Assembly: GCA_943737045.1 (NCBI GenBank)
Contig: CALSFV010000011.1
Coordinates: 434,001 to 498,000 of the forward strand
DNA: 64,000 nucleotides
Direction: 5' to 3'
DNA from: Parapristionchus giblindavisi
Lineage: Eukaryota; Nematoda; Chromadorea; Rhabditida; Diplogasteridae
Shown: in pieces, positions 1-64,000 of the stretch
Layout: every line of letters begins with the position of its first letter
How positions within the stretch are numbered: position 1 is the stretch's first letter
Position numbers and translations under genes: made by a program
Notes under the pieces: generated by a model
What the model was told of the DNA's origin: nothing
Databases searched by the model: none
What the model saw: the letters and a program-made list of their open reading frames with translations, nothing else

Positions 1-751
1 GTAGAATTCAAGTTTGAATCGCGCGCTATGATGCGCAGGTTGTAATGGCCCAACTATCCTACGGTACTTTCCCAGCTCCAATTTCTGATTCTCTCCAAGT
101 CAGTCTCATTCAACTCTCCCGTGCTGACTGGCGGCACGTCGTCGCTCTTCCTACTTTTAATTATTCATTATTTTCTCCGCATTTACTCCTGTTTATCACT
201 TCTCGTTATCGCCTATCACTTCCCTGTAAGCCCATCTCTCATCTAGTTATTGCTCATTATCATTAAGTTTCTCTTTATCCTCTTATTCACTCTTCACCTA
301 TTTCATCATGCTTATGTAATTCACTCAAGTCAAGTTCAAGTTCAAGTCCAACATGTTCTCATAGTCTCTGTCATATTTCATCACTCCTGGCAATTGCCTA
401 TCATTGTCTACTTCCACTTCATTCTCCACGTTCCCCGCTTGCATTCACTGTTGTTTTACTTTCGTGCTATTACCTATCGCCCTTTACTTTCATTGTTTAA
501 TTACCCAAGTTTGAGGTAATCGCCAACCGCCACGAGCCCCGTCTCGACTACATCCCCTTCCCATCCAATCAACCTTTAAGTAATGATCTAAGGCCAAAGG
601 CCGAACCCTTCCAAGTCTTCCTAATAGTAAATAATAATTGATAATAAATATCTATTCACTCCAAGTTATTCTTGTTGTTTAAACACGGGATACAAGGGTG
701 ACATCACATACTACCCATCAGACTTATACATAGTGACCAAACGTCATTACA
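1..751 (+). repeat. 5' LTR of BEL/Pao-type element (left end cut by window)
   Basis: This segment matches 4067-4817 at a constant offset of 4066 bases, and I saw no difference between the copies. The complete 3' copy begins TGTAGCGAAACC at 3971 and ends TTACA, so about 95 bases of this 5' LTR lie left of the window. The near-identity suggests a recent insertion. Two short open frames inside the LTR are not considered genes. Confidence 0.93.
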
Positions 752-766
752 TGGTGCATACGGTCC
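752..766 (+). promoter_or_regulatory. Primer-binding site, tRNA-Gly-like
   Basis: TGGTGCATACGG follows the CA end of the 5' LTR directly. It matches the complement of a nematode tRNA-Gly 3' end (CCGATGCACCA) apart from one extra base. Glycine tRNA priming is known in BEL/Pao elements. The match to a specific tRNA is from memory and should be verified. Confidence 0.6.
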
Positions 767-795
767 AATTATCCAACTATTCCAAGTCCAATAGT

Positions 796-962
796 CCTAC
801 TTCGCAGACGATATAGGTCCTATTGCTGACTCTTATTCCGAATCCGAACAAAACCTACTTCGCAGACGATATAGGTCTAAGTTTCGATTCATCTTCTTTC
901 ATCTATAATATCCTGAAATCACCCGAATCCAAATAAGATCCTACTTCGCAGACGATATAGGT
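796..962 (+). repeat. Three copies of a 23-bp leader motif
   Basis: The motif beginning CCTACTTCGCAGACG and ending ATATAGGT occurs at 796-818, 854-876 and 940-962, spaced 58 and 86 bases apart. Each copy can form a small hairpin through CCTA and TAGG. All lie in the untranslated leader between the primer-binding site and the gag start, which is where packaging or dimerisation signals normally sit. A packaging role is inference. Confidence 0.85.
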
Positions 963-1118
963 TCCTATTTCCGATTCACACAGTTATTCATTCATTTCAT
1001 CATCACTCCGAGTATCCTAGAAATCAACAGGAACTCGTCTATCCATCCTAGCTTTCTATTCTATTCATCATTATTATCCAACTAGTATTCAACAAGACCC
1101 GCGTGGCAGGCAACAGTC

Positions 1119-3698
1119 ATGAAGAATACTAATCAAAGCACCTACAAGTCCTATTATGATAAGCTCAAATCTGCAAGAGTAAATGTAATCGCTCATTTCG
1201 ATCAACTCAAACAACATCTGATCAACATTGTATCATGTAAATCAATGACTAATCATGAAGATCTAGGAGTAGAAGTAGACAAATCTGAAATAGATATTCG
1301 AGTAAATCTATCTATACTTCAATCTCAAACCAATTCTCTTGAATCCAAACTCAATGCTATCTCTGATCCCCAAGTCAAAGCTCAAGAGGATGGTCTATTC
1401 TCTATGATTCTAAGAGGATATGACAACAATGGTCTACCTCTTGATCCATCCGATCTATCTATACTTGTTGATAAACAACTAGCAATAGTAAGAATGGCTC
1501 TCAAAAACAACTCCGAGACTATCATCCGAAATCTAAAGATAAAGAGTGTTGCTACATCTATCAAAGAAGAAGATGAATTCCTCGATGCATCCGAGAGTCC
1601 ATCAGTGACTAAGCCTAGGCATGTACCTCTTCCTACTCTGACTATTCCAAAGTTCAATGGATACAATAGGGCCGAGTACAAAACATTCATCAAACTATTC
1701 CAATCCCTGATAATGAAGAGAGATAATCTAATCGATACTGAGAAACATCTATACCTAGAAGGATTTCTAGAGGGCGATGCTCTCAAGGTCATCAAACCCT
1801 ATCCTAATGATGGTTCGTATCTAAAAGAAGCTCTCGAAGCATTAGAGGAGGAATACGGTAATGAAGAGGAAACATCATCCCAAGTCTATCAAGCTATTCA
1901 TCGAATAAAGGCTATGTCCAACTATCCTAATGATCAGATTGATCTAGCCCGAGAACTACTTGCTCTTGTACAACAACTCCAAGGTGAAGGAGAACAATCC
2001 CATCTATCATGTCTATTGATCATTGAGAAATTCGCCCCACAGTACAGAAGAAAACTGCATGAGGCGAATCAAAACAAAGATGCTATTGCTACTCTCAAGT
2101 ACCTAATCAAGCATATCCGATCTGAAATCCAACTAGATCTTGCATCAGGAACTACAACTGAGTTCACTGAGATCAAAGATATCAGACCGAATAACAAGAA
2201 CAATTCATTCTACCGTAATCCATCATATCAACCACAGAGAAATATCGAATTCTTCACTCCTGAATCATCTACAGTACCCCCATTCAATCAATACAGTAAT
2301 CAATCATATCCTCATTTCACTCCTTATAACAATCAATCATTCAATATCAATCCAGAACAACAATTCAATCAATCTCAATTCCAACCTCCTGAAAATAAAC
2401 CGTTCATTCAATATATCAAATGTGTTTATTGTGAAAAACATCCTAATCCATCTTCATGTAAAAAAGTTCCAATAATCAAAGACAGAGTTCAAATAGTTGA
2501 GAAAAAGAAGCTATGTCCACTCTGCCTATCATCCGATCACATCAAGACCTGTGGCATGACATGCTCAATCTGCCAAGGGCCTCACCATGATTCGATCTGT
2601 TTCAAGAACATGCAACGCCCTGAGAGAGCAGGACAGTTTGCAGTTACTCAAACATCCAAGCCTAGCCAATCTATCTCCAATGCTCATAGACTACTCACAG
2701 TCAGAGCTGCTGTCCTTGATCCAACTCAAGAGTTTCATACAGATCCGATCGATCCTAATATTAGTCATAACTCCCAAGAAATCGATATCCTACTCGATAC
2801 AGGTGCAGAAATGACTCTTATTTCAAAGGACATCGTTGAGAAGATGAACCTCGAGAAGATTGGTACCAAGCAGCTCTCTCTGTCGTTGGCTACAGGCATC
2901 GAGAAGGAAGCTCAGTCCTACGATGTTGTTAAGTTCAAGGTACAATCAATCAATAATGATTCACTCAATTCACCGAATGTTCATACTATCAAAGCAGTCG
3001 TAATAGACAGTTCAGTAACTGGTCCTATCCAAGTTCGTAGACTATCCAAAGCCGATGTTGGCTATATCAAGAAGCACAAACTCCGACTTGCTGATAGTCC
3101 TAATCGAGATGGTTCTATTATACCACAACTACTCTTAGGTGTCGATGATACCCTATCAATACTTCATAATCTCTCCACTCATACTCTACCAAGTGGTCTG
3201 AGACTACATGAATCTGCTTTCGGTCTCGTAATGGGAGGAACTAGTAATGAAGTTGTATGTCAAGAACAACAACTGAACATTCATCAATTGTCTATCCTAT
3301 CCGATGATAATGAAAACTATGTCCGACCAGAAGATGATCCAGCATTCATTCGTAAAATGGAACAATTCATGCAAATCAATATATCCGATGTATCAGATGA
3401 TGATTCAGACGAAGATGAACCAACAGATAATCCTATCTTACTTCATATTCGAGCCATAGAGGCAAATGAATCCAAGTCCGATCCATCAATATTATCCGAT
3501 ACTTCATCTATTCATATTCATCCTAATCATAATACCGATCATCTGACAATGAGAACAAGTAATGAACTCAAAGATAGAATGGTATATGCCAACAAGGATC
3601 AGACTGAAATGATGAAGGGTCGAGGAGTGCAGTCTGTTTCCACAGCCTCTCTGAGATTTGATGGAGTAGATGCAAATTCAGTATCACCCATTCACTGA
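1119..3698 (+). CDS. Gag-protease polyprotein of BEL/Pao-type element (859 aa)
   Basis: One uninterrupted frame. Residues about 150-345 resemble the DUF1759 gag region of Pao elements, with a PTLTIPKFNG entry and a following helical domain. Cysteine/histidine clusters lie around residues 440-500 (CVYCEKHP, CPLCLSSDH, CSICQGPHHDSIC) and look like tandem zinc knuckles. A retropepsin-type segment of DUF1758 type follows, with the active-site motif LLDTGAEMTL near residue 555. An acidic Ser/Asp-rich tail ends the protein without any YxDD reverse transcriptase. The product should form capsid-like particles and carry a protease. The frame is intact, so selection or recency has preserved it despite the missing polymerase. 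Confidence 0.88.
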   Translation: MKNTNQSTYKSYYDKLKSARVNVIAHFDQLKQHLINIVSCKSMTNHEDLGVEVDKSEIDIRVNLSILQSQTNSLESKLNAISDPQVKAQEDGLFSMILRGYDNNGLPLDPSDLSILVDKQLAIVRMALKNNSETIIRNLKIKSVATSIKEEDEFLDASESPSVTKPRHVPLPTLTIPKFNGYNRAEYKTFIKLFQSLIMKRDNLIDTEKHLYLEGFLEGDALKVIKPYPNDGSYLKEALEALEEEYGNEEETSSQVYQAIHRIKAMSNYPNDQIDLARELLALVQQLQGEGEQSHLSCLLIIEKFAPQYRRKLHEANQNKDAIATLKYLIKHIRSEIQLDLASGTTTEFTEIKDIRPNNKNNSFYRNPSYQPQRNIEFFTPESSTVPPFNQYSNQSYPHFTPYNNQSFNINPEQQFNQSQFQPPENKPFIQYIKCVYCEKHPNPSSCKKVPIIKDRVQIVEKKKLCPLCLSSDHIKTCGMTCSICQGPHHDSICFKNMQRPERAGQFAVTQTSKPSQSISNAHRLLTVRAAVLDPTQEFHTDPIDPNISHNSQEIDILLDTGAEMTLISKDIVEKMNLEKIGTKQLSLSLATGIEKEAQSYDVVKFKVQSINNDSLNSPNVHTIKAVVIDSSVTGPIQVRRLSKADVGYIKKHKLRLADSPNRDGSIIPQLLLGVDDTLSILHNLSTHTLPSGLRLHESAFGLVMGGTSNEVVCQEQQLNIHQLSILSDDNENYVRPEDDPAFIRKMEQFMQINISDVSDDDSDEDEPTDNPILLHIRAIEANESKSDPSILSDTSSIHIHPNHNTDHLTMRTSNELKDRMVYANKDQTEMMKGRGVQSVSTASLRFDGVDANSVSPIH

Positions 3699-3960
3699 TT
3701 CATTCTTATCGATTCATCTCCCAAACCTCTATTTCCATATTCAATCTCAATATCTTTCCATCTTCATCTCCCGGGGGGAGGGAGTCTCCGACCCATCAAA
3801 TGCCTATTATCTATATCCATATCTTATACCGTCCGCATAACTACAGTAATCATCACATCACCATTCATTCAGCTACCGTATCCAATCTATTCTTCTATCC
3901 TATCATCTAAGACTTCGATTTTTTTATTTCTTTCATTTCTCCTATAAGTTCATCTTCTCG

Positions 3961-3970
3961 AAGGGGGGAG
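3961..3970 (+). promoter_or_regulatory. Polypurine tract
   Basis: The run AAGGGGGGAG lies immediately upstream of the TG that starts the 3' LTR, the standard position for the plus-strand primer. A second G-rich run lies at about 3774-3782. The 3699-3970 stretch otherwise contains no frame of note. Confidence 0.8.
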
Positions 3971-4817
3971 TGTAGCGAAACCGCTACTCAAATGCAACTA
4001 AAATAGAAGAAATAGTCCGAGTTTACCAAAAACAATCAGTTCATGATAGTCTCCAAAGAATATACGGTAGAATTCAAGTTTGAATCGCGCGCTATGATGC
4101 GCAGGTTGTAATGGCCCAACTATCCTACGGTACTTTCCCAGCTCCAATTTCTGATTCTCTCCAAGTCAGTCTCATTCAACTCTCCCGTGCTGACTGGCGG
4201 CACGTCGTCGCTCTTCCTACTTTTAATTATTCATTATTTTCTCCGCATTTACTCCTGTTTATCACTTCTCGTTATCGCCTATCACTTCCCTGTAAGCCCA
4301 TCTCTCATCTAGTTATTGCTCATTATCATTAAGTTTCTCTTTATCCTCTTATTCACTCTTCACCTATTTCATCATGCTTATGTAATTCACTCAAGTCAAG
4401 TTCAAGTTCAAGTCCAACATGTTCTCATAGTCTCTGTCATATTTCATCACTCCTGGCAATTGCCTATCATTGTCTACTTCCACTTCATTCTCCACGTTCC
4501 CCGCTTGCATTCACTGTTGTTTTACTTTCGTGCTATTACCTATCGCCCTTTACTTTCATTGTTTAATTACCCAAGTTTGAGGTAATCGCCAACCGCCACG
4601 AGCCCCGTCTCGACTACATCCCCTTCCCATCCAATCAACCTTTAAGTAATGATCTAAGGCCAAAGGCCGAACCCTTCCAAGTCTTCCTAATAGTAAATAA
4701 TAATTGATAATAAATATCTATTCACTCCAAGTTATTCTTGTTGTTTAAACACGGGATACAAGGGTGACATCACATACTACCCATCAGACTTATACATAGT
4801 GACCAAACGTCATTACA
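3971..4817 (+). repeat. 3' LTR of BEL/Pao-type element, 847 bp
   Basis: It runs from TGTAGCG to TTACA, with the canonical TG..CA ends. It matches the visible part of the 5' LTR over 751 bases. It is followed directly by GTTGTAAC, which belongs to the older LTR element that it interrupted. Confidence 0.93.
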
Positions 4818-4858
4818 GTTGTAACTTTCTTTGTGCAGTGGCGTTATGGCCATTATCT

Positions 4859-7723
4859 ATACATGCCACCTCCCTCGAAGAATGCGTCCTCGCATTCGAT
4901 CTTGATGACGGCGGGGATGGCGATTTGGCTTGACTTCTAGCAGCAGCAATGATTCGTGACGAAGAAATAGATGATGAAGATGACTTGAAGATGACGAAAT
5001 GGTGAACGACGACGTAAAGAATGTAGATGATTGACATGCAGATGAGAGTATTGTAGACGACGACAACACTTGATTCTTCCTTATTTAACGACATCGGTGC
5101 TCTTGATGACTCCATGAACAATAAACGTATCCAGCTCCATTCTTCTTTAGACAACATCGGATCCCTTGCTGACAAGACCAACGATATCTTCTTATCCGGT
5201 TCTCTCGGGACCGTCTTTCCTTGATCCAATTGTGTCACCTTTTCATCATGATTCGACACAATCTCTATATCACACGACACAGCTTTTGAAGCCATCTTTA
5301 CATACACTCGACCTTCATGATTCTCCTTCATAATCTCCTCATTATTAGCATTACTCATATATTCATTGACATTACCACATCCATTCACAGTAACTACATT
5401 ATCAGCCACTTCGCTGACCTTATTATCATTCATAACCTTCTCAACAACAATCTCCTTTCCAACAATATCCTTGCCTTCAACAGTATCCTCTTCAACAAAA
5501 TTCTCTTGAACGACAATACACACTTCCTTCAAAATATCCTCCACAGCAACATCTCCCTTTTTAACGATATCCTCCTCTTCAATAATATCCTCCTTAACAT
5601 CATCTTCCTCGTTAACAATATCCTTCTGTTCAACACTATCCACTTCAACATACTCCTCAACAACAACTTCATCTTCAATCATATCCTCATGCTCAATAAT
5701 ATCGTCCTTATGAGCAATATCCTCCTTAATAACCTCTTTAATAATATCCTCCTTATCAACAATCTGTTCCTTTACATTGTATCTCTCAGATGAATTTCCT
5801 CCTACTGTTACCGTGCACTTCTCATTAGGTATCACACATCTTATCCTTGTCTCGACAGCTTCACTTCTACTATTCCCATTACTTCCAATACCACTACGGA
5901 CGACCTCCTTTATAATGCTCAACTCCATATCCATAGGCCCCAAGGTACTTTGTCTCGATATAATACACGGCTTATTCTGCCCCGTGTCAACTACTCCTTC
6001 ATTACACAACTTATTTACTCCTGTATCCACTCCCGAAACTGTGGCTCCAACAGTCTTCACCTTATCTCCCTGAGTATCAGTGCTATCCATGACCACATTA
6101 TCCTCAACGGCTTCTCTTACGACATCCTTAGCCGTATTCTGAACCGTATTTTCCTCAACATCCTTATCAAGGCACGCTTCAAAATCTACTTCCTTACGCT
6201 CCCAAAACACTGGACATTGCAGATTCTTGTGATCCATGCCACCACAAAATCGACACGTTATTAATCGATAATATTTCGGTGGTTTTGTTCCATATAACAT
6301 ATATTCCTTCAATTCCATATATCACGCCTGTCACGAGAGAATTGAGCTAAATTTACAATTCATAGGAATAGAGCGAAAATGGTGAAATGAGTTAGGACCA
6401 TTTTTGGTCATCTCTAGGCATGCCCTAACAGCCCCCAAAGTTCCAGTATTCAATTTTCATTTTTGGGCCCAATACACCGGTTCAGTATGGTCAAGTCCCA
6501 ACTTTGAACACGAATTTCTCGCTTCTGGTGCGTTTTAGCGAAAAGTGTCACAAGAGTGACCCCCGATCTTTTTTCGAGCTCTATCGATCTAAACAAACCA
6601 GAGGTCCAGAAAATGTCTCAGAACAGAGCTACACTTCGAAGCAAATAACTCAAAAATTTAGGAAAAGGAGGTGCTCTTCTTCCAGTATGTTATTAAGTTT
6701 TTCATGCGCTTTCGAATGAGGGGCTTGCGAAAAAAATACGTTAATGCGTTCGTACGGTTCATCCCCTTGGAAATTTCCTGATGATATGAAGTCATTTTCG
6801 CCACCAACAATCTCTCGTTTCACACACTCTCTCACCCATTCCTTTTCATTCCATCCCATTCCATTCTGCACCGCACGGTCTCGAGCGCGCGGTGCGGAAT
6901 GAAACATATCGTTTTCTCCCTTTCTCTTCCCTGTATTTCTTTCACTCACCGGCGAGAGAGTGTGTGAATTGAGAGATTATGGTTGGGCGAAAATGACTTC
7001 AAATCATCAGGAAATTAACAAGGGGATGAACCATAAGAACGCATTAACGTATTTTTTTCGCAAGCCCCTCATTCGAAAGCGCATGAAAAACTTAATAACA
7101 TACTGGAAGAAGAGCACCTCCTTTTCCTAAATTTTTGAGTTATTTGCTTCAAAGTGTAACTCTGTTCTGAAACATTTTCATGACTTCTGGTTTGTTTAGA
7201 TCGATAGAGCTCGAAAAAAGATCAAGGGTCACTCTTGTGACACTTTTTCGCTAAAACGCACCAGAAACGAGAAATTTGTGCTCAAAGTTGGGACTTCACC
7301 TTACCGAACCGGTGTATCGAGCCCCAAAATAAAAATTGCATAATGAGACTTTGAGGGCTGGTAGGGCATGCCTAGAGATGTCCAAAAATGGTCCTAACTC
7401 ATTTCACCATTTTTCTTCATTCCCACTCTCAGCTCAATTCTCTCGTGACAGGCGTGATATGATGCACCGTCATACCAGAATCTGAATAATTTTCCAAATT
7501 TTTTGTCCTTTCCATATATTCGGAGAAATACTTTAACTCTCTTTTCATCCAAAAGAGCAGAATCATCTCCATACAACCTCTCAGTATGGAACTCCAACTC
7601 CGAAGAAACATCTCTTAATTCACGTCCGCACAATCCATTCTCTTTCAGATTATCTAATATAATAAGGCTATCCACAGCCTCATTACGCCACTTGGCATCA
7701 TTCCATCCTTTTCCTCCTTGCAT
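4859..7723 (-). pseudogene. Gag-like zinc-knuckle gene of the minus-strand element, split by a MITE
   Basis: The 5' part (7723-7460, about 88 codons, MQGGKGWND start) and the 3' part (6318 down to about 4859, about 487 codons) are one reading frame interrupted by the element at 6322-7457. Removing that element and one TA copy keeps the frame. The downstream part opens with a CCHC knuckle (CRFCGGMDHKNLQC, spacing C-x2-C-x4-H-x4-C). A long degenerate acidic/hydrophobic repeat rich in DI, VE and KED follows, then a hydrophobic segment (YNTLICMSIIYILYVVV) that looks like a membrane span, and a Ser/Arg-rich end. A knuckle suggests nucleic-acid binding. I do not recognise the rest, and a membrane span in a gag-like protein is odd. 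Confidence 0.6.
6322..7457. mobile_element. 1,136-bp foldback MITE with TA duplication
   Basis: Long inverted arms meet near 6890. The ends read TCACGCCTGTCACGAG and its complement, with TA at 6320-6321 and 7458-7459. The TA duplication and restoration of the interrupted frame on excision identify the exact insertion point. A TA duplication fits a Tc1/mariner-type mobiliser. There is no transposase frame. Confidence 0.9.
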
Positions 7724-7809
7724 CTCCGTACTCTTTATAGTATCTTCGAGACAATTTCGATAATCAATAGTCTATCAATATCAATCAATAATCTGGTCCT
7801 TTTCAGTTT

Positions 7810-7915
7810 AGACCGGTTTGGTCACTTAGTTCTCACTTAAATGTCCGCTTTTCGACCAGGCTTGGCCACTTAGTTCTCACTCAAATGTCCGCTTTTCGAC
7901 CAGGCTTGGCCCCCA
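7810..7915 (-). promoter_or_regulatory. Primer-binding site and duplicated leader, minus-strand element
   Basis: Reading the minus strand, TGGGGGCCAAGCCTGG follows the LTR end. A unit of about 44 bases containing GGCCAAGCCTGGTCG and TGAGAACTAAGTG is then repeated imperfectly, so part of the primer-binding region is duplicated. The priming tRNA is not identified. Confidence 0.45.
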
Positions 7916-8471
7916 TGTACAAGAATCACCTCTGGGTAGTATCACTTTATAACCCCTTAACACCCTAGACCAACACCAATTCGAACTTTGGCGATAGCCT
8001 CCGGCGGACCGTAGGTAAAAGGTACCACAAAGAGGGACCTCGACAACCACACAGAACTGACGATAACCCTTTCACACAGTAGGTTAATCGTCACCACACA
8101 GATTCAGATACCAACCCTTTCACACAGTAGGTTGATATCAAGCAGCGGACAGAGAGAGAACGAGAAAAGTGACTAATTCCTGAACTTCTTTAAGATGTAA
8201 ACACAAAAGATAAAACAAGAGAATATAGACAACGTTGTTTATCTACAAAGCAACTTAAGAACACGAGCTCTACTTTGGGCTCAACACTATGGGGACTTAC
8301 AATTAAACACAAGGAGAAGGGTAGCGGAGCGACCGGAGAGAAGGGGAAGAAGTGGAAGAAGTGAAATGGAGAATGATCGGTTGCAAAATGAATGCAATTG
8401 TCAACCAATTAGGGAAATGAAAAAGGCAATGTTGTAACTTTCTTTGTGCAGTGGCGTTATGGCCATTATCT
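7916..8471 (-). repeat. 5' LTR of the minus-strand element
   Basis: Assigned from the shared 41-bp start and from the CA end next to a TGG-initiated primer-binding site. Inside it the phrase CCCTTTCACACAGTAGGTT occurs twice (about 8068-8086 and 8115-8133). No coding frame of substance is present. Confidence 0.55.
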
Positions 8472-9187
8472 TCAGGGGATGACCACACAACGATTTGGCT
8501 CCTTTTCCTAAAAAGTTTATTTCGAATCCAATCAATTCGGGAGCGGGTGCAATGGACTCCTTAGCTATTTCTAAGAAACTATTGTCAAGGGGAGTTTTTT
8601 TTATCAAAGATCAACGAACGCTGGAATTTTGAATTTTCGAAAAAAATTATACATTCAATTAATTCTCACTATTTTGCCATGGCCTAGGTAAATTTTTTAT
8701 TTGCTTAATACCAGCTATGTACCGTGCAGGTGCACTCCGAAGACGAGGAGTAGTTATATACCTCAGTCATGTCAAGAACAGCGGTGAAATATGTTAAAAC
8801 TACCAAATTTCCAAATTGACCGATTAGGGATTACTGTAGGTGCACACCATAATTACGATTTTCGTTACAAAAACGATTCTTTTACAAATTTCATATTTTA
8901 AAAAAAATATGAATTTTAAATCGAAGGTGTAATATGATATGAAGAAGATATTAAGCAAATAAAAAATATACCTAGGCCATGGCAAAATAGTGAGAACTAA
9001 TTGAATGTATAATTTTTTTCGAAAATTCAAAATTCCAGCGTTCGTTGATCTTTGATAAAAAACTCCCCTTGACAATAGTTTCTTAGAATTAGCTAAGGAG
9101 TCGATTGCACCCGCTCCCGAATCGATTGGATTCGAAATAAACTTTTTAGGAAAAGGCGCCAAATCGTTGTGTGGTCATCCCCTGAAG
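8472..9187. mobile_element. Foldback MITE, about 716 bp
   Basis: The left end (TTCAGGGGATGACCACACAA) is repeated inverted at the right end (9166-9185), and the complementary arms extend through the element. No clear target duplication is visible. It abuts the start of the minus-strand LTR. No coding frame is convincing. Confidence 0.8.
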
Positions 9188-9325
9188 CGAATTTTCAATT
9201 TGAAGGAATTTCCAAGTACCAGTGAACTTCACTCATGGAGCCTGTAATTATCATACATAAAACAGAAAAATAAATTTTTCGTCGATACCGCACTTATGTG
9301 GATTTTCTAAGACAGCGTGCTTTAG

Positions 9326-9829
9326 CAGGGCAGTGCGAAAAAAAATTTCGAAAAAAATTCCAAAACATTTTTTTTTGAAAATAAAAGTCGAAAAATTCGA
9401 AAAAAAAACAAGAATTTACAAAATTTCTAAATGCTTTTTCTTGTGATTTCTCGCGACTTTGTTGGCTTACACCAGTCCCCGTTACTACATCAAGCGAAAG
9501 AGTACTGTCTAAAGTGTCTCTTTGAGAGAGTTTGGATTAATCTATTGGAGTTCAGTTAGACAAACTATCTCTAAGAGAATTTGCCAGACAAAATATGACA
9601 ATTACAGTTACAGAAAATGATTAAATTATTTAAAAAGTTGTCTGGAATGCAACTAAAGAATTTTCAAATAGCGCAAAATCGTAAAAACAATCAATTTTAA
9701 GTGCTCTTTACAGGTCTCTTTTTACGATTTTTCGAGAATTCGAAAAATTTTTCGTCGAAAAAAAATGTTCGAAAAAAGTCAAAAATTCGAAAAAATCGAA
9801 AAAAAAATCGAAAAAAATGCACAGCCCTG
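9326..9829. mobile_element. hAT-like MITE, A/T- and TCGA-rich interior
   Basis: It begins CAGGGCAGTGCG and ends TGCACAGCCCTG. Runs of A interrupted by TTCGAAAAA are arranged as inverted arms. The ends resemble the CAGGG termini of the better-supported elements at 9876 and 22463, but I could not find a matching 8-bp duplication. Confidence 0.6.
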
Positions 9830-9875
9830 ATACTTGCGTTGTCCAGTGTTGATAGTTAAATGCGAAGTGTAGTAT

Positions 9876-10371
9876 CAGGGCTGGGCGTCAAATGAAAATT
9901 TGACGGATTCGTCAAAACGTCAATTTGACGGTTAGAAAATCCGTCAAATACCGTCAAATTCGTCAAAATATTGTAAATGCCTCTAGCTCAATTCAAAATC
10001 ATCTTTTACCAAGGGTTTTCAACTGCGAGCAACAAAAAAGCACAACGACATAACATAAACATCGATTCGTAGTTAACTACTCAAAAGCATAAATTTGGAT
10101 GTTCTTTTTACATGACGAAAATCGATTGTGTTCATTACTGAACACATTAACAGTACTTCATTTATCGTGAAAAATAAAGTTATGGTAGTTGAAAATATAT
10201 AATTTAAAATTTACATATTTTTATTGATTATTCTCGCCCATTTCAGCTTTTATTGTCGCTTTAATTTTTGACGGATTTGTCGGATAAAATTTGACGGTTT
10301 TCGTCAACAAATAATTTGACGGATAGATACCGTCAAATCCATCAAATCGTAAACGTCAAATCCCAGCCCTG
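9876..10371. mobile_element. hAT-like MITE, 496 bp, exact 8-bp duplication
   Basis: The ends are CAGGGCTGGGCGTCAAAT and its complement. TGTAGTAT flanks both sides (9868-9875 and 10372-10379). Interior arms are built from GTCAAATTTGACGG-type units. CAGGG ends with an 8-bp duplication are characteristic of the hAT superfamily. No transposase frame. Confidence 0.9.
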
Positions 10372-10605
10372 TGTAGTATATAAAAGCATGCAAATGTGCT
10401 CTAGTATTAGTCTATGTCTATGTCTGTGTAACACGTTTGAACGTCGATCTTGTCGTCTTGGCGTATTCCTAAATTGAGTCTCTCCACGTTATATGTACAT
10501 ATAACATTTTTATCAGATTCACAAAATTGCATGCTAAGGCAAAAGCCATATTTCTAATATTTGTAATTATCGATTTCCATTCTTCTCATTATCGATTGAT
10601 TACAG

Positions 10606-13350
10606 GCTTCGTTCCTCTCGATGGCCATCTTCCGCTATTGACCCATTACCGAACGACTATGCTGTGCATTGGTCCCATCTGTCGATATGCCGACGATATC
10701 TCTTTGATCTTCAAGGTACGGTAACTATTGGCAGCGAATCTGATATTTCAAAACTAGTAGTTTACTTATCATTCCCCAATTAAAAAAAAAACATTAGACG
10801 AACATTAGTCGTAAGTTTACTGCAAGTGGTGTGTAATACTGTAATGCATTTGGTCAAATGTTCTTTCACTTGTAGTAAACTTGCAGTAAACTTCTAGTCA
10901 GTGACGTAATTTAAGTATACTGCATGTTTTGAAATACCAGAGTGAGGCATCCAGTTTAAAATGCTCAAATTGGCGCAATCCCAGTCTTCACTTCTACAAA
11001 GAGAGAGTAGAGACTATAAAAGAGGAGGAACGACATGCACTTTATCGTCTCTCCTATTCTCTACACTCTCTCGTATGAAATGCTGTGCGAGAGAGAGAGT
11101 ATCCTACATTTACATTACATTAAAAAATATTTTAATTTAATTTTTTTAAAATATTCATTGAAACATTTCCCAGCAGCATTATAGGTAATGTGTGGTGATG
11201 CAGTGGATTCACTTCGTCTCGATCAACCCATATCAATGGCTAGACTTAGAGTATTCTACATGGATGGCATTCGACATCCACTCATCGAATCTACCTCCTC
11301 GGAGATGGCTTATGCCCTCAAGCGAGCAACTAGGTAGAGTCCGTATTCGTGTACTCTAATTATGTAACTCTTTCGCCATTTAGATATATGGAGATGAAAT
11401 ACGATCTGGCTGCGGCACGAATCGACTTGCCCATTGCACAGGAAGGTATATACAACTTTTCGAAGATCCCAGACTCATGCTATAAAGAAAGAGACAAAAA
11501 GGGAAGACTAAAAATGGGTTGTGATAGAGTATCAAGAAGAAAAAAAGCGAAAAAGAATCAAAAACGATCCAGTGTGAGAAATGCATTCTTGCCTAAATGT
11601 ACACCCGAGGTAATTTTATCTCTTCTCAGTCAGTAGCAATCGAATATATTGATTGATTAAGATCAGTACATTGTGCAAAAGAGTAGGTCAGTGGCAGCTG
11701 GGACTATTGATTGATTTTAGCGCGTACATCTTTACAGTAATCCAGATGTTCATAACTTCAATGGAGGCCAAGGGACAGCCTCCATTTAATGAGATTCTCA
11801 CTGATTACAATGTTAGTCATTTTAAAATATTTCAAGATTGGAATTTTTTTTATCGTAGCATCAAAGTCGAACTGGAAAATAATAATTATTAATTAAAATT
11901 ATATTATACCTCAATCTTCTGTTTGTTTATTGTAATTATATTTATTTTTTAATGCCACTATCTCCCTTAGAATTCGCTCAATGTGTTCGATCATTTGACA
12001 AAACTTTTGGCAAAGTGCCAGATATCTCTTACCAAGTTGTCAGAAAAGTATAATAATATTTTTCATTAGCTTGGTAAATTCAAACGTAATGGGAGAATCG
12101 ATCGCTCTTCTTTTTCTTGTCCAAGAAGCGATAAATGATTAATATTATTATTAGGGTGCTGTGAATTGTTTCACAGAGTTCTTCCGTTGGTTGATCGGTA
12201 GGAGTGTCCACACTCTGCCTGCCATTGTCGTCGGTACGGTAGATGGACTCGATTTGTATGGAGAATCATATAAGCAGAGAGTAAGAAATTGATGTCTATT
12301 TATTAATTATCTAATATGTAATTATATGTTTATCCATCGATCTACTGTTACAAGTGGAATGTTTCATGAGTATGTGGTATGGAATGGAAAGATAAATAAA
12401 TTAAAAAATTTAAAAAAAAAGATAAATAAAGATGGAAATATGAATAAATAAGTGGAAGTTTTAAAAAATCGTGGAATTTGAACGAAAATAGAAATAAATG
12501 AATGTATCACGATTTTGTTCGTTTTCGAAAGATTGTTGAATTTTATGTAATTTTTATTAATCAATCAATGGTAGCTTTACAGTTACTGTATCTCCGTGAT
12601 CGATTATCCCGTGAAGTGAATGATCTCCTCGGCGATTGTGGAGTGTTACTGTTTCCGTCATTTCCCAATACGGCTTCCTACCATAATCAGGTACGATAGG
12701 AATCTGTCGATAATGTCTACAGAACACTGTATTAAATAGTTTATTAGAAAATATATCATACATGTAAGTGATAATTGACATTTAAATTTAAAGATGCGAA
12801 AAAAAAGTTTTTTTTGTCGCTAACTCTACTGTGTATTAAGCCACTGCTTACTCCGCTCAACTTTGGCTATGTCGGTCTCTTTAATGCACTTGCCGTGCCT
12901 GTGATGCAATGTCCGATGGGACTGTCGAGTGCTGGCATTCCCTTGGGGGTACAGGTATCGTCCATCTTATAATAAGTTCAGAAGTTAATCTTCAATATTC
13001 ACGCAGACGAAAAGGTATTTATGAATTAGTATTTGTAGTTTGGATACAGGGCAGGATAATTTTTTATTTGGTCTTTGATCATTGAACGAATTTTACGCGA
13101 ACGGTTTCCATAATTCTAGTTGATCACCTGTGTTTGATAACACAGATTTCTGATGCAGACTGGAATATATATCTCAAACCTTGATTTACTGTTCAATCGA
13201 TATATCGATTATCTCACATCGTTCATTGTCTCACTCACATTCTCGATTATCTCACATTGTCAGATCGTTGGAGCGCCTCGATCAGAGCGAAATCTCATCG
13301 CTATTGCTAAAGATCTCGAGGAAGGATTTGGAGGATGGATTAAGCCTTAA
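10606..13350 (+). CDS. FAAH-type amidase, 3' eight exons (partial gene)
   Basis: Exons read as 10606-10715, 11185-11333, 11384-about 11445, about 11721-11811, 12155-12280, 12583-12690, 12841-12954 and 13264-13350 (stop). The phase between the third and fourth exons is unsettled; a start after the AG at about 11687 also works. Recognisable amidase/FAAH segments in order are GFVPLDGH, GPICRYADD, the segment ending SVHTLPAI, VLLFPSFPNTA, the NFGYVGLFNALAVPV..GIPLGVQ block, and the C-terminal GGWIKP. FAAH enzymes hydrolyse fatty-acid amides at membranes through a Lys-Ser-Ser triad. That triad lies N-terminal to GFVPLDGH and is not in the window. The first exon here starts in phase 1, so an upstream exon is required. 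The preceding 10.6 kb is transposon, so the gene either has a very large intron or has lost its 5' half. An extra small frame at 11979-12050 could be an alternative exon. Confidence 0.82.
10738..10942. mobile_element. MITE related to the exon-borne element at 38270
   Basis: The right end reads TTTTGAAATACCAGAG and the left end is a degenerate inverted copy (CTGATATTTCAAAAC). The interior (GTGGTGTGTAATACTG, ATGCATTTGGTCAAATG) matches 38350-38400 closely. It lies in the intron between the first two visible amidase exons. Confidence 0.65.
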
Positions 13351-13848
13351 TATCGATTTATTGATCGATTAAGCCATGATATAGAATTTTCGGGAGTACT
13401 TTTCGGGTAGAATTTTGTGACGTTAATTTCCACTAGAAGCACTCGGAAAAAGCATAAAGTTGTTCATTTTGCAATCTTGAAAATGCTTTTTACATGCATT
13501 TTTGAGTTTTTGAGAAACGATATATAAATAGCAAATATCTCCGTTCTTAATAGAGAGAGTTTCAAGTCACTAGCTAGTTAGGGAACCGAGATATTTGCTT
13601 TTTACACTGCTTTTTCCGAAAGGGCAAAACTAACACCCGTTTCTTAACACCTGTTTTTTCCGTGTGCTTTTTCAGGAAAATTATCACCGCATAATATGAT
13701 TTTAGTAATAGTGGTATAACAGAATATTAGGATTTCTGATGTCTTTTCATTTCCTGTCGTTATTTACATATATTTCAAACTTTTTTCATTCGTCATATTT
13801 AGGTGGCCACTTTCGTGCAAACGCACGTTGAGAAATTATATATATATA

Positions 13849-14082
13849 CACTCACGGCAAATTCTCTCAGATATAGGTTGTCTAACTGGATAGCCATAGG
13901 GAAAGGTTAGCTTACTCCTAACTCTCTCAAAAAAAGACACGTTATATAATACTCTCTCGCTCGAGATTGTAACTGGGACTGGAGTAAGCTAACTAAGTTG
14001 TCTCACATATGAGATAACCTGTCTCTAACTGTAGCATGTTAGATAACCTATGGCTCAAATATGAGAGAGTTTGCCGTCAGTG
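13849..14082. mobile_element. MITE, 234 bp, TA duplication
   Basis: The ends are CACTCACGGCAAATTCTCTCA and an inverted partner, with TA on each side (13847-13848 and 14083-14084). The interior forms imperfect arms (TAGGTTGTCTAAC and GTTAGATAACCTA). Confidence 0.82.
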
Positions 14083-14339
14083 TATGTTCAAAAGGCGGAT
14101 CCCACAGTGGAACTTGACAACGCGAGCTGTAACACTTAAAATAGGACGTTAGTGAACTTTTTGAGAATTGACCCATCTGTGAACCAATTTATATAGAAAC
14201 AATCAAATTCAGAATACGTTGTTTTACTTTGTTTTGCAATTAGAACTGAAATTTGCGCATACATTGTATAAACAAACTTACATTAATGATAACAGGTCAA
14301 AATTGGAAAGTGCACAATTGTTCCGTCCTAGTCCGAACA

Positions 14340-14560
14340 TTTCATATATGTATGGCGGGCGATGCTGCTAATGGAAGGTCTCAGACCATACATGGGGGTG
14401 CCCCCTGTAAAATTAGGGCTTTTCGAAAATAGGGGGATGCCCCTGTTACAAATGACGTTTAGGTGAAATTTTTGGAAAAAAAGTGAAGGCCCCTGTAAAA
14501 TTCACCATTTTTCGTTCGGATGCCCCCTGTGAAATTGAGCTCCAGGAATCCCGCCTATGT
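14340..14560. repeat. Dispersed GCCCCCTGTAAAATT repeat, copy 1
   Basis: Internal units of GCCCCCTGTAAAATT, GACGTTTAGGTGAAA and CCATTTTTCGTTCGGATG recur in the same order at about 41790-42025. The segment is non-coding. It resembles a fragment of a foldback element, but its borders are not clear. Confidence 0.7.
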
Positions 14561-14963
14561 ATCTTTCAGAACTTGTCAGTTCAACAATCGGATACCCCTT
14601 AATAGCACATTTCTTGAATGTTTAATGTCATAGAGCAACTGAGATGAATAAAGAATTATTCAAGATTTTCTCCACATTTATTCAATGTAATAATAAGATA
14701 AATTATATTAAATTAAATAAATGTAATCGTATTGTATTGTAATGACATGTAAATTGAGTGTCATCCGACAAACATAATGGTCTCATTTATTAAAAAAATA
14801 ATAAGCCCTTTAAGATTAGATAATTCATGGTATTATAGGGCTACGATATCCCCTCGATCTTTTCTACAAAGAATCAGGATTTCTTTGATTGCTCCTCCTT
14901 CTTTCTTGATACACTTTCCATCCACAACACCTTCAGCCACTTCTGTATCCATATCAAGACTTC

Positions 14964-17428
14964 CTAAAGTTGATCTTTGATCTTTGGATTGATAAACGAT
15001 CTCTGACCCAGAATCTCTGCTCCACCCTCGAAGATGACACAGGGTGCAACATGGCCGACTTGAACAAGAGTTAGAAGTGATTTGTCTCCTATTTGATTCC
15101 ACTACAAAAGATCAAAGATCAAAATCAAGATCAAATATTGATTATGGTTACCTGATCATAATTCATCCAAATATACTCAAATCCAGCTGAAACAGCGGAT
15201 ATTTGTACGAGAACTTGGAATTCCTTCAATTGCCTTTCAGTGTATTCCTAAATGTTCAAAATATCAGAGATCAAAGATCGTAGATCAGTATCCCTCTCGA
15301 ACCTTTCCCTTATGGACGAAAATCGCATGCAGTTTGTTCTCATGAAGCCATCCTCGACCCATAAGAGGCTTGCCATGGAGATACCATAGAACCACTATTT
15401 GATCCTTGTTCCCATTGGGAGTAGCCAGAGGCTTGGCCTGCGCCCTACAATAGATCAACGATTAGAGATGATAGATCAAAGATCAACACTTCATCTATCA
15501 AGGGAATCCCCGGAGGCCACACTCACCGATCTTGACAAAATTTTTACTTGTGGTGAACCTCATATAGGGATGAGGTTTAGCGGTGTCGGGAGCTGCTTAT
15601 CAATTTTTTGAAATTTTAAAATTTATTTTTAAGATCGACCAAAAAAATGGGCGGTGCGCGCAGTGTGCACATAGATATTACACACCACTCATTATCGCAA
15701 GTTCATTTTGACAGTGAAACAGATGTGTCGGTGGTGTAGTGTTAAGTTTCATGCTTTGAGGTCGGTAGGTAGTATGTTCAATCCCTTCTGCGTTTTACTC
15801 TTTTGCAAGGACTTGTAAATTTCACAAGCAATTTTTTTGTCAGCACATTCAAAATTGATTTTTGAAAAATATTTGATTATTTATTTACATTGTGTATAGT
15901 AAAATTTATCAAACAATAAAAATGGAATTTTAACATTTGTGATATTCTGCAATGAAATGATTCTAGATCACACAATGCACATTTAATGAATGGGAGATTT
16001 AAACAGTTAGGAGTTGAACAGCGATGAGAAAGCGAAGACGGGAACAGTGCCTGCACGGGTGAGAGAAATGGAGCAGGGGCAGTAATAGGGGGGGGGGATC
16101 GATTCGGCAACGGATCATAAATCGGTTGGTTGCCTGTGGCAACAAAAGTTGCACCATTTTTATCAGTATGAGTGTACGGTATTGGACTACCGTATCCGTC
16201 GGGAATCGCGAACTAATTTTTTCAGTCGACCCATGGTTCATGGTTGAAATTTACCGAAGTCGAAAAATTCATGACGCTCCGAGACCAAATGCTAGCAGCC
16301 ATTATATCATTAGTGAGTCAACTTTTATCTTTCAGGATACCGTAACCCGAACTACCGTAATCAAACGGCGATTTGCCGTGAACTTCGCTCTAATATTGTA
16401 GGGTACAGCAGCTAGAATACGGTAGTTCGGGTTACGGTATCCATAAAGGTAAAAGTTGGCTTATTATTGATATAATGGCAACTAGTATTTGGTCTCGGAG
16501 CGTCATGAATTTTTCGACTTCGGTAAATTTCAACCATGAACCATGGTCATGGGTCGACTGAAAAAATCAGTTCGCGATTCCCGACGGTTACGGTAGTCCA
16601 ATACCGTACACTCCTACTGATAAAAATGGTGCAACTTTTGTTGCCACAGGCAACCAACCGATTTATGATCCGTTGCCGAATCGATCCCCCCCCCTATTAC
16701 TGCCCCTGCTCCATTTCTCTCACCCGTGCAGGCACTGTTCCCGTCTACGCTTTCTCATCGCTGTTCAACTCCTAACTGTTTAAATCTCCCATTCATTAAA
16801 TGTGCATTGTGTGATCTAGAATCATTTCATTGCAGAATATCACAAATGTTAAAATTCCATTTTTATTGTTTGATAAATTTTACTATACACAATGTAAATA
16901 AATAATCAAATATTTTTCAAAAATCAATTTTGAATGTGCTGACAAAAAAATTGCTTGTGAAATTTACAAGTCCTTGCAAAAGAGTAAAACGCAGAAGGGA
17001 TTGAACATACTACCTACCGACCTCAAAGCATGAAACTTAACACTACACCACCGACACATCTGTTTCACTGTCAAAATGAACTTGCGATAATGTGTGGTGT
17101 GTAATCTCTATGTGCACACTGCGCGCACCGCCCATTTTTTTGGTCGATCTTAAAAATGAATTTTAAAATTTCAAAAAATTGATAAGCAGCTCCCGACACC
17201 GCTAAACCTCATCCCTATATGAGGTTCTCCACAAGTAAAAATTTTGTCAAGATCGGTGAGTGTGGCCTCCGGGGATTCCCTTGTATGTTACCTAACAAGC
17301 GCGTTCTGTTTCTTCTGATTGAGGACTGTGACTTCGATAATGTCCTCCCACTCGTTGTAATGCATCAACTTTCTCTGCTGAAATGTCCGATCTACCGTAA
17401 TCTCAATTGCTCCAGTCAGGGCCCACAT
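14964..17428 (-). CDS. DM9/DUF3421-like protein, 170 aa, four exons
   Basis: Minus-strand exons are 17292-17428 (ATG), 15303-15444, 15152-15247 and 14964-15101 (TAG). All phases agree and give 170 residues. The second exon holds the motif VVLWYLHGKPLMGRGW, close to the W-x(n)-GKP-x(2)-G-x(2)-W core of the nematode and insect DM9/DUF3421 family. The last exon has HVAPCVIFEGGAEILG. There is no signal peptide or membrane segment, so a cytosolic role is likely. The family is sometimes linked to carbohydrate binding, but the function here is unknown. The first intron contains an entire 1.8-kb foldback element; without it the intron would be only about 60 bp. The family assignment is tentative. Confidence 0.7.
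15499..17283. mobile_element. Foldback element, 1,785 bp, TIR CAAGGGAATCCC
   Basis: It is nearly palindromic with arms of about 890 bases. The ends are CAAGGGAATCCCCGGAGG and its complement, with TAT on each side. The arms include a tRNA-like stretch (see 15722-15790) and a core at about 16140-16560 shared with the foldback at 34063-36281. It lies inside intron 1 of the 170-aa gene. It belongs with 19195-19606 and 26165-27362, which share CAAGGGAA ends and 3-bp duplications, as in PIF/Harbinger-type elements. Confidence 0.88.
15722..15795 (+). repeat. tRNA-like pol III box sequence in foldback arm
   Basis: GGTGGTGTAGTGTTAAG resembles an A box, and GTATGTTCAATCCCTTC resembles a B box. An inverted copy lies in the other arm at about 16990-17065. 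No full cloverleaf can be drawn, so this is a relic or SINE piece and not a tRNA gene. Confidence 0.45.
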
Positions 17429-17702
17429 GGCTTAGTTTGCCTGCATTGCATGATACACAATTGCATCCAGGAGGACCTCCTTTGAAGTTGCGCACTAACA
17501 CTTCGATCTTCGTTGAGGCAACTTCGGAACGAGTGAGCTGATATTGTGAGCGATCAAAACAATTACTTTTTTTAAATGAAATGATAGGGCACGTCTGTCT
17601 GTGTGTATTTTTGTCTATTCTTCAGCCTTTCCTTATACAATACTTCAAAATCGTACAATCTATTTCAAAAAAATGTTTTGAAAATGTTAAAAGGCATATG
17701 TA

Positions 17703-19662
17703 CAGTAGCGACGAAAAGTATTCGCCCAAAACTTTGCGCAATGTCATAACTTTTGACTCAGTTGAGCAATCTTGCTGATATTTTGGCAGAATACTATAGT
17801 GTTAGTGGGCACTATATCCAACTCACGTTATTATGATTCGTTGTTGTATTATTGTGTGGCGATCCTGGAACCCCTAAGTACTTACTCAGCGATAATTATT
17901 TCCTCAGCTGGATTTTTCTGAGACTTGTTGTTAACAGTGTAAGAACAACATGTACTGAGGAGTAGAATCAGCTATGCGACCGGTTCGAGCTCATTCATTT
18001 CTGTGAGAAAATAGAAATTTCCGACACCCCTGATATCTGGCAAAAATGTCATAACTCTGTGTTCAGTGAAGCTGCAGGCTACAAACTTGGCAGAGATAAT
18101 AGCCCATGATTGATACGCAACATAGCCGAGCATGAGCCCGATTGGTTGAATTTTGAGAAATTTCGAAAATTTATTTTTCTCATTTTTCGAGGTATAGGAA
18201 GTACTTCGTCGGATTAATTTCGATTCAGTTCAACAGCAAGATGTCTTCTATTTATAGTAGACAACAGTTTACTAGTGTTTGACGAAATTTTGAGTTCCTT
18301 AAGAGAAGATATGATTGGAGAAAGGAGGTCGAAAATTGTTAGCATCGTTTTCCAGAAATTTTCCGAAAGTCTGAGACTTTGTCCGATTAGGCTCATACTT
18401 TTTCATGACAATTGTCATGGAGAAAGAAGATGATTCCCTATAACAGAATGGCTATTGATACTCTTTCAGACCCACAAAAATTCATTTTAATTTTTTTGGA
18501 TGACCTGAAAAAATCGTGCCATAATTTTTCCGACCTCCTTTCTCCAATCATATCTTCTCTTAAGGAACTCGAAATTTCGTCAAACACTAGTAAACTGTTA
18601 TCTACTATAAATAGAAGACATCTTGCTGTTGAACTGAATCGAAATTAATCCGACGAAGTACTTCCTATACCTCGAAAAATGAGAAAAATAAATTTTCGAA
18701 ATTTCTCAAAATTCAACCAATCGGGCTCATACTCGGCTATGTTGCGTATCAATCATGGGCTATTATCTCTGCCAAGTTTGTAGCCTGCAGCTTCACTGAA
18801 CACAGAGTTATGACATTTTTGCCAGATATCAGGGGTGTCGGAAATTTCTATTTTCTCACAGAAATGAATGAGCTCGAACCGGTCGCATAGCTGATTCTAC
18901 TCCTCAGTACATGTTGTTCTTACCACGGATCTCCTGTAAGAATGAAAGAAGCCAACCGACAGTTTTTCAACTTTTCTCACCGATTTGGATGAGATTTATG
19001 ATTGACCACTGTAAACACTGTTAATAACAAGTCTCAGAAAAATCCAGCTGAGGAAATAATTATCGCTGAGTAAGTACTTAGGGGTTCCAGGATCGCTACA
19101 CAATAATACAAAGAATCATAATAACGTGAGTTGGATATAGTGCCCACTAACACTATAGTATCCTGCCAAAAGATCAGTAAGATTGCTCAACTGACAAGGG
19201 AACGTTCCCAACTTGTCCTGGCCATATGAGATGGCAATAGCATGAATAGAATCAGTTTTCGATGCTGATTACGAATCCGCTTTCATTCGTTGCCCAATAG
19301 AGCTGAGCTTCGAGAAAATCGATGTTGAAATTCGACTATTTGATTCAAATATTCACATCTTATCTACTTTTTCTACTCACACCAGCAGTTGTTTGGATAA
19401 TTGATATATGAGTTCATGAACTCCTTAGGATAGTTTGTGTAGAAATCCACACTAATTTCCGAATCAAGTAGACGATTTTAAATATCGATTTTCTCGAAGC
19501 TCAGCTCGATTGGGCAACGTTTGAAAGAGGATTCGTAATCAGCATCGAAAACTGATTCTATTCATGCTATTGCCATCTCATATGGCCAGCTGGGAACGTT
19601 CCCATGTGAGTCAAAAGTTATGACATTGCAAAGTTTTGGGCGAATACTTTTCGTCGCTACTG
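17703..19662. mobile_element. Foldback element, 1,960 bp, TA duplication
   Basis: The ends are CAGTAGCGACGAAAAGTATT and its complement, with TA at 17701-17702 and 19663-19664. Arms of several hundred bases meet near 18410-18470. Short frames in the arms are not genes. TA duplication and CAGT-type ends fit a Tc1/mariner-mobilised MITE. Its right arm was later invaded by the element at 19195-19606. Confidence 0.88.
19195..19606. mobile_element. Nested foldback, 412 bp, duplicated TGA
   Basis: The ends read CAAGGGAACGTTCCC and its partner, with TGA at 19192-19194 and 19607-19609. The undisturbed left arm of the outer foldback preserves the empty site as the complement of CTCAACTGAGTCAAAAG, with a single TGA. 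This proves both the insertion point and the 3-bp duplication. Confidence 0.9.
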
Positions 19663-19743
19663 TATATAAAATAAAATATTCATACACCCCAATATCAAAA
19701 CAAAACTGTACAAAATGTGTGGATTTATGTCACTAGATCGATA

Positions 19744-20389
19744 TCAATCAATAACCTCATGATACTTTCCATTTGTCTCTGTGAAGTGAGCCTTGCCAGT
19801 GACCGAATCTAAATATCCTATAACCATCTGAAAGCGTTGATTCGATCAATATCCATCATAAAGGCATATAACCTTCTCTGTCCAGAAAAGAGGAATCGAA
19901 GTAGAGCACTGCACAACGGTTCTATGTACCATCTCCTTGGAGTCCTTCAATTGACTGATTACGGTAGTTTTCCGTGTAGGATACATACAGTATGCAGATT
20001 GAATGGAATCCATTCATAGTAGAATCCCTTTTCGGAATGATTAATCTCAGATTGGAGAAGATGAATGGCCGCTCCTTTCAACTCATTCGCCCCCAGAACC
20101 TTACTTTCGTGAGCGAATGAACACTGCAAAGATCAAAGATCAAGAATCATGGATTAAAGATGACCCGACCTTGAGGACGCCAGATTCGTTCCAAGCTTGA
20201 CCGATGACAGGTTTGCCTTCTCTCATCCACACAGCCACAACCACATTAAAGTTACTCTTCGGTCCTACTGTATTCGGTATACAGACATTACTCTGTGGTG
20301 ACAGGACCTTAAAGATCAAAGATCAAAGATAAAATGTTTTGATGGGAAGCAACCTGTGTTTGTATCCAGAAATCGGTGATCTTCGACAT
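19744..20389 (-). CDS. Second DM9/DUF3421-like protein, 130 aa, four exons
   Basis: Minus-strand exons are 20354-20389 (ATG, MSKITDFW), 20170-20307, 19989-20123 and 19744-19827 (TGA), all in phase 0, giving 130 residues. The second exon contains VVVAVWMREGKPVIGQAWNESG, and the third contains CSFAHESKVLGANELKGAA and FYYEWIPFN, which parallel the WYLHGKPLMGRGW and FEYIWMNYD of the 170-aa neighbour. No signal peptide. Introns carry GATCAAAGATC runs. It lies on the same strand as the 170-aa gene, 2.3 kb upstream across foldback 17703-19662, and is likely an ancient tandem relative. The function is not known. Confidence 0.72.
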
Positions 20390-20639
20390 GAATGAAGAGA
20401 AAGAGAATGGAAATGACCGTTCTCTGGTGATGAAAAAGTAAAAAGTGAAGTGGAAAACGAATGAAGAATGAATTATTCACCCAATAACTTGATTAGTTAA
20501 AATGATTTATCATTATAATGACATCAACAAAAAAATAATTATCTTTTCAATCTTCGTAGTGCGGTTTAAAATAATCAAATAAGTCGATTAGAAGAGGTTG
20601 ATAAACGTAATGTACTGCGTAATTCTTGTCATTATGGTG

Positions 20640-21032
20640 ATGTATAGAATATAGAATATTTCTGAGTGTAGCCGAATACTTGACAAGAAGAATTATAGAT
20701 TATATTTATATGACGTTTCGATACAATAAACATATCATCATCAGATGGAAGAATTACCTACAAGAACAATATGATCATAGATAACCGTATAAACAAATAT
20801 ATGAGACACAAGCAATCTAAGGATATGACTAGGTGAATGAATGACTGAGTGAGTGGGACGCCAATGCGTGTTGGATACTCTCGTTTTTTTTCTCCCAGTG
20901 GGACGCCAATGCGTGTTGGATACTCTCGTTTTTTTCTCCCAGCTATATATAGAGTGAGAGAGAGGAAGAGGGAGAGAAGGAGAGGGAGAGGGAGAGAGGT
21001 CAGCTAATAGTGAAGAACAAGGCGAGAGAGTA
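20640..21032 (-). mobile_element. Probable 3' tail of the Penelope-like element
   Basis: Non-coding sequence downstream of the RT-GIY-YIG stop. It includes GTATCGAAACGTCATATAAA on the minus strand, a phrase of the kind often found in Penelope-like tails, and the tandem duplication described separately. The exact border is not determined. Confidence 0.4.
20857..21010. repeat. Short tandem duplication and GA-rich tract
   Basis: A unit of about 44 bases (GTGGGACGCCAATGCGTGTT, then GGATACTCTCG, a T run and CTCCC) is present twice in a row at about 20857-20942. A run of GAGAG/GAGGAAG repeats follows to about 21000. This lies just downstream of the Penelope-like frame and may belong to its 3' region. 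Confidence 0.75.
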
Positions 21033-22438
21033 CTAAAGATTCAATGTAATGAGGGTCACAGGGGCTTGGTCAGAGGAGAGCTCTTCTCTGGTGTTCAAAG
21101 ATGGGTTCAAGGATCTAATATACCAAGCTTCAGTAATTTGTCTACGGGCTGGGTTGGGTTCAATGGCAAGGATGGAACCGGTGAGTGTTAAAGGGTCACC
21201 GTTGTGAAACAGCAAGGAATGGATGGAGAAGGCATTGTTAGGGTAAGAGGAAGGACGGGTAGCGGCCCGACGATGTTCGGACGCTCTTTCGTGGACCGGC
21301 CTTCCAGAATGACCTACATAGCATTCTTTGCACAAATCACACGAGATTTTGTAGACAACACCGGGGGTTTGACAACAACCAGGACGAGAGTGTGGGCAAA
21401 ATATACATAGAGCTGGAGATGAACAACGTGGGGGATCAAGCGAACGATTACATGAAAGAATAGATAATAGAGAGCGAGAGGGCTTTTCAACAATGAGAAC
21501 ATCAAGGTCCGCTTTCTTGAAAGCTGATTTGATGTCTGCAGTGAAAAGATCAGAGATGAAGGGGATAGAAAAGATTGGCCGATTCTCAGTCACCAAAGGT
21601 TTTTCACGAGTCCGATGTCCCTTGAGGGGAGCATTCAATTCGTATCCATTTGAATGGATGATCTTTCGAGCAAGCTCGATCGATTCCCTTTTGTGACAGA
21701 TTGAGGATACAGACAAAGAGGTACGACAAGTGTTAAGGACAATGGATTTTTTGATGTGAGATGGATGATGAGAGGAGGAATGGATAAGAATATTTTTGTT
21801 TGAGGCTTTTCGATACCACTTTGTGTGGAATCTACCAGTTCTCCGATCCAACCTAAGTTGGAAATTCAAAAAGGCTAGCCACTCTCTAACGGGAGCCTCT
21901 CTTGTTAATCGAATGTTAGGCTTTCCATTGTCATTGAGTGAATCAAACAAAGTATCCAAATCACATTGAGATAAAGCAACTACAATATAGTCATCAATAT
22001 AACGACCTAGAAATACAATGCCTGAACGAAGAGAAGACCTCTCAATTGAATCCATGTAGACCACAGCCAGAATTGGAGCCAGACGATTACCCATCGCCAG
22101 ACCCCGCTTCTGCCTGTAGAGAACCTGGTCAAAGGAGAATATATTGCAAGAAAGACAAGCATTAAGGAGGGACTTTACATCAGAAAAACGGAGACCATAG
22201 AGGGGAATGGATGAGGATGAAAGTAGAGACATAACTGCAGTAATAGCATCACAATTAGAGACATTAGTGTACAGACTCTCAACATCAAATGATTCGTAAA
22301 CATAGTCAGAATTGGGAACAAGCGATGTTAATGATTGAATAACATTTGAAGTTCGAGAAAGATGAGTGGGTACGAGATTGAGAAGAGGAGACAACAATTT
22401 AGACAATAGCCAAGAGATGCGGTCAGTGGGGCCACCCC
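21033..22438 (-). pseudogene. Penelope-like retroelement RT-GIY-YIG frame, 5' truncated
   Basis: An open frame of 457 codons from the first Met at 22406, readable upstream to about 22438. Reverse transcriptase motifs are visible: SFDVESLYTNV near residue 38, QKRGLAMGNRLAPILAVVYMD near 99-119, and the catalytic YIDDY near 136-140. A linker rich in Cys/Ser follows, then a GIY-YIG endonuclease with VYKISCDLC, YVGHSGR and EHRRA near residues 367-400. The RT plus C-terminal GIY-YIG arrangement is diagnostic of Penelope-like elements. The N-terminal fingers region is missing because the sequence breaks next to the MITE at 22463, so the copy is dead on arrival although its frame has no stops. Confidence 0.92.
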
Positions 22439-22462
22439 ATTAGAAGAGGGTTAACTGTACAA

Positions 22463-22987
22463 CAGGGTTGTGCGGAAAATTTTCCGACCGGAAAACTTTT
22501 CCGGTTTTTCCGACCCCTTTCCGGAAAATTTTCCGGTCGGAAAATTTTCCGAAAAAAATACCGGAAAACCGGAAAAAATTAAATGCTGTACAAACTAAAA
22601 AAAAATACATATCAAAAAACAAATTTTTACGATTTTTTAGTCATTTTTATATGACCGGTCATAGTTCTAACACCTAATGCACCAATAATGATGAACAATC
22701 ACGTATATAGCGTTGTTGTTCCTCATCGTGAACATCCAACTCCTAGGATTCTAAGCCTTAAAATGTGCGTTCAATTGTTATGTATTTCAGTTACTGTCAT
22801 ATCTCTTTCGATTATTTCTATACACGCTTTGATCGTTTTCGAAAGACATTGTTATATAAAACACAAGAAAATGCGTTTTGCAGAAAATTTTCCGGATTTT
22901 CCGATTTTTCCGGTTTTTTCCGGTATTTTAGACCGGAAAAAAAGTTTTCCGAATTATTTTCCGAAATATATTTTCCGCACAACCCTG
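22463..22987. mobile_element. hAT-like MITE, 525 bp, GGAAAATTTTCC-rich
   Basis: The ends are CAGGGTTGTGCGGAAAATTT and its complement. Flanks CTGTACAA (22455-22462) and CTATACAA (22988-22995) match in 7 of 8 bases. Subterminal repeats of TTTTCCGG dominate both arms. Apparent frames inside are low-complexity artefacts. Confidence 0.88.
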
Positions 22988-23183
22988 CTATACAAACAAC
23001 CTTTTCATTAAAAAAAAGGTTTTTAGAAATGAAGATCAATATGCAAAAGAGATATATTATATTGTGTCCAAGCTCCACATGAATACACCTCGAACGAGGT
23101 TGTCGACTAAATAACGCGAAGCTGCTATCTCTACCATACCACGTTAGTTCAGAGCGTACAATAAGGGTGAATATAGATTGTTG

Positions 23184-23256
23184 ACGTACCCATGACGATT
23201 CGAACCTGCGCCCTATAAAGAAGGACAGCTATTCGAGTTACCATTAGGCAATACGA
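23184..23256 (-). repeat. tRNA-like sequence (relic or SINE head)
   Basis: On the minus strand, TGCCTAATGGTAACTCGAA and GCGCAGGTTCGAATCG resemble pol III A and B boxes with about tRNA spacing. I could not pair an acceptor stem, so it is not called as a functional tRNA. The rest of 22988-23475 holds no gene that I can see. Confidence 0.4.
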
Positions 23257-23475
23257 ACATCTTCCTTTTCCTTTTCAGACGAACTCGTTTCGCACGTTTT
23301 CTATCCCTTACTATATAGTAGTTCATTTTGCCATTTCCCAAAAAGGCCTTTCGTAGAATATTAATAACTCGCTTCAAGCATCACCAATCAAGGCGTTATT
23401 TTTTTAAAGATTGTTGGTAGATGTCCCGACTACCTTTAGCCGGTGACCATATTTATGTACTACAATAAACACAAC

Positions 23476-26400
23476 TTAATTAACAATAAAAACAGCAACA
23501 AATACAAAGATTAATGAGTGTATTGTAGATATAAAAATGGATGATTTTGTAGTAGTTGTTTGTCCCGTTGGTTTGGTGGGAGATGGCGTGATGGGATCCA
23601 CTGGTTTGATATCATTTTTATCAGGAATAGATCTCAATGAGAAAGTTGACGTCATGCCCTCTTGTTGGTAGTAGGCTTGAATCAACTGAAAATTATCTAG
23701 TTATTATCTTGAGAATGTACTGGGGCAATATCACTGTAACGGTCTTACATATTCGCTTTTTATTACCTTTACTTTGGTACCTTTACTACCATTCAACATT
23801 CCCACATATTTTTTGAAAGAAAAAAGTGTGTGTATATGAAATTTACCAATGGATATTTTTCAAATTAGTTATGAAAATACCTTTGTGTTGGTGTATGAGA
23901 GTGTCTTATCCGTGGAACGTTTAATCCTAGAAAATATGATTTTGTTTTATATTAGTAAATGACCAACATTTCCTCCACTCCGTTTGACATATCGGTGAGC
24001 TTCAAGTAACCACTCCCATCCACATTTTGATTGTCAAAGTGAAGTTGGAGCTTAACATTCTTTCCTCTGAAATTATTATTAAATAAATAAATGTCAGAGA
24101 TTTTTGATTTGATTTATAGCACATTTATGTAGATCTCTCGCACTGATGTGCTGTGATGTGCATTGGTCACAATTTCTTACTCCTTGCCATTCTGAGAAAG
24201 TTGAGATAAACAAAGCCAGCGAGAATACAGTAAATATTTTATCTTTTCATTTTTTAAAACTTTTGATTTTTTTATTAAATAACTATGCAGTTCAATCTGT
24301 TTTGCATCATTGTTTAAAAATATCATAAAATATATCAATAAATGGAACTTCTTCGGTTTCTGGCCAATGGCAATATATTAAAGGCATGCTCGAGATAATT
24401 TTACTCTTCGCTCTGACAACGCTCTCTCGCTGACACAGAAAGCGGGAGCGCATTACCAGAGCGGAGAGTTGAAAGTTAGCTGAGGATGTCCCTTTAAAGT
24501 AAATTACGCTACCTGTCAGCTGCAAACTGGAAGAGGGATGCTTGTGTGTATTCGCTCGAACGAAAAACCTTCAACCATTTCATTTCGATAATTACTTTAA
24601 TTTTCCTGAACTGTAAACCTGTGAAAAATTGCATCCTAAGTATCCTTGAGAAGTGATGAAGTTTGGCTGATCCAAGTCCACATTGAAATCTTTAAAGGTA
24701 CTGCTCTCCGCATTGGCAATACTCTCTGACAGACAAAGAAAGCGACAGAGTGTGACCAGAGCGGAGAGTTTTATATTGGCGCAGGGTGAGTCTTTAAATA
24801 TCAATTACGCTATAATCGCGAAAAATACTCACTGTCTCCACTGAATGTTTCAATCTGAACGTTGTACTTTGGATTATCAGGATAGTCAGGGTCTTCGAAT
24901 AACAAAGTAATCATTGGACCATTAACTGGAAACATCACACCCGACAGCTTATCTGGCCATCTAAATCGATTTTCTCTATTGCTTTGTATTTTTGAAAATT
25001 TAAAAAAAATGTCTCACGTCTGATAATATAGCGTGGCACAATCATTCTCATCAGTTTGATATTGAGCCTTGTCATAACCACGAGAGAACGCTGTCAACTT
25101 CGTTTTCTATAAGATTTATTCATTTATTTATCCATCAAGCATATGGTTTGATAGCAGCATTGTCACGCTTTTTCGGAATCTCTAATTCTTTGAAAATTTC
25201 AGGTATGTAGAGAACCTATTACACCCATGATGTGAATTCTATCGGTAGAAAAGTGCTAGAAAAATGAGGAAGTGAGATGTACGCGATGCATGTTCAACAA
25301 TTACTTTGTTAGACACTCTCTCGCCCCTTTATTTTTTTCTTTTCGTGACTTCTGAACGTGACTTTATTAACTCACCCCATCCGTTGCCACTTTGACAGTG
25401 AAAGCACGTTGTCCCATAATCGTGACTACACTCGCTGGTTTCGTATCTCTCTTCATCAAAACAGCATCGTAGATTTCGGCATCATTGAATCGAGCTGAAG
25501 TGATTTTTATGCTGCCATTTAAACGTACATCCCAAACTAATTTGAAACTCTTCGCTATTGTAATGCTCTCTCGCTTTTTTGTCTTCCAGAGGGGGTAGTT
25601 AATTTTGCATTTTTTTGTAAATTAAAATTTGTTTCACTGATCGCTAATCGAGTAATCAAGCTATTATGAGAACATTAAAATAAAATATTAGACTGACGTG
25701 CTCCTCTCTGTACCATATACACGACAACTGGAAAAGTGGCTTGATTGTCATTCTCATTCACAATTGTGAACACTCCCCAATTCTATAATTTGAACTTTGA
25801 TAATTGATCTTTGATCTTTCACTATTCACTCACTCCAGTCGCCAGATATCCTTTATAGTCTTCATGATATTCGTCTTTGTAATCATCGATATCGGAAAAT
25901 CTGAAATTTTTTACTGCAATTAAGTTCCTTTTTTCTGTCGAATAGCTCCATATTTAAAACTAACAATAAAAGTAGTCCAATTCAAGTGAAAGAGCATTTG
26001 ACGAAATGCATTACAGTATATACACCACTTGAAGTATACTTAAAAATCACACTCTACTTTCCTACAGGCAAGTCCACGCATATGCTCTGGACGATTTTAT
26101 CTGTGAATAATTTTTTTAAATATGTTTGCAATATCGATTAGTTAGTTAGTCTGAAAGCTACTAACAAGGGAACCATAATGCATTCCCGTGGCGATATGTC
26201 TAGTGACATATACCATTCGAATCAGTATCCGATTCTGATAGGACACCGTCGATAAGCAATCTCAAATGTTCATGAGCTTCGAGAAAATTGACATTGAAAT
26301 TCGGCTATGTGATTTGGAAATTCCTATGGTATCCTAGACAAACCATCTGGATGGGTTCATTAACTCATCTATCAACTCCCCAAACAAGTGCTTGTGTGGT

Positions 26401-29277
26401 GTAGTGGATAAGGTGGCTGCGTTTCCTTTTGACTGTCATGAGTTCGATCCCCGGCTGCAGCAATAATTTTTTGCGGATTTATTTCTTGTCGAAAGATTGA
26501 ATTTTTTGCTGTTATTATGAAAAGAGAGCTAGAAAAGAGAACATCTTATCAGTGTGAACTTTAACAACAAAAGTTTAAAAAAGAATTTCACATCTCGGGC
26601 ACATAATTAATGAACAGGTAGACGATGAGTTAAAAAATGGAAGCATTTAACGTACTCGCATGATCTTTGATCTTTGAACTCTCATATCTGTTTTTCAGGT
26701 CATTCATTGCTTGACTCATGATGGAGAGGTTAAATTGAACTTTGATTTTTTCATGGCATTATTTTTGCAATCTCCTCCCTCTCCCTCGCCACTCCTCTCA
26801 TACGAGGTCGAGGTCATGCAATGAATGACCTGAGAAACAGATATGAGAGTTCAAAGATCAAAGATCATGCGAGTACGTTAAATGCTTCCATTTTTTTAAC
26901 TCATCGTCTACCTGTTCATTAATTATGTGCCCGAGATGCGAAATTCTTTTTTTTAAATTTTTGTTGTTAAAGTTCACACTGATAAGATGTTCTCTTTTCT
27001 ATCTTTCATAATCACAGCAAACAATTTCAATCTTTCGACAAGAACAAAATCCGCAAAAGATTATTGCTGCAGCGGGGGATCGAACTCATGACAGTCAAAA
27101 GTAAACACAGCCACTTTATCCACTACACCACACAAGCACTTGTTTAGGGAGTTTATAGATGAATTAATGAACCCATCCGGATGGTTTGTGTAGGCAACCA
27201 TAGGAATTTCCAAATCACATAGCCGAATTTCAATGTCAATTTTCTCGAAGCTCATAAACATTTGAGATTGCTTATCGACGGTGTCCTATCAGAATCGGAT
27301 ACTGATTCGAATGGTATATGTCACTAGACATATCGCCACGGGAATGCATTACGGTTCCCTTGTAAGCGTCATATAAACGAAATTATTGGTTCACTTATTG
27401 TTAGTACAGTCTTTTAGGAAATTGAACACGATCAATTTTGCACACTACTTGATTTTAAAATTTCCAACCTCCTCATTTTAATTTATCTAACAAACATGGT
27501 ATATCTTATTAGCTTCATGCATGCTCCAAATTCATCATATAAAAAGATATCAGAAAATGAAATATTAGAAATATATCATTATCATATGAATCTATTTTCA
27601 TAAAAGGCTGTACAGAGTTATAAATTCCCACCACGTTAGTTCAGCCTATGGGCAAGAAACGGTGAATTCCGTTTTCCAACTCTGGAGTTGGTAGTAGGAA
27701 AAGAGATGAAATATAAAGAGTGCGAGGCGGATGCCAGGCGGTTTTGGTGGGATTCATTAGAGAGGGTGTGAGTGCGAGATATCATCCAATGATTCTCTCT
27801 GTCGCACTTTCCAAACACACCACACCGCACACCAAAGTGTTGAGAAAAGTCGCATGAGCATCTAGCATCTCTTTTCCCACGCGAGATGACACGGGGGACA
27901 CGATGGAACACCCTAGCAGGAAAAGAGGATATGTACCTCTGTTGAACTCTTTTTTTTATTGTGCATGGTCATTAGTGAAAAGTTTGCATAGTAATTTGGC
28001 TTTAATTACTGGCCAAAGATTTCTACTTGAACCCAAAAAAGGGGGAAGCGCTCACCTATATATAAATGCATTGTTCTTGGGGTCGATGATGTAGATTCGT
28101 TTAGCCATTTCATAATACATATCCTTATTGTATGAAACATAGACATTGCAACCAGAAGGGCAATGTGTAATGTCCAGCTGAGAAAAAAGGCGGTTAACGG
28201 AGCATTTTTAATTAATTTCGGCTGCGATTTTGACACGAAGGAATGTCTTCAACAGTTGATCGTAAATACAGATGAAAGAAGAATTATTGAAGAATTCATG
28301 TGTATGGGTCCCCAGCACACCCTGACTACTCAGTCGTTGGCGGTAACCATTCCCTCTCAATTGATTTCATGTGTATGGGTCCCCAGCACACCCTGACTAC
28401 TCAGTCGTTGGCGGTAACCATTCCCTCTCAATTGATTTCATGTGTATGGGTCCCCAGCACACCCTGACTACTCAGTCGTTGGCGGTAACCATTCCCTCTC
28501 AATTGATTTCATGTGTATGGGTCCCCAGCATACCCTGACTACTCAGTCGTTGGCGGTAACCATTCCCTCTCAATTGATTTCATGTGTATGGGTCCCCAGC
28601 ACACCCTGACTACTCAGTCGTTGGCGGTAACCATTCCCTCTCAATTGATTGTGTGTTTGATAAAGTATCTACAGTATATTTTATTTATATAATTTGTGCT
28701 CTCCACTCTGGCTATACCATACGGCAACCTTTGTAGCTGAAAATTAAATAGGGTGGGTCGGAAGCAAAAATTAAGAGGGACATTGCCAAGATGAGGGAAT
28801 GGCTTCATCGCCTAAAAGTGCTAGTTAAAAACATAAAATAACTCAAGAAATTGCTAAATATGCGCACTCTCGCCCGATCGCCCTCCTTAGATGCGGATTT
28901 TTTTTTAAATTCACACAATGATACAGGAACAGCCCTCTCATTTGTGATTATTGTGATTATCAGCCTATTCCGATTCTAGTTTCTAGTTTTTACCTTCTTT
29001 TTGTTCACTTTCTCAGCATAAGTGGTTGTTAACCTTGTTTCGTTTACTACATTTTGTGTGCAAAAAATAAGAAATGAAGAGATGGACGGTGTCAATAACT
29101 TACCCGTAGTACTCTGAAATCATATTCATCGTACACAGATGAATATTCAAAGATCGCGAAAGAATCTGGAAAATTATTGTTTTTTTCTCTCGTGTTTTTT
29201 CAAAATCAATTCACAGTAATAATCAAAAACTAACAAACAGTAGTGAATATTGAGAGTAGTGACAGTTCAGCTTTCAT
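23476..29277 (-). CDS. Paralog A: secreted, probably GPI-anchored, CUB-like-looking protein (400 aa, 13 exons)
   Basis: Exons (minus): 29235-29277, 29104-29165, 28056-28177, 25834-25900, 25698-25782, 25376-25494, 25018-25106, 24833-24960, 24619-24689, 24181-24242 (weak acceptor), 23968-24066, 23881-23926 and 23476-23685. Phases agree throughout and the sum is 400 codons. The first exon encodes a hydrophobic signal peptide (MKAELSLLSIF). The body has paired segments such as ITHCPSGCNVYVSY, LTAFSRGYDKA and YYQ..DKLSG, and ends LRSIPDK. A Pro/Thr-rich linker (SPTKPTGQTTTTKSS) and a hydrophobic end (IFVFVAVFIVN) follow, as expected for a GPI signal. It probably acts at the cell surface or in the gut lumen. 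I recognise a nematode secreted family resembling CUB-like proteins but cannot assign a function. Confidence 0.8.
24382..24493. mobile_element. 112-bp TTAA-flanked hairpin MITE
   Basis: TTAA lies on each side, with ends AGGCAT and GTCCCT and a hairpin whose stems are CTCTTCGCTCTG..AACGCTCTCTCGC and its complement. It lies in an intron of paralog A. The tandem copy is at about 31535-31646 in paralog B, so the insertion preceded the duplication. Further members of the family lie at about 24691-24800, 31850-31945, 36687-36805, 39005-39113, 46803-46930, 50760-50845, 54190-54275 and 56650-56745. Confidence 0.8.
26165..27362. mobile_element. Foldback element, 1,198 bp, duplicated TAA
   Basis: The ends are CAAGGGAACCATAATGCATT and a near-complement (one mismatch), with TAA on both sides (26162-26164 and 27363-27365). 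Arms meet near 26765. Each arm carries a tRNA-like stretch (26399-26465 on plus, 27060-27130 on minus) with GTGTAGTGGATAAGGTGG and GAGTTCGATCC boxes. It lies in the third intron of paralog A. Confidence 0.87.
26399..26465 (+). repeat. tRNA-derived sequence inside foldback arm
   Basis: GTGGTGTAGTGGATAAGGTGG (A box) and ATGAGTTCGATCCCC (B box) are about 35 bases apart, and a mirrored copy lies at about 27060-27130. The sequence on either side does not pair as an acceptor stem. It could still recruit RNA polymerase III. Confidence 0.55.
28298..28652. repeat. 71-bp minisatellite, five copies
   Basis: Five head-to-tail copies start at 28298, 28369, 28440, 28511 and 28582. Each contains GTATGGGTCCCCAGCACACC, ACTCAGTCGTTGGCGGTAACC and CCTCTCAATTG. 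The only clear difference is one CACACC/CATACC change in copy four. It lies in the second intron of paralog A. A single diverged relative is at about 55464-55530 in paralog C. No array is seen in paralog B. Confidence 0.95.
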
Positions 29278-30619
29278 AATGTAGGAAGTATTGAATGGAG
29301 AAAGATTAGAAAGAGTGTTGGGTACTTATTCTTTTCTTTTTATCATCACTTCCTTATCAATGAATGAATCATTGATCAGGGATGACAAAAGATCTATCTT
29401 TGATGTATGTCAATGAAAATGGTAAAGGGTGCAAAGGGAGCAGATACCTTCGAAGTCTTTTGACTGAAAACAGGAAAAAATATGCGATATTATCGTGCTC
29501 TCTGTTCATTTCTTTCCAAAACTCGTTAATCAGAGGCCGTATCCTTTAACGCTGACAAATATTTGCCAACAAACGTGACGTTACAATCGTAGAAGGTGCC
29601 AGTTGGAGGAAATCCTCCGCGTACGCTTGTGATGCAACTTTTGTCGGCAAATGATTTGCTGTGTGATCGATCAAAGTAGATTCATGAGACATATGTACAC
29701 ATTTCTTCAGACATGCATCATTTGATCAAAGATAATACTCTCCTTATCAAAGGGCGTTGCTTGCTGTTCAAAGATAAGGCGACAAAGGTTTGAATGCGTA
29801 ATATTGAACTCAATCAAAGTAAATCTATCACGGTATTCAAGTTTGGTACCATAACATTTTTGATGGGGGGGGGGAATATATTTGAATATCTTCTTACTGA
29901 ATAAAAGATATTTTTATTGATCTACCTAACACTATTTGCTATTACGACCAATGTTTGATACCGTCTAGCGGCTTTTTGGACATTCTACGATTAAATAAAC
30001 GAGATAAATTTATTTCCCAGCGTAAGCCATTTTTTCTACAATATATGAAAGACATATCACCTCACCATTATTTTTTTATTCTTGTCTATTCTTGCAAACA
30101 ACGTAAATAAATATATATATTTTTGAATGAAAAAAACGTCGTTTGAATGAATGAGTGAAAAAAGAATGAAAGAATTTTTAATAATAGTAATATTTTTATG
30201 ATTGATAGTAGTCTTTAAAATTTTAAATGAATATTTTTATTTTGATAAATACTTATTTAAAATATTAAAGACTACTATCAATTGTAATATGTCGTAGATT
30301 AGGTGTTCTATATTCTTATTTTTCACACATAAAAATTTCAGGATAATTCATTAACTTTGAAAATGTTACACTCAAAAACACGAAGTTGCATTCTTTTTGG
30401 CCGGTACTGTAGTGTATGGATCTGGGATCGAGTTGTTCCCTCAACACAGGAGAAGAAAAGGGAGACTCCAGACAAGATATTGTTTGGTCTCTTTTAGCTC
30501 TGTACGAGTCGGTTGTATGCGATATCGGTGCTGATATTTGAGAGTAACGGATCAACGTCGAACCGATGACGTCACGGTTCTATACTTATTTTTATTATAA
30601 TAAAACTACGCAAATACAA
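29278..30619. other. Intergenic region between paralogs A and B
   Basis: The first 250 bases upstream of A match the upstream region of B (43765-44040), including GATCAGGGATGACAAAAGATC and GGAGCAGATACCTTCGAAG. They are therefore likely shared promoter sequence. A dispersed GGCAAA-type inverted repeat lies at about 29530-29680, an A/T hairpin at about 30200-30285, and a G run at about 29863. No gene is evident. Confidence 0.6.
29530..29690. repeat. Dispersed inverted repeat, GGCAAACGG family
   Basis: Imperfect inverted ends (GACAAATATTTGCCAACAAACG and GTCGGCAAATGATTTGC) surround a GTGACGTTACAATCGTAG-type interior. Relatives occur at about 41950-42005, 55285-55420 and 63800-63925. It is probably a MITE. 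No clean duplication was found. Confidence 0.55.
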
Positions 30620-33600
30620 TCAATAATCAACAAACATAGCAACAAATAGAAAGATTATTGAGTGTATTGTAGATAGAATAGTGGATGATTTTGTAGTTGT
30701 TGTTTCTCCCGTTGGTTTGGTGGGCGACGGTGTGATGGGATCCACTGGTATGATATCATTTTTATCAGGGATAGATCTTAATGAGAAAGTTGACGTCATG
30801 CCCTCTTGTTGGTAGTAGGCTTGTATCAACTGAAAAATATCTAGTTATTACGCTGAATTTACTGGGGCAATATCACTGTAATGGTCTTACATATTTGCTT
30901 TTTATTACCTTTACTTTGGTACCTTTACTACCATTCAACTTTTCCCACATATTCTTTGAAAGAAAAGTATGTATATGAAATTTATCAATGGATATTTTTC
31001 AAAATAGTTATTAAAATACCTTTGTGTTGGTGTATGAGAGTGTCTTATCCGTGGAACGTTTAATCCTAGAAAATATGATTTTGTTTTATATTAGTAAATG
31101 ACCAACGTTTCCTCCACTCCGTTTGACATATCGGTGAGCTTCAAGTAACCACTCCCATCCACATTTTGATTGTCAAAGTGAAGTTGGAGCTTAACATTCT
31201 TTCCTCTGAAATTATTATTAAATAAATACGTGCTAGACATTTTTTATTTGATTTATAGCCGATTTATCTAGATCTCTCGCACTGATGTGCGAGAGATCTA
31301 GATAAATCGGATAAATCTAGATAAATTTCTTACTCCTTGCCATTCTGAGAAAGTTGAGATAAACAAAGCCAGCGAGAATACAGTAAATATTTTATCTTTT
31401 CATTTTTTTAAAACTTTTGATTTTTTTATTAAATAACTATGCAGTTCAATCTGTTTTGCATCATTGTTTAAAAATATCATAAAATATATCAATAAATGGA
31501 ACTTCTTCGGTTTCTGGCCAATGGCAATATATTAAAGACATGCTCGAGATAATTTTACTCTTCGCTCTGACAACGCTCTCTCGCTGACACAGAAAGCGGG
31601 AGAGCATTACCAGAGCGGAGAGTTGAAAGTTAGCTGAGGATGTCCCTTTAAAGTAAATTACGCTACCTGTCAGCTGCAAACTGGAAGAGGGATGCTTGTG
31701 TGTATTCGCTCGAACGAAAAACCTTCAACCATTTCATTTCGATAATTACTTTAATTTTCTGAACTGTAAACCTGTGAAAAATTGCATCCTAAGTATCCTT
31801 GAGAAGTGATGAAGTTTGGCTGATCCAAGTCCACATTGAAATCTTTAAAGGTACTGCTCTACGCATTAGCAATACTCTCTGACAGACAAAGAAAGCGACA
31901 GAGTGTGACCAGAGCGGAGAGTTTTATATTGGCGCAGGGTGAGTCTTTAAATATCAATTACGCTATAATTGCGAAAAATACTCACTGTCTCCACTGAATG
32001 TTTCAATCTGAACGTTGTACTTTGGATTATCAGGATAGTCAGGGTCTTCGAATAACAAAGTAATCATTGGACCATTAACAGGGAACATCACACCCGACAG
32101 CTTATCCGTCCATCTAAATCGATTTTTGTTTATTTTGGAAAAAAAATTAAAGATTTCTCACGTCTGATAATATAGCGTGGCACAATCATTCTCATCAGTT
32201 TGATATTGAGCCTTGTCATAACCACGAGAGAACGCTGTCAACTTCGTTTTCTATAAGATTTATTCATTTATTTATCCATCAAGCATATGGTTTGATAGCA
32301 GCATTGTCACGCTTTTCGGAATCTCTAATGTGATGTTACATTTTCAAAACGGGCGCACGCCGTTATTTGAAATAGTGTTACATTCGGAAACGTTCAGTCA
32401 ACTTTGATTTTGAAGTCTTTTGAGTCCCAAGTGGAAAACCCTTATTGTCAATTGGAACACGGTAAGAAGTTACCGTAACCATGGATCAATAATGGCTGAC
32501 TACGGTAACCTTTTACAGTAATTTCATGATCCATCAGGGTTTTCCAGACCGAAAACACCCAAATGTCACGTTGACGGAGATGTTTCCCGAAACAGAGATA
32601 CGGCGCACAAGTTTTGAAAATGTAACACTGCATAATTCTTCATCTTATCTTATCTTATTCTTTATTCCATCATAATATACGAAACAGGGAAATAGTGACA
32701 TAAAAGGGATTGATGAATGTCCGTCGCTAATATCGGTGAGGGTTTTTGGGTACAGTGGCAGTTTGGGAGCTACTGGCGAATCTTGGAAAAAGGGATAATT
32801 ATATCAGGGGAGATCTTAACTAACCCTGCACGGGATGGGGATGGTGAGGATGCAACTAATTCGGTGGGTAAAGAGTTCCAAATATCTATTACTCTAGATG
32901 CACAGGTAGATAATGTTGAATTACTACGATAAGGGAGAGATATACGGTAAGGATGGGAAAATCTGTGATCGCGGTTAAGAGGTGATACAACAAACAGGTT
33001 TGAATAGTGGTACTCGTAATGGCCATGAATGGTACTATGAATAAATTGTAAATCTCTAATACATCGTCGATATTCAAGGGTCGGCAGATTCAAGTAAGAA
33101 TTTCTTTCGATATGATTGGACGGGGGCAATTTGCAACGGAAGAAAAGCCTACGAGAAAAATTTCTCTGGACATCTTCAAGAGTATTGGTCAACAATTTGG
33201 TGGTTGGATTGAAAATGATAGGTGACGACTCTAGGAGGGGACGAATGTAAACACAATATGCTTTGACGAACAAATGAGGTGAGTTAGAATAAATGGATTT
33301 GAACATCATATTAATCATGGTTCGGGCCTTATTTGAGATAACAGAAATGTGATGGTTAAAGGTAAGATTAGGGGTCATGAAAACACCTAAGTCCTTAATA
33401 ATTGAACTGGAATATAAGGGGTGACCGTTAAGGATATAAGTGGTTCTATTCTTAAGTGGACCAAAGTGCATAACAGTGCATTTAGATGGTGACAAGGTCA
33501 TATTCCATAGGCTGCTCCACTCAGAAATACAATCAATTGCCATCTGAATATCTACAGTACATTTAGGGACAGGGCCATAAACTTTGACATCATCAGCATA

Positions 33601-36600
33601 AATACCGTACTTAATAGATGGAGGAATGATAGAAGATATACCATTAATATACAGTATAAATAGGAGTGGGCCAATACTGGAACCTTGAGGGACACCAGAG
33701 ATAACAGCAGATGGAGGAGAATGAACATTATCAATAACAATAGATTGAGTGCGACCATATAAATATGAACGGAACCAAGACACAATATGGTCAGAGAAAC
33801 CTAGGTTAGAAAGCTTATACAATAATAAACGATGATCAATAGAATCGAAGGCCTTCTGATAATCAAAGAATACAGTGTCTATCGAGTGCTTACAGGAACG
33901 ATATTTCACATAATTTGAATATGTTTCACAAAGTTGGGTTGAAGTAGACCTATAGCTTCTAAAACCAGCTTGATAGGGATCAAAAAGATGGTTTAGCTCG
34001 AGATATTCTACAATACTATCAATTAATATTTTCTCAAAAATATTTGACGAAGTGGCAGTTAAGAGACCGGCTCGGTAAGACTCGAGCATGGTCCGGACAT
34101 TCGCGAGGAATTTCGATCTGGCCATCGATACTTTCATCATAGACACATACCGGGGGGAGACCGATGAAAGTTATAGTGAAAATGCCGTTAGGCTCAAACC
34201 CGGCTCAAATATGTCACATTAAGTAAAAATTTGAAAAATTCATAACTTTTCAATCGTGATAGCTAGGACTTTTATTTCTTTTTATTAGTGAATAACATGT
34301 CAAGCACTCTTACAAACACTGCTGAACATTAATATCATATCGTTCTGAATACGTTTTTTCGTGTCTGATTTTCAGATTTTTTTCCTTCTATCCTCGTTGA
34401 AAGAGATAGCGCAAGAAATTTCATAGTGCATATTGTAGCCCTGACGATTATGCACATGGTGGTCACATTCCCTTGCCCAGCCAGTTTGTCATAAGCCTCG
34501 AGAATTGCAACTGAATGTGAGAAATGTGTAAATTGCAAAAATCAAAAAATAAATTTCTTGAAATTCGCAAGAGTAAGAGGTAGCGGTATTATGTCATTTT
34601 ACTCGTAGTGATGAGCGTACATAGGTAAAATATACAAATAGACTCGGACTACACTTTTAAAAAATTGAGAAAAATAATTATTTCATTTTTATTTTTTCAA
34701 CTCCCACATTCAGTCGACCGTCAATGCACGTTGATTCATAGGGCGGATGGTGGCTGATGCATGTGTGTTTGCAGAAACGACTGCAACGTGAAGAATCGTC
34801 GTTTCGCAGATCTCGAATTTATTTTTTTAATTATCAAACTTGAAAATTTATATGTTTCTTTCATATAAATCGGTTGCAAGGTAGTGTACTGCATCCAAAG
34901 CTGTACCATTTTTATCAGTAGGAGTATACGGTATTGAACTACCGTAATCGTCAGGAATCGCGAACTGATTTTTTTTCAGTCGACCCATTATTTTCCACCA
35001 TGATCCGGGGTTCATGGTTTAGAATGGCTGAGGTCGAAAAATTTATGATGATCACAGACCAAATACTATTTGGCATTATATCAACAGTGGGACAGCTTTT
35101 ATTTTTATGGATACCATACCTCGAATTACCGTACTAGTAATGCACGCACCTGAATTTTCCTAGAATTTCACCACATTATTATAGGATACGGTAGCTAGAT
35201 TACGCTAATTCGAGCTATGGTACCCATAAAAATAAAAGTTGGCCCACTATTGATATAATGCCAAATAGTATTTGGTCTGGGATCGTCATGAATTTTTCGA
35301 CCTCAGCCATTCTCAACCATGAACCCCGGGTCATGGTTGAGAATCATGGGTCGACTGAAAAAAAAATCAGTTCACGATTCCTGGCGATTACGGTAGTTCA
35401 ATACCGTATACTCCTACTGATAAAAATGGTACAGCTTTGGATGCCGTACGCTACCTTCCAACCGATTTATATGAAAGAAACATATAAATATTCAAGTTTG
35501 ATAATTTAAAAAATATATTCGAGATCTGCGAAACGACGATTCTTCACGTTGCAGTCGTTTCTGCAAACGCACATGCAACAGCCACCATCCGCCCTATGAA
35601 TCAACTTGCCTTGAAGGTCGACTGAATGTGGGGGTTGAAAAAATAAAAATAAAATAATGATTTTTCTAAATTTTTTTTAAAATGTAGTCCGAGTCTATTT
35701 GTATATTTTTCCTGTGCACTCGCATTACTACGAGTGAAATGACAAAATAAAGCTTCCTCTTACTCTTGCGAATTTCAAGAAATTTAATTTTCGATTTTTG
35801 CAATTTACACATTTCTCACATTCAGTTGCAATTCTCGAGGCTTATGACAAACTGGCTGGGCAAGGGAATGTGACCACCATGTGCATAATCGTCAGGGCTA
35901 CAATATGCACTATGAAATTTCTTGCGCTATCTCTTTCAACGAGGATAGAAAGAAAAAAATCTGAAAATCAGACACGAAAAACATATTCAGAACGATATGA
36001 TATTAATGTTCAGCAGTGTTTGTAAGAGTGCTTGACATGTTATTCACTAATTAAAAGTAATAAAAGTCCTAGCTATCACGATCGAAAAGATATGAATTTT
36101 TCAATTTTTTACTTAATGTGACATATTTGAGCCGGGTTTGAGCATAAGGGCATTTTTACTATAACTTTCATCGGTCTCCCCCCGGTATGTGTCTATGATG
36201 AAAGTATAGAGGTCCAAAGCGAAAGTCCTCGCGAATGTCCGGAAGGGGGTCAAAATGCTCGAGTCTTACCGAGCCGGTCTCTTAAGGAGATAGGGCGAAA
36301 ATTTGAAATGGAATTATCATTGCCTTTCTTAGGGATCGGCTTTACAAGGGCTATTTTCCACAGATCAGGGACAGTTGATCTGTGGAAAAAAAATTTGTTT
36401 TTTTTAATAATGTGATGTAACACTGCATAATTCTTTGAAAATTTCATGTATGAAAAGAACCTATATTTTGTTAGACACTCTCTCGCTCATTTTTTTTCTT
36501 TTTTTTTCGTGACTTCTGAACGTCACATTATTAGCTTACCCCATCCGTTGCCACTTTGACAGTGAAAGCTCGTTGTCCCATAATCGTGACTACACTCGCT

Positions 36601-39600
36601 GGTTGCGTATCTCTCTTCATCGAAGCAGCATCGTAGATTTCGGCCTCACTGAATCGAGCTGAAAAGAGTTTTATATTGCCATTAAAAGGCACATCCGGAG
36701 CTAATTTTCATAACTCTGGCAACAATCTCATATAGACAAAGAACGTGAGACAGTGTTGAGAGCGGAGAGTTTAAAATTGTAAAGGAGTGTCACTTTAATA
36801 TATTTACTGCTGGTATATGTTAAATCGAAAAGAACAGCTCGAAAAAGGCAGTTAAGTTTTCTCTGAGACACTGATTGATAATCGACTAATCAAGCTACTT
36901 TGCACTGGTAAAATAAAAGGCTCTGTTCTACTTGCGGGGGCTCATGAAAATTGAGGGGGCCCATCAAAATTGAGGGGCCCCATGACAGTTTAGGGGGCCC
37001 ATGAAAATTGAGGGGGCTCATGTTCCTGGTCAGAACTGATCATGCTATTTTCAAAGTTTTTGTTCTGTTATCAGTGTTTGTTCTCTTGTTGTTATCAGTG
37101 TTTGTGTAGTGTGTGGAAGCGGAACGAAGAGAGTTAGAGGTTAGGTGCATCCGCACCTGCCGTTTCGCCTGCAAACAATGGTGGCGGCAAAAGACGCAGC
37201 GATCAGGGAACGAGCAAGGCTGCAAGTGGATCAGTCAAGAAGGCAGGCCGCGGCCGTCCCTCTGGCAAAAAGAATTGAGTGAGCTCGTGTTAATTGAATG
37301 AGCGTTGTGGTCCCGATAAATTTCCTTTCATGTTATCATACGAGTTGAAAAGTTCAAACATTACACAAACACTGATAACAGAACAAAAACTTTGAAAATA
37401 GCATGATCAGTTCTGACCAGGAACATGAGCCCCCTCAATTTTCATGGGCCCCCTAAACTGTCATGGGCCCCCTCAATTTTCATGGGCCCCCTAAACTTTT
37501 TGAGCATTGCTTGAGACAATAGCACGATACCATGAGCCCCCTCAATTTTCATGAGCCCCCTCAATTTTCATGGCCCCCTCAATTTTGATGGGCCCTCTCA
37601 ATTTTCATGAGCCCCCGCAAGTAGAACAGAGCCAAATAAAATATTAAACTGACGTGCTCCTCTCTGTACCATATAAACGACAACTGGAAAGGTTGCTTGC
37701 TTGTCATTCTCATTCATTATAGTGAACACTTCCCAATTCTATAATTTTAACTTTAATCTTTGATGTTTGATCTTTATTTTTCACTCACTCCAGTCGGCAG
37801 ATATCCTTTGTAGCCTTCATGATATTCATCTGTGTAATCGTTGATATCGGAAAATCTGAAAAATTTCACGGCAATTAAGTTGATTTTCCTGTCGCACTTT
37901 CAGTTTATTGGAATGGCACGAATTCTCTCATTGTCAAATCAATTTTGATTTTAAAAAATCGCGCGAATTTGAAAACGTGACTTAAAAATAAACTGCGTAG
38001 AAATTGTGCAAAATGATTTTATGGTTCTTGAATTTAGGCATTCAATAGTGGTGCACACTTATATTTCCAACAAGCAAGACCACGCATGCCCTCTGAACGA
38101 TGTTCTCTGTGTAATAAGTTTTTTGTGGTTTTGATCGGCCATTATTGAAAAGATTGGTCAGTAATTTGGTTTTATAATAATTACTGGGCAAACTTTTCAC
38201 ACCAACTTTAAATAACGGAGAAAGCACTCGCCTATATATAAGGGCAGTGTTTGTGGGATCGACGATGTACTCTGGTATTTTGCCACTTAAAGTCTACTTA
38301 AACTTTCCCACTTTAAGTAGACTTTAAGTAAACTTAAAGTGAGACGTAAGTCTACTTAAAGTGGTGTGGTATACTGTAATGCATTTCGTCAAATGTTCTT
38401 TCACTTAAAGTTTACTTAAAGTCTACTTAAAGTCTGTGACGTAGTTTAAAGGTGGTGTCCGGGGAATATTTTCGTGAACAAACTGTGAAGACAGAAAGAT
38501 AGCAAAAATTATTCTGCATACCTTACATAAATTAGTTTATGCTAATTTAGCTTATTGATCGCTAGAATCGTGAATGAATCATGCTTGATGTACAGGCAAA
38601 GGCGCGAAATTTTGAAAAATGAGAAAGTTCGGCAATAGGGTTCGAACCCGCGACGTTGCGTTTACTAGACAGCGCCTTTACCACTACACCAAGGGATGCA
38701 CGAATGGAAGTTCTAATTTTTTGCATATCATTTAGCACTTGAATAGCCGATATGTTATGTATTTGTATAGACATTCGAGGGCCTCCATCTTTAAGTAGAC
38801 TTTAAGTGGCAAAATACCAGAGTAGATTCGTTTAGCCATTTCATAATACATATCCTTATTGTATGAAACATAGACATTGCAACCCGAAGGGCAATGGGTA
38901 ATGTTTAGCTGAAAAAGAGCGGACCATTTCGAGTTAATTTGGACACTACTATCGAGCCATACTGTTTTTGGCTGCGTGAGTGCAAATCTTAAAAGCACGC
39001 CCGGCCAAATTTGAACCTCTGAACTCTTTCATAGCTCTTTCGCTTCTTTGTCTACGAGAGAGCATTACCAGAGCGGAGAGTATCAAATTAAGTCGAGTGT
39101 ACCCTTAAGACATCCAGTGTTGGGTTTTAATGATTTGTTCGCCTCCAAATGCTAACAAAGAATTAAAAAATGACTCAAGGCCCTAGTTCATTGGATGATA
39201 ATTGTCATTCTATTCTAGCTTCGACTTTCTAGCTTTTTTGTTTAGTTCACTTTGGTTGTTAACTTTGTTTCTCCTTAATATATAGTTTATACTACATGTA
39301 CGTTTTACAAGCTATATCTAAACCGTGCATACATATCACCTATCTACATTGTATTTAATGCTACTCCGCATTTTTAGGGGGTCCAATAATTTGGTCAAAG
39401 TGGGGCCAATAATTTGTCATAAGTTGACTCTCGAATTTGGCTACCAGACAAGCCCCACTTGAAAAGTTGAGCCATTAATTTGGTCAAAATAATGGACCCA
39501 CTACACTTTTCGCTAAACTTTAGTCCAAATTAATGGCTCAACTTTTCAAGTGGGGCCAATAATTTGGTCATAATAATGGCCCCACTGAACTTTTCGCTAA

Positions 39601-42600
39601 ACTTTAGTCCAAATTAATATCTCAACTTTTCAAGTGGGGCCAATAATTTGGCCAATAAATTGGCTCGACAACTAAAAGCTTAGCCATTTATTTGCTTACT
39701 TTTATTCCAGTTCCATTTATATCTACTACGCATTTAAATGTTTTATACATCAATTAACTTCTTTATCCTCAGGACAACAATATGTACATATCAATTACAA
39801 CATGACAATGAAAATAAAACGAGTAATTAACAGCAAATGGTCTTGCGATAAACTTCTTCAGCTTGTTCATCTTTGGCTTCTCATGGGGTACAAATCAGAG
39901 CTGCGAGATACTTCGTATCAACGAATTGAGATTTCCTGAAAACAATAGAATCAATAACAACATGTTTCTAATGATAATTCGTCTCACATATTTTCTTAAG
40001 CAGTGTTCAGAACTTGGAAAATTCAGGAAAAACGGGGAATAATTCGGTTCATAGAACCGTGAGATGGGTACAATTGTGATCAGCATCAATAACACTACGA
40101 TATAACATTATGATCTTTGATCTTTGCTTTACCTCCGCTACATTTTTGCAATGAGAAAAAATCATCCTAGACGAGCTGGAAACATATCGTTTGCCTCCAC
40201 ATGACAAGTATATATCCAACTAGTAATTAACCTTTGATCTTTTCCAACTCTACATATCGGTCTGAAGTCCGTACCATACCGGGAATCATGTCGAACCGAT
40301 GGTTTAAAATGAATTTAACGCTAGAATGTTAACGCTGGGCGTAGTTTTACATCGCCTCTCTCGATACTGTTTACCGACCGCCAAACCTGCCCCCCCCAGA
40401 GACCCAGACCTCTCAACTTGCTGCTAACAATAAGACCCTTGCGACACGCGCACACTTGTCGACGCGATTATGAACTACCGTAATCTACCGTAATCCAGTT
40501 CAGCCGGTTAGATAAAGTGCGATGGGTCAGTTTTCAGTATAAAATGCAGGAATAAACAATATGTGCGTGATATGATTATAACCTATCGTAAACTACCGTA
40601 ACCGAGTTAAACTACCGTAACCGAGTTCAATGTACGGGTTATGAATAGGTTATAATAATATCACTCACGTATCGGCTATTCCGGCAATTTATACTGAAAT
40701 CTGACCCGTCGCACTTGATCTGACCCACTTAACCGGGCTACGGTAGTTCATAATCGCGTGAACGAGTGTGCGCGTGTCGCAATGGTTTTAGCGGCAAGTT
40801 GAGAGGTCTGGGTCTCTGGGGCGCACGTTTGGAGGACGGAAAACAGTATAGAGAGAGGCGATGTAAGACTCCGCCAAGCATTAAAATTCTTGCGTTAAAT
40901 TCATTTTTTTGACATGGTTCCCGGTATGGCACCGACCGATGGAGCTCGCTGCCGATATGTGGCCGAGTTGGAAAAGATCAAAGGTTAAATACTGGTTGGA
41001 TATATACTTGTCATAGGGAGGCCAACGATACACTTCCCGCTTGTTTAGCATGATTTTGAGCGAAATTGTCTAATTGCAAAAGTGTACCGGAGTTAACAAA
41101 GATCAAAGATCAAGATGTGATATCATAGTGTTACTGATATCCATCTCACTGTTCCAGGACCCCGCCGAGCCGAGTTATTCCTCGTTACGGAAATGTCGGA
41201 AATTTCCGCAGGGTTTTCGTTGATTTTCATCTTGAACAGCTCAAAAAAGGTCGTACGATATTGTATGCATTACGATATATTCGAATCAGTAGCAAAATTT
41301 ATAAATAGCCTAATTTAATTTTTTTCCATGAAAGAATCAAGCTAATCTTTTGAAACAATATACATAATTTATCAAGGAATACAACCATGATGTGCGGGTG
41401 TAATTAAATAAGTTTGCTGCTTTTAAAGAAGTTTCATTGTAAAAAAACATAATTTTCGCATATTGAAGAAAAATTTGTAGATATAGATCAAAGTTCAGTA
41501 CTAGAGTAAAAACTTTTGCGAACATCTCTACGATATATAGGAGCTTTGGAAATGCAAGATTTCATTAAAAGAAGCGCAGTGACGAGAGATGAAAGGGAGA
41601 GTAAGTGCCAGATCCATTCAGATTTTTTTTGACTGGAGCACATATGAGGGCGAGAGAAAACGATTGTTTATGTGCACAGCCATGCCTATACTGGAGCCCT
41701 AGGGGAAGTCTCCACTCTCACGATGTTTCAGAAGATCAAAATTTTTCGCAAAAGAAGTACACGTGATCAAAAGCATAATAAATGGGCGCCGACATGAAGA
41801 TGCCCCCTGTAAAATTAGGGATTTTCGAAATTTTGTGGAATGCCCCATGTAAAAATGACGTTTAGGAGAAAGTTATTTAAAAAAAAAGAAAAGTGAAGGC
41901 CCCCTGTAAAATTAACCATTTTTCGTTCGGATGCCCCTGTAGAATCGAGCTCCAGGGGCCGTATGCATGAAAGTCGGCCAACGGTTTGTCGGCGTTCATG
42001 CATACTGCTTCAGGTACCCCGCCCATGTATGAAAAGTACACTTCCATTGCGTGATTATTACACAACAGTAAAATAATTTAATTAAACCAACACATCATTG
42101 ATTTATTCCTTGATGAGTTCCGTGTTATCATTCACCGAAAGATCTATGAAGATGACAAATAGTAGAGCTGAACGAATCGTTTTATCGATCCAATTTCCCC
42201 CGTCCTTTATCACGCGTCCTCTAGTCTCTATCATCTGTCGGCTGTTAGCGTGAGGGACGGCGAATTGGTAGTAGAAGACGCACACCTGACAATGAACATA
42301 GTTAATCGATAAACAATGAACATTCTATAATCAATAACAATATGTGAGATCTATCAAGCAGCAACCCCGCACATACATTTTCGAACACCCACATTGTGAG
42401 TGAGTACTTTTTGTCGATGCGGTCAGTTTTAAGTCTTGAAACCCATCTAGGAATATGCGGGAGATCGAGATTAGTAAGAATAACCCCCATTTCGGGTCAA
42501 TTCCGAGTACTTGAGATGTAGATCGGGTCAGTTTTGTTCCAATTTCAGTTTATAATTCGCAAAAAACAATAGATTGTGGAAAATGTATGACCCGCGGCTT

Positions 42601-43764
42601 TACGCAGACACCAGGGAAAAGGGCATCAATCAAGTCATCAATCAATCGAGAATTAAACTTACAGAGCGAAAAATGACATCACAAGAGCAAAAGTGAAGGG
42701 CTTTCGAAAAGCGGTTTGTCAAGCTCATGTAAATCTTGATATTCATACTCACCAGAGTTGAGTAGTGACTGATACTACAGCTGTTCGTCATGCAGTTCTT
42801 CGCGCTGTGACGGAATGATGATCTTCGGAGGACGACGCTGCACCTTAACCCAAACACTTCGTCTTTTAACTTAAAAGACTTAAATACTTAAAGAATTTAT
42901 GATAACTTAAATACCCTTGATTTCACATAAGTACAAAGGCGCTTACCGTCGTAGGAGAGGCGAATTGAGAAGAATTCATCTTGATAGAGCAGAGATATCC
43001 TTGTAATAAATTAAATTAAAGAAAAAAACAACAATTAGTGAGCACAGCCAATGCAGGAGCGCAAACAGCAACAGTCTACTCAACCAGCAAAATACTTTGA
43101 TAAGTAGAATACAAACAAGAAATGCAACGAAACAACATTATTTAGTTGAAAAACTTCCATAGCGGGTATGCCGACATGACCTAACAAGAAATATTTAGCA
43201 AATATCGCCTTGTACACGCTGAGTTATTCTACGGCTCTCAGTTAAACGGCTCGACATACCGTAGTGGGGCCATTATTTAAGCCAAAAGTTTAGCTCAACT
43301 TTGCGACTAAAATAATAGCCCCACTTCGAACCAAATTATTGGCTAAACTACCAAAATAATGGCTCAACTTTTCACTCTCGACCAAATTATTGGCCCCCCT
43401 AAAAATGCGGAGTAACTTAATCTTGTGTGCATAAATACACAACATAAAAAGTGCACAGCGTAAATGACTTACAGTTGGAACTTTCAAATCATATTCATCG
43501 TACACTGATGATTTTTCAAAAATCGCGATAGAATCTGGAAAAGTATTGATTTTTCTGTTGTTTTCTCAAAATCATGTCATCTTCATGATTCGTTTATTTA
43601 TTTATTGTATGTCCAATAAATATAATGAACAGTGGTGAGATGGATAAGCATATATGTAAAAGAGGTAGATGGATTTTTTTATAAAGTGGTTTATAAGGTT
43701 TAACAATGATTAACAACTAACAAGCAGTGATGAGTATTGAGAGTAGTAACAGTGGAGCTTTCAT
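30620..43764 (-). CDS. Paralog B: tandem duplicate of A, expanded by transposons, exon 3 interrupted
   Basis: Exons (minus), by comparison with A: 43722-43764 (signal peptide MKAPLLLLSIL), about 43481-43542, exon 3 split into about 38823-38909 and 38229-38269, then about 37790-37856, 37654-37738, 36537-36660, 32163-32250, 31978-32105, 31757-31833, 31326-31390, 31107-31205, 31021-31065 and 30620-30829 (stop). All exons are open with the same phases as A. The C-terminus keeps the Pro/Thr linker and hydrophobic GPI-type end. Two things stand out: the MITE at 38270-38822 inside exon 3, and a GC instead of GT donor after exon 3. If the MITE is spliced out the gene can be functional; if not, a stop within the MITE truncates it after about 100 residues. 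The function is as uncertain as for A. Confidence 0.72.
32329..32632. mobile_element. MITE, 304 bp, duplicated TAA
   Basis: The inverted ends TGTGATGTTACATTTTCAAAAC and TGCAGTGTTACATTTTCAAAAC (complement) are flanked by TAA at 32326-32328 and 32633-32635. The matching site in paralog A (about 25185-25200) is empty. It was the first of three nested insertions in this intron. Confidence 0.88.
32641..36414 (-). mobile_element. 5'-truncated LINE with 21-bp target duplication, itself interrupted
   Basis: The minus-strand element is flanked by the 21-bp repeat ATGTAACACTGCATAATTC(TT) at 32620-32640 and 36415-36435. Its 3' end is a GATAAGATAAGATA-type tail next to 32641. About 1.55 kb of the interior is LINE, the rest is the foldback at 34063-36281. 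It lies in the intron of paralog B that paralog A shows without any insertion. Confidence 0.9.
32770..36420 (-). pseudogene. Non-LTR reverse transcriptase, split by a foldback element
   Basis: The upstream part (about 36420-36286) carries VPDLWKIALVKPIPKKG and NFRPISL. The downstream part (34058-32770) carries DPYQAGFRS, FFDYQKAFDSIDH, GVPQGSSIGPLLF, YADDVKVYG and the C-terminal thumb. Together these are the consecutive RT motifs of a jockey/CR1/RTE-like LINE. Removing the foldback and one TTAA leaves the frame continuous. The endonuclease domain is absent because of 5' truncation. The copy is dead but fairly young, since the 1.3-kb frame has no stops. Confidence 0.9.
34063..36281. mobile_element. 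Foldback element, 2,219 bp, TTAA duplication
   Basis: The ends are GAGACCGGCTCGGTAAGACT and its complement, flanked by TTAA at 34059-34062 and 36282-36285. Arms are about 1.1 kb. The core at about 34900-35445 resembles the core of the foldback at 15499-17283 (TACGGTATTGAACTACCGTA, GAATCGCGAACTGATTTTTT). The TTAA duplication fits a piggyBac-type mobiliser. No transposase frame is present. Confidence 0.9.
36919..37633. mobile_element. MITE, 715 bp, 8-bp duplication AAATAAAA
   Basis: The ends are GGCTCTGTTCTACTTGCGGG and its complement, flanked by AAATAAAA at 36911-36918 and 37634-37641. Arms consist of repeated GGGGGCTCATGAAAATTGA units. It lies in an intron of paralog B, and the same site in paralog A (about 25680) is empty. 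The 62-codon frame inside is not considered a gene. Confidence 0.9.
38270..38822. mobile_element. TA-flanked MITE inside coding exon 3 of paralog B (candidate introner)
   Basis: The ends are CTCTGGTATTTTGCCACTTA and its complement, with TA at 38268-38269 and 38823-38824. Paralog A (exon 28056-28177) has the uninterrupted exon with one TA. On the gene's strand the insertion starts CTCTG|GTATTT and ends ATACCAG|AG. A donor at 38817-38816 and an acceptor at 38273-38272 would remove 546 bp and leave nine extra bases in frame. A tRNA-derived SINE occupies its middle. Confidence 0.9.
38455..38790 (-). mobile_element. tRNA-derived SINE, copy 1
   Basis: On the minus strand TTGGTGTAGTGGTAAAGGCG (A box) and GCGGGTTCGAACCC (B box) lie about 35 bases apart, preceded by ACATATCGGCTAT and followed by a tail with TTCACGAAAATATTCC. 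Related copies are at about 44750-44960 (minus, truncated) and 56300-56645 (plus). A partial tail lies at about 50850-50890. Confidence 0.75.
39005..39113. mobile_element. TTAA-type hairpin MITE
   Basis: AATTTGAACCTCTGAACTCTT and AGAGCGGAGAGTATCAAATT form the stem around a GCTCTTTCGC..CTACGAGAGAGC loop. It belongs to the family described at 24382, and lies in an intron of paralog B. Confidence 0.6.
40110..41130. mobile_element. Nested foldback, about 1 kb
   Basis: The flanking arms share AACCTTTGATCTTTTCCAACTC, GGATATATACTTGTCAT and CGCGATTATGAACTACCGTA as inverted copies, meeting near 40610. The outermost bases are GATCTTTGATCTTTG runs, so the exact ends and any duplication are unclear. Confidence 0.7.
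42103..42979 (-). CDS. Putative cargo gene fragment inside the 4-kb TIR element
   Basis: Possible exons are 42947-42979 (MNSSQFASPTT, good GTAAGC donor), an uncertain one near 42750-42850, about 42366-42480 ending WVFEN before GTATGT, and 42103-42291, which opens after TTGTCAG with VCVFYYQFAVPHANSR and ends FVIFIDLSVNDNTELIKE before the stop. The last junction keeps phase 0. I do not recognise the protein. Splice-like boundaries inside a transposon suggest a captured host gene or part of a transposon gene, but the model is incomplete. Confidence 0.35.
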
Positions 43765-44251
43765 TATGTATGTAGTATTGAATTGAGAAAGAGCAGAAAG
43801 AGTGTTGGATACTTCTTCTTCTTCGTCTCTTTTTATCATCACTTCCTTATCAATGAATGAATCATTGATCAGGGATGACAAAAGATCCATTTTTGATGTA
43901 TGTCATTTATTGATCTGTCTTTCATATCTAGATGACAAGAAGAGACAACATTTGAAGCAACAATGAGGTGAAATTGGGTGCAAGGGGAGCAGATACCTTC
44001 GAAGCTAGCTTTTCACCAAAAACAGGAAAAAAGAATGAGAAAAAAGGCTCTCTGTTAAAATCTTACTTTCCCATGATGAGAGACAGTTACCGATGAGATG
44101 TTTGTACGTCAAATCAAAATCAAAATCCATCAAACTACACGCAAATTCTTCCCAGTTCATGTTTTCGATCTCGAACGATATTTTAATTTAATCAATCATG
44201 CATGTCATACTCAGATGATAATTTTTGAAAACTCCAACTATGGGTGTGAAC

Positions 44252-46648
44252 TAGGGTGGCGAGAATTGCTCTCGAATGAGCCTGTTTTGTAGTCTCTATC
44301 GAGTCGAGGTCGAATGGAGAGGATATTCGTTCCCCTTGGCAGTCTCTATTAGAGTGGTGGGAACGAATCACGGATGATTTTCCCCCTGGCCCTTCTATCT
44401 CGGTTGTCCGAAGAGAGACTCTATACAGCCTCTCTCTCGCACGGGAGAGTGATCAACGGGCCAATGAGTTGGAATGAGAGTGAGAATTTCGGGCCAATTT
44501 CGGGCCGGACCGATTTTCTGGACTCTTAGTAATCGTACTGATATGATTAAAATATCATTGGATTTAGGTTTTTGAGATCTTTTAGGCTATAGTAGAAACA
44601 AGTTAATCATGAATTTTTCAAATTTCGTTTTTTTTCATAGTGAAATGACTAATTCGTGCGGAAAGGCTAGTGTAAGTTGAAAATTCATTTATTATTATTA
44701 GCATTATTATTATTATGACATCGGTAATACCAATAAAAAAGGGGAAAAGCGATACAACGGGCTAATACAATGAAACATCGGATTGTTAAAAAAGTTCGGC
44801 AATAGGTTTCGAACCCGCGATATTAATAAAAAACTAGAGAGTGCTTTTACCAGTACGCCAAGGGATAGATGAATGGCCATGCTAATTTCTTGCATATCAC
44901 TTTTCTCTTTCATAGCCGATATGTTACGCAGTTGCATAGACATTCTAGGACCTCAATCTTTGAATTATCTTTGTTTATCGACCACACTGGGGATGGATAT
45001 ATTTGCTGTTGTAGTCAATGGTTCCCTGTTATATTCCAGCCACACCGTGGCACACTACTTTTGGTAGGACGTGGGTTATTGTGCAAACTGTGATGCCAAC
45101 CACGTTTCGACATCTTCTTTGTTCTTATAATTTTCATTTAATAAAGTAAGTGGGAGGCCTGAACTAAAGGCACAATCCGAAAGAGTAAGGACCGGAGAGT
45201 AAGGAGAGGCAGGAGGTGCCCGATTATATCAGTGACCTCAACTATGTGCATGCGATACAATGGTTCCTTTCGCACTTCTTTCAACATAGAGTCTATACAT
45301 TATCTGATGTTTTCTTGTTTAGTGTTTGGTTCTAACTTCTATCCTTTTCAAATTCACTAGCTAATGCACACTGTTATTCCGTGTTCAGAGTCATAAATGC
45401 CGACAGGTGTCAAAGGTATAAGAGGAGGCCGACAATAAAGGACACCGCTAATTTACAATGTTCGAAGCATGATACAAGAGTAGCTCATCTACAATCGTAT
45501 TGACATATTGTTTGATTAGGTAAATTCAATTACAGACAGATAGTAACGAACAATAACAATGTACCAAATATTTCAGTATAATGAAAATCTTGAAATTTGA
45601 AAAAAATAAAAAATCACATATTGTATACAAACGACCCTTCTTTCGATAGCCCATGAAGTGCTCGTTTGAATTATGCACTTCTTTCCACATATAGTTCAAG
45701 GATACTCGCAAAAATCCTTCCAAAACATGCAAAAATGGTACATTTTAGCCCTAATTCCGCCTATTAAAACTTTGCTTTAAATTTGATTTATCACTTTTTA
45801 AAGGCATATTCTAGATGTTTTCTCTTTGCTGATTCCAAATCTGCTTTCAGTTTTTCAATCCGACTATTACCAGCTGAGAAAATCGCCCCGGCCCGAAATC
45901 TGTCCGAAAAATTCCGATTCGTCCGAGGGTGAGAGGTCATAAATGCCACTGGGAACGGTTGTCCGCTATGAGTCGTTGTATGCCCGGCCTCTCTCCCCTA
46001 TACGATTCGCCCGTGATTCGTTCCCACCACCCTAGTCTCTATCTCTCTCCCTCGGATAATCGTTTTTAGGTCGAATCGAAGTCGAGTCGAGCGTTTTTCA
46101 AGGCCGAGTTTGAACAAAACTAGACAAATTATGTATATTTGAAATCAGCATAATGAGATCTTTAAAATGATACACAATTCGCATCAAATAATTCAAATTC
46201 AAATTTCTCTTTTTCATTGATGAGTACCGTATCCCAATACATTAAATGGGATATGAGCGAGATTGAAGAGTTTGAATCTGATGACGAATTGGAACTTTAA
46301 TAATAGTTTTGCCATAATGATTGTTATCAAATTAATATTATTATTGTAGCATAAACCAACAAATTATTAACAAAACATTTTTTTGAAAAAAATTGTTAAA
46401 TTTGGCTTCGTTTTATAGCACTTAATGAGCTCATGTCAGAAGTGTAAAAAGTTTTGAATTTGGTCAATGCAGTGCTGAGAAAAACCTTTCCATTCGATTT
46501 CGACTCGACTGTTTTTTGACTATTCGAGACAATGACCCCCTCTACCGGCTCATTCGATGAGAGAGAGATCGTAAATGCCTCTCTCCTCGATAACTCGGCA
46601 TAGACTGCCAGTGGGAACGAATACTCTTGCGCCATTCTTGCCACCCTA
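44252..46648. mobile_element. TIR element, 2,397 bp, 8-bp duplication GTGTGAAC
   Basis: The ends are TAGGGTGGCGAGAATTGC and a partner near 46635, flanked by GTGTGAAC at 44244-44251 and 46649-46656. Arms carry matching stretches such as GTGGGAACGAATCACGG and its complement. A truncated SINE copy (about 44750-44960) sits inside. It splits the upstream region shared by paralogs A and B: 46655-46795 continues the match to 29660-29815. No transposase was recognised. Confidence 0.85.
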
Positions 46649-46656
46649 GTGTGAAC

Positions 46657-47334
46657 GATCAAGGTAGATTCATGAGACATACACATTTCTTCAGACATGC
46701 ATCATTTGATCTATGATAAAAATTCCCTTATCAAAGGGCATCACTCGCTGATCGAAGAGGTGATATAGGTTTAAATGCGAAATATTGAACTCAGGAAAAT
46801 CGTAATAAAAGCACACCCTGAGCTAATTTCACACTCCTTTCTGTCCGCGCTATTTTGTAGACAAAAAAGCGAGAGATCATTCCCAGATCAGAGAGGTTCC
46901 AATTTTTATAGGGGTGTCTCTGTAATACAAAACAATAATAATATAATTTGTAAATTACAAGGGTAACTTCGATAGAGTGAGTAATTGATCAGGGGTTTGC
47001 GGCAACGGCTTTTTTGGGTAACCGGCAATTACCGGAAAATAAAAAATTGGCAGTTTCCGGCAATTTTTTGCCATTTCGTCAATTTTGAGCTGAACTATTA
47101 GAAATGTGCTATTGATATTTTATTGCACTTATCAAAAATCGTCACCAAATGATAACAAAAAAAGAATAAATTCCAACAACGAATGAAATATCAATAATTT
47201 TCTTCACTTATGCGCACATAAGTAGAATATTCTTAGAATTGAACAGAGGCACATAAAATCTTTTTTCTGTATTTGTTGAGAATCGTTCAAAGCCGTCGAG
47301 AATAGTCTTCCTATCCGATTGGTCAAATCAGATA
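46657..47334. other. Gene-free stretch
   Basis: It contains the distal upstream block shared with paralog A (to about 46795), a TTAA-type hairpin at about 46803-46930, and a short run of GGTAACCGGCAATTACCGG inverted units at about 46990-47075. No gene is seen. Confidence 0.6.
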
Positions 47335-48586
47335 TTAGGTGACGACATAAGTAACGCTCGTTTTTTTTGTCTCAACTTCAGTCGCCTCGTTCTTGCACTG
47401 TTGTTATTGTCAGCCTCCATCCTGTTTACACTAGAGAGGGGGCCCCTCGAGTATCCTGCGGTTGTTTTTTATTCAGTTCCCACTTCTCCTCCCATCGAGA
47501 ATTTCGCACAATTTCGTTTTCGACATAATTCACACTCGCAGCACGATTATATTCCTCTTCCTCTCTGGCTTCTAACGCCTCGACATCCAACATCGCCTAG
47601 CAGAGGTGCACCCCTCACATGCCCTTCACGTAACAACGGTGAGAAATTGGGTCGCCGAATTCGTTAAAAAGAACTTTTCCGTCGAAGATGACGACCGGTC
47701 GTCTTGTAGAGGTGGGTCTCGATCGATTGCTCCAAGAGGTAGAGACTGATCCGTATCCCGATACCGGTGATATTGCAATGGCACTTGGGGTCAACCAGAG
47801 CACTTTGGTACATGGCTTTCACACTCTAGGAAATACGTGAAAATAGGGAAGATGTCAACCCCACGTCATAGCCGACTACGACAAGGATCGCCGATTGGAC
47901 ATGGCAAAGACTTTTCTCTCTCTACGTCGCCGGCTTGTTTGGCTGGTCAACGTTATAACCGGTGATGAAAAGTGGGTGCACAAGGATAACGAAGAGTCAA
48001 GGAGAGGGGGTCGGTGGGCAAGAACAGCCAGCAGATGCCCCAAAACCCGATTTTCACCGCCAAAAAGTGATGGTGTGCATCTGGTATTCGGTACGAGGAG
48101 TCGAGTACTGGGAACTTCTCCCCGAGGGAACGACTATCACGACACACTCTCCAGCCGCGGAAGCTAAGACTCCACCTCGAACAATCATGCGGGAAAGACA
48201 CTCGGATCTAATTTCGACATGGCAACGCTCGACCTCATACCTAAAGAGCGACCCAGGCTGAGCTAACCGGATGTGAGTGAACTGTACTCCCCCACCCTCC
48301 GTACTCATCCGACCTTGCCAACTATGGTTGCCACCTCTTCGAGGCGCTCCATCACTTCCTCAAAGGGCAAAGCTTCAAAGACCGAACCACTATCCAGACC
48401 AAACTCGACACATACTTCCGGAATCAGCCCCAGTCCTTCTATCATGAACGGATCCATAAACTGCCAGGTGGCAGAAGGTCATCTATTCGAATGGAGAATA
48501 TTTCAAGAATCCATCATGCTTTGTTAAAATATTATGATAATTTTTTTGGAGAGTGAAAAACGAGTTTTATTTATGTCGTCACCTAA
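47335..48586 (+). mobile_element. Mariner element, 1,252 bp, TA duplication
   Basis: The ends are TTAGGTGACGACATAAGTAA and an inverted partner (TTATGTCGTCACCTAA), with TA at 47333-47334 and 48587-48588. Size and ends are typical of mariner. The transposase inside is dead. Confidence 0.9.
47590..48535 (+). pseudogene. Mariner transposase, frameshifted
   Basis: Pieces in different frames read in the right order: FSVEDDDRSCRGG, a helix-turn-helix part with DTGDIAMALGVNQSTLVHGF, NPHVIADYDKDRRLDMAK, the catalytic ITGDEKWVH, then MVCIWYSVRGVEYWELLPEG and a C-terminal CHLFEALHHFLKGQSFKD and FYHERIHKLPG. These are the marks of a mariner DD34D transposase. Several frameshifts and stops make it inactive. 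The order and spacing suggest little was deleted. Confidence 0.88.
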
Positions 48587-48875
48587 TAGTTCGTGCCCAC
48601 GTGTGAGATAAACGGGTATTGTCCGTATAAAAAGTACTTGCATAATTTCCTTGCTACTGCTGCTAAACGCAGAAATATTCTATCAATCAACCCTCCTTTC
48701 CCTCCCTTCCCTCCTCGCACTTTCTCTGATCTACCAACTCTCTCGCTTGGGCTCTCTCTCTCTATCTCTAAATAGAAACACATTGTGGCCGAGGCTGGCT
48801 ACTCTCGTAACAAATAAGCGTGTATTTTATACGGTCAATATGATACCTTCATCAGTGCTCTAATCAGAAAATGGA

Positions 48876-51800
48876 TCAATCACCGCGTCCGGTGCTGTGA
48901 ACAAAAATCTTTCGACTTCCTGGATCTATAGAATTTACTGGAAGAGTAGTTGAGACAACACGCTGAACGGAAATTGAATGACCAATAACCTGTAACATTA
49001 ATACTTACATTACTAAATATTTGTTTTCATCAGTATTATTTCAGCGGTTTTATCCTATGATTTTGCAATAAATATAGTAGGTAAGTTATGATAAAGCTTA
49101 CTTTATAAAGATAACTTTTTACTTGATCACGATATCCTTTCGTAGTCAAAATCAACACAATTGAATGCATTGCTGAGTGAACACCGGCAATAGTTGTTGC
49201 GGTTCGTTGAAACACTGAAAATTAATGAAACATTTAACAAATTGCAATAGAGATAGATTAATATTTCGAAATTGTGATATTGATTTTAATTTTTAACTTC
49301 GAGAAGGGCATTGTTTTGGTCAAAAATATAACGTTCTTTAAACCGATTCGGGAGTATCGGGAGTTCATTGATATTCATTGTGTTTTTCAAATGTAACTGA
49401 AGTTAAAGTAGAACCAGCGAGTACATGAGAAAAGTCTTCTCTTCTTTTTTCCTTTTTTTCCGCTTCTTTTTAACAGACATACCTGTGCTCTCAAATCCCG
49501 TCGACAGTTGAACACTGTAAGCTATGACTGGAACTAAAATGAACAGAAGTGGTATGGACGCCTAAATATGATTGCTTTATCAAGTCTAAAATGTACTTCG
49601 AAAACATCTGGAAAATCAATTTTTGATATTTGACACCTGGAAAATCAATATTTTAGACATTGTCCGATGATATCGTATCACTGTTTTGCTCATGCTGACG
49701 TGATGCCGAAGCGTATGAAATATACGAGAACATATCTGGAAATTTCAACAAATTACTTTTATAGTACACATAGAAAGAAGTTTACATTGTTTGTTTGTTT
49801 ATTTATTTATTCCTTATATCTATATTTATTCTTTATTCATTTTATTTAATTTATTGTGTTAAACTATTAATAGAATGTGCGAATACATTAAACAGTATCA
49901 TGAACACATATTGTTATGTCCTTAGGCACAACTCGTGTAGTATAGTAGAGACTTTATTAGAGAGACGATAACAAGGGTAGAACTATGATAAGAATCGGGG
50001 AATAGAATGAATAGGCTAGTCAATAGTATGACAACAACATAGATGGGAATCGACTAGCGGTGATCTACCTCGCACGTCAGACTACAATGTACGTGCGGGA
50101 GTTCAAATAGATAATAGAGTGGTACGCTAGGTCAGACTTTGGAGCGTACACAACACATATGTATAAAAAAGTGTGCCACACAGCACACAAGACCTGTGAA
50201 GTTTTATATTTAACACTTTTTGAGCTACACAAAAAGTGTTTTAACACCTTAAAATATAACACTTCACAGGTCTTGTGTGCCGTGGGGTACACTTTTTTTC
50301 TTTGTGTGCATACATTATATTATTGAGTAATCAAACATATATGTTAATTACTTACCGCTATCAAGAACACAATGCACATTGAGACGGTGAAGACACTCAG
50401 AAGAGCAAAGTAGAATACATCACTTGTGAAACAAGAAATTGTTTGGACAATTTCATCCGGCCAACCAGACAAATTCTGGAATATGTATGCTAATTTCTTC
50501 TTCTTTGACTTTGGAGAATCATTATCTAGAACCAAATGGCTGAAACAGTGGATCTCACAATACTATTAAATTAACATTTAATGTAGAGTATGTAGATTAA
50601 CATTTAATTAATGATATCTCTAATAATAATTTATTTATCTCAAATTATAATTTCTAATAAAATCCAGTTCGATGATCTGACCTCATTCAAAAATCGATTT
50701 TGCTCATTAGCATTCATTTGTACACTCTGAAAACAAAAGAGGAGGATAAGAAATATTGTATTGAAGCGACACCCCGAGCTAATTTTACTCTCCGACTTCT
50801 CTAATTTTACTACTTCTCTCTTGTAGACAAAGAAAGCGAGATTAAAGGTGGTGTCCCACGAATATTTTCGTGAATAAACTGTGAAGACAGGATGGTAGAA
50901 AATGTCATATAAGTCACCACATACTATTTCTTTTATAATGATTCTGCGTATTGATTGACATAATCACGATTGAAATATGTTCAATAGTGCAGGGAATGGA
51001 GAAAGGGATATGGGAAGAGGCCTAATGAGAGGGCAAAGGTTAAGTGCCGGTCGCAAGCTGAACATAAACACACTTTTTACTTGCAGTATATGTATGAGGG
51101 GGCTCATTCCCATCGTGGTAGGAGCCAATCATTCTTTTCGTGTGTCCCCATCTTTAATTGTGGAGAATTTCAAATTAGCTCGGGAGTGACATTAAAGATT
51201 TTCGCCTTGTCGAGGCATGAATCTAGCAACCTTAAATCGGTATGACGCAAATGTTCCACTGTATTCTATTACAAAGAATGATTTTTTTGTTATTACACTT
51301 ACTCTAAAGTAAACTCCATGAAGAAAGAAATAGACGGTTATTGCAGCAATGAATAAATATCGTTGAAAGCGAGTAACCTTCATCGGAGAATTATTTGGAA
51401 GTACGATCTGTAATATTGTTTATTTTTTTTTTATCCATCAGTTAAAACATGAATAATGACGGGGAAAAAGCAATAAGGGAGTGACGGAGGGAGTGGGATT
51501 TTAAATTTTTTTAAAGTTATGACAGGGTTCCCTCATAAGACTATGACTATGTTATTTCATCTATTCATCTTTAAACCTCTGATACCTTAGACCCATTAAC
51601 ATGGGATTGCTTTTTAACGAATGTTTTATTTAGAGATACGGATCTAGGTTCTTCAAAATGCACCTCACTCAGGTTGTTTGCTGCATTTTGAACATCACAA
51701 AGGATTACAGTCCAAACAAACATATTTGTTATTCATTATATAATATTGTTCAAGGAATTCTCCCTTCAACTAACTAAAAACATATGCCTACAAGTCTGAA

Positions 51801-52884
51801 CAGATGTAAAATGTAAAACTGGTTGATAGTTAAAGATGCAGACCTTCAAGTTTCTTACGTAACTAAACTTTCTGACTTCAAAAATAAAATTTTCGCTGCG
51901 ATTTTAGAAGCTCTAAAATACCGCAATCCAAGTTTATCGGAACCCAAATCTAAGACTTGAATTTGGAAATATGGAAGCTGAACGAAATGCACCTGATGAC
52001 GATAAAGGAAGCAAGCAGCGTACGGAGGAGCATTACACGAAGTCATTGTTGCCCATGAAATCTGATAATCGAAATATTATGACAGCAACCATGAAATTTA
52101 AAGGCACATCCCGAGCTAATTTGCAAATCTCCGGGATGGCAAAGCAAGCTCTTTGTATACAAGAGAGTAGTGCTAATGAGGAGAGTAGAAATAGCTTGGT
52201 GTGTGCCTTTAAGAAGTGCGATAATCACATTTCAGACTAAAGGGAGATTGACGCTTGTCAATGAAATCGTATCAGCTGTTTGATTTTTTTCCTTTTAACT
52301 TTCAATGCAGTAAAATTTTAACAACTAAATTCATAACGAAATTAGATTTCTTACAAATGCCAATCCACGAGGAAGACCAATCAAGTTAGATAAGCCCTGC
52401 TCATAAATGCAATATAGCGGAAACAGTGTGATGTGGGCATTCAAGTAATGAAGGTTCATGTCGGTCAACGCAGCAGTTATCTGATGATTTATAATATTAC
52501 ATTTACATTTAAATAACTGCATTCAGCCGATTAAGGAGAAGAATCCTAATGGCGACCCTAATAATATGATATGTAGTACTTTATTTTATACCAATGGCGT
52601 ACGCAGTGGTTAATTCCGCGGGATTTGACATTTCGACTGCGTGCGCTACGGAGTAGGAAGGCCGAGAATAAAAAAATACCAAAGTAATAGCAGTTTCACT
52701 ACTTTATCTGCTGAAGATCACTTACAATAACAGAATGTAGACAGCCTTTATACTCTGCTGATGTTCTTCCCGAACAATTAATAACAAGGACAATCGATAA
52801 AATAACTAGTCCAAATGAGATAATTCCTATTGCATGATTGATCCAGAAAAATGTTGTTAGAATATTCTCGTCATGTGGAAGCAT
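48876..52884 (-). CDS. Serpentine chemoreceptor GPCR (Srh/Sri-like), 303 aa, eight exons
   Basis: Exons (minus): 52726-52884 (ATG), 52355-52480, 51303-51407, 50682-50726, 50356-50553, 49483-49561, 49102-49214 and 48876-48962 (TGA). All phases agree and give 303 residues. Hydrophobic segments are FFWINHAIGIISFGLVILSIVLV (exon 1), HITLFPLYCIYEQGLSNLIG (exon 2), LFIAAITVYFFLHGVYF (exon 3), VFYFALLSVFTVSMCIVFLIA (exon 5), IPLLFILVPVIAYSV (exon 6) and SAMHSIVLILTTKGYRDQV (exon 7). The P-rich TM2/3 and the YRD after the last span match nematode chemoreceptors of the Str/Srh/Sri superfamily, which signal in sensory neurons. Only six or seven spans are evident and the total is slightly short, so one exon may be missing between 51410 and 52350. 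Confidence 0.72.
50143..50312. mobile_element. Small foldback in a chemoreceptor intron
   Basis: CACACAAGACCTGTGAAGTTTTATATT and its complement form the stem around an AAAGTGTTTTAACACC-type loop, with GTGTACAC/ACAAAG-type bases further out. Ends are not resolved. Confidence 0.65.
52102..52208. mobile_element. 107-bp TTAA-flanked hairpin MITE
   Basis: TTAA at 52098-52101 and 52209-52212 flanks ends AGGCACATC and GTGTGCCT. The interior is GAGCTAATTTGCAAATCTCC plus a mirrored arm with AGTAGAAATAGCTTGG. It is a clean member of the family at 24382. It lies in an intron of the chemoreceptor gene. Confidence 0.85.
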
Positions 52885-53683
52885 CCAAAAAAATCTTTAA
52901 AAATTTGGACGATGATAAGGGAATAGAAAATGCATTCGAGTGAGGCATACAAAGGTTGTTCAACACAATTAAAATTGCTGTAAAATAAATTATTACGACT
53001 TTCTTACCTTAACAAGAAGGGTCACAATTTTCTCGAAAACATAAAAATACTCAATCAGTGAGAAAGTCAGAATGCTAGTGATACTTCGAAATATTTTCAC
53101 CTGCTAAGTTGTACACACTAGAACTGTGCTTGTTATTAATTGTTCGAGTAGAACATGAAAAGAGTATAAAGACTATCTACATTCAGTTATTGTGAGTGGG
53201 CAGGTGCTAAGCACCCTGTTATTACACTGATCTTTGGTTTCTCGTCGGACATAGTCTTCCCTGTTTTTTTTAAAGGAAAAATGCAGCCAAAAATTCGCTA
53301 TTTTTAATTTTGTAAATATTTTTGCCTAAGACTATGTGTGTGCATCAAACATTGGATGAAGAAAAATTATTCTAAAAATATATGAAATAATTGACGGAAT
53401 TAAATACTGTAACTTCGCTTTTGTAGTCGTATTTTCTCACACACCACAAATAGCGGTGTACCGATTGTAATGGAATGACAATTTCGTTCTCTTTGTAACT
53501 TTATTATATAAAATGACATGACACGTCTCTCTGTGTGTCCGCTACATTTTTAAACTTTTCCCTGTAAAACACTTCAGAATCATCCAATCTTCTCAAATCT
53601 TTTTGCATATTGATCAACCCCAATAGAAAAAGAAAAGTATACAAGGTATATGGTGTACATCTTTATTCATCACAACTCAATTC
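52885..53683. other. Intergenic: chemoreceptor upstream, paralog C downstream
   Basis: AT-rich and without a gene that I can support. The chemoreceptor start at 52884 and the paralog C stop at 53684 are on the same strand, so this holds the receptor promoter and the 3' UTR of C. No repeat was recognised. Confidence 0.6.
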
Positions 53684-55790
53684 TCAATTAGGAATGGATC
53701 TAATCGCGAAAGTGGAGGGGAATTGACCAGTAGTGTAGCTGGCGCTGATAAGCTGAAATATATATTTAGTAGTTCAATATTTCTATTTTAAAATTTAAAA
53801 GGTTAAAATATTTTACTTACCTTCGTGTTTGTATATGAAATGGCCATCTCAGTGGATCTTGTAATACTGAAATATAATGATTGCGTAGAAATTAAAGGCA
53901 CGGTAATTTGAAACTCTCCGCTCTGGCAAAGCTCTCCCGCTTTCTCTGTTCACGAGAGAGTGTTGCCAGAGTGGAGAGTTTCAAATTAGCTCAGGATGTC
54001 CAAAAAAGTGAAGAAAAATATTTGAGTTCTCAAAACATTCTACAGTCTCTCATTGGCAGAGGAGCAGATTAATAATGAGTAAAAATATTTCTTTGCTTTC
54101 ATCTCGAGAAAAACTACTTTGAATTCGGCTAACTTTCCCGAATGTCATGACTATAAAATCAAAACAGGATAATATTTGTCAGTACTGTAACTTTTTTGGT
54201 CACAATCTCTCGAAGACAAAGTAAGAGAGAGAGAGAGATTATGGCAAGAACGGAGAGCTTCAAATTTATATTCTATTCTTTTAAATTCACATCCGAGCTA
54301 ATTTTCGATACTCTCCTCCCTGGCAATGCTCTATCGTAGATAAATAAAGCGAGATAGCATGGCTACAACGGAGAGTTTCAAAATAAGCTGTGGCTTTGAT
54401 GATGTATCTTACTCTTTGGCGAAATTACTGGTGACATCCAATAGATGGAGAGCTCCACTGTTGTCCTTGTTCATATTGTCGAAGCGCACCTTCAACTGAA
54501 CGGTCTTGGGCCTAAATTTTATTTAAAATATAATTTTAAATTTATTTTAATATTTAAACGATTACTTGTCACTGCTGAATTGGAATGTTGCTGCTGGAGA
54601 ATATTTTGACGAACGGAAGGACTGAAATATATGTAGTGATTAAATATGTCAACCAACGACAAATTTTCCTACAATAATTTAGCTCAAAAAGATGATACTT
54701 TAGAACGAGAGAGCGCGACAAGAGCGGAGAGTTACAAAGTAACTCGGGGTGCCATTTTTATTATACAATATCTATGCATATACATTTGTAGCGTTGCATC
54801 CATAGTATCCCTGAGACGTGAAGAAGTTGGCCTGCTCCAATTTGATATCGGAACCTTCAAGATGTTTTATTTTTTCAATTACAAAAATAATATTAAAATA
54901 CTGTAATCACATAATTGTGAGTTCAAATATTGGTGTAAACTTACTGCTAGTCAGAGACGATTCAATCTTGACATTATACGTAGGTGTATTAGGTGAGTCT
55001 GGCCTCTCGAATAGCAAAGTGATCATTGGACCATTAATATTGAAGGTCACTTCGCCCATTTTTTCTGGGAATCTGAAATTAATTTCGTTTTAAATTTAAA
55101 TTTTGAAAAAAAACCTCACTCTTGCATGTAGAGCACTGCACAATCACTATCTTCATTCTGGAAGTATGCCTTGTCGTATCCACGGGAGAACACGGTCAGC
55201 TTCGTATACTGTAAAAAGACTTAAGTTGAATATTTTTGGGATATCCGACTAGAACGTCTTCAATATTTTATCAGCATAGGCATCCATGAATGCTGAGAAA
55301 TCATTTTTCCGGCAAACGTGTCGTCACAACCGTAGACGGAGGTGTTTGCCAGAGATCCCCTCTACGCTTGGGACGTCACGTATGCCGGCAAACGGTTTGT
55401 CAATGTTCATGTATGGCCGCAAAAGAAGATGAGCGAATAATTATTTAAGATATAAGTACCGCTTGTCAGCACGCCCAGACTAATCAGTCGTTTAGTGGCA
55501 GCCATTCCTTCCCAATTGGTTTTTGCTTGATCTCATTTTTCATTTCATTTCATTTATAACACATTTATCAAGAGTTCGCATAGACAAGGGCTCTGACAAA
55601 TGCCCTTGTCTATGCGAGATAAAGGCCATTAAATTATTTTTAAAAATTTAAAATCCGACTGACCCCATCAGTGGAGACCTTAACGGATGCTGCGTGATGA
55701 TTGAGGATGGTTATGGCTGCCTTCGCTGGTTTGACTATTCTCTGTAGGGATGAGGCATCGTACACCTCGGCAGCGTTGAATCCCGCTGCA

Positions 55791-55825
<35 letters not shown>

Positions 55826-55841
55826 ATAAATAAATAAATAA

Positions 55842-55924
<83 letters not shown>

Positions 55925-57527
55925 GTTTTTATTATTATATTTAATTAATTAATTAGAATACCCGATCCTCTGTTGACAATATAGAAGACGACAGGGAAGC
56001 AAGAAAGATCTGCATTTTCGTTGACAACGGAAAAGGATGGCCAGTTCTTGAAATAAATAAGCGGCATTTTTTTTAATGTGCATATGCATGAAACGAGACA
56101 AATATTGATAACAAGAGAAAAAGATGTCAAAAAAATGAGTCGGCGATGATTCTATTTGAACGTCGAAAATATTTATTATTCTATTTGATTTAGAAGGATG
56201 TTCAAAATTAATCTCATTTATTCGATATCTTATTAATTCATCTCGTGAAACTTATCAGAACGTATAAGTTTGAATGAACTCCAATAGCTGATTTTAATGA
56301 TATAGGCCTTCGAATGTTTATGCAAATGCGTAACATATCGGTTATGAATGTGATAAGTAGTACACAAGAAATTATCATTCCCATTCATCAATCCTTTAGC
56401 GTAGTGGTAAAAGTGTTGACTAGTTATCGTAACGTTGCGGGTTCAAAACCTTCTTATTTTCAAAATTTTGCGCCTTTGCCTGTGCTATCAAGCATGACTC
56501 ATTCATGGTTATTGCTTTCAATAAATTAGCATAAAATAGCTGAATTAGCATAAAATAATATATGCATGGTATGCAGAATAACTTTTGTTAACTTTCTGGC
56601 TTCACAGATTGTTCACGAAAATATTCGTTGGAAAATATTCGTTTTCTTCACCTATAAACTTTCCGCTCCTCTCTCTCACTCTCTCACTTTCTGAGTCTGT
56701 GGGAGAGTGTGGCCAGAGTGAAGAATCGAATTTGCTTGGGTTATGTGTCTAATATTCATGCCGATATGTCTTATTGTTGAATCCAGAGTGAACTTACTCC
56801 AATGGGTAGATATCCCTTCTCATTCGGATCATAATCACCCTTAATCTGACTGATCTCGGCGAATCTGCAAAATTATTGATCAACTTCATTTTCGGGCCAT
56901 CGTTGATTCGAAAAAATATTTATTTCTGGTCGAAAAGGTGGTACAATGAATTTCACTTACGACCATTTGCGTGTAGAATCATTGGGATCAACGACGTAGA
57001 TGTTCTTTGCCAAAGGAAGGTAAGAAGAATCGAAGGTGATGTAGAGATTACCACCATAAGGACACTCTGTTATGCTCACCTAAAATATTTAAAATGATCC
57101 AAACAGTGGGTGGGTATGGTCTCGGAACAAGGAGATTTGGGATACCAGACATTATTGTTATATTTTAAATCTGATGCTGTAGCTTGAAAATGAAGTTATT
57201 ACGTTTTGAAAAAAAATCATAGATGCTATACTATATACAGGCAGTTTAACAAAATCAAAATGTTTTAAATGAATTAAGATCTACTAACACTTTTGAATCC
57301 ATTGAAATCGTACTGATCATAGAGAGTGGATTTCTCGAATGTGGCATAGCCATCTGAAAATTAATTTAATTTCTAACAATTTTTGATTTGTTTCCAATTA
57401 TCGTTGATGAAAATTACCCGTGGCATAATATAAAAGTGGAAGATCATAAATTGCTTCAACTCTTGCAATTTTAGGACAACTTACAAGCAGACACTACAAT
57501 GCAGAGAAGTATGAAGAAGCCACGCAT
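53684..57527 (-). CDS. Paralog C: secreted CUB-like-looking protein, 352 aa, 13 exons, no anchor tail
   Basis: Exons (minus): 57485-57527, 57289-57353, 56961-57079, 56798-56864, 55962-56046, 55664-55785, 55120-55208, 54945-55072, 54784-54854, 54566-54621, 54413-54511, 53821-53866 and 53684-53752 (TGA). Phases agree and the exon sizes mirror paralogs A and B almost exactly. A signal peptide (MRGFFILLCIVVSA) is followed by DGYATFEKSTLYDQYDF, ITECPYGGNLYITF, the KLTVFSRGYDKAYF segment and a C-terminal end at FAIRSIPN. Unlike A and B it stops there, without the Pro/Thr linker and hydrophobic GPI-type tail, so it is predicted to be freely secreted. Introns hold a long (ATT)n tract and a SINE. Function unknown. 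Confidence 0.8.
53896..54004. mobile_element. TTAA-type hairpin MITE
   Basis: TTAA precedes AGGCACGG. The stem is AATTTGAAACTCTCCGCTCTGG..GCTCTCCCGC paired with its complement ending GAGCTCAGGATGTCC-like bases. The right TTAA is lost. It lies in an intron of paralog C together with two more copies at about 54190-54275 and 54280-54400. Confidence 0.75.
54280..54400. mobile_element. TTAA-type hairpin MITE
   Basis: TTTAAATTCACATCCGAGC at the left, then a GATACTCTCC..GGCAATGC stem and its mirrored arm, ending AAGCTGTGGCTTTGATG. It is a diverged copy in the same intron of paralog C. Confidence 0.65.
55793..55923. repeat. (ATT)n / (AAAT)n microsatellite
   Basis: About 130 bases of TTATTATTA interrupted once by AAATAAATAAATAA. 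It lies in the intron between exons 55962-56046 and 55664-55785 of paralog C, starting only a few bases from the CTGCAG acceptor. The acceptor is still usable. Confidence 0.95.
56300..56645 (+). mobile_element. tRNA-derived SINE, copy 3
   Basis: GCGTAACATATCGGTTATG leads to TTTAGCGTAGTGGTAAAAG (A box) and TTGCGGGTTCAAAACC (B box). A tail follows with GCCTTTGCCTGTGCTATCAAG and GTTCACGAAAATATTCG, which is shared with the other copies in the same order. It lies in an intron of paralog C. Confidence 0.75.
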
Positions 57528-58454
57528 GATATTGGTCTGATCATAGTAGAATCGCTAGACCTTTTATACATCGTTATCAAACAATGATTCATGCATAATA
57601 AAAGATTAATATCAAATAGTTTAAAGATGAAGCCCCTCCCCCACCCTTTTTTGTCATCTGTGCACGGCAGATATGCCCTGACCCCATTACATAGTTGAAC
57701 CCTTTGACGATTTTCATGAAATAATTGTATTGTAAAGAATGAAATTTCCCGTAAAAAGACATAAATTCTGTAGCCAGCTTGCGCTTAGCAAACACAAGGT
57801 GTAATGCTTATTTAATAGCAAGAATGATCTATTGGTATCCAAGGATGGTACCAAGAGAATATCATCATTTTTTGAATGATCAAAAGAATGTGTATATGAA
57901 TTCAGTGATGTTGTGGCAACTCCATGTTGTAATGTAATTCAATATCCACTTGTGAACAAATCAATTTATTTGTTCGCATCACAATCAGGAATACAATAGG
58001 ATTGTGTAAAATTTAATTTTAAATCATTATTTAAAATTTAAAATTTATTTCAACCTTGCGAATCATCATCTGAGATATGCATACCAGTACAAACGGTAAA
58101 GGAAATAAAAGTAACATACGAAAGACAGGGACCCGATAAATCAGTGTTCAAACTTACGAAAAGCAAAAAAGGACGAGAGAGTGCTTAAGAAGAGAGTGTA
58201 TGCCTTTTTTTCTTTTCGCAAATTCAACACGGAGTATACAATACAATACACAGTCTAGTCATGCACAAGACACAATCTAGAGACCACACACTCTCCACTT
58301 TATGGTCGATAAGGGCTCATACAAATTGATCTTTCGAGTTTTGAGAAAAAATTGAAATGTAATGGAATTATCGATTGATCAGTCGGAGTTTGCATGTATT
58401 TTCTATTAGATAGAACAAGTAAATTATGATTTACGAGCGAAAAATAAACTGAAT
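57528..58454. other. Intergenic between paralog C and the SLC17 gene
   Basis: It contains the promoter of paralog C and the 3' UTR of the transporter gene. AT-rich; a C run lies at 57633-57646. No gene is supported. Confidence 0.55.
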
Positions 58455-61400
58455 TTAAACTTTAAGTATCGATTGATTTCTCTTATTAATTCTTGTGGGA
58501 TCATCAGGCTCTGTCCACAGAGCAGGCTTAGCCGTAGTGAGCAGACAGAATATTGCATTGCAGATGAATAACAAGGCTGCGTGTGACAGGAAGACCATTC
58601 TCCATTCAGAGATAGCGCCCGTTCTTAGCATTGAATTGACCTGGAAAGCAATCGATGATCAATAAAAATCGATTCAATCGATATTCTAGACTCTACGACT
58701 AATCAACAAATATCATGCCAATCAATATAACAATCCAATTTGTATAATATCAATTAATCAATATTTGAAATTTCGATCAATAAACTTACAAGAATGGGAG
58801 AGATGAGCATAGATAGACATAAAATCACTTGAATATTCGCCATAACGAAATGAGAATATTGCCTTGAAACGAGAGTTGCACACTGCAAATAACCGATTAT
58901 TGATAAATTAAGTTACAAAAATCAATAATTTCTTATAAGCACAATTTAAATTGTGGACAAATTCATTTTGTGGAACTTTATAAACAACTAGGCCAGATAA
59001 TTCAATGATAATGATAGTTATGATAATTAGTGTTAATTATATCTGGCCTAACAGTGATCTTTAGCAGGGCTTCGTGAGCCTTGAATAAGGGGATTTACCT
59101 TCAACCTTTTATAAACAGTTATTGGCTCATGTTTTGGGAGTTTCATTTTGAATTAGTTTTAAAACAGTGTGAATAAGTTTAAAAAATTGAAATAAAATAA
59201 AAACCTTATTGAATCCGCCTCCGTTGAAACCAAACATGGCATTAGATATCGTCATCAGAACGATGCCCCATGTTGAATATCCTAAAATTAATTTTTTAAA
59301 TAAATATGTTAACTTTTGATGTTAACGAACCTCTGGGGACGAAAGCAAGGAAAGTCATGACCAGTGCTGATACCCCAAGGGCGAGAGAATTATAGATTCG
59401 CAGTTTGGTAGTTTCAGAAACACCAACGATTTTATCGGAAGAGTGACCAGCGAAGATCTGAAATCATAATTATTAGCTATTAACTATCACAAAAATAGTT
59501 TATGTATATTATGAAACATCATTTGTTCAAGCAGTATTTTTACCTTAACAAAAAATTGGAATAGCACAGGAAGGGCGGCGGTCCATCCTGTTTTCTGAAC
59601 GGAATAACCGAGAACTTCGTGAAGATATAGTGGAGAGAAGATGTGAATCAACTGAAATGAAGTTCTTGATCTTTGATCTTTTATCTTTGATCTTCGATCT
59701 CTTGATCCTTTTTCTTCTGGGTGTAAAACCATAACCGTAGTATCATCCGGTAAAAAATAGAGCGGATAACTGTGATCATTGATACTGTGTATGTATGTAG
59801 GCCAGTTTCGCTTCCTTTCACAACAGTGAACATTTTTAAACACCAACTATCTTTTTGCCTCCCTCGCCGATTAAAACAATCATAGAACCATGGAAAATAC
59901 CCTGTTATTATGGAACTCGGTGTGATTTTCGATTACCGCCACTAGATTATCGATTTTTTTAAAATATAGTTTACCTGAACAGCTACTAGATCTCCCAGAG
60001 CTCCTATCCACACGGCCCAGACTGCGGGAGTTGTGATGATTTGTAGATACGGTATCTGAAGATCATTATTGATTTTTCAAAGAAGTTTTGGGTTGGAAAT
60101 AATAAGTCAATCGATCGTTTTTTTACAAACCTCTTTTCGCTTTCCCTTAGCATCATATTTCTGCAGATCTGCGGCAGATTTTCCTCTGTTAATAGTGCCC
60201 AGTTCATTATTTGAAATCCATGGATGTTTGGCTGAAAAATAGTCAATATTTTTTAAATCAATATTTTAAATCATTACAGTACCTGGTTGATTTCGATAGA
60301 CAGCAAACCAGAGACCAAAGAAGACTGCAGAAACGAGAGCATGGAGGTAGAAGACGGACTTCCATCCGAGAGTAGACACGCATAACTGAAAAGATTTCAA
60401 TAAGCTATACAAAATGAAACTTGATTTCTGAAAGGGCAAATAGAGCGTTAATCTGCGCTTTGTACCTAAAATCTCTCTCGCATTCTTTGTCTATGAGAGT
60501 GTTGCCAGAGCGGAGAGTTTCAAATTAGGTTTGTGTGAGCCTTAAACCGTTGAAAAACAATGAAGGGACAAACAGTTTGCGAACTATGGTATCGACTAGA
60601 TATTGTTTTGTTAAAGGTCGTTTTGAACGAAATTTCGAGCTGAAACATTGAAATAAATTTTGAAAAAGTCTCTTACATATCCAGCGACAGGCATTGAGAA
60701 TATGGATGATATCTGTCCAAAAGTAGTAAGAGTACTCATAAACAGTCCGTGTTGGCCGAGTGAAGCCCAATTAGATGTTATTGATCCCACCGTAGGCATG
60801 GCTGCGGCGACCGACATTCCCTAGAAAGATCAAAGATGCTGCCAACTACAGTTTTAATGCATCCTGAGGCATCTCTGAATATTTCGTTCATCATTTGAAA
60901 CATATAAATCAATGCTTATAATTAGATTTTGTTGTGAAATGCACATGCGATTTATTGGACCAACGCCAAAACAATGGTCACTATCAACTTCTTTCTCCCT
61001 AGTATACAGATCAAATGTTAACTACGTAATCGACCTATCTATAGTACCAGACATTATCACATCCTGTTTCCATTCCTCTACTACGTTCCCTAATCGATCT
61101 CTCTAGGCTACAGTATACTTGCAATATCGCTGCGAGAGCCATTTGCTGAACACTTGACATGTATACACTTTAAGCGACCAATTAATATGAATAATAATTT
61201 CAGTTTTGTTTTTATTTTCTCCTTATTAGATATCTGTTATTATCTATTATTCCATACATCACAGTGTAAACTGTACACCGAAAATAAGTACAAAGTGCCG
61301 TACAGTATATTTGTATAACAATATTTGTCAGTGATCACTAGGTACAAGTTGGTATCACGCCTAAAAAATTCTAAAATTGTTGTCTGATCATTTCGATTCG

Positions 61401-63494
61401 CTCAACACTTCAATCTTTCAATACACTCTATTCATAAAGAGTACATAGATCCACGTACGTCTTCTTTTTTAGATGGTCAGATCACAATTTTAGAATTTGT
61501 TGGGCGTGGTACATGCACTGAGCGATCACTGACAAATATGAACGATGGTCGTCCACATGTCTACCATCGATAGACAGATATTTTTGTCTATCTACGTTAT
61601 TATTGCGTCTATCAATCAAATGAATTGCTCAAACAACAAACGCTTTCACTCTTCCTCGTTCCTTTTTATTATGATGATTAATCCATATAATATTATAATT
61701 CAATTTTAAAACCTCCGCAACTAAAGCGTAGTCAATTTTCGCAATGTTTCACGAAACAAGTTAGTCGCCGTTTGCAGACGAGATAAAACGGTAATGATAA
61801 AATTGACTCTCTCATTGATCACATCAACTAAATGGTTCCGTTCCCATCACAATGCATTATCTTGATCGATCAGTGGGGGGGATATCCCCAGTGCTCTCAA
61901 TGAGAGAATATCGAACCCCCCCTATGTGAGTGGGAAGGTCGACCCTTGTTGCATATCTATGATTAATCATCTCAAGGATACATAAAGAATGATCTATGGT
62001 CCATATAGACTATGGATAGAATGATCTAGATGTGGACTTGCAGAGATCGTCTTTAGGGTTCAGAATTAGTCATTTGGAGTGTTTCTAAAACTAACTATCA
62101 TAGATCTAACGGTCGATATCTTCTTGGCACAGCTATTGTTTGGCAAATAAATTATTACAAACAATATTGATTTTTACCTGTAGAAACCGAAGGGCAACGA
62201 AGCAGAAGAGTGAGACACGTGAGAGTAAAGGAATCAATGCAGTGGCTACGGTAGTGAGCACTCCCGCGGTGAAGAACACCTGAAAGGAAAGATACTGTAG
62301 ATGATTATGATTATTGATTTTTTTACGAATTTCTGGTCTGTGCATAAATAGTTGACAAACATAAAAACCAAATCAATGATTTGAAGAATATCAATATTAT
62401 CAAATGGCTACAGTGTACCTTTCTGGTACCGTAGGCGTGAGTCGCGTGAGACACAGGAACTACAGCGACAAGAGCTCCAATTGCTACAGACGAAAAGAGA
62501 AGAGTTCTCTCATCTTTGGAGTAGCCGATATAGGTCTGAATAATATTAAACTACAAGTATATATAGGGATGCAAAAGAAGATAATGAAAGATGATATAGA
62601 TGAACAAGTGAATGGATCGATAAGACAATGATTATTCAGTACTCTTCATTTGTCAAATCTTATTTTGAGGTATGTTTCAGAAAATAGTTTTGTAAAGGCG
62701 GTGTAATTTGCTGGAATTGGTTTCAGACTCATCTGACTCAAAAATAAAATAAGGTTAAAATTGAAAAGACTTACATGATTAACATTTTCCACCTCCATTG
62801 TAGATGGCATGAATAGCACTACGAAGTTAAAGCAAACGACATTTGACATCATAGATGAAAGAGCGAGCATTGACAAAAAGACTATTGGATACCTTAAAGA
62901 TGGGATTCAGTTAATAATACTTACGGATAGGTTTGCAAGCACATTATATGTAAAAGTAGGTAATATTATAAGTTATGTTAATAATGTGCTTTACGGTGTA
63001 TCAAGTAAGTAACCTTTTTTAAGTAGACTTTATGTTTTGTGTTTGATAACCAATGGTTGGAATTCCATTGCCGAAATTTCCCATTTTCAAAAGGGCGTCT
63101 TTGACTAATATTCAAAGAATATCTTTTGCTATCTATCTTTCGCTAGTGCACCTTTTAAAAATTAAATTACCAATGATATTTTTCTCCAGTCTAGCTACAC
63201 CCAAACAGCAAATGAGGTGTTCCAAAGAAGGAAAAATCGAAGAAAAAAGCGCTAGATTGGACGAGAATGTAAAAAGTGTATATAATTCCTTGGATAGATA
63301 ACTTTCATTGTGACAATCGCATAGTTGCAAAAATGCTTTAGGGTATTCTCCATAAATGCTTTTCTTCATTAAAATGATCATCCTCACCTAAGATAAATTC
63401 CATTCTCATTCACTTTCGTCATTTCCTTTTCTTTCATCGATAACGTCGTCAGAGTCGATGAAATCGACGGAAGCGCACGCGGTTTATCACCCAT
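58455..63494 (-). CDS. SLC17-type (sialin/VGLUT-like) MFS transporter, 487 aa, 13 exons
   Basis: Exons (minus): 63388-63494 (ATG), 62775-62892, 62419-62535, 62178-62279, 60677-60820, 60283-60385, 60131-60231, 59975-60055, 59544-59651, 59331-59457, 59205-59281, 58790-58882 and 58455-58640 (stop). Phases match at every junction and sum to 487 residues, the usual length. Sequence hallmarks include YPIVFLSMLALSSMMSNVV (TM1), a G-rich loop with HAYGTRK, GMSVAAAMPTVGSITSNWA, MSTLTTFGQISSIFSMP, VWAVWIGALGDLVAVQ, YLHEVLGYSVQKTGW and NAMFGFNGGGFNK, all placed as in the SLC17 anion/Na-phosphate/sialin/vesicular glutamate group. The substrate cannot be chosen from the sequence. An acceptor just before the ATG implies an upstream 5' UTR exon. 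Confidence 0.9.
60462..60545. mobile_element. TTAA-type hairpin MITE (short copy)
   Basis: AATCTCTCTCGCATTCTTTG and its mirrored arm (CTATGAGAGTGTTGCCAGAGCGGAGAG) with the tail AATTAGGTTTGTG. It lies in an intron of the transporter gene. Confidence 0.6.
61324..61536. mobile_element. MITE, 213 bp, TA duplication
   Basis: The ends TTTGTCAGTGATCACT and its partner are flanked by TA (61322-61323 and 61537-61538). Arms include TTCTAAAATTGT and ACAATTTTAGAA. It lies in the long intron (60821-62177) of the transporter gene. Confidence 0.85.
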
Positions 63495-64000
63495 ACTGAA
63501 ATTATTTTTAATTAAATAATTTACTTTTTTTAAATTAAATAATGTACGATATGAGGAGATACGTTCGCTCAAACAGCGAATAATACTTTTACAGAAATCC
63601 ATAATAGTAATTATCGAGGTTATTTTTCCGATCCAGAAAATCGATTATGACACCAACAAAACGATAGAGGGCAACAACATGGGGAGTATGATGGATGGAT
63701 TTGACATAGATTAGAGATTGAATGGATAGATGGGAGTGACGGTTGAATGAGACCTCTTGAGCGAGTACAGGCATTATTATTGCGTGGTGCGAAAATATGA
63801 AAATCGGCAACCGTTTGCCAGCAAGTGACGTCGTAAGCGTAGACGAAGGCTTTTGTCAAAAGCCCTCCCTCTGAGCTTGTGACGTCACGTTTGTGGGCAA
63901 ACGGTTTGCCACAGTTCATGGAGGGAGAACAGACTGTTCGGAGTGGCTACCCTCCATTCAACCAAAGAGAGGTGTTTTCCAAAGATCTCGGTATAAATAG
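63495..64000. other. Upstream region of the transporter gene
   Basis: It holds the likely 5' UTR exon and promoter. A GGCAAACGG-family inverted repeat lies at about 63805-63925 (GGCAACCGTTTGCCAGC and TGGGCAAACGGTTTGCC around a GTGACGTCGT..GTGACGTCAC interior). Frames here are spurious. Confidence 0.55.

Follow-up and report, generated by a model that had tools for sequence, protein, structure and literature searches.

Exon 3 of one of three paralogous genes in the 64,000-nucleotide stretch of Parapristionchus giblindavisi DNA analyzed here (the window) is split by a transposable element, and the inverted ends of that element place a GT and an AG where splicing could remove it. Does this element act as an intron, and does the family to which it belongs generate introns, as introners do? 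The nematode origin of the DNA is supported by 19 matches in this assembly to the TTR-52 family, which is not known outside nematodes and was matched in 0 of 14 control genomes. The exons of the three paralogs, A, B, and C, were placed by aligning them with one another. Gene B (30620..43764, minus strand), the interrupted copy, has 13 exons and, by eye, a signal-peptide-like start and a hydrophobic C-terminus. Paralog A (23476..29277, minus strand) also has 13 exons, equal to those of B in phase throughout and in length everywhere except exon 3, which runs uninterrupted in A (28177-28056) and would be nine bases longer in B with the insert spliced out; B would then have 401 codons and a stop, compared with 398 codons in A. 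The diverged paralog C (53684..57079, minus strand), modelled for exons 3–13, has the same phases and identical lengths in exons 4, 5, and 7–12. Exon 3 of C, again uninterrupted, lacks one codon, exon 6 has one extra, and the last exon is shorter too. The expectation that the other twelve exons of B would be open with conserved phases was borne out by the alignment with A. Pfam gave no match for the A protein and one match only, below the cut-off (E 0.2), for the C protein. Across exons 3–13, dN/dS between A and B was 0.31 (dN 0.036, dS 0.119), and most of the A–B divergence time predates the insertion. A and B are also 94% identical over the 3′ half, introns included (23467-25186 vs 30612-32329), and their dS is 0.211 in exons 3–6 vs 0.073 in exons 7–13; together these observations suggest gene conversion or a later exchange.

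The element occupies 38270-38822 (553 bp) and divides exon 3 of B into a 5′ part (38818..38908, minus strand), whose last bases, CTCTG, precede the candidate donor GTATTT, and a 3′ part (38232..38271, minus strand), after which comes a GC donor (AG|GCGAGT) in place of the AG|GTGAGC of A. Its own ends form a perfect inverted repeat of 33 nt, and with the flanking bases included, the arms (38265-38302 and 38790-38827) are 38 nt long and 97% identical. A TA target duplication lies on either side, at 38268-38269 and 38823-38824. By blastn, A passes through the insertion point without interruption (A 28091-28185 against B 38822-38916, 94.7%; A 27967-28093 against B 38137-38269, 73.9%), and in the exon alignment, C does so as well. 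The original prediction, of a TA-flanked MITE in exon 3 of B opposite an intact exon in A, was therefore confirmed by blastn and by the sequence itself, and an insertion absent from the homologous genes A and C is what one looks for in an introner. The predicted extent of the MITE was right as to its inverted ends and its TA, whereas 345 of the 553 bases proved to be a separate repeat nested inside it, leaving a MITE of 180 + 28 bases, or 208 bp.

This nested repeat (38450..38794) is bounded by TTAA and has a stretch that resembles a tRNA by eye (GGTTCGAACCC), in which neither ARAGORN nor an Rfam gathering scan matched a tRNA; its appearance is that of a TTAA-type MITE with tRNA sequence inside. 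It is present in two of the 85 MITE copies that we read, that of B and one other (L037), in opposite orientations. The repeat is abundant, with further copies at L002-L020; the whole 563-base query drew 4577 first-look candidates, of which 40 were scored.

We then considered the MITE family as a whole. Searching the 251.4-Mb assembly with a 21-base end pattern, with at most two mismatches, returned 763 forward and 771 reverse matches (1534 in total), with 0 and 0 for a reversed control pattern. At two ends per element, this corresponds to ~767 elements. A 40-base left-end pattern, with at most three mismatches, matched 587 times. We read 85 distinct copies with their flanks, comprising 15 obtained through the 21-base pattern, 15 through the 40-base pattern, 54 further copies, and the copy in B. 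The length was 208 bp in 74 of the 85. The 208-bp consensus has perfect terminal inverted repeats of 35 nt and stops in all six frames, and is thus non-coding. An identical 2-bp target duplication flanked 80 of the 85 copies, so that the duplication is constant in length. Its sequence varied: 14 dinucleotides occurred among the 80 matching pairs, with TA the commonest (32/80) and AT found once (1/80), so the TA flanks first described are true of the copy in B and, across the family, merely the most frequent kind. Ordinary MITEs are short and non-coding, with inverted ends and a short target duplication, and occur as hundreds of near-identical copies. The family in B has all of these features and differs in that its 2-bp duplications vary widely in sequence, TA being preferred. 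As Tc1/mariner elements duplicate TA, which accounts for just 32 of the 80 matching pairs here, we rejected that name. ISL2EU was rejected likewise, since its text-described target duplication is AT (PMC4482050), seen in 1 of 80 pairs.

The copies read are young. Among 83 copies of 195-212 bases aligned to a consensus, with gaps uncounted, the mean was 1.0 mismatch in 208, and 33 had none; the copy in B showed 0 mismatches over its 208 MITE bases relative to the consensus of these 83 other copies. The sample is not random and is biased toward young copies, because most were taken from the exact-match list; the 40-base left end is exact in 80 of the 83, which come mostly from that list and from low-numbered contigs. 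Recounted outside the 40-base left end, divergence was 0.98 mismatches in 168 bases, or 0.58%. Divergences this low exclude an old insertion in B. Two MITE ends were also observed 2.8 kb apart (G000:C5:1715482-1718277), possibly marking a longer or autonomous relative.

The splice sites proposed for the element were then examined. On the strand of the gene, the terminal word of the MITE supplies a candidate donor, CTCTG|GTATTT, and, from the opposite end, a candidate acceptor, ATACCAG|AG, as predicted; together they define a candidate GT...AG intron of 546 nt (38272..38817, minus strand). Joining 38818 to 38271 would add CTCTGAG and the second TA, nine in-frame bases encoding S-E-Y, for a predicted product of KRIY-SEY-IVDP across the junction, while unspliced read-through of the element meets a stop; both halves of this claim agreed with the sequence. 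The ends being inverted and identical, any intact copy presents the same GT/AG pair on both strands, and this part of the prediction was likewise correct. Of the three codon phases, one brings a TGA into frame within the nine added bases, and an exon copy would therefore be tolerated in the other two. Scored with a weight matrix built from A and C, whose 22 donors and 23 acceptors served both for training and for comparison, the MITE donor reached 3.8, low within the native range (2.7-11.1) and above 4 of the 22 native donors; GTATTT is also the native exon-12 donor in both A and B. The MITE acceptor, at 1.05, fell short of every one of the 23 native acceptors in A and C (3.8-13.1). Of the 3480 AGs on that strand of the window, 22% score at least as high, and several AGs within the element itself outscore the candidate. 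When folded, the 208-bp unit gave -103 to -104 kcal/mol and 552 nt of the copy in B gave -182, with candidate donor and acceptor both lying in the terminal hairpin stem. Among 20,000 random 40-mers from the window treated as terminal repeats, 7.2% carried an in-frame GT/AG within their first 12 bases, and a genome rich in MITE families would be expected to hold some with such a pair.

Taken together, this evidence makes it probable that the MITE inserted recently and either disrupts B or is removed no more than leakily. A copy of a young, homogeneous 208-bp family would have jumped into exon 3 by cut-and-paste, making the 2-bp target duplication as it inserted, and the TTAA-type repeat would have landed inside the MITE afterwards, which is the order of insertion that we infer. 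The GT and AG at the ends are most probably incidental, a consequence of the terminal word CTCTGGTA/TACCAGAG. The GC donor after exon 3 of B also favors this reading; against it stand the 13 open exons of B with an A–B dN/dS of 0.31, a donor above some native ones, and an in-frame product in a phase that avoids the stop. The function of B is probably lost or reduced by the insertion, and at best some of its transcripts may be rescued through leaky use of these sites or of cryptic sites nearby. Such rescue would have a parallel in Tc1, which Rushforth and Anderson reportedly found in 1996 to be spliced out of C. elegans pre-mRNAs, in experiments said to show the use of cryptic and often imprecise sites. 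In both cases, a nematode DNA transposon lies in an exon, with candidate removal near the ends of the MITE and reported splicing near the ends of Tc1. Unlike the MITE, Tc1 is by these accounts autonomous and larger, and its splicing is an experimental result.

The same Tc1 precedent can be read in favor of a one-off intron gain, in which the copy in B is efficiently spliced from 38818 to 38271 and B works with three extra residues, the family as such giving no introns. We regard this as unlikely, though it accounts for several of the observations: the GT/AG pair is in frame and in an allowed codon phase, the remaining exons are open with conserved phases, and the donor lies in the native range with a GTATTT that A and B already use. 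Against it are an acceptor weaker than each of the 23 native ones in A and C and the placing of both sites in a long stem. The open frame of B, which had been read as expected of a gene that still works, counts for little here, as an insertion so young (0/208; 0.58%) would be expected to leave the exons largely open whether or not it is removed. Were B dead since the insertion, the chance of no disabling hit would be 56%, 31%, or 3% at divergences of 0.24%, 0.48%, or 1.44%, in a rough model whose rates are assumed rather than measured. The intactness of B thus leans somewhat toward function, weakly at the likely ages and strongly only near the upper age; we rejected it as strong evidence of splicing, and a frame that stays open on both sides of a young insert is no proof that the insert is spliced.

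The insertion might instead have come later than the onset of decay, with B already decaying and the MITE landing in a pseudogene. This reading, which we consider improbable, draws on the GC that replaces GT in the donor after exon 3, a change found in B only. GC-AG introns are functional elsewhere, however, and the other exons of B remain open and in phase. The A–B dN/dS of 0.31 also points away from prior decay, as does the placing of the 19 amino-acid changes that separate A from B where C is present, 5 of them on B, 3 on A, and 11 unplaceable.

An introner family in the full sense should show copies in the exons of other genes. The collection of family copies that had been proposed as a check reached 85 of the ~767; of these, only the copy in B could be placed in a host exon, with an exon test that is weak. 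For this test, each insertion site, with the element removed, was rated by a codon score trained on A and C, and points from the same loci, which overlap, served as controls. A score of at least 4 was reached by 9/85 copies and 50/371 control points (Fisher p 0.59), at least 6 by 2/85 copies (one being B) and 23/371 controls (Fisher p 0.19), and at least 8 by 0/85 copies and 14/371 controls (Fisher p 0.08). With a score trained on A only, a threshold of 6 was passed by 9% of C-exon points vs 11% of other window points, so that thresholds 6 and 8 hardly discriminate; at 4, it was passed by 54% of 107 C-exon points but by 22% of 406 others. At this lower threshold, 5/85 copies passed the A-only score vs 22% of the 406 window points outside A–C (p 0.0002), a comparison in which the insertion sites are AT-rich by choice, because the MITE prefers TA. 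Among the 85 copies, this poorly discriminating score did not suggest any excess of insertions in coding-like sequence, and score and Pfam together, a weak test, showed no second copy in a host exon. When 10 reading frames crossing the emptied junctions of 9 copies were searched against Pfam, one (L092) matched DDE_3, a transposase-like piece, below the cut-off (E 0.0004), along with three weaker matches; a frame from another copy (L087) had one match below the cut-off (E 0.004). Among a further 99 cross-junction frames from 54 copies, L087 included, inspected by eye, one (L081) resembled a mariner-like protein.

It is very unlikely that copies of this family make introns in many genes and in either orientation, since only the copy in B among the 85 read was shown in a host exon and coding-like sites were no commoner among the copies than among the controls, even granting the low power of the exon test, the ~767 copies, identical inverted ends that offer GT and AG both ways, and the analogue in Aureococcus, whose introner carries both splice sites and adds 12 bases as described in the text of PMC9860276. 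With a weak acceptor, a young insertion, and no other copy among the 85 shown in an exon, the introner claim of the original prediction went unsupported, and we hold it highly doubtful that nematode MITE ends encoding a donor and an acceptor are now generating introns, with exon 3 of B caught near the birth of one.

Published introners, as described by Gozashti et al. 2022 (PMC9860276), include some with inverted ends; they carry splice sites in various ways and can add codons. The element in B resembles these in its inverted ends, its target duplication, its element-borne candidate splice sites, and the few codons that it would add. It differs in number and in kind of evidence, as that study describes keeping only families with at least four similar introns, filtering out paralogous genes, and seeking RNA-seq data for its species (PMC9860276), whereas here there is one candidate, known from sequence alone. 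The term 'nematod' is absent from the main text of PMC9860276, and in the text of a nematode intron survey, source sequences for gained Caenorhabditis introns were not found (PMC9169325). Introners of this type had been thought new to nematodes, and among the papers listed by searches of the open-access literature, no nematode introner family appeared. If the element were spliced, it would represent an intron gain that had not yet begun to decay, beside a paralog whose site is empty and with hundreds of almost identical relatives, so that the role of the ends in splicing would be directly testable. On present evidence, a transposon has recently inserted into one member of a set of duplicated genes.

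Other repeats occur within and around these genes. An inverted-repeat element of ~100 bp lies in introns of A, B, and C (24404-24511, 24704-24812, 31558-31665, 31857-31965, 39055-39108, 53904-54001, and 54311-54393) and was considered as a second introner. Two introns of A that contain it (24832-24690 and 24512-24067) share their positions with introns of C (54944-54855 and 54565-54512) in which it was not found; the element therefore entered existing introns there, and we rejected it as an introner. Within 32773-36412, in the intron that separates exons 6 and 7 of B, a 466-aa open frame (32773-34170, minus strand) that by eye resembles a retroelement reverse transcriptase adjoins a large inverted repeat. 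The second intron of A has a 71-base tandem repeat (28291-28733). Finally, translated stretches within 18-813 and 4084-4930 of the window are 100% identical and ~4066 bases apart, which points either to duplication in the very recent past or to an effect of assembly.
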